Positions 1-41,082 of a DNA stretch of 41,082 nucleotides are shown in pieces. The translations under genes were made by a program, and so were the position numbers. The notes below the pieces were generated by a model that worked only from the letters and a program-made list of their open reading frames with translations, was not told where the DNA came from and made no database searches. Source of the stretch: a virus; IMG/VR virus record IMGVR_UViG_3300042090_000301, positions 1 through 41,082 of that record; one strand, given 5' to 3'. Position 1 is the stretch's first letter. Each line of letters starts with the position of its first letter.

Positions 1-1
1 C

Positions 2-535
2 ACGCTCAAGGGAGTAAATACCGCATCAGGCGGCACGATGAACCTCGCGCAGTGGGACACGTTGTGGATGAACGTCACGTCGGGCACGATCAAGCCGACG
101 GCATTCTACACCACGCAGTCGATCTTCAACTTCTATGGGCAGCTCATCCGCCCGCAGGAGCGCATCACGAAATCCGCCTCGATGATCAAGGGACGGGAGT
201 CGGGAATGCACGGCACGACAGGGTTCGAATCGTTGGATTACAACGGTCGGCCGATCCTCTACGATGAAAAGTCAACGACGGGCATCCTCTGGGCGCTCAA
301 CGAAGACTTCCTCGATTGGTACGCTCTCCCGTATTACAACGCGAAGCCAGTCGCCTATAAGTCGCAGATTGAGGGCAACGATTATGAGGCGCCGATCGGT
401 CTTGGCTTCTCATGGACTGACTGGATCATCCCTGCCAACTCGGCATCGGTGGTCGGTCACATCTATTTCGGCGGCCAGTTCGTCTGCACCAACCCGATTC
501 GTCAGGGTAAATTGACGGGTATCACTGGAATTTAG
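2..535 (+). CDS. Major capsid protein, C-terminal part (5' truncated by window edge)
   Basis: The open frame starts at base 2 and has no start codon inside the window; the first ATG at 38 is internal, since the codons before it (TLKGVNTASGGT) read like capsid sequence. It continues the protein begun at 40600: that part ends in the residues IGGLS and this one starts with TLKG, a spacing typical of HK97-fold major capsid proteins of podovirus-like phages. About 177 residues are present, ending in QGKLTGITGI. The product forms the icosahedral shell. The two parts are not in one frame when joined end to end, so a few bases (3n+2) are missing at the break. The gene is preceded by scaffold and portal genes, as expected. 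Function is inferred from context and family resemblance. Confidence 0.85.
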   Translation, partial: TLKGVNTASGGTMNLAQWDTLWMNVTSGTIKPTAFYTTQSIFNFYGQLIRPQERITKSASMIKGRESGMHGTTGFESLDYNGRPILYDEKSTTGILWALNEDFLDWYALPYYNAKPVAYKSQIEGNDYEAPIGLGFSWTDWIIPANSASVVGHIYFGGQFVCTNPIRQGKLTGITGI

Positions 536-567
536 TCAATTCTAGGTAATTAAACCAAGAAAAAACT

Positions 568-1119
568 ATGTCCAATTTACTCGAATATAATTTTCCCGTG
601 ATCGAATCGGACGGCCTTGTGAGCAACAAGGCCGCGACGATGGGCGGCGCGTGGACGTTCAATGGGGCGGTGACGCTGAATGGTACGACGACCTTTTCGG
701 GTGCGCAGGTGAAGCAGGTGTATGGCTCTTCGGGCAACACCTCTCCTACCGCAGCCCAATCTGGCTCGACGTTCCTGTTTGACACTGCCGCTGGCATCAC
801 GTACACCCTCCCTGCTCCCATCGTGGGCGCAACGTATGACTTCGTCGTCACGACCTCGGTAACGAGTTCGAACCATAAAGTCATCACGAGCGCTGGAACG
901 ATCTATCTGCAGGGCGCGATTACGAGCGCGACGACGACGGCTTCCGTGTTTGAAAGCGTGACTGGGAGCACGAATATCTCGATCACGATGAACGGCACGA
1001 CGACGGGAGGTTTGGTTGGCAGCAACTTCACCTTCAAGTGCCTGAGCGCGACATTGTGGCAGGTATCGGGCACCAACTTCACCTCCGGCACCACGGCCAC
1101 TCCGTTCGCAACCACATAA
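568..1119 (+). CDS. Beta-rich virion protein, possible capsid decoration protein
   Basis: A 183-residue protein directly downstream of the capsid gene. It is rich in Thr, Ser, Gly and Ala with alternating hydrophobic residues, which suggests an all-beta fold. The N-terminal part reads as a short fibre-like repeat (GGAWTFNGAVTLNGTTTF). I do not recognise a named family. Position immediately after the capsid gene fits a head decoration or head-fibre protein. The start ATG follows an A-rich leader (AATTAAACCAAGAAAAAACT) without a Shine-Dalgarno motif, the same style of leader as genes 1148, 17251 and 18500. No cysteines of note, no membrane segment. Confidence 0.65.
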   Translation: MSNLLEYNFPVIESDGLVSNKAATMGGAWTFNGAVTLNGTTTFSGAQVKQVYGSSGNTSPTAAQSGSTFLFDTAAGITYTLPAPIVGATYDFVVTTSVTSSNHKVITSAGTIYLQGAITSATTTASVFESVTGSTNISITMNGTTTGGLVGSNFTFKCLSATLWQVSGTNFTSGTTATPFATT

Positions 1120-1147
1120 AGTCGAAATAAATTAATCAAAAAAATCT

Positions 1148-1909
1148 ATGTCTCACATCACTACTCTCGTGGGTCCGCAGATCGATCCAGGCCAGGATAT
1201 CTTGGTCGATATCGGCGCGAACTCCGTGATCGCTTCCGTTGGGAATCCGACGCAGATGATCGGCACCTACATGGAAACTGCGGACGGCCGTGGCTTCCGT
1301 TACTGCCAGGTCGGTGCAACCGCTTTGGTTCCAGGCAAGCTGTATAGCGGTCCTGCTCAAGACACCACGAACCAGAACCCTTCTGGCGGTTTGGCTGTCG
1401 CTGCGGCTGCTATCGGTGCGACGCAGGTGACTTTGACTGGCTCGCTCACGCTGGCGCTCAACCTGATGGCAGGTGGCTTCCTTTCGGTGAACGTCACGCC
1501 AGGCCAGGGATACACCTACCGCATCAAGGGCAACACCGCAGTAAGCTCGGCCGCGAACTGTGTCGTTACCTTGGATGATCCGTTGGTCATCGCTCTCACG
1601 ACTTCCTCAAAAGTCGTCATGACGAGCAATCCGTATACCAACGTTGTCGTGCAAGCGACGACTGCGGTTTCGATGCCCGTCGGCATTGCGCCGTTTACGA
1701 CGCAAAATACCGATTGGGGTTGGTTACAAACGTATGGTCCGTCCGCGTATCTCAATGATGCTTCAACGACTGTCGGTAAGTCGCTGATGCCTTCAACGAA
1801 TACCGCTGGCGCCATGATGACGGCTACGGCTGGCAACATCGTCACTGCATGGGCGATGAACACGGGTGTCACGACCGAATACGATATGTGCTATTTGGTC
1901 ATTCACTAG
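1148..1909 (+). CDS. Virion structural protein (capsid-associated)
   Basis: A 253-residue protein rich in small and beta-forming residues. The middle and end (residues about 185-253, with WGWLQTYGPSAYL) resemble capsid-associated proteins that follow the major capsid gene in many uncultivated tailed phages; I know no exact role. It lies 28 bases after the preceding structural gene and is followed by a strong GC-rich hairpin at 1921-1949, so it is probably the last member of a highly expressed capsid transcript segment. The start is an ATG behind the leader AATTAATCAAAAAAATCT, with no Shine-Dalgarno motif. Confidence 0.65.
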   Translation: MSHITTLVGPQIDPGQDILVDIGANSVIASVGNPTQMIGTYMETADGRGFRYCQVGATALVPGKLYSGPAQDTTNQNPSGGLAVAAAAIGATQVTLTGSLTLALNLMAGGFLSVNVTPGQGYTYRIKGNTAVSSAANCVVTLDDPLVIALTTSSKVVMTSNPYTNVVVQATTAVSMPVGIAPFTTQNTDWGWLQTYGPSAYLNDASTTVGKSLMPSTNTAGAMMTATAGNIVTAWAMNTGVTTEYDMCYLVIH

Positions 1910-1920
1910 GTTCGATATTC

Positions 1921-1949
1921 CCCTCCCGCGCCTCGAAAACGCGGGAGGG
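1921..1949 (+). terminator. Strong hairpin after the capsid gene block
   Basis: Bases 1921-1930 (CCCTCCCGCG) pair perfectly with 1940-1949 (CGCGGGAGGG) around a 9-base loop. There is no run of T after it, so it may be an RNA-stability or attenuator hairpin that separates abundant capsid mRNA from later genes rather than a classical intrinsic terminator. Confidence 0.55.
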
Positions 1950-2034
1950 TGATGAGAGGGATCAAATTAAAGCGGCACCGATCCCCGCCGCGCGGTGAAC
2001 AAAAATGATGCGGCATCACCACGCATCCAATACC

Positions 2035-2499
2035 ATGAAAATAGTTAAATTCGTCAACGCAACCGATACCGATTTCACAGGCATGTGGAATGGTCAGAAA
2101 AAATTGGTAAAGCCAGGGCAATCGCTCTATATGGCCGATTACCTCGCATTCCATTTCGCCAAGCATCTTACCAACCGCGAGCTTACGAAAGCTGGCCTTC
2201 ACAATTTCACGTCTCCAAAAAAGCCCGAAGAAGTTCCGCAGTTTATGGAACTCTTCAATAAATTCATCGTGCTCGACGAGCATCAGGACGATATGGGAGA
2301 CATGGATATCATGGACGTGAAGCCAGTCTCAAAGCACGTCGAGGAAGATCCTAAGATGGCGGCAAAGCGCGGCGGGGCAACCACGTTGCGCGGCGTAGAT
2401 GATCCCGATTTCGTCGATTCCGACAAGGTAAAGTCCGAAAAAGGCGATGACGAGGATGAGTTCGAAACGAAGGATAAAGTCGAAAAAACCAAAGACTGA
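2035..2499 (+). CDS. Small virion-region protein with acidic tail
   Basis: A 154-residue protein. The N-terminal half (MKIVKFVNATDTDFTGMWNG) looks like a compact domain; the second half is strongly charged, with many Asp, Glu and Lys residues and the end EFETKDKVEKTKD, so it is probably disordered. I chose ATG 2035 because it follows the recurring CC-ATG context; the in-frame ATGs at 2005 and 2008 would add a His-rich extension that looks like leader sequence. It sits between capsid and tail genes and is probably a minor head or head-tail protein. No family recognised. Confidence 0.55.
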   Translation: MKIVKFVNATDTDFTGMWNGQKKLVKPGQSLYMADYLAFHFAKHLTNRELTKAGLHNFTSPKKPEEVPQFMELFNKFIVLDEHQDDMGDMDIMDVKPVSKHVEEDPKMAAKRGGATTLRGVDDPDFVDSDKVKSEKGDDEDEFETKDKVEKTKD

Positions 2500-2508
2500 A
2501 TAAAAACC

Positions 2509-2823
2509 ATGTCACCTATCGATAATGGCCAACGCTTCCACCAGACGGCGGCGATCGCGACAGGGAGTGCGGTTGCAACCGAAACTCCCGCTGCCACGCA
2601 GTCGGTCTATCTGACTGACGTTTCGGGAAGTTCCGATACTGCGGGCGCCACGCTTACCATCAAGGACGGCTCGACGACCATCTGGGAAGAGATCATCGGC
2701 GATACGATGCCCTATGAGCACGCCTTTGCGGTCCCGTTAAAAGGAACGATCGCCACCGCTATGACGGTGACGGTGACGGGTACGACTGCTTGCTTCGCAA
2801 ATTTTGCTGGCGTTCTTCTTTAA
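2509..2823 (+). CDS. Small beta-rich virion protein
   Basis: A 104-residue protein dominated by Thr, Ala and Val. The pattern GATLTIKDGSTTIWEE followed by a second short strand region suggests a single beta-sandwich domain, as in many small phage structural proteins. No enzyme motif, membrane segment or cysteine pair is visible. It lies 9 bases after the preceding gene and 5 bases before the next one, so it is cotranscribed with the structural genes. Exact role unknown. Confidence 0.55.
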   Translation: MSPIDNGQRFHQTAAIATGSAVATETPAATQSVYLTDVSGSSDTAGATLTIKDGSTTIWEEIIGDTMPYEHAFAVPLKGTIATAMTVTVTGTTACFANFAGVLL

Positions 2824-2828
2824 TCTCA

Positions 2829-3554
2829 ATGCTCACTCTTCTCACCCCCCAACAAATAGAAAAAGACAGGAATAGTACTGCTGAAGAAATTCAGCGACGC
2901 GTTTGGGGGCTTGCAGAAGAAGAATCCGACCTCGTTGCTCGCGTGAACACTCTGCGCGATACCGAGCGCAAAGAAAAGGATCGCATCGCTAGGGACTTCG
3001 ATTTCGACGAGAAAAGATTCAACGCCATCGTGGCTGATCTTCAGCTCAAGGTGAATGATTTGGAGAAGCGGCGAGAGCGGGCCATGAAGCCAATCGAAGA
3101 ACTTGAAATCGAAGCCCGACAACGGATTGCAACGGTCGCGATTCGCGAGGAAGCGATCGTGTCGCGTGAAAAAAATCTGAAGGATCAGGAAGACAACTTA
3201 CGGGAAGCGGTGGAAGGTCAAATGGAAACTGCCGAACTTCTCGCTGATCGAGAGGACGCCATTAAAAAGAAAGAGCAGGGCGTTTGGGCAGAAGAAAAGC
3301 GTTTAAAGAAATCGAATGAGGAACTGACGGCAAAGTGGGCAAGCTTCCATGCGGCAGTCTATGAAAAAACCGAAGAGTTGGCAGTCCGCGAATCACAGGT
3401 GCTCATGGATGCAAAGGCAAACGAGATCGTGCGCGAACAGCTGAAATCTCAGGAGCATGATCAGAATGCGCGTGATCTTCAGATCAAAGATCGCTATGCA
3501 ACTCTCGTAAAAGCAACCGAAGAGTTTATGAAAAAACAACAATCACATGGCTAA
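2829..3554 (+). CDS. Long coiled-coil protein
   Basis: A 241-residue, highly charged protein (Glu, Lys, Arg rich) with heptad-like spacing over nearly its whole length, for example residues 15-215. A long rod-like coiled coil is therefore expected. There is no membrane segment or signal peptide. In a structural gene block such proteins can be fibre stalks, rulers or assembly chaperones. It is much shorter than a tape-measure protein and lacks the hydrophobic stretches usual there. ATG 2829 is preferred over the upstream in-frame ATG at 2790, which lies inside the preceding gene. The stop overlaps the next gene by 8 bases. Confidence 0.6.
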   Translation: MLTLLTPQQIEKDRNSTAEEIQRRVWGLAEEESDLVARVNTLRDTERKEKDRIARDFDFDEKRFNAIVADLQLKVNDLEKRRERAMKPIEELEIEARQRIATVAIREEAIVSREKNLKDQEDNLREAVEGQMETAELLADREDAIKKKEQGVWAEEKRLKKSNEELTAKWASFHAAVYEKTEELAVRESQVLMDAKANEIVREQLKSQEHDQNARDLQIKDRYATLVKATEEFMKKQQSHG

Positions 3555-3822
3555 CGCAAAACGAGATGCCAATATGGTTCCCGTGAAGCTCGGAGCTTCA
3601 AACGCCGATGGCGTTACCCCTTTGATGATCCAAGCTAATCCATCTACTCATCAACTTCAGGTGAATAACGGAACGAGCGGATCTGATCAGGGAAAGCCGC
3701 AAGCCGAACGTGACCAAAATATGGTCCCGATCATGATGGCAGTTTCATCGGCAGACGGAAAAACACCCGTAGAACTCTACGTCGATCTTTCGACAAATCT
3801 TCTCTTGGTAAAATCATCTTAA
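3547..3822 (+). CDS. Two-repeat structural protein (RDxNMVP repeat)
   Basis: A 91-residue protein made of two copies of a repeat of about 35 residues. Copy 1 starts at residue 6 and copy 2 at about residue 55. The shared pattern is RDxNMVPxxxxxSxADG, then TP, then a short strand ending in a Pro/Asp-Ser-Thr turn and a hydrophobic end. The next gene carries a third copy. In phages this kind of repeat is found in virion surface proteins; the exact role here is unknown. It overlaps the coiled-coil gene by 8 bases, so translation is probably coupled. Confidence 0.6.
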   Translation: MANAKRDANMVPVKLGASNADGVTPLMIQANPSTHQLQVNNGTSGSDQGKPQAERDQNMVPIMMAVSSADGKTPVELYVDLSTNLLLVKSS

Positions 3823-3826
3823 ATTT

Positions 3827-4201
3827 ATGTCCGATCACGCCTCACGGGATAACAATATGGTGACCACGCTGTTGGCGGTTTCAAACGCCGACGGCATTTC
3901 GCCAGTGCTTCTTTGGGCTGACCCATCAAGTCATCGATTGCTGGTTCAAGTGAGCGGCGTGGGCACGAACTGGTCAAGCGCTGAAACGCCGTCGGGAACC
4001 ATCAATGGCTCTAACGCGACATTCACGTTGGCAAATACCCCGACCGATAATCCCATCATTGTCGTGGGAGGTCAGACGCAAAATAACGGAAATCCCGTCG
4101 GCACGGGCGCCGACTTCATCATGACGACTTCCACGATCACTTTCCAAGCGGGAGCAATCCCGACGAATGGTACGTGGATCTTGGCATGGTATCACTACTA
4201 A
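3827..4201 (+). CDS. Structural protein: RDxNMV repeat plus beta-sandwich domain
   Basis: A 124-residue protein. Residues 7-42 are a third copy of the repeat found twice in the gene just upstream (SRDNNMVTTLLAVSNADG). Residues about 50-124 resemble a small beta-sandwich often seen at the ends of phage fibre and collar proteins: ETPSGTINGSNATFTL, then a loop, then a final TWILAWYHY strand. It therefore looks like an attachment or collar protein built from a shared repeat and a display domain. The stop is 7 bases before the start of the fibre gene. Confidence 0.6.
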   Translation: MSDHASRDNNMVTTLLAVSNADGISPVLLWADPSSHRLLVQVSGVGTNWSSAETPSGTINGSNATFTLANTPTDNPIIVVGGQTQNNGNPVGTGADFIMTTSTITFQAGAIPTNGTWILAWYHY

Positions 4202-4208
4202 AAAAACC

Positions 4209-6605
4209 ATGAATATATTAAATAAAATTAAAAAGAATATTTCGGGCATACTCGTGGGAGCCGCCATCCTTGGTGCTGCCCTCATGGTTTCTTCGGTAGC
4301 GAGCGCGACTGTTTTCCCTTCCCAGCAAGTTGGGGCAAATCCCGTGAATGGTTATTATCTCCAAACCAACGGTGCGACCTCAACGTGGGCACCCGTTTCC
4401 GGTGGTTCGGGTTCTGGCACAGTCTTTCTTCTTACTGCGGGAAACAATCTCATTTCTCTTTCTCCGGCCTCAATAACTGCATCAGGCACAATCTCGGTCA
4501 ACACTTCGACCCTGGCGACGTTCGTAGGAACTCTTGGGTATATTTCATCTTCTACAGGAAATACTCTTTATCTCCAAATTGCTAACAATTTATCAGACCT
4601 TTCTTCAACTTCTTCCGCGCGGACAAACATCGGATATTCTGGCGGCCTAAAAATAACTATTTCATCGACTGGGACAATCGGATTAACGACGTCTTCCATC
4701 TCCCAATTCAATAACGATTCGGGCTATACGACGAATACTGGCACAGTAAATTCTTTAACCCAAGGAAATGGTATCACGCTCACGCCAAGCACTATTACAA
4801 CCACGGGAGTAATCCAGCTTAATACTTCAACGGTCAATGCATTAATTACGGCTTTTGGATATATCACATCAGCACCAGGGACTTCCACTCTTACGGCTGG
4901 TGGAGGCACGGCAACCGGCCCCGCAATAACCCTGGCAACTTCGACGAGCGCGGGAACGTTTAATATTGTGTGCGGTGTTTCAACCTGTACGATCACAATT
5001 CCACCTAAGAATGACCAATTCTACGCACCATCGACGACGATTCCAACCGTGTATGTCACTTCATTCGGTGGGATGTCCGGCATCGTAACGACCAACGCTT
5101 CGACAGGAATTGCAATCACGAATAGCGGCGGCGTTCACTCGATTCAGAACGTAGGCGTGACGTCGTTGAACGGAGCAACCGGCACCCTCACATATTCGGT
5201 TACGACGAGCGGCGCGGGGATCACGTCCACCGTGGCGACTGCGGGAGGCAATTCGACGACGACGATCACGAACACCGGCGTCACCTCATTCACCGGCCAG
5301 GGCTGCGTCACTGCGGCGAACTCCACTGGCACCGTGAACTTGAGCGTCACCTGCATATCGGGGAACCAGAACATCACATTCACCATCAACGGCGACGCCA
5401 CGGGCACCGCAAGCGGGGCCACCTCGATCACGGACACCGTGACCGTCACGGGATTGAACGGTAAGGCATTGCCGGCGAATACGACCGGCACGCTCCAATA
5501 CTCGCAGGGAGCCTGGGCGATCAACCTGGCGACCAGCTCCCTCGGGCTTTATGACGTAAACGGAAAACTGTCAAGCTATGGCGGCTCGACTTATAACCCG
5601 TCGCCGAACTGCGTGACGGGCGTGACAGTTTCACCCACCGGAACTGTCACGGGCACGAGTTCGAGCTGCGGCGGAGCTGGCGGCGGCGGTCTCGCATCGA
5701 CGACTCCATTTACCGTGGGCAATCTGGCCATCGTCTCATCCTCGGGCGCGATCGCAACTTACGGTGGCAACTCTTGCGCCTCGGGCGTCCAGACGGGCAT
5801 ATCGGCATCCGGCACCGCGCTCTGCCAATCCACTTCGACGCTTGGTCTTGGTTCGGGTGGAACAGTCGTAACATCTTCGGCGGTTAGTACGGGTTATTAT
5901 CCGTTCTGGGTTTCTAGTAACGGCCTTAGCGGAACGTCAACCGAAGAATCGGTGAGCATGGCGGGGACAGGAACGGGAACCTCAACGGCCTTCTTAGGGA
6001 ATGTGTCGGTAGGCAGTTCCACGGTAGTAACCTCAACGGCAACCTTTTCCGATAACGGTTCATCTTCATTCAATGCAGTCATCAACAGTCCTTACAATGT
6101 CACGGGGACGCCCCATTTACAATTCGGGAACGGGAATGACGCAAACGATTGGGGGTTCGGCTTCGCGGGAAACCGTGCGATGGTCGGCTATACGACTCAG
6201 GATCTATTCGGTAACGAAGCTCTTGTTTTGAACGCCGGAAGCTCGAAAGGAATCGACTTTTACACGGCAGGGACCAACGCGCAGTTCCAGAGCGGAAACC
6301 TTGTCATGTCATTGGACACGAACGGTCACATGGATTTCGGAACGTCGTCTGTCACTGCGGTTGGAGGTACGGTGGTAGGAAACCCGATCAACGGAAAATT
6401 CACCAACACCGTTGCATCGACCTCTTACGGAATTACGTTCGCAAATGCTTTCATCTACCCGCCGGGCTGTATCGTGACGATAAACTCCGGCACGGCGGTT
6501 CTTATGAGCTGCAATACGAAAACGACCAACGCAACATTCACGGTTGGTTCGGCACTTCCTACAGGTACGATATTTAGCTATTGGTTCTTTGGTGCTTCAA
6601 ACTAA
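4209..6605 (+). CDS. Large fibre-like protein with a Sec signal peptide
   Basis: A 798-residue protein. Residues 1-33 form a clear signal peptide: Lys-rich start, hydrophobic core LVGAAILGAALMV, and cleavage motif ASA at 31-33. The mature part is dominated by Thr, Ser, Gly and short beta repeats typical of trimeric phage tail fibres, including a YLQIANNLSDL segment near residue 120 that is common in tail-fibre repeats. The C-terminal 150 residues look like a globular tip or chaperone-type end domain. A signal peptide is unexpected for a virion fibre assembled in the cytoplasm, so it may be displayed on the host surface or used from outside. ATG 4209 is chosen because it starts the signal peptide and follows the A-rich leader; ATG 4167 would spoil it. 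The gene is rich in CCGG, unlike the rest of the genome. Confidence 0.7.
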   Translation: MNILNKIKKNISGILVGAAILGAALMVSSVASATVFPSQQVGANPVNGYYLQTNGATSTWAPVSGGSGSGTVFLLTAGNNLISLSPASITASGTISVNTSTLATFVGTLGYISSSTGNTLYLQIANNLSDLSSTSSARTNIGYSGGLKITISSTGTIGLTTSSISQFNNDSGYTTNTGTVNSLTQGNGITLTPSTITTTGVIQLNTSTVNALITAFGYITSAPGTSTLTAGGGTATGPAITLATSTSAGTFNIVCGVSTCTITIPPKNDQFYAPSTTIPTVYVTSFGGMSGIVTTNASTGIAITNSGGVHSIQNVGVTSLNGATGTLTYSVTTSGAGITSTVATAGGNSTTTITNTGVTSFTGQGCVTAANSTGTVNLSVTCISGNQNITFTINGDATGTASGATSITDTVTVTGLNGKALPANTTGTLQYSQGAWAINLATSSLGLYDVNGKLSSYGGSTYNPSPNCVTGVTVSPTGTVTGTSSSCGGAGGGGLASTTPFTVGNLAIVSSSGAIATYGGNSCASGVQTGISASGTALCQSTSTLGLGSGGTVVTSSAVSTGYYPFWVSSNGLSGTSTEESVSMAGTGTGTSTAFLGNVSVGSSTVVTSTATFSDNGSSSFNAVINSPYNVTGTPHLQFGNGNDANDWGFGFAGNRAMVGYTTQDLFGNEALVLNAGSSKGIDFYTAGTNAQFQSGNLVMSLDTNGHMDFGTSSVTAVGGTVVGNPINGKFTNTVASTSYGITFANAFIYPPGCIVTINSGTAVLMSCNTKTTNATFTVGSALPTGTIFSYWFFGASN

Positions 6606-6606
6606 C

Positions 6607-7518
6607 ATGAAAAAAACAATCCTATTTCTTCTCGGCATCTCAATCGCGTCAGTGGCCTTTGCGCGGGGACATCACACTCCGAAACCGGCACCGATCCCTG
6701 CTCCAACCGCTGCGAGCGGCTTCTGCATCAACTACGGAGAGTATACTCAGTCTTACGACCTCTCAGCCAACGGTCAGGTTGCACAAGACCTCGCGACGCT
6801 CAAGGCCGCGAACATCACCTGCCTTCGGCTTGCGTATTACACCTTCAATTTCGCGCCCTCCGAATCCTTGGCCTTGTTCGCGCAGTCAAAGGGCTTCTCC
6901 GTCATTCTCGGCGGCGGCTGGTGGGCGAACGGGTCAAGCGTGATCTCGCCCTCAAATCTCGCTACCTACACCTCGGAGGTCATGCAGCAGGCGGCGTGGG
7001 CGCAGGCCAATGGAATCCCCCAGATGAGCCTCGGTAACGAGCAGGAATATTACCTGAACGGAATCACCGATTCACAGTGGGCGTCCTACATCACGGGACT
7101 GGCCGCGCAGGTCAAAACGGTCTATTCGGGAAAGGTCAGCTATGAAACGTCAGGGGATTTCGCGGACGAATGGGCGACGCAGAGCCTTGGAAGCCTAGAT
7201 CTCTTAGGCGTGAATCTCTACTGCGGTTATCAGTGCAACCTGAACTACGCCACGGAATTGATAAACCATTTCGGCGCGAGCCATGTCTACATCTCGGAAA
7301 CGAACTGCGATATGACGAACGTTGCCTCATGCTCCAATGATGCGAGCCACGCAGCGGAAGTCGAGGGCGACGCGGTGCAGCTTTTGAAGCTCGGAATCCC
7401 TGAATACTATTTTGCCTATAGTGGCGGCTCAGCGGACGGCGTTCCTACTTATTGGGGGCTATTCAATGGGACGAATCTACAGCAACCATTAACGGCAGCG
7501 GTACTAGGCATTAAATAA
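6607..7518 (+). CDS. Secreted clan GH-A glycoside hydrolase-like enzyme
   Basis: A 303-residue protein that begins with a signal peptide (residues 1-19, cleavage after AFA), followed by a Pro-rich linker. The rest reads as a TIM-barrel glycosidase of clan GH-A. The acid/base motif Asn-Glu is at N144-E145 (SLGNEQEYY) and the nucleophile-like Glu is E231 (YISETNC), the spacing expected for strands 4 and 7. Cys210, Cys234 and Cys242 could form disulfides, in keeping with export. The substrate is unknown; host surface polysaccharide is plausible. It starts one base after the fibre gene stop, so the two exported proteins are likely made together. ATG 6607 gives the signal peptide. Confidence 0.75.
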   Translation: MKKTILFLLGISIASVAFARGHHTPKPAPIPAPTAASGFCINYGEYTQSYDLSANGQVAQDLATLKAANITCLRLAYYTFNFAPSESLALFAQSKGFSVILGGGWWANGSSVISPSNLATYTSEVMQQAAWAQANGIPQMSLGNEQEYYLNGITDSQWASYITGLAAQVKTVYSGKVSYETSGDFADEWATQSLGSLDLLGVNLYCGYQCNLNYATELINHFGASHVYISETNCDMTNVASCSNDASHAAEVEGDAVQLLKLGIPEYYFAYSGGSADGVPTYWGLFNGTNLQQPLTAAVLGIK

Positions 7519-7556
7519 TATGTACGGATTCTCCGGCTACTTAGTGCAATAAGAAC

Positions 7557-7859
7557 ATGATTCAACTCACTCCCACCAACATCCTCTTCGGTATCGTCGT
7601 TTTGCAGGCGATCTTTGCGACCTACAGTTATTTCAAAACCCCGCAGATTAAAGGCGACCAAGCAAAGATCCGGCTTGAAGACAAAGTGGCCGATCTCGAG
7701 AAGCAGATCTTGGAAATCAAGCAGACGCACCTCATCAGCATTGAAAACAATATCAAAGATCTCTCGGCGACCGTGCACGATCTCCAGATCACGATTGTGA
7801 AATTGAACACTATATTGGACGAGCGGCTTCCGAAACAACAAAACGTCGCATCACAATAA
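7557..7859 (+). CDS. Membrane-anchored coiled-coil protein
   Basis: A 100-residue protein with one N-terminal membrane segment (residues about 9-25, ILFGIVVLQAIFATYSYF) followed by a coiled coil from about residue 36 to 92. The shape resembles phage XhlA-like or spanin-like lysis accessory proteins, with the helix tail in the cytoplasm or periplasm depending on topology. It is far from the lysis cassette at 17-19 kb, so a different membrane role is equally possible. The DNA carries CCGG sites like its neighbours at 4.4-8.1 kb. Confidence 0.5.
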   Translation: MIQLTPTNILFGIVVLQAIFATYSYFKTPQIKGDQAKIRLEDKVADLEKQILEIKQTHLISIENNIKDLSATVHDLQITIVKLNTILDERLPKQQNVASQ

Positions 7860-7867
7860 TAAAAACC

Positions 7868-8122
7868 ATGGCACAATATCTTCCAAAACTTCGCGTGAAA
7901 TCGGGAGAGGAGATCGGCAACGAGCTGTTCTTCGGCTTCCCTGATTTGCAGGAAGAATATCGCACCTATCTCGCGGCCGACACGGCGGTGGGAGTCACCG
8001 ACCTGCTCTCGAACGGCGTGGACTTTGCGAACGGCCAGTACGTGGTGATCGGGCAACCGGGCAACATCGGGACCGAGATCGTTCAGCTGACCGGCACGCC
8101 GGGCGCGGCCACGATGCCATGA
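7868..8122 (+). CDS. Short virion-type protein
   Basis: An 84-residue protein that resembles the N-terminal domain of longer phage virion proteins; the segment FANGQYVVIGQPGNIGTEIV (residues about 53-72) is a pattern I associate with neck or baseplate-adjacent proteins. Here the protein stops at residue 84, so it may be a shortened version that keeps only this domain. The stop overlaps the start of a 25-residue membrane peptide gene in an ATGA arrangement. It contains three CCGG sites, consistent with the foreign-looking 4.4-8.1 kb patch. Confidence 0.5.
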   Translation: MAQYLPKLRVKSGEEIGNELFFGFPDLQEEYRTYLAADTAVGVTDLLSNGVDFANGQYVVIGQPGNIGTEIVQLTGTPGAATMP

Positions 8123-8196
8123 TCAAGTACGGCGTTGGCGCCCTCTATATCCTCAACATCATCATCGGGTGGTACTTAATAATTAAATTTAGATAA
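8119..8196 (+). CDS. 25-residue hydrophobic membrane peptide
   Basis: The start codon overlaps the stop of the preceding gene (ATGA), and the stop TAA ends two bases before the start of the next gene, so the frame fills the gap exactly. The product begins MIKYGVGALYILNIIIGWYL and ends in three basic or aromatic residues, which gives one membrane segment. Such short coupled peptides occur as holins, lysis inhibitors or membrane-targeting peptides. No homologue is known to me; the case rests on tight coupling and hydrophobicity. Confidence 0.4.
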   Translation: MIKYGVGALYILNIIIGWYLIIKFR

Positions 8197-8198
8197 CC

Positions 8199-9989
8199 AT
8201 GGCTGACACAACACCAAAACCTCTCATTTTCAACGATTGGAATAATGGTATGGCCGACTCGCCAGATTTGGGAGTGGGGTTGCTTCAGGATGTCTCGATT
8301 GACACGGTGCCAGGCGCCTTGATGCCGCAGTATGCTCCGACGGTTATGAGTCCAGTGAATAGCTCGAGCGTCTTCACATGGGATGATACGGTGAATAGCG
8401 GCACGGGAACAATAACGGGATCGTTTCCAGCGTTGCAGGTTGGCACCGCAATTCAGTTGACGAATTCTGGTGGTGCGGCGCCGACTGGACTTTCGGTTGC
8501 GACGACCTACTTTATCACCAATGTCAGCGGCAACACTTTCCAGCTTGCATCGACGCTCGCGAACGCATTGAGTTCCACACCGATTTCAACGAGCGACAAT
8601 GGCTCGGGTACGAACACCATGGCGACGATCAATTTCGGCACGGCCATGCATTCCGTGATGAACCCGAACTCTGGCTACATCTTCGTCCTCGATTCGAACG
8701 GCCACCTCTGGTATGCCCCGAGCGGCGTATATACACTCTATCTCGTGGCTGGCCAGACCGTGACGGCAGCCGCAGGAAATGGCTTGTGCGGTTTTGAAAA
8801 TTCCAATGGCACGGAGTATTATCTCTTCGTCTATCGGAATCAGTATATCGACGTTTTGAAAGCGACTAGCAACACCCAACTTCAAGACCCCGTCGGGCAA
8901 TCGGCGTGGACGAACGGGTGGCAAAGCATGAACGCGGGGGCGGGAAGCGGTGCGCCGCATCATTCGATTACCACGCTCGCTGGCTTCACCTATTTCACCG
9001 ATACGCGGTATGTGGGATCAATCAATGAAAAGGCTGGCCAAGTTTTTGACCCAAGCAACGGCTCGACCTATACCTATAATAACCAGGCGCTTTTCACGCT
9101 GAACGGCGAGCAATGCACGTGGCTTGAATTGCTGAACACCCAGCTCCTCGTGGCGGGCGGCACGTACAATTATATCTACGTTTGGAATCGCACCGATCCC
9201 ACGTTCAGCTCGCAGTGGGTCGTGCCAGAAAACAATGTGCTTCGGATGAAAAATATCGGCAATGTGGTTTATATTCTCGCAGGTGCTCGGGGAAACGTGT
9301 ATCAGTCTTCTGGCTATATCGTTTTGCTCACGGGAAAAACTCCCGAATGGATTACGCAATCTACAACCGCTACGCAGGTCGCTTTCGGTGGAATAGGGCA
9401 GAAGGGTGGATGGCTTATCTTTGGCCTCGGCACCACTGGCGCAGGAAACGGAGTGTGGGCCATCGACCCAACGGCTCCCCAATTTTCCACCATGGCTGGA
9501 TTGGGCGGCAGACGTTTGTTTGAGAATCAGCTTGTGAACGGCACGGCCGTGACGACGCTCCTTGTGCCAGCGAATGCCACGCTGGTCACCTCTCAAGAGT
9601 TTTACTATTTAGGAGGTGTCGGGGAATTTTCCGCGATCACGCCAAACCGCTATTCGGCTTATGGCACCGCGCTCTACCAATCTGGCCTTCGAGCGGTCGG
9701 CAATAAAATCGTCAAGGCGAAATACTCTCGCCTTGAGGTCCAGCTCAACCAGCCAGGGCAGAGCGGCAATACGGTTCGGGTGAGTTGGAGGAATGCCATC
9801 TCGGGTTCGTGGACGGTGATGTCGGGCGGTTCGACGAATGGCGTTTTTGTTTGCGATGGCACTGTCACTTCTTTCACGCAGGATATCGGGCTTCACGATC
9901 TCGAAAATATCCAAGTTCAAGTGGAATTAAAAGGATCGGCGTCGGGGTCGAGCGCCCTGCAAGTAATGTCGGTAATTTTATACCCCTAA
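8199..9989 (+). CDS. Large beta-rich tail protein (nozzle/tail-hub candidate)
   Basis: A 596-residue protein without membrane segments, rich in Gly, Asn, Thr and aromatic residues. An Ig-like insertion with the segment TTYFITNVSGNTFQLAST lies at residues about 108-130. The central part shows repeated strand-turn motifs (for example GYIFVLDSNGHLWYA and GGWLIFGLG) as in beta-propellers. In podoviruses a beta-propeller protein forms the tail nozzle (P22 gp10 or T7 gp12 type), and position upstream of the fibre-like and neck genes agrees. The assignment is by fold pattern and context only. Confidence 0.55.
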   Translation: MADTTPKPLIFNDWNNGMADSPDLGVGLLQDVSIDTVPGALMPQYAPTVMSPVNSSSVFTWDDTVNSGTGTITGSFPALQVGTAIQLTNSGGAAPTGLSVATTYFITNVSGNTFQLASTLANALSSTPISTSDNGSGTNTMATINFGTAMHSVMNPNSGYIFVLDSNGHLWYAPSGVYTLYLVAGQTVTAAAGNGLCGFENSNGTEYYLFVYRNQYIDVLKATSNTQLQDPVGQSAWTNGWQSMNAGAGSGAPHHSITTLAGFTYFTDTRYVGSINEKAGQVFDPSNGSTYTYNNQALFTLNGEQCTWLELLNTQLLVAGGTYNYIYVWNRTDPTFSSQWVVPENNVLRMKNIGNVVYILAGARGNVYQSSGYIVLLTGKTPEWITQSTTATQVAFGGIGQKGGWLIFGLGTTGAGNGVWAIDPTAPQFSTMAGLGGRRLFENQLVNGTAVTTLLVPANATLVTSQEFYYLGGVGEFSAITPNRYSAYGTALYQSGLRAVGNKIVKAKYSRLEVQLNQPGQSGNTVRVSWRNAISGSWTVMSGGSTNGVFVCDGTVTSFTQDIGLHDLENIQVQVELKGSASGSSALQVMSVILYP

Positions 9990-9990
9990 C

Positions 9991-10767
9991 ATGCAAACAG
10001 CACCTTCATCTCAAGACCCCGCGATCCCCATCTTGCAGAATCAGATGACGACCCTGCTCGCCCATACCCATGACGGCGTGAATTCGTTGCAACTCTATCC
10101 GCGCTATTTCCACGGCGTGCAAGTCACTGATATCGTCCCGACAGCGCCAGCCGAAGGCGGTACGTGGATGTTTTTTAACGACGGAACCCATCCACGGATG
10201 TATGCCATGCTAGGAGGAAGTTGGGTGAATCTCACGACACAATTAATAGCAGGGACTGGCATATCTCTTTCTCCGTCAAATGGAATGGGTCAAGTAACAG
10301 TTACGGCGACAAGTACTCATCTCACAAACGTTCGCGGAGGGGATACGGCAACGCTCAATAGCCATTCTGCATCCACAACTCACACCATCACGCACGGGCT
10401 TGGACGTACTGTTACGATGATCAAGGTATGGGCTACTCTTACGCCTAATGGAGTGCCAGGTGCTAATACGGATGTGGGATATGGCATAGGGGAAATTATG
10501 CTCGATGCTTCGGGTAACATCCTAGGTGGTTTGCAAATAGCGTTTTATAGCGGCAGCAGCGGCGTTTATGGAAACTCCTTACAAGTATTGGCCTCGGGTA
10601 GCGGACAAATCAGTGCGAGTACTGAAACGAGTGGGGGCGTTGCGAATATGAGCATCACTGCCAATAACGTGACCTCTACTACCTTTGATATCGTGTACAC
10701 GGTAAGCGATAACGGGGGGGCTGGGGCTCCAACGCAAAATTTCACCGCCAATTGGATGGTCATGTAA
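9991..10767 (+). CDS. Tail fibre-like protein
   Basis: A 258-residue protein. The N-terminal part contains THDGVNSLQL (residues about 27-37), a motif common in phage fibre and tail-spike adaptors. Residues 75-110 include a fibre repeat (LIAGTGISLSPSNG). The C-terminal 140 residues look like a beta-sandwich receptor-binding or trimerisation domain. No signal peptide is present, unlike the large fibre at 4209. It follows the preceding tail gene with a one-base gap and is followed by the HNH gene at 10801. Confidence 0.55.
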   Translation: MQTAPSSQDPAIPILQNQMTTLLAHTHDGVNSLQLYPRYFHGVQVTDIVPTAPAEGGTWMFFNDGTHPRMYAMLGGSWVNLTTQLIAGTGISLSPSNGMGQVTVTATSTHLTNVRGGDTATLNSHSASTTHTITHGLGRTVTMIKVWATLTPNGVPGANTDVGYGIGEIMLDASGNILGGLQIAFYSGSSGVYGNSLQVLASGSGQISASTETSGGVANMSITANNVTSTTFDIVYTVSDNGGAGAPTQNFTANWMVM

Positions 10768-10788
10768 AAAGCAAAGTCGAAAAAATGT

Positions 10789-10794
10789 TAAAAT
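10789..10794 (+). promoter_or_regulatory. Extended -10 promoter, leaderless start of HNH gene
   Basis: TG (10786-10787), one base, then TAAAAT at 10789-10794. Six bases later is the ATG at 10801, so the predicted transcription start is the first base of the start codon. No convincing -35 box is visible. Confidence 0.5.
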
Positions 10795-10800
10795 AATAAT

Positions 10801-11382
10801 ATGTTCATCAAAGGAAAATCACCCTGGAATAAGGGAAAAAATAAATATCAAAATCTTACTTGTCAAGAGTGTGGCGATGTTTTCGATTCTATCTCCCGAA
10901 ATTCAACTCAAAGATTTTGTAGTCATTCTTGCTCTGGGAAAGCTATAAAAAATAGAGGTCAATTTGCAGTGGGTAGCGTCCCGTGGAATAAAAATAAACA
11001 GGGGCTTGTCCCAGCATGGAACAAAGGGATGATAGGTTTTCGCGCGGGAGAAAAACGGGATCCTAAAATCTATACTCACATGATTGGAAATAAATACGCC
11101 TATCGAGGGGTGGGTAGAAAAGATGAGCGCAACGATCCCGCTTATCAATCATGGTCGCGAGGCGTGAAAGTGCGCGATAACTGGACGTGCCAATTCAAAA
11201 ACGAAAAATGCTTTGGTCACATGGTTGCTCACCATATTCTTTCATGGAAAGATCATCCCGAAGAACGCTATAACCTCAACAATGGCATCACTCTTTGCGA
11301 ATTTCATCACCCGCGTCGTCGTGCGGATGAAAAAACTCTCGCTCCAGTTTTCCAAAAGCTGGTCAGCATAAAACACCAATAA
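10801..11382 (+). CDS. NUMOD3-type HNH homing endonuclease
   Basis: A 193-residue protein. Residues 4-13 and 72-80 carry NUMOD3-like DNA-binding motifs (SPWNKGK, PAWNKGM). Residues 21-44 form a zinc finger with C21, C24, C40 and C44. The HNH catalytic part is C-terminal: H144-H145 (AHHI), N160-N161 and C166-H169 (LCEFHH). Such enzymes cut one or both strands of related genomes and spread by repair. It lies between tail and neck genes, and the neck gene starts two bases after its stop with a TTG. The base composition is more AT-rich than the flanks, which fits a mobile gene. It has its own promoter six bases upstream of the ATG. Confidence 0.85.
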   Translation: MFIKGKSPWNKGKNKYQNLTCQECGDVFDSISRNSTQRFCSHSCSGKAIKNRGQFAVGSVPWNKNKQGLVPAWNKGMIGFRAGEKRDPKIYTHMIGNKYAYRGVGRKDERNDPAYQSWSRGVKVRDNWTCQFKNEKCFGHMVAHHILSWKDHPEERYNLNNGITLCEFHHPRRRADEKTLAPVFQKLVSIKHQ

Positions 11383-11383
11383 T

Positions 11384-12307
11384 TTGAGATCATACTCATC
11401 GGGTCTTGCGGCAGCCACGCGCTGGACCAAAACACAATCAGGTTCCTCCCAAGACCAAGCCGACCTCGCGGGCTATGCGAATGATATTTATAAGAAAATC
11501 TGCTCAGCGAAAAGCTGGCCATTTCTTGAAGGGCAAGCCGTCGCCTTGACGATCGCCTCGACGCAGTTCGTGCAGCTTCCGAATACGATCTGGCAAAACA
11601 AGGTGAAAGAAATCTCCGTCGTGCCAGTCGGCTCAAACATCCGCTATACGCCAAAACTTTCCCCTTCGCAGGAACACTGGGATCAGCTGAACCTCACTAC
11701 GTTTGTCTCGGATATCCCCGAGTGGTATTACGTCTTCGCTGGCCAGATCGGACTCTGGCCGACTCCCGCATCGTCGAATAGCACGATCACGATCACGGGC
11801 GGTCTCCGTCCGATCGATCTTTCTATAGCTGATTATACGACTGGCCAAATCGTCTCGGTTGCGAATGGCGGCACGGCGGTTGTGGGAACGGGAACGTCGT
11901 GGACGGCCAATATGGCGAACCTGCTCTCGCTTTCCATCACGAACGGCACGGCCGCGAACTCTGGCGACGGGAACTGGTATCCTGTCGCTTCCGTGGGAAG
12001 CTCGACATCCCTTACTCTTCTCAATCCTTACACTGGGCTTTCGATCTCTTCCGCCACGACGAATTATATCCTCGGCCAGTTGCCGCTTCTTCCCGAAGCG
12101 TTCCAAGACATGCCGTGGAAGTGGGCGGCCGCGCAATACTGGATCAAGGAAGAAGACGAGCGTGCGAAACCATTCGCCGATTTATATAACACCGATCTCG
12201 TCATGCTGGTGCAGCAATTCAGTAGTGCAACAGACGCTGGGTACGTGATAGATAATGGGCAAGATCAGCAGATTTTGAATCCTAACCTCGTTATACATTT
12301 AGGATAA
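11384..12307 (+). CDS. Head-tail neck/adaptor protein
   Basis: A 307-residue protein that matches the general layout of podovirus neck (adaptor) proteins. The N-terminal helical part contains DLAGYANDIYKKICSAKSWP, then a strand region, then DIPEWYYVFAGQIGLWPTP (residues about 110-129), which is a conserved pattern of these proteins. Residues about 150-225 look like an inserted beta domain. The C-terminal part is helical. It connects the portal to the tail. The start is TTG at 11384, two bases after the HNH stop; no ATG is available before residue about 190. The HNH gene probably separated this gene from its original leader. Another HNH gene follows. Confidence 0.65.
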   Translation: MRSYSSGLAAATRWTKTQSGSSQDQADLAGYANDIYKKICSAKSWPFLEGQAVALTIASTQFVQLPNTIWQNKVKEISVVPVGSNIRYTPKLSPSQEHWDQLNLTTFVSDIPEWYYVFAGQIGLWPTPASSNSTITITGGLRPIDLSIADYTTGQIVSVANGGTAVVGTGTSWTANMANLLSLSITNGTAANSGDGNWYPVASVGSSTSLTLLNPYTGLSISSATTNYILGQLPLLPEAFQDMPWKWAAAQYWIKEEDERAKPFADLYNTDLVMLVQQFSSATDAGYVIDNGQDQQILNPNLVIHLG

Positions 12308-12314
12308 TTTATGT

Positions 12315-12320
12315 TATAAT
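12315..12320 (+). promoter_or_regulatory. Extended -10 promoter, leaderless start of HNH gene
   Basis: TG (12312-12313), one base, then a perfect TATAAT at 12315-12320, six bases, then ATG 12327. The expected transcript starts at the start codon. A possible weak -35 is TTATAC at 12291. Confidence 0.55.
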
Positions 12321-12326
12321 AATAAC

Positions 12327-12971
12327 ATGAGCACAAAAGGAATAAAACAATCACCAGAACATATTCGCGCACGAGTGAAGGCTCGTCAGCGAAATGGTAC
12401 TTACAAACATTCCGCGGAAACGCGAGCACGAATTTCTGCTATTCAAATTGGACGAAAGGTATCCGCTGAAACTAAGCATCGCCATTCCGTGGCCATGAAA
12501 GCAGCCTATGAGAACGATCCTAGCCTACGCAAAAAACGAAGCGAACAACAATTAAAATCCCATACTTTTTCTAGTAAGGGAAAGCGTTGGAATTGGAATG
12601 ATGAAAGTAAGGCGCGCGGTCGGATTGCGCAAGCAGGCAAAAATAATCCTATGTTTGGTCGTCGAGGAATTTTATGCCCCGCTTTTCGCAATGCCGATGT
12701 AGATGAAAAAACAAAAGCTCGCCAAACACTAGAATATCGCCAATGGCGTAGAGCAGTTTTTGAACGAGATGATTTCAGATGTCTCGATTGCGGAGCGAAA
12801 AGCGGAGAAACGGGAAGGCATGTAGAATTGGAGGCAGATCACATTTATCCTTTTGCTTACTTCCCAAGATTACGATATCAACTTGAGAATGGTCGGACAT
12901 TGTGCGCGGAGTGTCATCGCAAAACTTCAACTTTTGCAGGTCGAGCAAAAACTTTAACCTTCATAAACTAA
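12327..12971 (+). CDS. NUMOD3-type HNH homing endonuclease
   Basis: A 214-residue protein. Several short helical NUMOD3-like repeats (SPEHIRARVKAR, SAETRARISA, SAETKHRHSV) cover residues 8-60 and are likely DNA-binding. The catalytic HNH part is at residues 150-200: a Cys pair (CLDCG), then LEADHIYPFAYFP with the metal-binding His, then Asn (LENGRTLC) and CAECH. The downstream gene starts one base after its stop. Like the HNH gene at 10801 it flanks the neck gene, so both may target that conserved sequence in competing phages. It has an extended -10 promoter six bases before the ATG and is AT-richer than neighbours. Confidence 0.85.
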   Translation: MSTKGIKQSPEHIRARVKARQRNGTYKHSAETRARISAIQIGRKVSAETKHRHSVAMKAAYENDPSLRKKRSEQQLKSHTFSSKGKRWNWNDESKARGRIAQAGKNNPMFGRRGILCPAFRNADVDEKTKARQTLEYRQWRRAVFERDDFRCLDCGAKSGETGRHVELEADHIYPFAYFPRLRYQLENGRTLCAECHRKTSTFAGRAKTLTFIN

Positions 12972-12972
12972 A

Positions 12973-14652
12973 ATGGCAACCACAATCACACCCACAATTC
13001 CTTTGGTCGGCGCATTCGGAAATGCTGGCAGCACGACTCCCCTCAATCTTGCGCCTATCGTGCCGCAGACTCCGACTGCGGGCGCTCCCAATCCTTCGGG
13101 GGTGGCTTCGGCGATGACGACAGCTTCCACGACTCCTGCGGTGCCGCAGATCGCGCCGAATTTAAGCACTTCCCTCTCGACGGCTTTGGCCTCCCTTTCG
13201 AAATCTTTGCAGAGCTATGTCGCGCCTTCGACTCCCGTCGTTCCCGCGACAACTCCTGCCGCCATGAGCCTTCCTTATTCTCAACCAGCAAATTCTGATA
13301 GCACGATACCATTCGCGTCGGGTTCGGGCGGTGGTAAAGCTCCCGCTGGCATGATGTACAACGGCCAAGGGCAACTTGTCCCAATAACTCCAGCGGTCCC
13401 GAACGTGACGACAAATTCTGGTGCAGTCGTGAATCCGAGCACGGGCGCCGTGGTAACGCCCGCGATACCAGCGACGGGATCCACTGGCACGACGACCCCG
13501 ACGGTCACGCCGCCAGCGGGCACAACGGCTCCAGCGGGTTCAGTCTCTGCGGCCGAGGCAGCGATCCAATCCGACGAAGCGCAACTCGGACAGATCGCGT
13601 CAAACTATAACCAGTCGATCATCAATACCGACCAGCAAGGTGGCGGCATGGCATTTCTCACTGGCGAGCAAGCCCGTTTGGCGCAGGAAGAAACAACCCT
13701 CGAAGCTCCAATACAAGCCAAGCTGGCAGCTGACCAGGCAGTTCTTGGGACTGCACAACAGCAGAACACGCCGATCACGGTCGCTCCAGGCGCGACGGCA
13801 ATCACGCCAGCGGAAGCCGCCGCCAACCCGAGCGTCCTCGGAACGGGCGCGGCAGGGGCGGCAGCAACGTCTGATCTCGCAACATCTCCCACTGCCCCGA
13901 ATGGCGCCCCGTTCGATCCGACTTCCGCGCTCGACGTTTATACCCAGCAATATATGACGAGCGGCAATCTTCCGACGAATGCCCAAGCGCAAGGCATGAT
14001 CAGCCAGATCATCGAACGCGCCAACCAGCTTTCCATGCAGCAGATCGGGCAGCCTTTCATAGCGGCGACGGCGCAGAACCAGCAAAGCTCATCGGCTACG
14101 CAGCTCACGAGCCTCCAAGGGCAGCAGTCACAGGCGCAAGCTTCCATGGCGACCATGTTCGGTGCGCCTACCAACGGTGCATATAGCGTCGGCGGCAATG
14201 CGCAACTTTTGCTCAACGGCATGACGGCGGCGGGATTGAACTCGAGCTCATTGCCCATCGCGAACGCGATTCAACAAGCCCTAGAAGAGAATCTCATCAA
14301 CCCTGGACAAGCGGCGGCGATGAATAATTCGCTGAACACTCTGCAAAATGAATATGCGAAACTCCTCGTGGGCACTGGCGTCACGACCGATGCCACGAAA
14401 GCGGCGTCGAGCGCGGCAGTCCTTAGTACCTTGAGGCCTGCCGATCTTGCGCAAACTTTCCAGCGAATCATGAGCGAGGGCCAGAATTTCCTGACTGGCC
14501 TCGCCACCTCGATCTCGAATGTGCAGAACGGATTGAGTCCCTATAATTTTGGCGGCGCTCCGTCGTCATCTTCCACGACCCTCGGCACGAGCGGTGCGAC
14601 CACTGCGACTACAGCCGCTTCGTCGGGCGGCTGGGCTTCCTTAGGCGATTAA
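12973..14652 (+). CDS. Ala/Thr/Pro-rich internal virion (ejection) protein candidate
   Basis: A 559-residue protein rich in Ala, Thr, Pro, Gly and Gln. Residues 1-185 are low complexity. Residues about 190-260 form a helical, Gln-rich segment (EAQLGQIASNYNQS and ARLAQEETTLEAPIQ), and further helical parts follow to residue 520. There is no signal peptide or enzyme motif. Podovirus ejection proteins, which leave the head and cross the host envelope with the DNA, often have this composition and lie next to the large transglycosylase-containing ejection protein, as here. The assignment is by context. Confidence 0.5.
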   Translation: MATTITPTIPLVGAFGNAGSTTPLNLAPIVPQTPTAGAPNPSGVASAMTTASTTPAVPQIAPNLSTSLSTALASLSKSLQSYVAPSTPVVPATTPAAMSLPYSQPANSDSTIPFASGSGGGKAPAGMMYNGQGQLVPITPAVPNVTTNSGAVVNPSTGAVVTPAIPATGSTGTTTPTVTPPAGTTAPAGSVSAAEAAIQSDEAQLGQIASNYNQSIINTDQQGGGMAFLTGEQARLAQEETTLEAPIQAKLAADQAVLGTAQQQNTPITVAPGATAITPAEAAANPSVLGTGAAGAAATSDLATSPTAPNGAPFDPTSALDVYTQQYMTSGNLPTNAQAQGMISQIIERANQLSMQQIGQPFIAATAQNQQSSSATQLTSLQGQQSQAQASMATMFGAPTNGAYSVGGNAQLLLNGMTAAGLNSSSLPIANAIQQALEENLINPGQAAAMNNSLNTLQNEYAKLLVGTGVTTDATKAASSAAVLSTLRPADLAQTFQRIMSEGQNFLTGLATSISNVQNGLSPYNFGGAPSSSSTTLGTSGATTATTAASSGGWASLGD

Positions 14653-14656
14653 TACC

Positions 14657-16798
14657 ATGCAAACCGCACCTTCCACCTTCGGGACGATGGTGGCCTCCGC
14701 CTTCCCGAACCCCACCCCGTCTCCAACACCCTCAACCACGCCAAATACCCCCCCAGCGCCCCAAAACGCCCCAGGTTCGAGTCCTGTCGCCCCGACGAAC
14801 CTTGACCCATCTCTCGTCGCTTTGATGCACGCTATCAAGGTAAACGAGGGAGCGAACGGCGATTATACGGCCACGGGCGACGAAGGCACCGCCGCTGGGA
14901 TCGCGATGTGGAGCAACGAGAATGCCCAAGGCGTTCCGCAACCTCTCGCCAATGGCGCGATCCCCGCGAATTTCCAGTCGATGGCAAAACAGTATGGTCT
15001 TGACCCTACTGATTTTTCCGCCGCCAATCAAAACCAGGTTCTTTATGCTTCTCTTGCGGCAGATAAAAAAGCTGGACTTTCCCCAGAGCAGATTTTAAGC
15101 AAATGGAATAGCGGCGATCCGAATGCCTATATGACGAATCCCGTTGAGAAAAGCGGTGTGAGTGCGACGGGAACCGAAAACGTGGCGATGTATGTGAAAA
15201 ATGGAATGTCCGCAGCGCAAGCCTACGCGGCCGCGCAGAAAGCGAATGCCTCGTGGCAGTCTTATACCAATCCGAATGGCACGACCATGGGAACGGGTGG
15301 CGCGGCTGGTCCGCAAGGTCCGAATGCGCTTCAAACGATCGGTGGGGATATCTCGAGCGGCAACCTTGGCGGCGCCGCAGTCGATACGGCAAAGTCATTG
15401 TTTAATTTCGCATTTCCGATCGTGGGTGATCTCGTAAAAGACGTATCTGGCACGAATGATAAATCAGCTTTGCAGCAGCTGGGCGATGCGGGCATGTCCG
15501 CGCTCTGGTTCTTGCCTTTCGGTGATATTGCCGAAGGCCTCGGCGCGATTGCCGAAGGTGCTGGTCTGGCGGCAAAGACCGCAGACGCAGCTGGGGTGAT
15601 CGGCACTGGCCTTGCGACGGGGTATGGCAGCGATGTGGCTGGCAATCTTGCCTCTGGGAAGACTGGCGCAGCTGCATTCACTCCAGGAGTCGGAACGCTC
15701 ACAGGTGGCGCTCTCTCTGTGGCTGGGCTTGGCGCAGGTGCCTTGTATAACAAATTCTTAGGTGAGCAGAACGTCGTGGAGGATGTGACGAAAGCGTATA
15801 GCGACGCTGCGGGCGCGACGAAGACGATGGCGAAAGACGTCTCGGCCACCGCCGCGAAAGGGCTTGACCCCAATGCGGAATTTCTGGCTAATGCAGGTAT
15901 CCCACCTGAAACAAAAGAAGTCAATGGAAAGATAATCTTCGACACTGGTGCCGCCTCCGCCTCGCAGCAAACCCTTCAGCAGCGCATCGGCGCCCTCTCT
16001 GATCTCCGCGATGCGGCCGTCTCACAAAGCGGCGCGTCCGTCAATTTTGATGATCTTCGTGATCAGATGCATACTCAGGCCGATCAGCAATTCTCTGGCA
16101 CGGCTCGGGATGCCGCGCACGCGCATATCGACAACGAGATGGACGCGCTCGCGAAAGACCCGAAATATGTTCAGGATGAAAACGGAAATATCAGCGCGGG
16201 CGATGCCACGAAAATCAAGTCCTATTTCCAGGGCAATTCTGGGTACGATGCCACGCGCCCCTCGAACATTTCGCAGGTGAATAAAGTGATGTCGGGCGTG
16301 ACGAAGAATGCCGTTGAAGACGCAGCCACCGCAGCTGGCGCCCCCGATGTGAAAGCTCTCAATAAAATCATCCAGCAACACTATGATGCGCAGGACTTCC
16401 TGACGAAGCTCGATGGCCAAACGGTCAAAGGTGGCCGACTCGGCGGATACTTCGCGCGAGCGACGGGCGCCGTCGTTGGCAGCACGCTCGGCGGCTCGGG
16501 CGTGGTCGGAAAAGTCCTTGGTGGTCTTGGCGGCGAAGAAGCTGGTGGAATGGTGTCGAAGTTCATGCAGAAACTCTCGACGGGCGGTCCGCTGTCCGCT
16601 GGCGTCCTCGGGCGCATGGCAACCGAAGATCCCGAGATCGTGCAGAAGTTCGCGCAGTATATCGGATCGGAAGGGTCGCCAGCCATCGCTGGCATGGTGA
16701 AACCAGTGCAGTCGACCGCTGGCGAGTTGGTATCAAACGCATTAAAGAGGTTGCCCGCGAGGGCGCTGGCCGCGACAACCCTCGGCGTCGCGCATTAG
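14657..16798 (+). CDS. Ejection protein with lytic-transglycosylase-like domain
   Basis: A 713-residue protein. Residues 1-48 are Pro/Thr rich. Residues about 50-190 resemble a lysozyme or lytic transglycosylase domain: the likely catalytic Glu is E64 in IKVNEGANGDY, followed by the glycine-rich EGTAAGIAMWS and a PEQILSKWNSG helix. Residues 230-370 contain long hydrophobic Gly/Ala stretches that could insert into membranes. The rest is helical. In T7-like and P22-like phages such virion proteins open the peptidoglycan and form a conduit for DNA entry. The stop overlaps the convergent small gene on the other strand by 4 bases. Confidence 0.7.
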   Translation: MQTAPSTFGTMVASAFPNPTPSPTPSTTPNTPPAPQNAPGSSPVAPTNLDPSLVALMHAIKVNEGANGDYTATGDEGTAAGIAMWSNENAQGVPQPLANGAIPANFQSMAKQYGLDPTDFSAANQNQVLYASLAADKKAGLSPEQILSKWNSGDPNAYMTNPVEKSGVSATGTENVAMYVKNGMSAAQAYAAAQKANASWQSYTNPNGTTMGTGGAAGPQGPNALQTIGGDISSGNLGGAAVDTAKSLFNFAFPIVGDLVKDVSGTNDKSALQQLGDAGMSALWFLPFGDIAEGLGAIAEGAGLAAKTADAAGVIGTGLATGYGSDVAGNLASGKTGAAAFTPGVGTLTGGALSVAGLGAGALYNKFLGEQNVVEDVTKAYSDAAGATKTMAKDVSATAAKGLDPNAEFLANAGIPPETKEVNGKIIFDTGAASASQQTLQQRIGALSDLRDAAVSQSGASVNFDDLRDQMHTQADQQFSGTARDAAHAHIDNEMDALAKDPKYVQDENGNISAGDATKIKSYFQGNSGYDATRPSNISQVNKVMSGVTKNAVEDAATAAGAPDVKALNKIIQQHYDAQDFLTKLDGQTVKGGRLGGYFARATGAVVGSTLGGSGVVGKVLGGLGGEEAGGMVSKFMQKLSTGGPLSAGVLGRMATEDPEIVQKFAQYIGSEGSPAIAGMVKPVQSTAGELVSNALKRLPARALAATTLGVAH

Positions 16799-16944
16799 CT
16801 CGAAAGGCCTATGACCATTAAAATGATGAACGTCAAAAACACGATCTCGAACGAAGCGACGAATCCAATGAAATTGCCGAGGACGATAAAGATCACCCCC
16901 AATCCAAACATCATTTCCCAAAAGGCCTTTTTAACTTCTTTCAT
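16795..16944 (-). CDS. Small membrane protein, the only clear minus-strand gene
   Basis: A 49-residue protein beginning MKEVKKAFWEMMFGLG, then two hydrophobic stretches (residues about 13-30 and 36-47) separated by ASFE, which suggests a small helical hairpin in the membrane. Every other recognised gene is on the + strand. Its stop overlaps the stop of the ejection gene tail to tail, and a good extended -10 box (TGC TATAAT on the minus strand) ends six bases before the ATG. The role is unknown; a superinfection exclusion or lysis-timing protein is conceivable because it sits next to the lysis cassette. Coding status is supported by the promoter and by the lack of stops, not by homology. Confidence 0.55.
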   Translation of the reverse strand: MKEVKKAFWEMMFGLGVIFIVLGNFIGFVASFEIVFLTFIILMVIGLSS

Positions 16945-16950
16945 ACAATA

Positions 16951-16956
16951 ATTATA
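16951..16956 (-). promoter_or_regulatory. Minus-strand extended -10 promoter, leaderless
   Basis: On the minus strand TGC precedes a perfect TATAAT (plus-strand 16951-16956). Six bases separate it from the ATG at 16944-16942, so the mRNA should start with the start codon. Confidence 0.55.
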
Positions 16957-16964
16957 GCACGGCC

Positions 16965-17225
16965 ATGGCACGCAAATTCTGTGAGAACCTTCATTGTCCG
17001 CAGCCCCTCTCGGCGCGGCGCCGCGTAGTCAAGTGCCGCATCGCTGGCACGCGCCATATGGCTTATCTCTGCGCGAAGTGCGAGCAGAAAAACCTTGAAT
17101 ATATGAGCATCATCCCCATCAATCCCCTCTTCCGAAAAGCGTTCGAACGCTTTATGAAATATGTTAGAATAAAGATAGCGGCGGGTCGGGAACCGCCGAC
17201 GGTCTTTGGTCGATTATCGGAATAA
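16965..17225 (+). CDS. Small cysteine-rich (zinc-binding) protein
   Basis: An 86-residue protein with Cys6, Cys11, Cys24 and the pair C36-x-x-C39 (LCAKCEQ), which look like a small zinc-binding fold. The remaining C-terminal helix is basic. No family recognised. It lies upstream of the lysis cassette, is divergent from the minus-strand small membrane gene, and its ATG is only 20 bases from that gene's ATG. The end of the gene contains the candidate promoter at 17165 for the endolysin gene. Confidence 0.5.
   Translation: MARKFCENLHCPQPLSARRRVVKCRIAGTRHMAYLCAKCEQKNLEYMSIIPINPLFRKAFERFMKYVRIKIAAGREPPTVFGRLSE
17165..17170 (+). promoter_or_regulatory. Candidate extended -10 promoter for the lysis cassette
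   Basis: TG at 17162-17163, one base, TAGAAT at 17165-17170. The predicted start near 17177 gives a leader of about 74 bases with a small hairpin (GGCGG 17180-17184 with CCGCC 17193-17197) before ATG 17251. It lies inside the preceding gene. No clear -35. Confidence 0.4.
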
Positions 17226-17250
17226 AAAATAATCAATTAACCAAAAAACT

Positions 17251-18477
17251 ATGGTAGAAATAATTTGTCAAGATGGCCATGTCATGAATGGCGAAGTATG
17301 CGATCGCTGCGGCAAAGGTCCGCAAGTTGATCCTATGGCGGCAATCGGCGCGGATCCGAAGCCTATGGCCGCGCCCAAACCGCAGCCAGAGGAAAACGGC
17401 GTCTCAAGCGATGCCAATTTTTGGGAGGGTGATAATTTCAAGCCAGGCGCCATCCAAGATGAGCCTGACGATCGGGATTATGAGTATTCGGAAATAGCGG
17501 GTGCGTCGGCGCCCTTCGATTGGACGGCTGGGTACGATATCGAAAAACAGCTGGGCTTCGCGCTCACGCCGAATAACCAGAATGGCTCTGGCAGCTGCGG
17601 CGGCCAAGCGTTCTCAAAGTATGATGCGGTGCAGCGGACGCTTATTGAAAAAGCGCCCTTTATCGAGCGCAGCGCAAAGTACCTTTATTCGCAGGTGTTC
17701 GCTCCCGCCGGCGGGTCGGGTGGCCGCGCCATCGGCGGCATCCTGACGTCGCAGGGCTGCGCCCGCGAGCAGTTCTGCCCGAGCTACGATAACGGGCAAC
17801 CGCCAAGCGAGGCGTTTATGGAGCAGGTTCAGGATATAACCCCCCAAGCCCGGCAAGACGCGCCGAATGCCCAATCGCGCTCCTATGCCACAGTGGCAAT
17901 TGATATCGATTCCATCGCGCAGGCGATCCGCGATAACTACGGCGTCGTTCTCGGCCTATATGGCTCGAATAACGGCACGTGGGGTTCGGCATTCCCGACT
18001 CCTCCTGTCGCCACCGATACGAAATGGTCGCACTGGATGTATTTCGGAAAGGCATCAATCCAAAACAATAACAAAGCCGTCGCTGGTCTCCAGTCGTGGG
18101 GCGTTGGCATCGGCCAAAACGGATGGCAGTGGCTGACCGAAGCCTATGTGAATGCCGCAGTCTGGGGCGCATGGACGCTCGTATTCAATCCGACGCCGAC
18201 ACCCGACACGTTCTCTCATACTTTCGAAGTCGATCTCAATTTCGGAGAAAATGACGGCGAAGTGATCCAGCTTCAAACTGCGCTCGCAATTGACGGCGAA
18301 TTCCCCTCGAGCGTGCCGACCTCTGGCCTGTACGGCAAGATCACGGCGGCCGCAGTCCTCGCGTTCCAAAAGAAATATGACATCGCTCCATCCGAGGAAC
18401 TGTTGGCGCTTCAAGGAAAAACGGTCGGCCCAGAAACCAGGGCGAAGCTCAACGAATTGTTCGGTGCAAAGTCTTAA
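17251..18477 (+). CDS. Papain-like cysteine peptidase fused to peptidoglycan-binding domain (endolysin candidate)
   Basis: A 408-residue protein. Residues 6-20 carry a small Cys/His cluster (C6, H10, C17, C20) that may bind zinc. Residues about 85-310 form a papain-like (C1A) domain: oxyanion Gln at Q110, nucleophile C116 in GSGSCGGQAF (the Gln-Cys spacing of six matches papain), His H261 in WSHWM, and Q281-SWG where papain has Asn-SWG. The Asn to Gln change is odd but the triad may still work. Residues 336-405 match a PG_binding_1 domain with LQTALAIDGEFP and VGPETRAKLNELF. It is followed by a holin candidate and a lysozyme-like gene. The probable role is cleavage of cell-wall peptides or surface proteins at lysis. 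No signal peptide. Confidence 0.75.
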   Translation: MVEIICQDGHVMNGEVCDRCGKGPQVDPMAAIGADPKPMAAPKPQPEENGVSSDANFWEGDNFKPGAIQDEPDDRDYEYSEIAGASAPFDWTAGYDIEKQLGFALTPNNQNGSGSCGGQAFSKYDAVQRTLIEKAPFIERSAKYLYSQVFAPAGGSGGRAIGGILTSQGCAREQFCPSYDNGQPPSEAFMEQVQDITPQARQDAPNAQSRSYATVAIDIDSIAQAIRDNYGVVLGLYGSNNGTWGSAFPTPPVATDTKWSHWMYFGKASIQNNNKAVAGLQSWGVGIGQNGWQWLTEAYVNAAVWGAWTLVFNPTPTPDTFSHTFEVDLNFGENDGEVIQLQTALAIDGEFPSSVPTSGLYGKITAAAVLAFQKKYDIAPSEELLALQGKTVGPETRAKLNELFGAKS

Positions 18478-18499
18478 AATAAATTAACCTCAAACTTAA

Positions 18500-18754
18500 A
18501 TGACAAAAAAAGAACAGGCATTTGTGTCTCTCGTTATTCGGCTCGTGGTCATCGGCGCAATCGCCATTTTGGATTATGTGAGCAAAGCGCTCACCTCTGG
18601 CGCGTTGCAACTTCCTGATCCGACAGTCACGGTTCCCGTCCTCGGTCTTATCGTTTCCGAAGCGGATACATGGTTGGTAAACTGGAACGGCACACAGCCG
18701 CCAGCAGCGAACGCAGCCGCGCCATCACCTCTTCTCACCAAACCAACTCCGTAG
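18500..18754 (+). CDS. Holin candidate
   Basis: An 84-residue protein with a basic N-terminus, a hydrophobic helix at residues 9-26 (FVSLVIRLVVIGAIAILDYV) and a second, weaker one near 43-54 (VTVPVLGLIV), then a Pro/Ala-rich hydrophilic tail. It sits between two cell-wall-degrading enzymes, where a holin is expected. Holins form membrane holes that release endolysins and time lysis. The shape and context support the call; sequence alone does not define a family. The start follows the A-rich leader AATAAATTAACCTCAAACTTAA. Confidence 0.6.
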   Translation: MTKKEQAFVSLVIRLVVIGAIAILDYVSKALTSGALQLPDPTVTVPVLGLIVSEADTWLVNWNGTQPPAANAAAPSPLLTKPTP

Positions 18755-18780
18755 TTAAATAAAAATCCTCATGTGCTTCC

Positions 18781-19227
18781 ATGAAGCACTTGCTGGTCCT
18801 GCTCGGCATCGTGATGGCCCTTCTGGCATTATCTAAGCCTCGGGTCATCACGATCACCGCGCATGCACAATCAGTGCCTACGATCCCTGCGTCTGTATCC
18901 CTCGACACGAGCGGAGAACACTTCTCCCAATTCGAGATCGACGAGATGCTTGGAATGTATGCCAATGACAACTTCACGGTCTTACGCGAAATAATAAAAT
19001 GCGAAAGCCAAAACACGAACGTGGCGAGAATGGACTCAAACCATCTGATGAGCTACGGCATCCTCCAGTTCAACGGGACGGCAACATGGAATACTTTTGC
19101 CCCTCTTGCTGGAGTTACCAGCTCCGCCATGAACCCCATAGCTGCCGTCGAAGTCGCGGATTGGATGGTCAATCACGGACAGATCGGCAGGTGGACGTGC
19201 GCTCACCTTTTGCATTTGGTTAAATAG
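18781..19227 (+). CDS. Secreted lysozyme/transglycosylase-like protein
   Basis: A 148-residue protein with an N-terminal signal peptide or signal-anchor (residues 1-18 hydrophobic; possible cleavage after AHA at 27-29). The mature part looks like a small SLT-type lysozyme fold: catalytic Glu E75 in IIKCESQ, the glycine-containing SYGILQFNGTATW segment at 91-103, and a final W-T-C helix. C74 and C140 could form a disulfide after export. With the papain-like enzyme and holin it makes a three-gene lysis cassette. The upstream ATG at 18771 is in another frame and gives no such protein. Confidence 0.7.
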   Translation: MKHLLVLLGIVMALLALSKPRVITITAHAQSVPTIPASVSLDTSGEHFSQFEIDEMLGMYANDNFTVLREIIKCESQNTNVARMDSNHLMSYGILQFNGTATWNTFAPLAGVTSSAMNPIAAVEVADWMVNHGQIGRWTCAHLLHLVK

Positions 19228-19257
19228 CAACCCGCCGCCATTCCGAGAATACCCAGA

Positions 19258-19279
19258 AGGCCCCGTAATATCAGGGCTT
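19258..19279 (+). terminator. Weak terminator candidate after the lysis cassette
   Basis: AGGCCC (19258-19263) can pair with GGGCTT (19274-19279), one G-U pair, followed by ATTTG. Position between the late lysis genes and the early promoter at 19301 is right for a terminator, but the stem and T-run are short. Confidence 0.3.
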
Positions 19280-19300
19280 ATTTGCCTGTGGATAACTCGC

Positions 19301-19329
19301 TTGCATAGCGGCAAGCCGCCATGTATACT
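19301..19329 (+). promoter_or_regulatory. Sigma70-type promoter for the early operon
   Basis: TTGCAT (19301-19306), 17-base spacer, TATACT (19324-19329). The expected start near 19336 gives a 31-base leader to ATG 19367 that contains AAAGGTCGCAA. A perfect DnaA-box sequence in reverse orientation (TGTGGATAA, 19287-19295) lies just upstream. Confidence 0.65.
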
Positions 19330-19366
19330 AAATGTGTAGTAAAGGTCGCAAACAAACAATAAAACC

Positions 19367-19540
19367 ATGGCAGAACGAAATAAAAGTTGGTGGTGCATTG
19401 AATGCAAGCATCATATCTGCGGAGGCAAATGCATTGTGCTCAAGTACGCCAAAAAGGAAATAAAAACAATAGCGGAAGCATTATATTCCGACAGCGCGTG
19501 TCAATGTAAATGCCATAAAAAAACCAATGAAGGAAGCTAA
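19367..19540 (+). CDS. 57-residue Cys-rich zinc-binding protein
   Basis: First gene behind the promoter at 19301. The protein starts MAERNKSWWCIECKHH and carries Cys at 10, 13, 18, 22, 45, 47 and 49 plus His15, His16 and His50, enough for one or two zinc sites (CIEC...C, then CQCKCH). No family recognised. Its leader is similar in length and sequence to the one at 27027-27057. It overlaps the next gene by 14 bases. As the first early product it may be a regulator, but that is only inference. Confidence 0.6.
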   Translation: MAERNKSWWCIECKHHICGGKCIVLKYAKKEIKTIAEALYSDSACQCKCHKKTNEGS

Positions 19541-19658
19541 AAATATTGAAGAGTATTTTAACGAAAAGCGCGAGGCGCGGAAGCAACGTGGCTGGATCAT
19601 CCCCGCTGCTCTCCTCGGCATCATTCTCGCATACGCGATAGTGCAGTCGATCCGATAA
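19527..19658 (+). CDS. 43-residue single-pass membrane protein
   Basis: Starts inside the end of the preceding gene in another frame (14-base overlap). The N-terminal 22 residues are charged (EEYFNEKREARKQR); residues 23-40 form a hydrophobic helix (WIIPAALLGIILAYAIVQ). Topology is probably N-in. No homologue known to me. Tight overlap with a well-supported early gene and a clean membrane pattern support it. Confidence 0.5.
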   Translation: MKEAKNIEEYFNEKREARKQRGWIIPAALLGIILAYAIVQSIR

Positions 19659-19688
19659 ATTAACTGGCAGCGTTCACGAACGGCGGTA

Positions 19689-19748
19689 CTCGGAGGGGTT
19701 CAATGGATGGGTCAAATCGACCGCGGTTCCCCATCCAGCCTCTCCGAG
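19689..19748 (+). promoter_or_regulatory. Large imperfect RNA hairpin in the early operon
   Basis: Bases 19689-19698 pair with 19739-19748 (ten pairs, one G-U), and inside that GGATGGG pairs with a CCCATCC segment around a loop of about 20 bases. No T-run follows. It lies in the 119-base gap between the 43-residue gene and the gene at 19778 and may be a processing site, attenuator or structured RNA. Confidence 0.45.
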
Positions 19749-19777
19749 TTAAATAGCCGCGCTGCTTTAACAAAAAA

Positions 19778-20056
19778 ATGATTACAATGAAAGACCTGAA
19801 AGATATGCCTAAAGGTCACGTCTTCGCTCGAGGAGAATTGATTGATAGTCCACAAGGCATCAACATAATGAATTCGGGTCAGATGCTTCGATGGGTGGCG
19901 TGCCGCGGAGATATTGCCGATTGGGCTATCTATTGCGCTCCCGCCAGTTGGGATTATGAGGAAGTGAAACGAGTTGGCGATAAGGTGCGAGATAAAACGA
20001 ATATAAAAAACTGCGTTAATGTCGATGACGAAGTGATGGGAGTATATCGAAGATAA
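19778..20056 (+). CDS. Conserved-looking small protein of unknown function
   Basis: A 92-residue protein (or 89 if it starts at ATG 19787). The sequence VACRGDIADWAIYC (residues about 46-59) reads as a conserved core and resembles small proteins I recall from uncultivated bacterial and phage genomes, without assigned function. There is no signal peptide, membrane segment or clear zinc site. It precedes the recombination genes by 4 bases, so it is part of the DNA-metabolism operon. Confidence 0.6.
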   Translation: MITMKDLKDMPKGHVFARGELIDSPQGINIMNSGQMLRWVACRGDIADWAIYCAPASWDYEEVKRVGDKVRDKTNIKNCVNVDDEVMGVYRR

Positions 20057-20060
20057 TAAA

Positions 20061-20777
20061 ATGCCCAAAGAAACAGAAAATGAAATGGACGCGCTCGAGA
20101 AGCAGAAGGGCAAGCTGATGCTCGTGACGAATTCACCGATCACGACGCAGCAGGTCCTGAAGATCTTCCAGCGCACACCGAAACAGCATGTCCACACTCG
20201 GCCAGCCAAAGGCGGCGGAACGTGGGACTATGTGACCGCGACCTACGTCAAAAAAGTGCTCAACTTCGTATTCGGCTTCCTGTGGAGCTTTGAAATCATG
20301 AGTGAGCGCGAGATTGGAAAACAGGTCGTCGTGCGAGGACGCCTCACGATCCTCGACCCGAAGACGCGCGAGCCGATGCTCGTAAAAGAACAGTATGGCC
20401 GCGCAGACATTAAAACACTCAAGGCGGGCGGCAACCTCGATATCGGAAACGATTATAAGGCCGCCGCATCCGACGCGCTCAAAAAGTGCGCCGCAGAATT
20501 GGGCGTCGCCTCCGACATCTATGGCAAGCAGGAGTTCCGCGACATCGGCATCGATATCGGCGGATCGCCTGACGCGCCGAAGAACGAGGCCGTCGGCATC
20601 CAACCCCAGACTGACCAGATCATGAAGCTCCTCCGCGCGATGAAAGTAACGCCCGAGAAGGACTTCGCAGCAATCAAAAAGGTCGCTAAAATAGAACTCA
20701 AGGATTGGCGTATGACGGAAGCCCAAGCTAAGCATGTCCTCGCCTCACTCCTCGCATACAAAAATGGAAAAAAGTAA
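20061..20777 (+). CDS. Rad52/Rad22-like single-strand annealing protein
   Basis: A 238-residue protein. The part from about residue 38 to 155 has the features of Rad52-type phage annealing proteins (Sak family): WDYVTATYVKKVLNFVFGFL with an aromatic pair, then the VVVRGRLTI strand, and the conserved NDYKAAASDALKKCAAELG helix (residues about 132-150). The C-terminal 60 residues look like a small helical domain. Such proteins anneal single strands during phage recombination, normally paired with an exonuclease, and the next gene supplies one. It overlaps that gene by 14 bases. Confidence 0.75.
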   Translation: MPKETENEMDALEKQKGKLMLVTNSPITTQQVLKIFQRTPKQHVHTRPAKGGGTWDYVTATYVKKVLNFVFGFLWSFEIMSEREIGKQVVVRGRLTILDPKTREPMLVKEQYGRADIKTLKAGGNLDIGNDYKAAASDALKKCAAELGVASDIYGKQEFRDIGIDIGGSPDAPKNEAVGIQPQTDQIMKLLRAMKVTPEKDFAAIKKVAKIELKDWRMTEAQAKHVLASLLAYKNGKK

Positions 20778-21495
20778 CGACACCATCAAGAGCAAGCCAT
20801 ATCCCGATGTGACGCTTGAATTCAATATCCCAAAGCACTTCTTCCTCGCGAATGGCGACCGCGTTGACTCCGTAACGCGCTATACGGGCGTCGTCGACAA
20901 AAGCCGCGCCCTGATGAGCTGGCAGGAAAAGCTCTCGCGCGAGGAACTCCTCAAACGATTCCGCGAAAATGGCATCCTCTCCGAGAAAGATGTGATCGAA
21001 GCGACGTCGCTCCATCGGGTCCGCAAGGAACAGGCCGCATCGCTTGGCACGATGGCGCACGATTGGTGTGAACACTATGCCTTGGGCGAGAAGCAGGATC
21101 TGCCCACCGATCCGAACGTGAAGAATGCGGTGCTCGCATTCCTGCAATGGATTGAAGCCGAGAAATTCAAGATCATGATGCCCGAAAAGCACACGTACTC
21201 GAAAAAATATAAGTACGCTGGCATAGCCGACGCGGTGGCGAAGCGAAACAAAAAGCTCGCCCTCATCGACTACAAAACTTCGAAAGGTATCTATGACGAG
21301 TTTCGATTCCAAACGGCCGCCTATCAGAATAACCTGATGGAGATGGGCATTGACATCGAAGAGCGGTGGATCGTGCAGTTCGATAAAGAAACTGGCGACT
21401 TCCATCCCCATCTCCTCGATGACTTCAAAAAAGATTTCGCAGCGTTCCTTGGATGTCGAGCCATCGTGCTGCGCCAGAACGAACTAAAAACATAG
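20764..21495 (+). CDS. RecB/Cas4-type PD-(D/E)XK exonuclease
   Basis: A 243-residue protein. Motifs of the RecB-like nuclease family are in order: GTMAH with H99, a GIAD motif with D156, DYKT with D169 and K171, and the QxxxY motif Q183-T-A-A-Y187. E141 may be an additional metal ligand. The enzyme probably resects double-stranded ends to give single strands for the annealing protein in the preceding gene. ATG 20764 overlaps that gene's end and matches the coupling style here; ATG 20734 is less likely because it lies deep in the previous gene. Confidence 0.8.
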   Translation: MEKSNDTIKSKPYPDVTLEFNIPKHFFLANGDRVDSVTRYTGVVDKSRALMSWQEKLSREELLKRFRENGILSEKDVIEATSLHRVRKEQAASLGTMAHDWCEHYALGEKQDLPTDPNVKNAVLAFLQWIEAEKFKIMMPEKHTYSKKYKYAGIADAVAKRNKKLALIDYKTSKGIYDEFRFQTAAYQNNLMEMGIDIEERWIVQFDKETGDFHPHLLDDFKKDFAAFLGCRAIVLRQNELKT

Positions 21496-21644
21496 TAAAG
21501 CAACAACTCACCCTCGAGGACTTCCCCGACAAGATCGCCGTCACGATCGAGAACGGCTGGATCGTCGTATGGCTCAAAACCTGTCGCGTGAAATTCCGCA
21601 ACTGGGCTACGCCAGCTGCGCCCCTCAATGCAAACAAAAAATAA
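21453..21644 (+). CDS. Small protein of unknown function
   Basis: A 63-residue protein whose core is LEDFPDKIAVTIENGWIVVW, a likely small beta structure. It overlaps the exonuclease gene by 43 bases, more than is usual here, and no alternative ATG, GTG or TTG start was found further in, so the true start is uncertain. The next gene overlaps its end by 17 bases. No family known. Confidence 0.4.
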   Translation: MSSHRAAPERTKNIVKQQLTLEDFPDKIAVTIENGWIVVWLKTCRVKFRNWATPAAPLNANKK

Positions 21645-21960
21645 AGAACCGCTGTCATGGTGCTGCAATTCGGAAATGTATCAATCGGGTGCATGCACGA
21701 ATTGCGGCGCCGACGGGCGAACCAAACCAATGACTAAAGAAACATACGAATGGCTGGTGCGAGGAAACGACCTCGCGGAAGCTGCCCTCTGTGATCTCAT
21801 CATAGCAATTCTGAACGAGCGCGAACAGTTTCTCGCCAAAGCATCTAATGCGGCGCGAGAGAATGGAAACGAGGAAGTGGCAACGGAAACCTATTGGCTC
21901 GCAATGGCCATAGGAAATAGAGCAGTCCCCTACGTCGAAGACTGGAAAAATTCACTCTAA
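21628..21960 (+). CDS. Zinc-ribbon protein in the recombination operon
   Basis: A 110-residue protein. N-terminal C12-C13 and C23-x-x-C26 (ACTNCGADG) look like a zinc ribbon. The remainder is helical and acidic, with an early Met-Thr-Lys-Glu-Thr start of helix at residue 35. It lies between the exonuclease and the DUF932 gene and 5 bases before the latter. Function unknown; a small DNA- or protein-binding factor is possible. Confidence 0.5.
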   Translation: MQTKNKEPLSWCCNSEMYQSGACTNCGADGRTKPMTKETYEWLVRGNDLAEAALCDLIIAILNEREQFLAKASNAARENGNEEVATETYWLAMAIGNRAVPYVEDWKNSL

Positions 21961-21964
21961 AATA

Positions 21965-22738
21965 ATGAACACAAACTATGATTTCCCTGTCGAGTTGCGC
22001 CCCGTCTATACCCTCGATAATGCGCTCGCACATATCGAAGTGCCTCATCGGAAAGCTGTGGTCAGGACCGACACGCAGAAAACCCTCGGAGTGGTATCGA
22101 ACGATTATAAGATCCTTCGCCATGCCGACGCAATCAACGCCTTCCGTACCGCTGTCGGTGACCAAGCTAATGAAAAAAGCATCCATATCGTGAAAGGTGG
22201 CGCTCAAGTATACGCGCAATACGATCTGCGAGGCATCACTGGGCTAGTGAAAAAAGGTGATGTGATCGGCATGCGATTGACTCTTAAAAACTCCTACGAC
22301 GGCACGAATTCCTTGCAGATTATGCTCGGCGCTCTCCGCCTCGTATGTGAGAATGGTATGGTGATCAGCCGCGGCTTCTTAGGCCTTTCCCAGAAGCATA
22401 TCGGCGAACATGCCGAAGTGAAGCTTGCCGATATCACCGAACAGATCGCAGTCTGCGCCAATCAATTCCATAAAACTCTGCCCGTCATGCAATTGATGGC
22501 TCGCACTCCCATTACACTCGATGAGATGTCGCTTTTCGCAAAGGAAAGCATCACCCTTCCCGAATATCTCCGAGCCGCTGCGGTCGGCGCCTATAAAAAA
22601 GAATCTGACCGCACTGTTTGGGGATACTATAACGCCCTCACCTATGCCATCACTCATGGCATGCATCGCGAGACGCCAGCGACTGCCATCAACTATGGAA
22701 AAGTCGCGTGGGCTTATGCACAAAAAATGCTCTCTTAA
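21965..22738 (+). CDS. DUF932 (phage/plasmid-like) protein
   Basis: A 257-residue protein that fits the DUF932 family, found on many phages and plasmids near recombination genes. Features are TLGVVSNDYKILRHADAIN (residues about 38-56), AQYDLRGITGLVKKGD, and the LVCENGMV segment near residue 130. Function in the family is not firmly known; it is linked to recombination or replication modules. Here it lies between the annealing/exonuclease pair and the SSB gene. No enzyme motif is visible. Confidence 0.75.
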   Translation: MNTNYDFPVELRPVYTLDNALAHIEVPHRKAVVRTDTQKTLGVVSNDYKILRHADAINAFRTAVGDQANEKSIHIVKGGAQVYAQYDLRGITGLVKKGDVIGMRLTLKNSYDGTNSLQIMLGALRLVCENGMVISRGFLGLSQKHIGEHAEVKLADITEQIAVCANQFHKTLPVMQLMARTPITLDEMSLFAKESITLPEYLRAAAVGAYKKESDRTVWGYYNALTYAITHGMHRETPATAINYGKVAWAYAQKMLS

Positions 22739-22755
22739 AATAAATTATAACCACC

Positions 22756-23193
22756 ATGGATCTCAATAAAGCAATCATCGTCGGCCGCGCCACAGTGCAG
22801 CCACAAGTAAAAACGACCCCGAGCGGTCAATCAGTATGCTCATTCGGAGTGGCGACGAATCGCCGCTGGAAAGATAAAAACGATCAGCCACAGGAAGAGG
22901 TGGAATTCCATAACATTGTGCTATGGGGTCGCACGGCCGAAGTCGCTGGCCAGTACGTGACGAAAGGCGCGATCGTCCTCATTGAAGGGCGGATCCGCAC
23001 GCGCAGCTGGAAAGACAAAGAGGGTAACGATAAGCGCACGACCGAGATCATGGGGGAACGCCTCCAGCTTGGTCCAAAGCCCCAGGGTGCCACGGGAACC
23101 GCCCCTGTTGCGAAGAAAGCCGCACAGAAGCCAGCTGACGCCCCTCCTCTCGACGGTAACGAGGAAATCGACGTAGATTCGCTCCCCTTTTAG
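22756..23193 (+). CDS. ssb: Single-stranded DNA-binding protein
   Basis: A 145-residue SSB. Residues 1-108 form the OB fold: MDLNKAIIVGRATVQPQVK, FGVATNRRWKD, VEFHNIVLWGRTAEVAGQY, KGAIVLIEGRIRTRSWKDKEG. The tail from 110 is Pro/Ala-rich and ends DVDSLPF, a variant of the usual acidic DDIPF tip that recruits partners. The protein protects single strands during replication and recombination. The neighbours (annealing protein, exonuclease, DUF932, initiator-like protein) agree. The start is at CC-ATG behind an A/T-rich leader. Confidence 0.9.
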   Translation: MDLNKAIIVGRATVQPQVKTTPSGQSVCSFGVATNRRWKDKNDQPQEEVEFHNIVLWGRTAEVAGQYVTKGAIVLIEGRIRTRSWKDKEGNDKRTTEIMGERLQLGPKPQGATGTAPVAKKAAQKPADAPPLDGNEEIDVDSLPF

Positions 23194-23236
23194 AGTTATG
23201 CACAGATTGTGCTTCTAACTATTAAAACGGATGTGA

Positions 23237-23242
23237 TAGAAT
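23237..23242 (+). promoter_or_regulatory. Extended -10 promoter, leaderless start of HNH gene
   Basis: TGA then TAGAAT at 23237-23242, six bases, then ATG 23249. A DnaA-box-like GTTATGCACA lies at 23195-23204, 42 bases upstream of the -10 box, exactly the same distance as the one upstream of the promoter at 25447. Confidence 0.45.
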
Positions 23243-23248
23243 TGAGAT

Positions 23249-23677
23249 ATGGAAAAAAGATGTCGAAGGTGCCAAGTCGAAAAACCTATAGATCAATTCT
23301 ATTCACATCCGCAGATGTTTGATGGTCATCTTAATATCTGTAAGGAGTGTACGAAAAGAAGAGTTGCTATCTACGCCCAAACTCCTGCTGGTAAATTGGT
23401 TGAGAAGAAGAGAGAACAAACTCCAAAACGAAAAAAGTGGCAAGTGGCAAATCAGAGAATTCGTAGGGTAAAAGATAGATTGAAAATTCGCGCGCGGAAT
23501 TGGGTCAATAACAACCTCAGGAAGGGATCGTTGGTCAAAAAGCCATGTGAGAAATGTGGCGCTCTAAAAGTGGAAGCGCATCATCCCGATTATAATTTTC
23601 CCTCCAAAATTAACTGGCTTTGCCCTACTCATCATCGCGCAATCCATGCTCAATTTAAGCGAAAATACTTACCATGA
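23249..23677 (+). CDS. HNH endonuclease with N-terminal zinc finger
   Basis: A 142-residue protein. Residues 4-35 carry a Cys4 zinc finger (CRRCQVEKP ... CKECTKRR). A basic helical linker follows. The C-terminal HNH-like core has CEKCG (residues about 106-110), KVEAHHPDYNFP with two His, and LCPTHHRAIH. It lies between the SSB gene and the initiator-like gene, overlapping the latter by 4 bases, and it has its own promoter. It is probably a mobile endonuclease gene. The base composition is AT-richer than the SSB gene. Confidence 0.8.
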   Translation: MEKRCRRCQVEKPIDQFYSHPQMFDGHLNICKECTKRRVAIYAQTPAGKLVEKKREQTPKRKKWQVANQRIRRVKDRLKIRARNWVNNNLRKGSLVKKPCEKCGALKVEAHHPDYNFPSKINWLCPTHHRAIHAQFKRKYLP

Positions 23678-24387
23678 AAGGCTTTGATATCGAGATAAAG
23701 AATAATCTTCTCGAGCCGAAACATGTCGAAGGAATGGGATCTGCGGTATGGCTCTATATGCTGCTCGTCGATAAATTAACTTCAGTAGATGAAAAAGGGA
23801 TCGGAAAGGTTCTTGGCGGGAAGCCGCTAAAATATGAGGATGACATAAAGAAAGAATTGGGAATTAGTGAAGATACGTATGGACGATGGATTAAAAAACT
23901 TATGGAATATCCCTATATTATCACCACTCGAACTCCCTACGGTATCTCGTTTAAGGTATTGAAAGCACATAAAAAATTTAAAAAGAGAACCCGCGAATCT
24001 GCGGTATCTCACTCCGCGGATGTGCGGAATCTCTCCCGCGAAAATGCGGAATCTAATAAGACAGATACAGTAAGAGACAATATCAGTAAGACCTCGCCGC
24101 GCGGCGGCGTGACGGGAGAAATGATATGGATGTTTCGAGAGGTGAATCCGAGCTATGAAATTCTTTATAATCGAAGGCCACAACATAATGCGATTCGAAG
24201 AATGATTGAAAAGCATGGCGAAGAAAAATTAAAAGCGATCATCACCTTCCTCCCCCGCAACAATGCGACGCCCTATGCGCCGAAGATAACCACCCCGATG
24301 CAGCTCGAGGAAAAGATGGGTCAGCTGATCGCACACTGGCAGCAGGAAAAACAAAAGTCAAAACCAACCAAAATAGGAGTAATATGA
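23674..24387 (+). CDS. Replication initiator/helicase-loader-like protein (winged helix)
   Basis: A 237-residue protein. Residues 10-100 look like a winged helix: the start MKGFDIEIKNNLLEPKHVEG, then AVWLYMLLVDKLTS, then ELGISEDTYGRWIKKLMEYPYI and the wing TTRTPYGISFKV. Residues 105-150 are polar and probably flexible. The C-terminal part (160-225) is a helical domain, as in DnaD-like and lambda O-like replication proteins. It is likely the phage initiator or loader that recruits the host helicase, as no helicase or primase gene is present in the window. It overlaps the HNH gene by 4 bases. Confidence 0.6.
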   Translation: MKGFDIEIKNNLLEPKHVEGMGSAVWLYMLLVDKLTSVDEKGIGKVLGGKPLKYEDDIKKELGISEDTYGRWIKKLMEYPYIITTRTPYGISFKVLKAHKKFKKRTRESAVSHSADVRNLSRENAESNKTDTVRDNISKTSPRGGVTGEMIWMFREVNPSYEILYNRRPQHNAIRRMIEKHGEEKLKAIITFLPRNNATPYAPKITTPMQLEEKMGQLIAHWQQEKQKSKPTKIGVI

Positions 24388-24662
24388 AAATCTTCAAAAT
24401 CGTGCTCTCAACGGGCGATCCGATAGCGATCTACGATCAGGAACTTGCGGGCATCCTCGAAATGATTGAGTCTGGCCAATACAAACTTATCAGGACGAAA
24501 CGCGGCGTATTCAACCCGAGCTTCATGGTATCGATTGTGGTCCACAAAGAGCTGATGGTCGAAGTCAGCGAAGAAGCGAAATATGGGCATGAGTTCAGAT
24601 TGCCCAGCCCATTCGCAGATGCAATCGGCGAGTTGGGTGACAAAACAAAAATGCTGAAATGA
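24384..24662 (+). CDS. Small protein of unknown function
   Basis: A 92-residue protein behind a usable Shine-Dalgarno (AGGAG at 24371-24375) and overlapping the initiator-like gene by 4 bases. The sequence IVLSTGDPIAIYDQELAGIL suggests an alpha/beta start, and the middle region has YKLIRTKRGVFNPSFMVSIV, likely a beta hairpin. No motif recognised. The next gene also overlaps by 4 bases, so this is one tightly coupled set with the initiator and the resolvase-like gene. Confidence 0.6.
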   Translation: MKIFKIVLSTGDPIAIYDQELAGILEMIESGQYKLIRTKRGVFNPSFMVSIVVHKELMVEVSEEAKYGHEFRLPSPFADAIGELGDKTKMLK

Positions 24663-24961
24663 AAAATCTCACCGCAGAAGTCCATGATTTTTTGAAAGCC
24701 GATCCGCGCTTCCGCGAGCGCGAAAAGAAAAATCGCGGCATCGGATATCTTCTCTCGCAACGATATCCATTCCTGCGAAACATTGACCTTGGCATCTTGG
24801 CGGCCGTGATCGAAGATGCTGGCGCAATGGATCGTTATTGGCGTAAAATTCTTCATGAGTATCCCGAACTTCGAGGGTCGGATTATAACGACAAGGCCGC
24901 GCTCGAGGAGATCAAGCAGATGGAACTCGGCTACGGCCAGCAGCCATTAATAGAAAAATGA
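24659..24961 (+). CDS. Small helical protein of unknown function
   Basis: A 100-residue, mostly helical and charged protein. The core FREREKKNRGIGYLLSQRYP and a later WRKILHEYPELRG suggest a small DNA- or protein-binding domain. No family is recognised by me. It overlaps both neighbours by 4 bases, placing it between the initiator-like protein and the Holliday-junction-resolvase-like nuclease. Confidence 0.6.
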   Translation: MKNLTAEVHDFLKADPRFREREKKNRGIGYLLSQRYPFLRNIDLGILAAVIEDAGAMDRYWRKILHEYPELRGSDYNDKAALEEIKQMELGYGQQPLIEK

Positions 24962-25428
24962 AACCATCCTCCGCAAAAGCTAAAGGAAAACTTCTCGAAG
25001 ACTATGTCGCGGATCAAATCATCGCGCATGGCCTCGACAGCCGCGCACGGCGCGATGGCGCGAGTGGCGCTGGCAACCGCGAGAAGGGAGATATTATGAC
25101 CTCTATGCAAATCTTAGGGCAGAACGCGGGCATCGAATGTAAAAATCAAGCCTCGCTCGCGATCCCTGAATGGTGGCGCCAAACAAAGAAGCTCGAGATC
25201 CTCCAGCGCGAACCCGTTCTCGCATTCAAGCAGTACGGCGAAGGCCTCGACGAAACGAAAGTCGTGATCTACCTCGAGACCCTCCTGCAACTTGTCGCAC
25301 GCGCGAATACAGCCGAGGGAATCACCGCGCAGCCGACTGATAACACCGAAAGCAACCGAAAATTGAAATGGGCGCTCGCCGATTTACGAAATTCCGCTAG
25401 CAAAGTTATGCACTTATTAGAAAATTGA
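24958..25428 (+). CDS. Holliday-junction-resolvase-like PD-(D/E)XK nuclease
   Basis: A 156-residue protein with a nuclease core of the Hjc/PD-(D/E)XK type: E14 in KLLEDYVADQ, basic LDSRARRDGASG, D45 in REKGDI, and E60-x-K62 in GIECKNQ, followed by a helix with Trp and Gln and a later strand VVIYLE. Such enzymes cut branched DNA made during recombination and before packaging. The gene lies at the end of the DNA-metabolism block and its end overlaps the promoter at 25425. Confidence 0.7.
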   Translation: MKPSSAKAKGKLLEDYVADQIIAHGLDSRARRDGASGAGNREKGDIMTSMQILGQNAGIECKNQASLAIPEWWRQTKKLEILQREPVLAFKQYGEGLDETKVVIYLETLLQLVARANTAEGITAQPTDNTESNRKLKWALADLRNSASKVMHLLEN

Positions 25429-25452
25429 CTTATGGCGGCGTGTCGCTATACT
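25425..25452 (+). promoter_or_regulatory. Sigma70-type promoter for the accessory block
   Basis: TTGACT (25425-25430), 16-base spacer, TATACT (25447-25452). A GTTATGCAC element at 25405 lies upstream. The expected start near 25459 gives a leader of about 110 bases before ATG 25570, ending in an AAAAGGTCGCAACAATAAA segment shared with other early leaders. Confidence 0.6.
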
Positions 25453-25569
25453 GAATATGACGGTGCGAGGCAGTGATGGAGCTGGTTTACCATGGCTGAC
25501 CCTCCTGACGAAATAGCTCGCCATGACGCTGCACCTCCCGTCCAAAAGGTCGCAACAATAAAAAATACC

Positions 25570-26253
25570 ATGAAAAAATTACTGACAGGAATATTGGCCA
25601 TCCTCATCATCTCGCCAATGTTCGCGCACGCGCAATCGGTTGATACATCGCAGATGACCAACACGCAGCTCCGAGTGTATCTGATCTCTCTCATCGAGGA
25701 AGTGGTACAATTACAAAATAAACTTCTCACCATGCAAAGCAAACCAACCACCGAGTCGCCATCGACTCTCAACACGTCTCCAGTCGGTCAGAGCACCACG
25801 CTAGCGCCGGCGCCAGTCGTGTTGCCGCCAGTGCAGCCGCAAGCCACGCCCGCGCAGGATACGGTCGTTGCCACGGCGCCCGCTCCACAATCTGCGGGCT
25901 ATTCGATCAATATCGTCGTGTGGCCAGGTCCGATCCCCGCGGCGAATGTCACGCAGACCTTCGTCACCAACCCGAGCCTCACGAGCTGGGATCAAGATAC
26001 GACCGACAACAGCCATGTGAACATCGGCGCAATCCTCCTCGATCCGAGCGGCAAGCCCGTCGATAACGCCGTCATGACGGTGGTCACCGATGACCTCTCG
26101 CAAAATATGAGCATCAACGGCACTGGCAATATCTATGGCCGACCCGCAGTTGCCTATTACAGCTATCACTACGTTTTCAAAACGAGCGGAGCGCACACCA
26201 TTGTATTCTCTGCAATGGGCGCGACGAACTCGGTCACTCTGCAGTCAAATTAA
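25570..26253 (+). CDS. Exported protein with beta-sandwich domain
   Basis: A 227-residue protein. Residues 1-21 are a signal peptide (KKLLTGILAILIISP, cleavage after AHA). Residues 33-50 (LRVYLISLIEEVVQLQNKL) form an amphipathic helix of a type I remember from exported proteins of uncultivated Parcubacteria-like genomes. A Pro/Thr linker follows (55-110), then an Ig-like domain (about 115-227; NVTQTFVTNPSLTSWDQ, GAHTIVFSAMG). It likely sits outside the host membrane. ATG 25570 starts the signal peptide; ATG 25492 would give a 26-residue non-signal extension. Superinfection or surface modification are possible roles. Confidence 0.65.
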   Translation: MKKLLTGILAILIISPMFAHAQSVDTSQMTNTQLRVYLISLIEEVVQLQNKLLTMQSKPTTESPSTLNTSPVGQSTTLAPAPVVLPPVQPQATPAQDTVVATAPAPQSAGYSINIVVWPGPIPAANVTQTFVTNPSLTSWDQDTTDNSHVNIGAILLDPSGKPVDNAVMTVVTDDLSQNMSINGTGNIYGRPAVAYYSYHYVFKTSGAHTIVFSAMGATNSVTLQSN

Positions 26254-26264
26254 TTAATAACCTC

Positions 26265-26450
26265 ATGCCAAAAGAAAATATAGTCCTCACCGAAAAGGAA
26301 AAGGACATCGCGATCCGCGCACTCAACCTGCTCCAGCAGGAAACCGCGAAAGTTGGCGTCAAAGCTGACGATCTCGGCGCGAAAGAATCGAAGACGGGTG
26401 CAACAAAGTATCTCGGAGAAATCGACGCATTAAAAACGAAATTCCTTTAA
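26265..26450 (+). CDS. Small helical protein of unknown function
   Basis: A 61-residue acidic and Lys-rich helical protein starting MPKENIVLTEKEKDIAIRAL. No cysteine, no membrane segment and no known family. It follows the exported-protein gene by 11 bases and precedes the NinB-like gene by 2 bases, and it reads through without rare codons, so it is probably real. A DNA- or protein-binding accessory role is conceivable. Confidence 0.5.
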   Translation: MPKENIVLTEKEKDIAIRALNLLQQETAKVGVKADDLGAKESKTGATKYLGEIDALKTKFL

Positions 26451-26452
26451 CC

Positions 26453-26797
26453 ATGACGCAACGAGCTGAAAAAACCGAGAAGCAAAGAACGATACAGCAA
26501 AATCGAGCGCTTCATTTATACTTCCAGCTCATTGCCGATCGGCTGAATGATGCGGGACTCGACATGCGGGTGGTTCTAAAACCCGAAGTCGAGATCCCAT
26601 GGTCAAAGGAATCGGTGAAAGAATATCTATGGCGGCCGATACAGAAAATTTCGTTGCGGAAAAAAAGCACGAAAGAATTATCGACCTCTGATATCGACAA
26701 GGTCTATATGACCCTGAACCGATTCCTTGCGGAAAAGCATGGCGTGTCGGAGCCATGGCCTTCGTTCGATGATCTTCTCGAAAGAATGGATCTATGA
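26453..26797 (+). CDS. NinB-like recombination protein
   Basis: A 114-residue protein resembling NinB (lambda Orf) family proteins and related phage proteins: a QQNRALHLYFQLIADRLND helix near the start, then VEIPWSKESVKEYLWRPIQ, then STSDIDKVYMTLNRFLAE with a final WPSFDD. NinB binds single-stranded DNA and SSB and helps load annealing proteins in lambda recombination. The same phage carries SSB and an annealing protein, which fits. It overlaps the next gene by 4 bases. The assignment is by pattern memory. Confidence 0.55.
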   Translation: MTQRAEKTEKQRTIQQNRALHLYFQLIADRLNDAGLDMRVVLKPEVEIPWSKESVKEYLWRPIQKISLRKKSTKELSTSDIDKVYMTLNRFLAEKHGVSEPWPSFDDLLERMDL

Positions 26798-27006
26798 ACG
26801 CGCGTTGCATGATGTGCGGAGCAGCGATGGTGACGGGTACATTCGAAAAGCTCGTATTCGAAAAAACGACGACCGATATCGTGGACGCTCGAGGGTATTG
26901 GCTGGTGGAGAAAAAAATGTGTTTTCCTTGTATGCGCCTCTATACTTCAGAATTGAGAGCTATCCACGTGCTGGATGCTAAGTTATCCAGACGTATCCCC
27001 TCATAA
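26794..27006 (+). CDS. Small zinc-ribbon protein
   Basis: A 70-residue protein with two Cys pairs, C5-x-x-C8 (CMMCG) and C43-x-x-C46 (CFPCM), about 34 residues apart, a classic zinc-ribbon layout reminiscent of YgiT-type or transcription-factor ribbons. The part between forms strands (FEKLVFEKTTTDIVDARGY). Probable nucleic-acid- or protein-binding role. It overlaps the preceding gene by 4 bases. Its end contains a GTTATCCA element used by the promoter at 27015. Confidence 0.6.
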   Translation: MNARCMMCGAAMVTGTFEKLVFEKTTTDIVDARGYWLVEKKMCFPCMRLYTSELRAIHVLDAKLSRRIPS

Positions 27007-27014
27007 CCTAATGC

Positions 27015-27020
27015 TATAAT
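27015..27020 (+). promoter_or_regulatory. Extended -10 promoter with 31-base leader
   Basis: TGC then TATAAT at 27015-27020. The expected start is 27027 and the leader to ATG 27058 is 31 bases, exactly as at 19336-19366, and also starts with GT and contains AAAGGTCG. A GTTATCCA element is at 26982-26989. Confidence 0.55.
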
Positions 27021-27057
27021 GAAGAAGTCAAAGGTCGATAAAAATACCAATAAAATT

Positions 27058-27300
27058 ATGCACTACAGAAACGGTAGGGAAGCAAAAAACGGCGACTTAA
27101 TCGTGAGCTTGGAAGGCGGCAAAATAAAGGCGTTTGGTGTATTACATAGTGCCACGCCTGGAAATGATTACTGCAACGGCTTAATCGCGACAGTGCAAGC
27201 GGTGAAGGAAGGAGCTTGTATGGTGGATGCTTTACACATTGATGATGTCGCGGCACTCTTGGCGGAAAAGGGACTTGATAAACGCCCCGAAGGTAAATAG
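27058..27300 (+). CDS. Small phage protein of unknown function
   Basis: An 80-residue protein with start MHYRNGREAKNGDLIV. The pattern (short aromatic-Gly start, then a GD strand, then a compact alpha/beta core ending in a helix) is common for small phage proteins near replication or host-takeover genes, with no assigned role known to me. I use ATG 27058 rather than the in-frame 27019, because 27019 overlaps the -10 box and would lie upstream of the expected transcript start. Confidence 0.55.
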   Translation: MHYRNGREAKNGDLIVSLEGGKIKAFGVLHSATPGNDYCNGLIATVQAVKEGACMVDALHIDDVAALLAEKGLDKRPEGK

Positions 27301-27386
27301 TGTCTATTCTCTCGCGACTTCAAGAATTAGGTCGTGAAGGGATAGGCGTGGAGTTATCCACGGTGGCGGCACGACGGCATCGGGGG

Positions 27387-27392
27387 TATAAT
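27387..27392 (+). promoter_or_regulatory. -10 box with leaderless start of the KGG-motif gene
   Basis: TATAAT at 27387-27392, preceded by a G-run rather than TGn. Six bases separate it from ATG 27399, so the transcript should start at the start codon. A GTTATCCAC element lies at 27353-27361. Confidence 0.5.
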
Positions 27393-27398
27393 TAATCC

Positions 27399-27539
27399 AT
27401 GAATAAAAAACAACGAAAAGCGTTCGCGCAGGTTGGCGGACGGGCGGTATCGAAAGACCGCGAGCATATGGCTGAAATTGGACGCAAAGGTGCAGCCGCG
27501 CGATGGGGCAAAAAGGTCGTCAAAAAGAAAAAGAAATAA
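27399..27539 (+). CDS. 46-residue KGG-motif protein
   Basis: A small basic protein starting MNKKQRKAFAQVGGRAVSKD. The sequence has two linked Gly-x-Gly/Gly-Arg-Lys-Gly elements (VGGRAVSKD ... IGRKGAAARWGKK), typical of KGG-motif (stress-induced, Pfam KGG-type) small proteins. These appear in bacteria and phages and probably bind nucleic acids. The C-terminus is a Lys-rich tail. The ATG is six bases after the -10 box at 27387. The stop is 2 bases before the next gene. Confidence 0.6.
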   Translation: MNKKQRKAFAQVGGRAVSKDREHMAEIGRKGAAARWGKKVVKKKKK

Positions 27540-27541
27540 CC

Positions 27542-27808
27542 ATGTCAGATACCAAACCAGAAGTGTCCGCGCAGGAAGCTGCGGCCGCGAAAGAGGCGGA
27601 GTTTCAGGGTCGGGTGAAAGAGTTCAATGCGGAGATGATGCCCTTATTGAAAAAATATCGCCTCGGAATCGGCGCGTCGGCATTCTTGATGCCTGACGGC
27701 CGCGTAGGCGCTGGTCCGCGCCTGTACGACGACACGGCAAACGTGGCAAAGCCAGCGGAAGCTGCTGCGCCCGCAGAGCCAGCGTCGGCAAAAATGTCGG
27801 AAGGATAA
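27542..27808 (+). CDS. Small protein of unknown function
   Basis: An 88-residue protein. Residues 10-45 are helical and charged (EAAAAKEAEFQGRVKEFNAE), then a Gly-containing core (YRLGIGASAFLMPDGRVGAG) and a low-complexity Ala/Pro/Glu tail. It may be a small protein-interaction factor. No family recognised. It follows the KGG-motif gene by 2 bases and precedes a small membrane protein by one base, inside one operon. Confidence 0.5.
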   Translation: MSDTKPEVSAQEAAAAKEAEFQGRVKEFNAEMMPLLKKYRLGIGASAFLMPDGRVGAGPRLYDDTANVAKPAEAAAPAEPASAKMSEG

Positions 27809-27809
27809 T

Positions 27810-28064
27810 ATGGAATTCATCGCTGGCATAATAGTCGGGGTTCTTCTTTCTCTTCTCGTGGCAGTCATCGTACTAGCCATGATCGGAATAAAGCAGCAAG
27901 CCGACGGCACGAAAAAAATCGTGATGAAAAGCATCGATGAAGCGATCGGAGTAAAGCCGAAAGGATTTATTTATATGCCTCCCGATGAAGATGAAGAAGC
28001 GCGAGCCGCGAAGATCGCAGAAAATCAACGAAACGGACGAACCACAAAATTATCAGACCTATGA
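27810..28064 (+). CDS. Small single-pass membrane protein
   Basis: An 84-residue protein. Residues 3-25 (FIAGIIVGVLLSLLVAVIVLAM) form a strong membrane helix; the rest is hydrophilic and charged. The start has a Shine-Dalgarno-like AAGGA (27805-27809 region) and the stop overlaps the GroES start by 4 bases (ATGA). Topology is probably N-out/C-in. Function unknown; perhaps a membrane anchor for the accessory block. Confidence 0.55.
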   Translation: MEFIAGIIVGVLLSLLVAVIVLAMIGIKQQADGTKKIVMKSIDEAIGVKPKGFIYMPPDEDEEARAAKIAENQRNGRTTKLSDL

Positions 28065-28369
28065 ATAAAACAATCATTCCATTGGGCAAGCACGTGACAG
28101 TGCGCCCCGCGCCAGCCGAGTCGCGTGAAAGCGCCGCTGGCATCATCACTCCCGCCAACGAAAAGATGAAGGATAAGTGCGAGGGCACGATCGTGGCCAT
28201 CGGCGACGAAGTCACTCATCTCAAAGTCGGCGACGAGATCATCTATGAGCAGTATTCGAACTCAACCGAGATAAAGTTCAGTGGCAGTAAAAATGAGGTC
28301 GATCTGCTGATACTCCATACGGACGATATCATCGGGAAGTGGTCAGAAAATAAAAAATCTAAAAAATAA
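28061..28369 (+). CDS. groS: GroES-like co-chaperonin
   Basis: A 102-residue Cpn10. Conserved features are IIPLGKHVTVRPAPAES at the start, a mobile-loop region (SRESAAGIITPANEKMKDKC, residues about 22-41), then GTIVAIGDEVTHLKVGDEI and the ILHTDDIIG end. The dome-and-loop protein caps GroEL rings and helps fold phage proteins, perhaps the capsid. The GroEL gene is 1.1 kb downstream, separated by three small genes and an HNH gene. The C-terminus has extra Lys residues. Start and stop fit the operon. Confidence 0.9.
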   Translation: MNKTIIPLGKHVTVRPAPAESRESAAGIITPANEKMKDKCEGTIVAIGDEVTHLKVGDEIIYEQYSNSTEIKFSGSKNEVDLLILHTDDIIGKWSENKKSKK

Positions 28370-28373
28370 AATC

Positions 28374-28610
28374 ATGCAAGAATCAACATCCAACGATAAG
28401 GTGCAGGGATCGCGCGTAAAAGACCCATTTGTTTACCAGAAGGCATCCGAAACTCAGTCCGCGAAAATTCAGGAGATAATGGCGGCAGCTCAGTCCATGA
28501 GTGCCGTATTGATGACACTCACTCCTTCTCGTGAATCCTCTCTCGCAATAACGAAGCTTGAAGAGTGTGCGATGTGGGCAAATAAATCAGTCGCTTTTAA
28601 TTCTCAATAG
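28374..28610 (+). CDS. acb2: Acb2-like cyclic-nucleotide sponge (anti-CBASS/anti-signalling candidate)
   Basis: A 78-residue protein. Residues 51-71 (PSRESSLAITKLEECAMWA) follow the conserved pattern S-R-E-x-S-L-A-x-T-K-L-E-E-x-x-M-W-A-N of the Acb2/Tad1-type hairpin domain. Acb2 proteins of phages bind the cyclic nucleotides made by CBASS (and some Thoeris) systems and so block host immunity. The helical N-terminal half (residues 25-48) fits the helix pair of this fold. It sits right after GroES in an accessory block. The call rests on motif recall; ligand preference is unknown. Confidence 0.6.
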   Translation: MQESTSNDKVQGSRVKDPFVYQKASETQSAKIQEIMAAAQSMSAVLMTLTPSRESSLAITKLEECAMWANKSVAFNSQ

Positions 28611-28612
28611 CC

Positions 28613-28834
28613 ATGCCAGAAACATTTACGAAAGATGAAATTTGGGAAGCAGTATTGCAGATGGGCGGCGAGCAGGAAGATTTAACGCCCGAGGAAGCCG
28701 AAAAATCTAAGTCAGAATTTTTCACCCTCCTTGATGGAATTGCGAAAAATCGTAAGCCAGCGGAGGCTGGAACGGCTGATGCGAAGCCCGAGGAAGCGGC
28801 TGCCGACGGCGAGAAAAAGGAAGATGAGGTATGA
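28613..28834 (+). CDS. Small acidic protein
   Basis: A 73-residue protein with many Glu, Asp and Lys residues. Residues 1-45 (KDEIWEAVLQMGGEQEDLTPEEAEKS) may form a helical domain, and the tail (AEAGTADAKPEEAAADGEKKED) is disordered and acidic, a DNA-mimic-like composition. No family recognised. The stop overlaps the next gene by 11 bases. It lies in the accessory block next to the Acb2-like gene, so an anti-host role is possible but unproven. Confidence 0.5.
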   Translation: MPETFTKDEIWEAVLQMGGEQEDLTPEEAEKSKSEFFTLLDGIAKNRKPAEAGTADAKPEEAAADGEKKEDEV

Positions 28835-29075
28835 TTGCCGCTATGGGTTGCCGCATGACACCATGATCCTCGGCGAAGATGCGAGCGTGAAGGTGGAACG
28901 ATGTAAGCTCTGCCGCAAAGTGTTCCGCTGGAAGAAATTCAACGGCCGCGTCAACAACGTCGAATATCTCAAAGTCCATGCCCGCAATTTCGCGCAGCAT
29001 GACGGCCGAACCAAGCAAATCTATATGCGCCTTTACCGTCGTGATGAATGTAAAATCACTTTATCTCCCCGATGA
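28824..29075 (+). CDS. Small zinc-finger-like protein
   Basis: An 83-residue protein. C27-x-x-C30 (CKLC) and H52/H59 (EYLKVHARNFAQHD) give a possible zinc site. The basic middle (RKVFRWKKFNGR) suggests nucleic-acid binding. Start ATG 28824 overlaps the acidic-protein gene by 11 bases; the earlier in-frame ATGs belong to shadow sequence of that gene. It overlaps the HNH gene by 4 bases. Confidence 0.5.
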   Translation: MRYDCRYGLPHDTMILGEDASVKVERCKLCRKVFRWKKFNGRVNNVEYLKVHARNFAQHDGRTKQIYMRLYRRDECKITLSPR

Positions 29076-29479
29076 CTGGATATTGGACTGGTAAAAAACT
29101 ATCTCCACAGCATCGCAAAAAGCTGGTTGAAAATCATCGCGGGCGTACAGGCCAACCTCATACCGAAGCCACCAAAAAGAAACTTGCCGCTATTCATCTA
29201 GGAAAGCCAAAGCTCTCGATTCGGGGAGTGAATCATCCTAATTGGAAAGGGGGAATCACTCCTAGTCAATTGCAAGCTAGACATTCTCTTGAATACAAGA
29301 CATGGCGCAGAAATGTGTTTGAGAGAGATAAATATATTTGTCAACAATGCGGTAAGCCAGGACGTCGAATTGAAGCTCATCACATCCGCCCCTTCGCCAT
29401 CTTCCCCGAATTACGCTATGAGGTTAATAACGGCCTGACGTTATGCAAAGAGTGCCATAAAAAAATTCCTAAACCATGA
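29072..29479 (+). CDS. NUMOD3-type HNH homing endonuclease
   Basis: A 135-residue protein. NUMOD3-like repeats are at residues 5-20 (TGKKLSPQHRKKLVENH) and 25-48, and the HNH core is at 85-130: CQQCGKPGRR, IEAHHIRPFAIFPELR, NNGLTLCKECHKK. It resembles the longer endonuclease at 12327. It sits between the GroES-containing set and GroEL and overlaps both neighbours by 4 bases, so it is translated within a coupled chain rather than from its own promoter. It is probably a mobile insertion that keeps the operon intact. Confidence 0.85.
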   Translation: MTGYWTGKKLSPQHRKKLVENHRGRTGQPHTEATKKKLAAIHLGKPKLSIRGVNHPNWKGGITPSQLQARHSLEYKTWRRNVFERDKYICQQCGKPGRRIEAHHIRPFAIFPELRYEVNNGLTLCKECHKKIPKP

Positions 29480-31005
29480 GCCAAACAAAAACCGAAATAG
29501 TCTCGAATCCGTTTCCCATTATAAAGTCCGCCGTCGACAGGATGGCGAACGCCGTGAAGCCGACGTATGGTCCAGCGGCAAATAAAGTCATCATCTCGAA
29601 GACCACCCATTTTCTCGTGGTCGATGACGGCGTCCAAATCGCACGCGACGCTAAATTCGAAGATCCGAAAGAGGATGCCGTCTTGAAGCTGATACGCTCT
29701 ACGGCCGTGAAGACCAACGATCGTGCTGGCGATGGCACGACGTCCTCGATGATCATGCTGCAAGCCATCATCGATCAGGTATCAAAACGTACTCGGTGGG
29801 AAGGCCACAAGATCGAAGCAGAACTGAAAGCCGCCAAAGATGAGGCGGTCGCACAGTTGCGTGAAATGGCGAAGCCCGTCAAATCCCTCGATGATCTCCA
29901 AAAAGTGGCTCGCACGAGCTTTAACGATGAAACTATCGCCAATACTATCGCCTCAACGTGGCATAAGCTCGGCGCCGAAGGCGTGGTCACGGTGCAAGGC
30001 GGCGTGGGCTATGACACGACAGTCGAAATGACCGAAGGCCTCAAATTCTCGCGCGGTTTTATTTCGCCATATATGATCACGAATGATCAGCGCATGGAAG
30101 CTGTGGTCGAGAAGCCGTACATCCTCGTGACTGATTACCGCTTGACGGAAGCTGGCGACGTCATTCCTATCATGGAACTCCTCGCGCAGCAGAAAATCAT
30201 GAGCCTCGTGATCATCGCCGAGAACATCGAACAGTCAGCTCTCGCCACGCTCATCGTGAATAAGATGCAGGGCAAGTTCCTCACGGTGGCCATCAACACT
30301 CCGCCGGCCGAAAATCAAACGCAGCTCCTCGAGGACATCGCAACACTCACGGGCGCACGCATGATCTCGATGCACAAAGGCGATAAGTTCCAAGATGTGC
30401 AGCTCGCCGACCTCGGCCGCGCTGATCGTTTTATCGCATACCGCGACAGCTCCGCGATCGTGAAGCCGAAAGCCGCGAAGAAAGTCGTCGATGAAAAGCT
30501 TGCAGAAATTAAAGCATCACTCGAGGCAGAAACCGATCCGAAAGTGAAAGAATCAATCTCGAAGCGCATCGCATTTTTCTCGAGCAAGATTGCCGTCATG
30601 AAAGTCGGGGCCGCGACGCAGGAAGAGCAGCGTGCGTTGCAATATAAAGTTGAGGATTCTGTCAACGCCGTGAAGGCTGCTTATAAAGGCGGCATCGTTC
30701 CTGGCGCTGGTCTTTCCCTTGCGCGTCTCAAGACCTCGAGCGAGATCTTGAACGAAGCGTTGCAATATCCGTACCGCCAGCTCATGGATAACATGAGCAT
30801 GGATCGCGAGCCCAATCTGATCGCTTCGAAGTCCTGGGCAGTCAATGTTCGCACGGGCAAAAAGGGTCCGTTTATGCAGGTAGGAGTCACGGATCCCGTC
30901 GACGTTCTTATCGCTGGTATCGAATCAGCCGTCTCCATCGCCTCGTTGCTCGTCACAACGTCTGGCATGATCGTCGAATCAGTCGTCGATATAAAACACG
31001 AATAG
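29476..31005 (+). CDS. groL: GroEL-like chaperonin
   Basis: A 509-residue chaperonin. ATPase features are conserved: D51 in VVDDGVQIA, GDGTTS at residues 85-90, the KVEDSVNAVKAA segment with the Asp equivalent to E. coli D398, GGIVPGAG, and DP in VTDPVDV near residue 467. It is about 40 residues shorter than E. coli GroEL: one equatorial loop is shortened and the GGM tail is absent. Most phages that carry GroEL use it with their own GroES, which is encoded at 28061. The ring folds virion or other phage proteins in the host cytoplasm. The start overlaps the HNH stop by 4 bases. Confidence 0.9.
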   Translation: MSQTKTEIVSNPFPIIKSAVDRMANAVKPTYGPAANKVIISKTTHFLVVDDGVQIARDAKFEDPKEDAVLKLIRSTAVKTNDRAGDGTTSSMIMLQAIIDQVSKRTRWEGHKIEAELKAAKDEAVAQLREMAKPVKSLDDLQKVARTSFNDETIANTIASTWHKLGAEGVVTVQGGVGYDTTVEMTEGLKFSRGFISPYMITNDQRMEAVVEKPYILVTDYRLTEAGDVIPIMELLAQQKIMSLVIIAENIEQSALATLIVNKMQGKFLTVAINTPPAENQTQLLEDIATLTGARMISMHKGDKFQDVQLADLGRADRFIAYRDSSAIVKPKAAKKVVDEKLAEIKASLEAETDPKVKESISKRIAFFSSKIAVMKVGAATQEEQRALQYKVEDSVNAVKAAYKGGIVPGAGLSLARLKTSSEILNEALQYPYRQLMDNMSMDREPNLIASKSWAVNVRTGKKGPFMQVGVTDPVDVLIAGIESAVSIASLLVTTSGMIVESVVDIKHE

Positions 31006-31006
31006 C

Positions 31007-31348
31007 ATGAAAGATAAGCACGCTCGCGATTCAATCGTAAAACTTGCTCGCATCCTCGGCATATCAGCTACTATCGATTATGACGGCAGCCTCGGAATCG
31101 ATAAATGGTCAAATCTCGATGGTGCCGATCCAGAAAAGCGTCCGATGACCCGCGCAGAAGTGAAAGAGAAATGGAAGAATCATATCGAGAAGATGCAGCA
31201 ATGGGTCGATGACAAGGAGAAGGAAATTTCGGAATTGAGATCATTGATCTTCATGTTGGCGGGGCACATGGATCTCGAATTGTTTGAGGGAAAGGAATTT
31301 AGGCCGAAACAAAAAATAAAAGCAAAAAAATCTCATGTCAGAAACTAA
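31007..31348 (+). CDS. Small coiled-coil/helical protein of unknown function
   Basis: A 113-residue, charged and mostly helical protein. Residues 48-85 (RAEVKEKWKNHIEKMQQWVDDKEKEISEL) look like a coiled coil. The C-terminus is Lys-rich. It starts one base after the GroEL stop and overlaps the next gene (a KH-domain protein) by 14 bases. No known family; perhaps a partner of GroEL or of the RNA-binding protein. Confidence 0.55.
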   Translation: MKDKHARDSIVKLARILGISATIDYDGSLGIDKWSNLDGADPEKRPMTRAEVKEKWKNHIEKMQQWVDDKEKEISELRSLIFMLAGHMDLELFEGKEFRPKQKIKAKKSHVRN

Positions 31349-31652
31349 CGATCAACCATGGTGGATTAAAATGACCGACGAGGAATACCTCACGTCGCTG
31401 GTCCAGCCTCTCTGCGACTATCCGATCTCAACCGACCGCAAAGTCGATGAGATGGGCGTGCTGCTCTCGCTGCGCGTTGACCTGCGGGATATGGGCAAAG
31501 TCGTAGGCCGTGAAGGCGCGACGGCGAAGTGCATCCGCCATCTTCTCCGCAATTTCGGCGCCCCGCGCAATGCCCGCATCAATTTGAGGATCGAGGAACC
31601 CGAGGGCAGCACGCATGTCCGTAAAGATAAAAACCAAAACGATGAAGGTTAA
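31335..31652 (+). CDS. KhpA-like KH-domain RNA-binding protein
   Basis: A 105-residue protein whose residues about 28-92 match the small bacterial KH-domain proteins (KhpA, YlqC type): the GxxG motif is GREG in DMGKVVGREGATAKCIRHLL, followed by NFGAPRNARINLRIEEPEG. KhpA-type proteins bind RNA broadly and act in small-RNA or cell-division regulation. A phage copy is unusual. It could act on host or phage RNAs, for example the tmRNA or the small RNA at 37034, which is inference. It overlaps its upstream neighbour by 14 bases. Confidence 0.7.
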   Translation: MSETNDQPWWIKMTDEEYLTSLVQPLCDYPISTDRKVDEMGVLLSLRVDLRDMGKVVGREGATAKCIRHLLRNFGAPRNARINLRIEEPEGSTHVRKDKNQNDEG

Positions 31653-31818
31653 AAAAGTAAAAGCAGAAGAGGTAAAATTAGGAGAGGACGTGATGGAAAG
31701 TCCGAGGAAGGTGATACGTATCGAGATTACCGAATTGGGAAAGCGGCGTTTTAAATTTGATACCGGAAAATCAGCTATTTTAAACGATGGCGATGAGGTC
31801 GAAGTCTTGGTAGAATAA
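31642..31818 (+). CDS. Small beta-rich basic protein
   Basis: A 58-residue protein (67 if it starts at ATG 31615). It begins MKVKKVKAEEVKLGEDVME and has a probable beta core (RKVIRIEITELGKRRFKF, then DGDEVEVLVE). I prefer 31642 because the coupling overlaps in this region are short. No family recognised. It lies between the KH protein and the small terminase. Confidence 0.45.
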   Translation: MKVKKVKAEEVKLGEDVMESPRKVIRIEITELGKRRFKFDTGKSAILNDGDEVEVLVE

Positions 31819-31822
31819 ATCC

Positions 31823-32293
31823 ATGCTTCACACCCAGCGGACAAAAAATATAATAGGGAAAGCAGTGGCCGCGAACGCCGCAAAACGCCGAGATATAATA
31901 CTCCAAGAACTTCGGCCACTTTTAATCATGGGCATGACGATCTCTAAAGCATGTGAACGCGTAGGAATTTCAACGCAGACATATTATAACTGGTTGGAAA
32001 AAGTACCAGACTTAATTGATGAAATTCGTCAAATTCGCTTAGACCCATTGGTAAAAGCTCATCGCACGTGGATTTTCGCAATCGAGAACGGAAACGTAGG
32101 CATGGCGTGGGAATATATGAAGCTCAAAGAACCTGATGAGTTTAAAGTTTTGCCATCAAAGGTCGAACTCTCAGGAAATGTTTCATCAGATTCTGGCGAT
32201 ACCAATCCGAAAATGGCCGACGCTATCGCGGTGGCCGTGACGGATGAATTGCGCCGCAGGAACATTGAAGCGAATAAAGACGATGGAAAATGA
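31823..32293 (+). CDS. terS: Terminase small subunit
   Basis: A 156-residue protein. The N-terminal half has a helix-turn-helix (LLIMGMTISKACERVGISTQTYYNWL, residues about 33-58), which in small terminases binds the packaging site. The middle is helical and the C-terminal 45 residues are polar with Ser/Asp and an amphipathic end, as expected for the terminase-binding part. The large subunit lies 1.8 kb downstream, with several small genes between. It overlaps the next gene by 4 bases. Confidence 0.65.
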   Translation: MLHTQRTKNIIGKAVAANAAKRRDIILQELRPLLIMGMTISKACERVGISTQTYYNWLEKVPDLIDEIRQIRLDPLVKAHRTWIFAIENGNVGMAWEYMKLKEPDEFKVLPSKVELSGNVSSDSGDTNPKMADAIAVAVTDELRRRNIEANKDDGK

Positions 32294-32583
32294 CACATCA
32301 AAACAATGCTGGAAAGGCTACCACGGCGACTGCGAAGCCAAAGAGTGCGCGTGTCGGTGCCACGAAGAGTAATGATTTTCATTTAGAGAAATCGCCTCTT
32401 GGATGGCATTTCAACGGCAAGCACGAGGTGCCACTATTCTCTCTATGGGATTATTTGGAAACAGGAGATAGTACGCCGTTGGTGCAGACATATTATAAGC
32501 GGCAAGCATTGAAATGGCAGGTCGCATTTTGGATCGCGTTCGCTGGCTTCCTCGCGGTGTCAGCTATGAGCTTAATCAAATGA
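32290..32583 (+). CDS. C-terminally membrane-anchored small protein
   Basis: A 97-residue protein. The N-terminal 35 residues are low complexity (Thr/Ala/Lys), the middle shows a compact WHFNGKHEVPLFSLWDYLE part, and the last 20 residues (WIAFAGFLAVSAMSLIK) form a membrane helix. It may be a tail-anchored membrane protein. Function unknown. It overlaps the small terminase gene by 4 bases. Confidence 0.5.
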   Translation: MTHQNNAGKATTATAKPKSARVGATKSNDFHLEKSPLGWHFNGKHEVPLFSLWDYLETGDSTPLVQTYYKRQALKWQVAFWIAFAGFLAVSAMSLIK

Positions 32584-32612
32584 ACCCCCATGCCATCCCT
32601 TAAACACGAAAC

Positions 32613-32804
32613 ATGAAACAGAAGAAGTTATCCAATTCGGAAGTGATGTCAAAATATCCAGTTACTCGATTTTTTAGATGGTTGAGGTATAACTTGAGGT
32701 TGTGGAAATCTCAAGACAATGATTTTCAACGCGGATATTATCGCGCACTATTTGATGTAAAAAGTTATGCCAAATGTTTTAAGGAATTAGAAAACGAACT
32801 TTAA
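32613..32804 (+). CDS. Small basic protein of unknown function
   Basis: A 63-residue protein, basic and aromatic-rich (YPVTRFFRWLRYNLRLWKS), ending in a charged helix. It lies 29 bases after the preceding gene and 5 bases before the next. No motif recognised. The DNA is AT-richer than the packaging genes around it, like several other accessory genes here. Confidence 0.45.
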   Translation: MKQKKLSNSEVMSKYPVTRFFRWLRYNLRLWKSQDNDFQRGYYRALFDVKSYAKCFKELENEL

Positions 32805-32809
32805 CTTCC

Positions 32810-33166
32810 ATGACCAACTTTAAAACTGAAATCGAGGAGATAGAGAAGCGGTTTGATGAGAAGTTCCCTTTGATTTTCGTCAAACAGCATAAAGACGGCA
32901 CTGGCAATATGAGTTGTCGAGATTCAGATGTCAAAGCATTTTGGAAAGAGGAACTCCCCTCCCTGCTTTCCAAGTTCGCGGGGGAAATTAACACGCCAGA
33001 AAAGGAAGCACCCGACAAGGACACATTCGCGCAAGAATATTTGGGAAAGACAATCACCCCCGTGAACCTCTTAGAAATTATCGCGGTAGGAAAAGCAAAC
33101 TCTTGGAACGCCCACCACCGTTCCGTAGCGGAGAAAGCGGAAGAAATTATCAAACAACTAAAATGA
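32810..33166 (+). CDS. Small helical protein of unknown function
   Basis: A 118-residue protein, mostly helical and charged. It starts with TEIEEIEKRFDEKFPL and ends with SVAEKAEEIIKQLK. No signal, zinc or enzyme motif seen. The stop overlaps the metalloprotease-like gene by 4 bases. A similar helical layout appears in several small phage proteins of unknown role. Confidence 0.5.
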   Translation: MTNFKTEIEEIEKRFDEKFPLIFVKQHKDGTGNMSCRDSDVKAFWKEELPSLLSKFAGEINTPEKEAPDKDTFAQEYLGKTITPVNLLEIIAVGKANSWNAHHRSVAEKAEEIIKQLK

Positions 33167-33654
33167 ACCCCGAAATAACATCATTCAGCGATATCGATCA
33201 TCTTCCTACGAGCGAAGCTCCCGAGCCGCCGCGTATGAAAATGTCGCATGACTTGCCACCGATGCTCGACGCTATCCGCGCGAACGGCATGAATCCAGTC
33301 GTCGAAAAGACATGCTTCACGTATGGCGACGTGATTTATAATCCAGGCAAATTGAATGTGCCGCCCGATATGTTCGTCCACGAAGAAACGCATAGCTTCC
33401 AGCAAGGCGGAAATCCCGCCGGCTGGTGGTCCCGATATCTGACTGACCAGTGGTTCCGCATCGATCAGGAAGTCGAGGCGTTCGCGGTTCAATACGTGTG
33501 GTACGGCCAGCACGTGAGCCATGACCGCAATGCCCGAGCGCGATTTCTATTTAAATTGTCTGCGCTCCTCGCAGCTCCAACCTATGGCAGCGTGATATCG
33601 TCGACCCCTGCACAACGAATGATCCAGGCAGCAGCTGGAAAAGTAAAACTATGA
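33163..33654 (+). CDS. HEXXH metalloprotease-like protein
   Basis: A 163-residue protein with the zinc protease motif H73-E-E-T-H77 in FVHEETHSFQQ and a downstream EVEAFAVQY (E103, E105) that could supply the third ligand, as in the gluzincin style. It lacks a signal peptide, so it would act in the cytoplasm, on phage assembly or host proteins. The usual full-length proteases are larger, so the domain is small. ATG 33163 overlaps the preceding stop (ATGA); the in-frame ATG at 33103 would extend into that gene. The C-terminal 60 residues are helical. Confidence 0.55.
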   Translation: MNPEITSFSDIDHLPTSEAPEPPRMKMSHDLPPMLDAIRANGMNPVVEKTCFTYGDVIYNPGKLNVPPDMFVHEETHSFQQGGNPAGWWSRYLTDQWFRIDQEVEAFAVQYVWYGQHVSHDRNARARFLFKLSALLAAPTYGSVISSTPAQRMIQAAAGKVKL

Positions 33655-33869
33655 CGAAAGAAGAGTTTTATAAACGATATGCCAATCTCCCGCTCGGCAT
33701 CCGCGATAAAGTGGTTTCGGTGCGCTATTTTGGCATGATGACATGGTCCGATATCTATCGGTATATGCATGAGCTGGATGAGAAAATGCGCCCACACAAA
33801 ATCGATCAAGATGATATACTGAAAAAGATAACGACTATCTTAATAGCGGCTGACTCATTAAATCCATGA
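33651..33869 (+). CDS. Small helical protein of unknown function
   Basis: A 72-residue protein with the sequence LGIRDKVVSVRYFGMMTWSD and a helical rest (IYRYMHELDEKMR). It overlaps both neighbours by 4 bases. The 3' end holds a possible extended -10 box (TGA TATACT at 33815-33820) for the next genes. No family known to me. Confidence 0.5.
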   Translation: MTKEEFYKRYANLPLGIRDKVVSVRYFGMMTWSDIYRYMHELDEKMRPHKIDQDDILKKITTILIAADSLNP

Positions 33870-34075
33870 AATGTAAACATCAATTTTTCGGAGTGCTCGA
33901 TATCTCTAAAATGAACAGCCCAGCTGGGAGTGGTGTTGCTTCGACTGGAACCTATCCAATATCGTCGCATAGCTTCACACAGGGGGTGCAGGTAGTCTGT
34001 GCTGATTGCGGCGAAGTGCGAGCAATCTATGCCGACGGCGAAGTTCGAATTATCGTTGATAAATCAAAAACCTAA
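33866..34075 (+). CDS. Small zinc-binding protein
   Basis: A 69-residue protein with C3, H5 and the pair C45-x-x-C48 (VCADCGE), suggesting a small zinc site, followed by two short beta strands (VRAIYADGEVRIIVD). The C-terminus is Lys/Ser rich. The stop overlaps the large terminase start (TAATG). It may be a small regulator or packaging accessory; no family recognised. Confidence 0.5.
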   Translation: MKCKHQFFGVLDISKMNSPAGSGVASTGTYPISSHSFTQGVQVVCADCGEVRAIYADGEVRIIVDKSKT

Positions 34076-35808
34076 TGCCAATCACCGAAATATCAAAAGC
34101 TACTCCTGCAGACGTCCTGCAAACTGATATTACGGCGTGGATCGATTTTAACGAAATAAAGAATGAAAAGGGCGACCTCATTGACCTCACGAAAGAGCAT
34201 TATTTTCTGGCCGACATCTTCCGCGACTCATCGCAGTTTCTTGTTGTGCTTAAAGCCGCCCAGATCGGCCTCTCTACTCTCGAGATCCTCAAAAACTTCT
34301 ATGATGCATTCAAGCAGAAGATGGATATTATCTATACTCTGCCGACGGACAGTGACGTAAACCTCTTCGTCGGCGGGAAGGTGAACCGCCTCATCGCGCA
34401 AAACCCTCCCTTGCAAAGCATGGTGAAAGACGGCGACTCCATCGAGAAGAAGCGCGTCGGTTCATCGATCATTTACTTCCGAGGCACGTGGACGGCGAAG
34501 TCTGCCATCATGATCACCGCAGATCGCCTGGTCCATGACGAAAAGGACAGCTCGAAGCAATCGGTCGTGAAAGATTATGAAGCGCGTCTGCAGCACTCAA
34601 AGCTGAAACAAAAGCACGTATTCTCCCATCCCTCGGTGCCGAACCAAGGCGTCGATGTCGAGTGGCAGATGAGCGACCAAAAAGAATGGTTCATCGTCTG
34701 TCCGCATTGTAGCTTCGAACACTACCTCGCATGGAACACCGAAGATCCGCGAAAGATGAGTGTTGACCTCGGTGCGCGAGAATTTATATGCAAAAAATGC
34801 CACGGCACGCTGCGGAAGTCCGATCGCGCCGTTGGTCGCTGGCTTCCGCGCAAAGGACGCGAGAATCAGCCGTATAGCGGCTATCACATCTCCCTCCTCA
34901 TGGCGCCATGGATCACCGCCGGCGAAATTGTCGACAAGTGGAATGACGTGATGGAAGCGCGGCAGACGATTGACTGGTTTTATAACAAAGTTCTCGGGCT
35001 GCCATTCGCTGGGTCTGGCAATGCAGTCTCCGAAGACGCCATCATGGGCGCATGGACGCGCGATAAGAATTTATATAAAGGCCGCATGATCGTGGGCGTA
35101 GACACTGGCGTCGCTCTGCGTTATGTCGTAGGCAACGAGCAGGGCTTCGTGGGCTTCGGCGAGATGAAAGGATACGTGCCGAACGCACAGCTCGGCATTA
35201 CGCTCGAGCAATCATTGGAATACTGGTTAAAGAAATTTCCTGATTGCGTGATGGTGATCGACCAAGGCGGCGACATCATCGGCTCGCGCCAGCTGCAAAA
35301 ACTTTATCCAGGCCGCGTATTCCTCTGCTTCTATGTGCGTGACCGCAAGACCCAGCAACTCATCCGATGGGGCGAGAACGACGAAAGTGGGCGCGTGCTC
35401 GTCGACCGTAACAATATGATCCAGCTCCTCATCGACGAATTCCGCGAGAAGCGATTGCACCTCTATGGCGGCGCGACGAAAAACGAGTGGTGGGATTACT
35501 GGCTGCACTGGTCCCATATCCACCGCGTGATGGAAGAAGATAAAGCCACGCAGAAAAAACTCTATACGTGGGTGCGCTCCGATCGCGATGATTACGTTCA
35601 CGCATCGGTCTATTGCCGCGTGGGCATTGACCGCTTCGGAAAGAAAGGCGAGATCCTCGGCGCCGATCTCACGCCCGAGCCGAACAGCTACATGATGAAT
35701 CCTGACGGCATATCGGTATCGTTCGATCCCGATGCCATGTTCCGCAAACCTGAAAAGGCCGTAAACCCATACGACGATCGCGATGACGGCGATTGGCGAG
35801 ATCGATGA
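34075..35808 (+). CDS. terL: Terminase large subunit, GpA-like
   Basis: A 577-residue packaging ATPase and nuclease of the lambda gpA-like family. The ATPase part has an atypical Walker A (VLKAAQIGLST, residues 58-68) and a Walker B D155-E156 (RLVHDEKD). A zinc ribbon with C209, C212, C239 and C242 (CPHC, CKKC) is typical of GpA-like terminases. The nuclease part has D343 in GVDTGV, D396-Q-G-G-D400, and a later DRDDYVHA with Asp. The enzyme cuts concatemers and pumps DNA into the head through the portal, whose gene follows. The start overlaps the preceding gene by one base. Confidence 0.85.
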   Translation: MPITEISKATPADVLQTDITAWIDFNEIKNEKGDLIDLTKEHYFLADIFRDSSQFLVVLKAAQIGLSTLEILKNFYDAFKQKMDIIYTLPTDSDVNLFVGGKVNRLIAQNPPLQSMVKDGDSIEKKRVGSSIIYFRGTWTAKSAIMITADRLVHDEKDSSKQSVVKDYEARLQHSKLKQKHVFSHPSVPNQGVDVEWQMSDQKEWFIVCPHCSFEHYLAWNTEDPRKMSVDLGAREFICKKCHGTLRKSDRAVGRWLPRKGRENQPYSGYHISLLMAPWITAGEIVDKWNDVMEARQTIDWFYNKVLGLPFAGSGNAVSEDAIMGAWTRDKNLYKGRMIVGVDTGVALRYVVGNEQGFVGFGEMKGYVPNAQLGITLEQSLEYWLKKFPDCVMVIDQGGDIIGSRQLQKLYPGRVFLCFYVRDRKTQQLIRWGENDESGRVLVDRNNMIQLLIDEFREKRLHLYGGATKNEWWDYWLHWSHIHRVMEEDKATQKKLYTWVRSDRDDYVHASVYCRVGIDRFGKKGEILGADLTPEPNSYMMNPDGISVSFDPDAMFRKPEKAVNPYDDRDDGDWRDR

Positions 35809-36044
35809 TGGAATCCATTAATTATCTCCAAGTCGTCAAGGAAGAAATGGTGACGTTCACGATGCCGAAATCCCTCCGCGACAAATTCCTCATTATGATC
35901 CAAGGGGGCGTATTCGACGCGGAAACCGCCCGCGTTACGCTCAATTTCCACGAAGGCCACATCCAATCGATCAACGTTGACCGCCGCACCTATATCCATA
36001 AAGATATCCCCAAGACACGCACTTCCCATCTGCCGCCGCCATGA
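35805..36044 (+). CDS. Small protein after the terminase gene
   Basis: A 79-residue protein that starts at ATG 35805 or 35808, overlapping the terminase stop by 4 bases. Its sequence MVTFTMPKSLRDKFLIMIQG and a later VTLNFHEGHIQSINVDRRTY suggest a small alpha/beta protein. No known family. The stop codon TGA overlaps the TG of the candidate extended -10 box for the tmRNA, so the gene and the RNA promoter share bases. Confidence 0.5.
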   Translation: MMESINYLQVVKEEMVTFTMPKSLRDKFLIMIQGGVFDAETARVTLNFHEGHIQSINVDRRTYIHKDIPKTRTSHLPPP

Positions 36045-36050
36045 TATACT
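36045..36050 (+). promoter_or_regulatory. Extended -10 promoter upstream of the tmRNA
   Basis: TGA then TATACT at 36045-36050; expected start near 36057. The transcript would carry about 75 bases of leader before the tmRNA, including a hairpin (CCTGCAT pairs with ATGCAGG, 36092-36121 region). No clear -35. Confidence 0.45.
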
Positions 36051-36130
36051 TAAATCACCGATCAAGCGTCTCCCTTGACGGCATCCCACTACCTGCATTT
36101 TAGTTCGACCTTTGATGCAGGCACGGGATA

Positions 36131-36420
36131 GGGATCGACGGGTATAGATTGCAAACGTTCTTTCACAATGCGCTGCCGATGATGGCCACCGAATCGTTAA
36201 AAAGTGGCTGCCAAATTTTGTCAACGACAAAGTTACCCTGTCGCAATATCTTGCGACACATTCGCTCTTCAGTTCGCTGGCTCAGGAGAAAGCGAGTGTA
36301 ATATAAGCTAGCAACAATTCGGGTCATGGTTGATACGATGTCGGCCTCGTTGACCGAACACGCAGCGTAGATGTTGTGATCAAACCTTGCAAGACGGCGG
36401 TTCGACTCCGCCCGATTCCA
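36131..36420 (+). ncRNA. ssrA: Phage-encoded tmRNA (ssrA)
   Basis: The 5' end contains GGGATCGACGGGTATAG, matching the conserved GGATTCGACGGG of tmRNA. The 3' end is a T-arm (GGCGG TTCGACT CCGCC) followed by CGATTCC and A36420; GGGATCG (36131-36137) pairs with CGATTCC (one G-U) as an acceptor stem. The genome encodes CTA after the A, so CCA must be added. Other conserved parts are CGTTAAAAAGTGGC, an 8-bp hairpin at 36239-36258, and a pseudoknot-like stem 36318-36358. A reading frame of about 28 codons from about 36220 to TAA 36304-36306 could be the tag, starting VND or ND. The RNA would free stalled ribosomes and tag broken proteins. The 5' end could instead be 36125. Confidence 0.8.
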
Positions 36421-36426
36421 CTATGC

Positions 36427-36432
36427 TAGAAT
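36427..36432 (+). promoter_or_regulatory. Extended -10 promoter directly after the tmRNA
   Basis: TGC then TAGAAT at 36427-36432, starting four bases after the genome-encoded CTA that follows the tmRNA. Expected start 36439, leaving a 20-base leader that contains AAGGAGGAG, a strong Shine-Dalgarno for ATG 36459. Confidence 0.55.
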
Positions 36433-36458
36433 AAAAGTAGCTCAAAGAAGGAGGAGCT

Positions 36459-36677
36459 ATGGAAAAAAATGGAGCGCTTTATTGTGATGAATGTCACCTC
36501 TGCATCATGCGGCAACCGCATCGTACTGTTACTCGGGAGGCGAGTGCTACTCAACCTGCACGCACCATCCACTTTCACAACCGCGACAACACGGACTGCT
36601 GGTCGAAGGCACTTGCCAAGGCGCGGGCTGCAGCCCCGAAACAGCTAAATCTCCAGTTTGGGAAGGAGGTGGTCTAA
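36459..36677 (+). CDS. Small Cys/His-rich protein with strong Shine-Dalgarno
   Basis: A 72-residue protein beginning MEKNGALYCDECHLCIM, with C9, C12, C15 and several His residues that may bind zinc. The start has AAGGAGGAG eight bases upstream, rare in this genome where most starts have none. The C-terminus is basic. The stop overlaps the start of the next small gene (TAATG). No family known; the unusual ribosome-binding site suggests different origin or a need for high expression. Confidence 0.5.
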   Translation: MEKNGALYCDECHLCIMRQPHRTVTREASATQPARTIHFHNRDNTDCWSKALAKARAAAPKQLNLQFGKEVV

Positions 36678-36832
36678 TGTCTTACGACGAACGTGTAAGG
36701 ATGGCGCACATCGTCGAATTTCTGAAGATCGCCATCCTTAATTCCAATATCCATTTTGCCGCTATTGAACCTCTCGCCAAAATCCTCAATGAGCTTTCGG
36801 AGATGGCATATCCAGAAACGAAAGCTGCATAA
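36677..36832 (+). CDS. Small helical protein with strong Shine-Dalgarno
   Basis: A 51-residue protein starting MSYDERVRMAHIVEFLKIA and ending PETKAA, mostly helical. GGAGGT lies about 9 bases before the ATG at 36677, the second good Shine-Dalgarno in a row. It overlaps the preceding stop in TAATG. Two terminators follow, so these two genes form a separate short operon behind the tmRNA. No family recognised. Confidence 0.5.
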   Translation: MSYDERVRMAHIVEFLKIAILNSNIHFAAIEPLAKILNELSEMAYPETKAA

Positions 36833-36847
36833 TCCCACCCCACGTGC

Positions 36848-36879
36848 AGCCGCGCACTCCCCAACGCGGCTATTCTTTT
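36848..36879 (+). terminator. Intrinsic terminator candidate
   Basis: AGCCGCG (36848-36854) pairs with CGCGGCT (36865-36871) across a 10-base loop, followed by ATTCTTTTG. It ends the short operon 36459-36832. Confidence 0.6.
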
Positions 36880-36885
36880 GTAAAG

Positions 36886-36912
36886 AAAAACACGCCCTCA
36901 CGGCGTATTTTC
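36886..36912. terminator. Possible bidirectional terminator
   Basis: ACGCC (36892-36896) pairs with GGCGT (36902-36906) around a 5-base loop; A-rich sequence precedes it and TTTT follows, so it could stop transcription from either side. Confidence 0.5.
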
Positions 36913-37002
36913 TCGGTTGATCTGGCCGATAAGGCGACTTACGGTATGCGCCCTTGCAGAATATAACGGAAATGTGTTGTGATAGTTATGCCCACCCTAT
37001 TG

Positions 37003-37030
37003 TTGACATCCTGAAATATGGTATTATAAA
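37003..37030 (+). promoter_or_regulatory. Strong promoter of a small RNA / portal leader
   Basis: A consensus -35 TTGACA (37003-37008), 16-base spacer and TATAAA (37025-37030); an overlapping extended -10 TGG TATTAT (37022-37027) is also present. The expected start is 37034-37037. A GTTATGCCC element lies at 36985. Confidence 0.6.
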
Positions 37031-37033
37031 AGC

Positions 37034-37136
37034 AAGATCGGATCGCGCCGATCTGCCAATAATTTTAATATCTTAGCGGCTCCCACTTTGAATTAAAGCG
37101 AGCCAATCCTCTCACGAGGGTTGGCTCGTTTTCTTT
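37034..37136 (+). ncRNA. Candidate small RNA, about 100 nt
   Basis: The unit starts at the strong promoter at 37003 and ends in the strong terminator at 37099-37136. The 5' end is a 7-bp hairpin (AGATCGG 37035-37041 with CCGATCT 37048-37054); the middle (37055-37098) is AU-rich and unpaired, a possible base-pairing region; no ATG frame is present. It may be a regulatory RNA or an attenuated leader of the portal gene 20 bases downstream. Confidence 0.5.
37099..37136 (+). terminator. Strong intrinsic terminator before the portal gene
   Basis: CGAGCCAA (37099-37106) pairs with TTGGCTCG (37121-37128); inside, CCTC pairs with GAGG around a short loop. TTTTCTTTC follows. It lies immediately upstream of the portal gene. 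Confidence 0.75.
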
Positions 37137-37156
37137 CATAGCGGCCGCACCCCATC

Positions 37157-39181
37157 ATGAACGTAGTCTTAGACGCATTTTATAGCCTCGGCCGCGACCT
37201 CAACAAAACGAAAGGAGGCCAAGGCGGAGATAGTACCCAGCAGGGCATCGTCTCCGAAAAAATGCCTGAGCTGACGCTCGACATGCCTGATGATGAAATC
37301 ATCAAGCTGACCACAAAATGGGAATCCCGATGGCTCCAGTCCGAAGTGAAAGCGGACATGGATAAGAAAAGCCTCGAGAACGAAAATTATTGGAAGGGCT
37401 ATCACTATCAGCGACCCGAAGTAGATAAGACGCGAGCGCTCATTGACAACGTCATCTTCGAAGCTCTCGAAACATTCCTACCTGCTGCCACTGGCGAAGA
37501 TCCCGAGGCGATGGTTGAGATCAAAGGCAATCCGCCCGAGACGACCCCGCAGCAGGATTCGTTCGTGCAGTTCATCCACGAAAAGCTCGCGCAGATTTCC
37601 GACACCATCCGCTTGCGTTTGAAAACGAAGCGAGCGGTGCGCCATTGGGCGCTCGATCTCGTTGGCGTGATGAAAGGCGGCTGGGATGTGGTCCATGACA
37701 TTCCGACGGCGAAAATTATTCTGCCATCGAAAGTCATTCTCGACCCGCAAGCGACGATCGACGAGGACGGATATACTGGCGATCCCATCGGTGAGTACCG
37801 CAAGATGGCGGCTGGCGCCATCATCGAAATCATCGACGGCGATAATGCTGGCGATGGCGCGGTGCAATATTTGAAAGATTTGGTCAAAGACGATCTCTCG
37901 ACCGAGTTGCAGTTCATCGAATGGTGGACGAATGCCTATACGGTATGGACGATGAATAAAAAGGTTCTCTTGAAAAAGAAGAACCCGTACTGGAACTATC
38001 CGACGCAGCAAAAGCTGCCCGACGTCGAATCGTTGGACGACGAGGGCGAACCGATTCCGCCAGTTCCGTTGCCGCCGATCCCAGGCATCAACCACTTGGC
38101 CGCGCCAAAAAAGCCATACTTCTTCCTCTCCGTTTTTAATCTTGGCAAGCGACCGATCGACGACACGTCGCTCATCGGCCAGAACCTTTCGAATCAGGAC
38201 ATCATCAACAAGCGGATGAAGCAGATCGACAAAAATGCCGATTCTGCGAATAACGGCATCGTGGTCTCACTTGAGAAATCTGGCTTGACAACTCAACAGG
38301 CAAAAGGTGTAACGGAAGCATTGCGGAAAGGCGGCACGGTCGCCGTGCCCTCGGGTTCCGCACAGGAAGCGATTTACCGCCCACAACTGCCCGAGCTGCC
38401 AGCTATGGTCTATAACCAGCTGCAAGACACGCGTATGCGCGTTCAGGGCATCTTCGGCACTCAAGGCCTCTCCGCCCAGATGCCAGAAAAAGTCGAAACG
38501 TATCGCGGCGCGATCCAAGCGACGACGCTCGCCACCGATCGCATTGGCGGCGGGGTGGGAGAGTACATCGAGCAAATGCTCGACGACTTCTTCAACTTCT
38601 GCGTTCAGATGCTGTACGTCCTCGATGAGGAAACGATCGCGCAACTCCACAATCCGCAATTCCAGCAGGGTCCGCCAGCTCTCCATGTCAGCGTGAAGCC
38701 TGGCTCCCTCCTGCCGAAAGATTCCGTAACTCTTGCGAACCAAGCAATCGACCTCACGAAGAGCGGGAAGATGGCGCTGATTGATCTTTACAAAGCCCTC
38801 GATTATCCGAATGCGGAAGACCTCGCGGCAAACGTATGGCTCGAAGCCAACGCGCCCGAGCTGCTCTTCGGCGACAATCCTCTGGTCCAAAAAGCCGTGC
38901 AGATGAAATCGCAGCAAGCCGCACAGGCGGCGCAGATGGCGGTCGCCGCGCGGCAGAAAGAGAGCGAAGCCAAAGTGAGCGAGTCGATCGCATTCAAGGA
39001 TCTCCCGCCTGATGGCCAAGCGCAGATGGCGGCCAAAGTAGGAATCATTTTGCATCCCGAGGGGATCGCGGCTCACGAGGAACACGAGAAGGTGCGCGAA
39101 ACGGCGCATGAGGTCGTGAAAAAGGTCGTACAACCGCCCATCCAGCCGCAAGTTGGGGGCGAAACAAATCCAACACCATAA
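37157..39181 (+). CDS. Portal protein, P22-like
   Basis: A 674-residue protein with the layout of P22-type portal proteins: N-terminal helical part (LENENYWKGYHYQRPEVDKT, residues about 75-94), wing and stem regions (ALDLVGVMKGGWDVVHDIPT), the central FFLSVFNLGKRPIDDTSLIGQ and DIINKRMKQIDKNADSANNG segments, a helix with DTRMRVQGIFGTQG, and a Gln/Ala-rich C-terminal tail. Twelve copies form the ring through which DNA passes. It follows a terminator, so transcription of the head operon either reads through it or starts elsewhere. The protein is somewhat shorter than P22 portal (725). Confidence 0.75.
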   Translation: MNVVLDAFYSLGRDLNKTKGGQGGDSTQQGIVSEKMPELTLDMPDDEIIKLTTKWESRWLQSEVKADMDKKSLENENYWKGYHYQRPEVDKTRALIDNVIFEALETFLPAATGEDPEAMVEIKGNPPETTPQQDSFVQFIHEKLAQISDTIRLRLKTKRAVRHWALDLVGVMKGGWDVVHDIPTAKIILPSKVILDPQATIDEDGYTGDPIGEYRKMAAGAIIEIIDGDNAGDGAVQYLKDLVKDDLSTELQFIEWWTNAYTVWTMNKKVLLKKKNPYWNYPTQQKLPDVESLDDEGEPIPPVPLPPIPGINHLAAPKKPYFFLSVFNLGKRPIDDTSLIGQNLSNQDIINKRMKQIDKNADSANNGIVVSLEKSGLTTQQAKGVTEALRKGGTVAVPSGSAQEAIYRPQLPELPAMVYNQLQDTRMRVQGIFGTQGLSAQMPEKVETYRGAIQATTLATDRIGGGVGEYIEQMLDDFFNFCVQMLYVLDEETIAQLHNPQFQQGPPALHVSVKPGSLLPKDSVTLANQAIDLTKSGKMALIDLYKALDYPNAEDLAANVWLEANAPELLFGDNPLVQKAVQMKSQQAAQAAQMAVAARQKESEAKVSESIAFKDLPPDGQAQMAAKVGIILHPEGIAAHEEHEKVRETAHEVVKKVVQPPIQPQVGGETNPTP

Positions 39182-39183
39182 TT

Positions 39184-39525
39184 ATGAGAAAAGTTAAACC
39201 AAAATCGACGGATGAAGAATATGGCCCCCTGCGCACTAAAGGCGGGAAGGAAAAAATCTATCCGAAGATCCGCATTCACACCGATCATTTGCCCGAGGCG
39301 AAAGATTGGAAAGTGGGCGAATCCCACGAGCTCCACATGAAAGGCAAGATGGTCGGCCTCTCGCAGTCGAAGTTCCAAAACGAAGCGGAATTTGAGGTCA
39401 CTCACCTCGAACCTCATGATAAAGATGATGAGGAAGAGGATGGTCGCGACAGCGATAAGGATGATGAGAAGAACGGGGATGATGACGAAAAGGTCGATGA
39501 GGGCGAAGAAAAAGAGCAAAAATAG
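39184..39525 (+). CDS. Small head-assembly protein with acidic tail
   Basis: A 113-residue protein. Residues 20-75 form a compact domain (KIYPKIRIHTDHLPEAKDWKVGESHELHMKG), a pattern found in small proteins next to portal and scaffold genes in many uncultivated phages. The tail (80-113) is almost all Asp, Glu and Lys. It starts 2 bases after the portal stop and may bind or stabilise capsid components. No enzyme motif. Confidence 0.55.
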   Translation: MRKVKPKSTDEEYGPLRTKGGKEKIYPKIRIHTDHLPEAKDWKVGESHELHMKGKMVGLSQSKFQNEAEFEVTHLEPHDKDDEEEDGRDSDKDDEKNGDDDEKVDEGEEKEQK

Positions 39526-39527
39526 CC

Positions 39528-39728
39528 ATGGCTAAACTCACTACAGAAAAAAGGAATAGCTTGCCCGCTTCGACGTTCGCTGGTCCCCGTCGTAGTTTCC
39601 CGATACCGAATGTTTCTCATGCGCGGAACGCATTGGCGAGAGCGAGCGATGCTTCACCCAGCGTTAAGGAAATGGTACGCGCGGAAGTGCATCGACGTTT
39701 CCCGCAGATTGATAAGGATAAAAAATAA
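39528..39728 (+). CDS. Small basic head-operon protein
   Basis: A 66-residue protein beginning MAKLTTEKRNSLPASTFAGP with the RRSFPIPNVSHARNALARAS motif, recognisable in many phage and prophage proteins (alone or as part of larger head proteins) and of unknown exact role. It starts 2 bases after the preceding gene. The end is Lys/Asp rich. It probably belongs to capsid assembly or maturation. Confidence 0.6.
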   Translation: MAKLTTEKRNSLPASTFAGPRRSFPIPNVSHARNALARASDASPSVKEMVRAEVHRRFPQIDKDKK

Positions 39729-39792
39729 AAATATGCAGCACGGCTCGTAGACAACGTGCATCCTAAACAAATGTCTTCGCAACACTAAAACT

Positions 39793-40557
39793 ATGAACGA
39801 GCATATCGAATTCAAACGCGAGGGACAAACCCTCGAGGATCTCAATAAGAGTAAGGAAGGCTCTGGTGCAGGAGATCAAACCGAAAAGAAAACTCCCGAC
39901 AATGGCGACGATAAAGGTGCGGGCGGTGCGCCCGAGACCAAGCCGAAGCCATTCAACGAAGATCCCGAAGTGCAATCCTACATCCAAAGGCAGGTCGAAT
40001 CTCGCCTCTCGGAAGTAGAAAAAAAGCACCAAGCGGATTTAGCTGCAGTTCGGGCAGAAATCGCAGCGGGCCGCAAGCCCAATGTCGATGCTGAAAAACC
40101 CCCGAAATGGTTTGGCGGGAATCAGGAGCAGTGGAAAGATTTTCAGACGTTTATCGAAGAGCGAACCTCGAAGAGCGGCGAAGGCGTAATAACGAAATTG
40201 CAGGAAAACGCCCAGCAAACCGAGCAAGCTCAGAAAGAAGCGACTGATTATCTCTTCTCCGAAATCGCCTCGATCCAAGCGGACAAAACGCTGAATCCGA
40301 AAGCGATCAAGATCGAACCTGAAGCTCTCTTGAAAGTTGCCCTCGAAAACGAGCTTATCGACACGAAAGGGCGGTGGAATTATAAAGCGGCATGGCGCAT
40401 CCTGCGCCCTACGCTCGAAGCCGCAGCCCCGAAGGACAATGTCGATAAGGATCGCAAAAAACTCGCAGGTGCGAGCGTTGCGAACGACAAAGGCGCAGAC
40501 CCAGGCGCCAAGCCCTTCAAAACCTCGGAAGACTTCAAAAAGAAGCGTCCGTGGTAG
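39793..40557 (+). CDS. Scaffolding protein candidate
   Basis: A 254-residue, highly charged protein without Cys. Residues 1-50 are disordered and acidic, 55-95 form a coiled coil (YIQRQVESRLSEVEKKHQAD), the middle has helical segments with Gln-rich parts (ITKLQENAQQTEQAQKEA), and the C-terminal part is basic (KDRKKLAG, FKKKRPW), as scaffold proteins often need to bind capsid subunits. Position between portal and capsid genes is typical. Scaffolds leave the procapsid before DNA packaging. Confidence 0.7.
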   Translation: MNEHIEFKREGQTLEDLNKSKEGSGAGDQTEKKTPDNGDDKGAGGAPETKPKPFNEDPEVQSYIQRQVESRLSEVEKKHQADLAAVRAEIAAGRKPNVDAEKPPKWFGGNQEQWKDFQTFIEERTSKSGEGVITKLQENAQQTEQAQKEATDYLFSEIASIQADKTLNPKAIKIEPEALLKVALENELIDTKGRWNYKAAWRILRPTLEAAAPKDNVDKDRKKLAGASVANDKGADPGAKPFKTSEDFKKKRPW

Positions 40558-40599
40558 CACCAAAAGTCGCAAACAAAATAAATTAACTTCACCAATTTT

Positions 40600-41082
40600 A
40601 TGGCTGAATTATACGGACAACGGATCCAGACGACGGTGCAGACCGAATATCTGCCTTACGTCGTCGACACGATCCTTCGCTCCAACGTTCTCTTCCAGCG
40701 CATTGTGCGAGCTGGCAAGGAATGGAACGGCCGCACGTTGCGCGTCCCAGTGAAGATCTCGAAGAACACGACGGGCACGTCCTTCCGTGGCTTCGATACC
40801 TTCTCCACTGCGCCGACCAACAATCGGCAGTTCATGGAGTTCACCCCGTCGTTCTACCAGATCACCTGTGCATTGCCTGGCGACGAACTTTCTGTGGCTG
40901 ACACCGAGGACAAGGTCCTCGACCTCATGAAGCTCACCATCCAGTCGGACACGGAAGATATGGCGGACGATTTGGGCACCATCTTTTATTCGGATGGTAC
41001 TGGTAACGGCGGAAAAGACCCGTTGGGTCTCACCGCGCTCGATGACGACGGCACGAACGTCGCAACGATCGGCGGTCTTTCT
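40600..41082 (+). CDS. Major capsid protein, N-terminal part (3' truncated by window edge)
   Basis: Starts at ATG 40600, behind the leader AAATAAATTAACTTCACC, and stays open to the last base (161 codons). The sequence GQRIQTTVQTEYLPYVVDTI, a later VPVKISKNTTGTSFRGFDTF and the SDTEDMADDLGTIFYSDGTG segment match HK97-fold major capsid proteins. The protein continues in the window start at base 2. Preceded by scaffold and portal genes, as usual. The window boundary cuts it between residues about 161 and the TLKG region. Confidence 0.85.
   Translation, partial: MAELYGQRIQTTVQTEYLPYVVDTILRSNVLFQRIVRAGKEWNGRTLRVPVKISKNTTGTSFRGFDTFSTAPTNNRQFMEFTPSFYQITCALPGDELSVADTEDKVLDLMKLTIQSDTEDMADDLGTIFYSDGTGNGGKDPLGLTALDDDGTNVATIGGLS

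Follow-up and report, generated by a model that had tools for sequence, protein, structure and literature searches.

CCGG avoidance across a 41,082-base phage genome, probably shaped by Type II restriction, is interrupted by a likely acquired fibre/glycosidase cassette

Phages are mosaics through the exchange of receptor-binding (fibre) modules. The HpaII restriction-modification system, in turn, consists of a nuclease of the PF09561 family and a C5-methyltransferase, and its site is CCGG. Prokaryotic viruses avoid Type II recognition sites, which has been linked to the orthodox Type II systems of their hosts (Rusinov et al. 2018, PMC6286503), and such avoidance is also documented for prokaryotic genomes (PMC4687349). 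The haloviruses of the HF1 group are devoid of GATC and CTAG, which was read as strong purifying selection (PMC7230728), and for Patescibacteria, restriction-modification has been reported as a main defence (PMC12455944). The phage genome described here resembles the viruses of the first study in the near-total synonymous loss of a 4-base palindrome, and the HF1-group haloviruses in the absence of a palindrome over whole genomes. In contrast to the former, its avoidance breaks off where one gene cassette begins and ends, and its host is a probable one, from the Patescibacteria. While nearly the whole HF1 group shows avoidance, the trait switches between close lineages in the present phage family, the avoided word being either CCGG or GATC. 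As in fibre-module mosaicism, the genome is syntenic except for a variable block behind a conserved fibre-type N-terminal gene, but here the block is betrayed by unpurged restriction words and not by base composition. The phenomenon is of a known kind; what is new is that one region is exempt and that the trait goes on and off within a phage family linked to Patescibacteria.

The analysed stretch of DNA, hereafter the window, is a 41,082-base IMG/VR virus record and a metagenomic contig. Both of its ends map to the head-protein gene of a near-identical contig (L055), at a distance of about 15 bases from each other; L055 runs across them, so that the window represents an almost complete, circularly permuted map. 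All genes used in the analysis are located on the + strand and comprise head, tail and lysis genes as well as those for a Rad52-like protein, an exonuclease, SSB, a GroEL-type chaperonin, the terminase and a portal-position protein. The left part of the CCGG-poor backbone (1..4201) holds structural genes in an order common to relatives, among them the C-terminal part of the head protein (38-535), and ends with a short gene at 3827..4201. It is followed by the CCGG-bearing cassette (4202..8122), the edges of which we placed at gene ends, and by the right part of the backbone (8123..41082), for which both counts and codon shuffles indicate CCGG poverty. The latter part includes the terminase large subunit (34075..35808), which served as marker for the family tree, and a large structural protein (37157..39181) with no family match, assigned as portal by position only and used as bait for relatives and for the probable host phylum.

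CCGG occurs 28 times in the window. The preliminary description had counted, by eye, about 20 sites between 4399 and 8102 and about eight elsewhere, with none from 8.1 to 17.7 kb. Exact counts gave 20 and 8, respectively, and zero in 8103-17707. The eight sites in the remaining 37.4 kb are found at 1085, the only one in the left part of the backbone, and at 17708, 17850, 25807, 30304, 31763, 33419 and 34919 in the right part, while all 20 clustered sites lie within the cassette. A maximal-order Markov model predicted 22.4 sites inside the patch and 133.4 outside, which is equivalent to an observed/expected ratio of 0.06 outside, the lowest there for any tetramer with adequate expectation. With regards to clustering, 20 of the 28 sites fall into one 3.9-kb stretch, and 5000 uniform placements reached 12 at most.

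When proteins and codon usage were preserved in 400 synonymous-codon shuffles, the backbone genes were found to hold 7 CCGG vs 130.8 ± 8.6 expected (z −14.3; shuffle minimum 98), and the patch genes 19 vs 19.9. The depletion proposed for the region outside the patch was therefore confirmed, whereas the proposed enrichment inside was not: the patch sits at its neutral expectation and merely escapes avoidance. The codon tables also bear out the earlier impression that synonymous choices outside the patch dodge the word. Here, proline is encoded by CCG in 2 of 183 cases before a codon starting with G, compared to 167 of 366 elsewhere, and alanine before glycine by GCC in 3 of 93 cases, compared to 267 of 993 elsewhere. 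Proline before glycine is CCA or CCT in 21 of 21 cases, and codon choice shifts only where CCGG would arise. The word is depleted in every flank context, least in GCCGGC (5 remaining of 18 expected), and the other contexts pooled retain 3 sites vs about 112 expected. A palindromic site is avoided via synonymous changes, as is the case in Type II restriction-site avoidance. A general codon or dinucleotide bias, or chance, could be considered as well, as GGCC shows a mild shortage outside the patch too (0.71), similar to many Patescibacteria stretches; yet the Markov, codon-shuffle and scan nulls exclude this explanation, and its probability is negligible.

The same codon tables bear on mutational decay, by which host-methylated CCGG would be lost through deamination, without any restriction. 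GCT before glycine is indeed raised (58% vs 22% of non-GCC alanine codons), as a C-to-T change at the inner C would yield. However, the complementary product is not raised, as CCA for proline before G accounts for 32% vs 42% elsewhere and CCAG reaches 0.90 of expectation, with CCGA at 1.67. Furthermore, zero CCGG over 18-kb contigs would hardly be attained through mutational decay alone. Deamination as the sole cause was rejected because its complementary products fail to rise in parallel, and we regard mutational decay as highly improbable.

Two other contigs from the sample of the window were likewise poor in CCGG. L017/L055, approximately 95% identical to the window in DNA, contains 1 CCGG of 58 expected, and L003, with a 63% identical portal-position protein, contains 0 of 24. 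In the stretch shared by the window and L055, four CCGG are one-sided and none is present in both, and each of the four is one base off a non-CCGG word in the partner. A substitution model fitted to that alignment predicted 24 CCGG differences instead of the 4 observed, which places CCGG at rank 2 of 256 words, with one lower. It can be concluded that new sites were removed until recently, and the selection against CCGG is recent.

The avoided word changes sharply at the gene borders of the cassette, as seen in both the counts and the scan statistic. Directly upstream, the last backbone gene (3827-4201) carries the conserved N-terminal part that opens long fibre proteins in relatives (tblastn to the fibres of L008, L010, L011, L104, L110 and L125). 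The first cassette gene (4209..6605, +) encodes a fibre-like repetitive protein with an N-terminal signal peptide, recognized by eye; it has no family match and shows weak, low-complexity similarity to the fibre genes of relatives. At the same locus, contig L122 bears a fibre-like gene that by eye also starts with a signal peptide. The second gene (6607..7518, +) encodes a putatively secreted protein, its signal peptide again judged by eye, for which a TIM-barrel model was obtained. The mean pLDDT of 52 denotes low confidence of this model, but GH113 mannanases rank as the best structural matches, and the protein is called glycosidase-like. A 26% identical relative lies at the matching locus in record G008, and weak matches were found in 4 of 287 Patescibacteria genomes. 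The cassette continues with a small protein (7557..7859, +) without family match, in which a hydrophobic N-terminus is followed by a coiled-coil-like part (by eye), and closes on the right with an 84-aa ORF (7868..8122, +). The latter had no relatives among viral contigs and may be the remnant of a gene that the junction truncated. Given the fibre N-terminus upstream, the G008 version of the glycosidase and the signal-peptide fibre-like gene of L122, the cassette is of a kind normally met in the adsorption region of these phages, and the two proteins with apparent signal peptides may be exported rather than act as virion fibres.

Apart from CCGG, no compositional oddity of the cassette was detected (codon distance 0.199, with 8 of 58 backbone blocks as far or farther), and viral contigs and phages offered no donor match for either the fibre-like protein or the glycosidase. 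Other genes occupy the locus in G008, L008, L010, L011 and L103, and the nearest sister contig stops short of it. A general exemption of the fibre locus is ruled out, as the fibre genes of avoiding relatives avoid CCGG too: in the 37.7-kb avoider G300, with its fibre region counted as well, 1 CCGG stands against 115 expected, and no CCGG is present in the fibre genes of G300, L104, L110 and L125, which makes the island in the window exceptional for an avoider. The main rival explanation for this exception is a chimeric contig, in which the assembler would have inserted into the backbone the fibre locus of a relative that co-occurs but does not avoid CCGG. The island would then lie outside one real genome, while the avoidance in the backbone would still be real. 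Such a join is conceivable for a metagenomic contig, as fibre loci are variable, relatives co-occur in the sample, and the sole near-identical contig breaks off near position 2079 of the window. However, the cassette stands at the expected locus and in the expected orientation, its genes begin and end in an orderly way, its codon usage lies within the range of the backbone, and natural swapping of the fibre locus is visible among relatives; we therefore consider a chimera unlikely.

For the host, a portal-profile scan of genome contigs returned three relatives. Two of them fall within Patescibacteria (one Parcubacteria MAG and one Patescibacteria MAG), and the third lies in an Ignavibacteriae MAG. 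The name of the last one points to a 0.1-µm filter fraction, in which very small cells would be expected. The phage host is probably a member of the Patescibacteria, a strong lead in which binning errors are possible. Candidate CCGG-specific genes were found in this phylum: 4 of 287 Patescibacteria genomes carry a full-length HpaII-family nuclease (PF09561) above the cut-off, and in these (L025-L028) it is adjoined by a C5-methyltransferase ORF, the methyltransferases being 63-68% identical to one another. The palindrome is identical to the one avoided by the phage and the genes occur in the probable host phylum, but no direct link leads from those genomes to the phage. A search for MspI-family nucleases in Patescibacteria gave no match, with the control equally silent, and the window itself holds no gene of the HpaII system. 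The four HpaII-bearing genomes showed no clear CCGG depletion (ratios of 0.73-0.98, like the controls), and depletion in the host genome was consequently rejected as a host marker. This lack of a clear depletion fits mobile, young systems, yet it is the weakest link of the argument.

We consider it likely that the backbone was shaped by Type II restriction at CCGG and that the fibre/glycosidase cassette (about 4202-8122) was recently acquired from a non-avoiding source. The avoided palindrome is the HpaII site, and an enzyme of the HpaII kind would be the selective agent. During repeated infection of CCGG-restricting hosts, probably Patescibacteria with a restriction-modification system of this kind, incoming unmethylated genomes with more CCGG would be cut more often, synonymous variants without CCGG would win, and the word would be purged from the backbone. 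Later recombination would have brought in 4202-8122 from a source without that selection, and its sites would not yet be lost; both the direction and the recency of this transfer are what we infer. Restriction by such a host would be expected for a genome with 20 sites, which means that the phage must by now have a different host, or else that the contig may be a chimera. To face little CCGG restriction now, the phage would have been led to other hosts by the cassette, its host would have lost the system, its DNA would be methylated, or the contig would be a chimera. The present host presumably does not have the enzyme or has lost it, possibly through a host change driven by the cassette. Both interpretations offered in the preliminary description are supported. 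Selection against a CCGG-targeting restriction or modification system agrees with the synonymous depletion, the comparison with the sister contig, the recurrence in the phage family and the HpaII-family genes in the probable host phylum. A recent acquisition agrees with the exempt block being a gene cassette at the fibre locus, with the different or distant genes of relatives at this place, and with the CCGG avoidance in the fibre genes of avoiders.

The relatives first fetched from other samples had CCGG ratios mostly near 1. A terminase-profile scan extended the family to 80 contigs, 69 of which had enough sequence for a CCGG ratio. The ratio was below 0.2 in 14 of the 69, between 0.2 and 0.4 in none, and higher in the remainder, so that CCGG avoidance in this family is all-or-none. 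On the TerL tree, the trait requires at least 8 changes, fewer than with shuffled labels (mean 12.8, minimum 10), indicating that avoidance is partly inherited and often switched. A phage-encoded nuclease that cuts CCGG in host or rival DNA could oblige the phage to keep its own genome free of the word, and the window contains several HNH or PD-(D/E)XK genes (10801-11382, 12327-12971, 29072-29479, 20734-21495 and 24958-25428). However, relatives of those genes are also present in the non-avoiding record G008. Noticeably commoner in avoiders was only the KH-domain protein (31335-31652), found in 9 of 16 avoiders vs 7 of 57 others by a statistic that corrects neither for kinship nor for about 60 tests. 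As such a nuclease would not tolerate an island of 20 sites either, this origin is very improbable. The idea that non-avoiders methylate instead of avoid was rejected as well: C5-methyltransferase matches were found in 7 of 49 records, but those compared share only 22-32% identity with the HpaII-type methyltransferase of L025, and the avoider G300 also has such a match.

It is plausible that a host change took the phage from one restriction regime to another. In a tentative and more specific version, a lineage purged of CCGG in restricting Patescibacteria would have obtained a new adsorption cassette, an exported fibre-like protein together with a glycosidase, from a relative that does not avoid the word, and would thereby have shifted to hosts devoid of that restriction system, the unpurged word marking the swap. 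If this host jump took place, CCGG avoidance in the family would be an on/off trait that tracks such moves. The window records a strong imprint of restriction pressure, and one that can be checked, on phages whose hosts are probably the tiny and mostly uncultured Patescibacteria. It also shows that a transplanted module can become visible through an avoided restriction word where codon usage would not reveal it. Across 69 relatives, the all-or-none pattern opens a route to predicting which phages meet which restriction system, and lets one ask whether changes in adsorption genes and in restriction regime coincide. Family members that avoid GATC were not convincing as a second example of an island; in these relatives, 0 of 59, 0 of 68 and 3 of 55 expected GATC sites were found.

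Outside the patch at 4399-8102, five of the eight residual CCGG sites of the window lie within GCCGGC (positions 17708, 25807, 30304, 33419 and 34919), a context for which 14% would be expected (p = 0.002, post hoc). The sole CCGG of G300, a 37.7-kb relative that avoids this tetranucleotide, likewise stands in GCCGGC at position 19211. Perhaps CCGG in this context is poorly cut or protected. Two of the residual sites, 142 bases apart, fall in the lysis-type gene at 17251-18477, whose product carries a C-terminal peptidoglycan-binding domain and an N-terminal part that looks papain-like by eye.

In three Patescibacteria genomes, CCGG was scarce in the stretches bearing pairs of HpaII-type nuclease and methyltransferase genes, with counts of 2 in L026, 0 in L027 and 0 in L028 (approximately 4 kb). 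In a fourth such genome, L025, the pair follows a comM-like reading frame (Mg-chelatase-type, by eye).

Among viral relatives that avoid other palindromes only partly, the leftover sites were spaced unusually evenly, namely GATC in L096, L099, L088 and L081 and CTAG in L084. Compared with random placement, p was 0.003-0.011 for each relative, where L096 and L099 are near-identical in the terminase large subunit. Such spacing could reflect enzymes requiring two nearby sites. In the related phage group of L106, L107 and L108, about seven palindromes were low in count simultaneously (CATG, CTAG, GATC, GGCC, GTAC, TCGA and TGCA).

The 41-kb phage also encodes a GroEL-type chaperonin (29476-31005), which is common to many of its relatives, and three HNH endonucleases (10801-11382, 12327-12971 and 29072-29479), possibly with a homing function. 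The first two of these genes flank a tail-fibre-like gene at 11384-12307.
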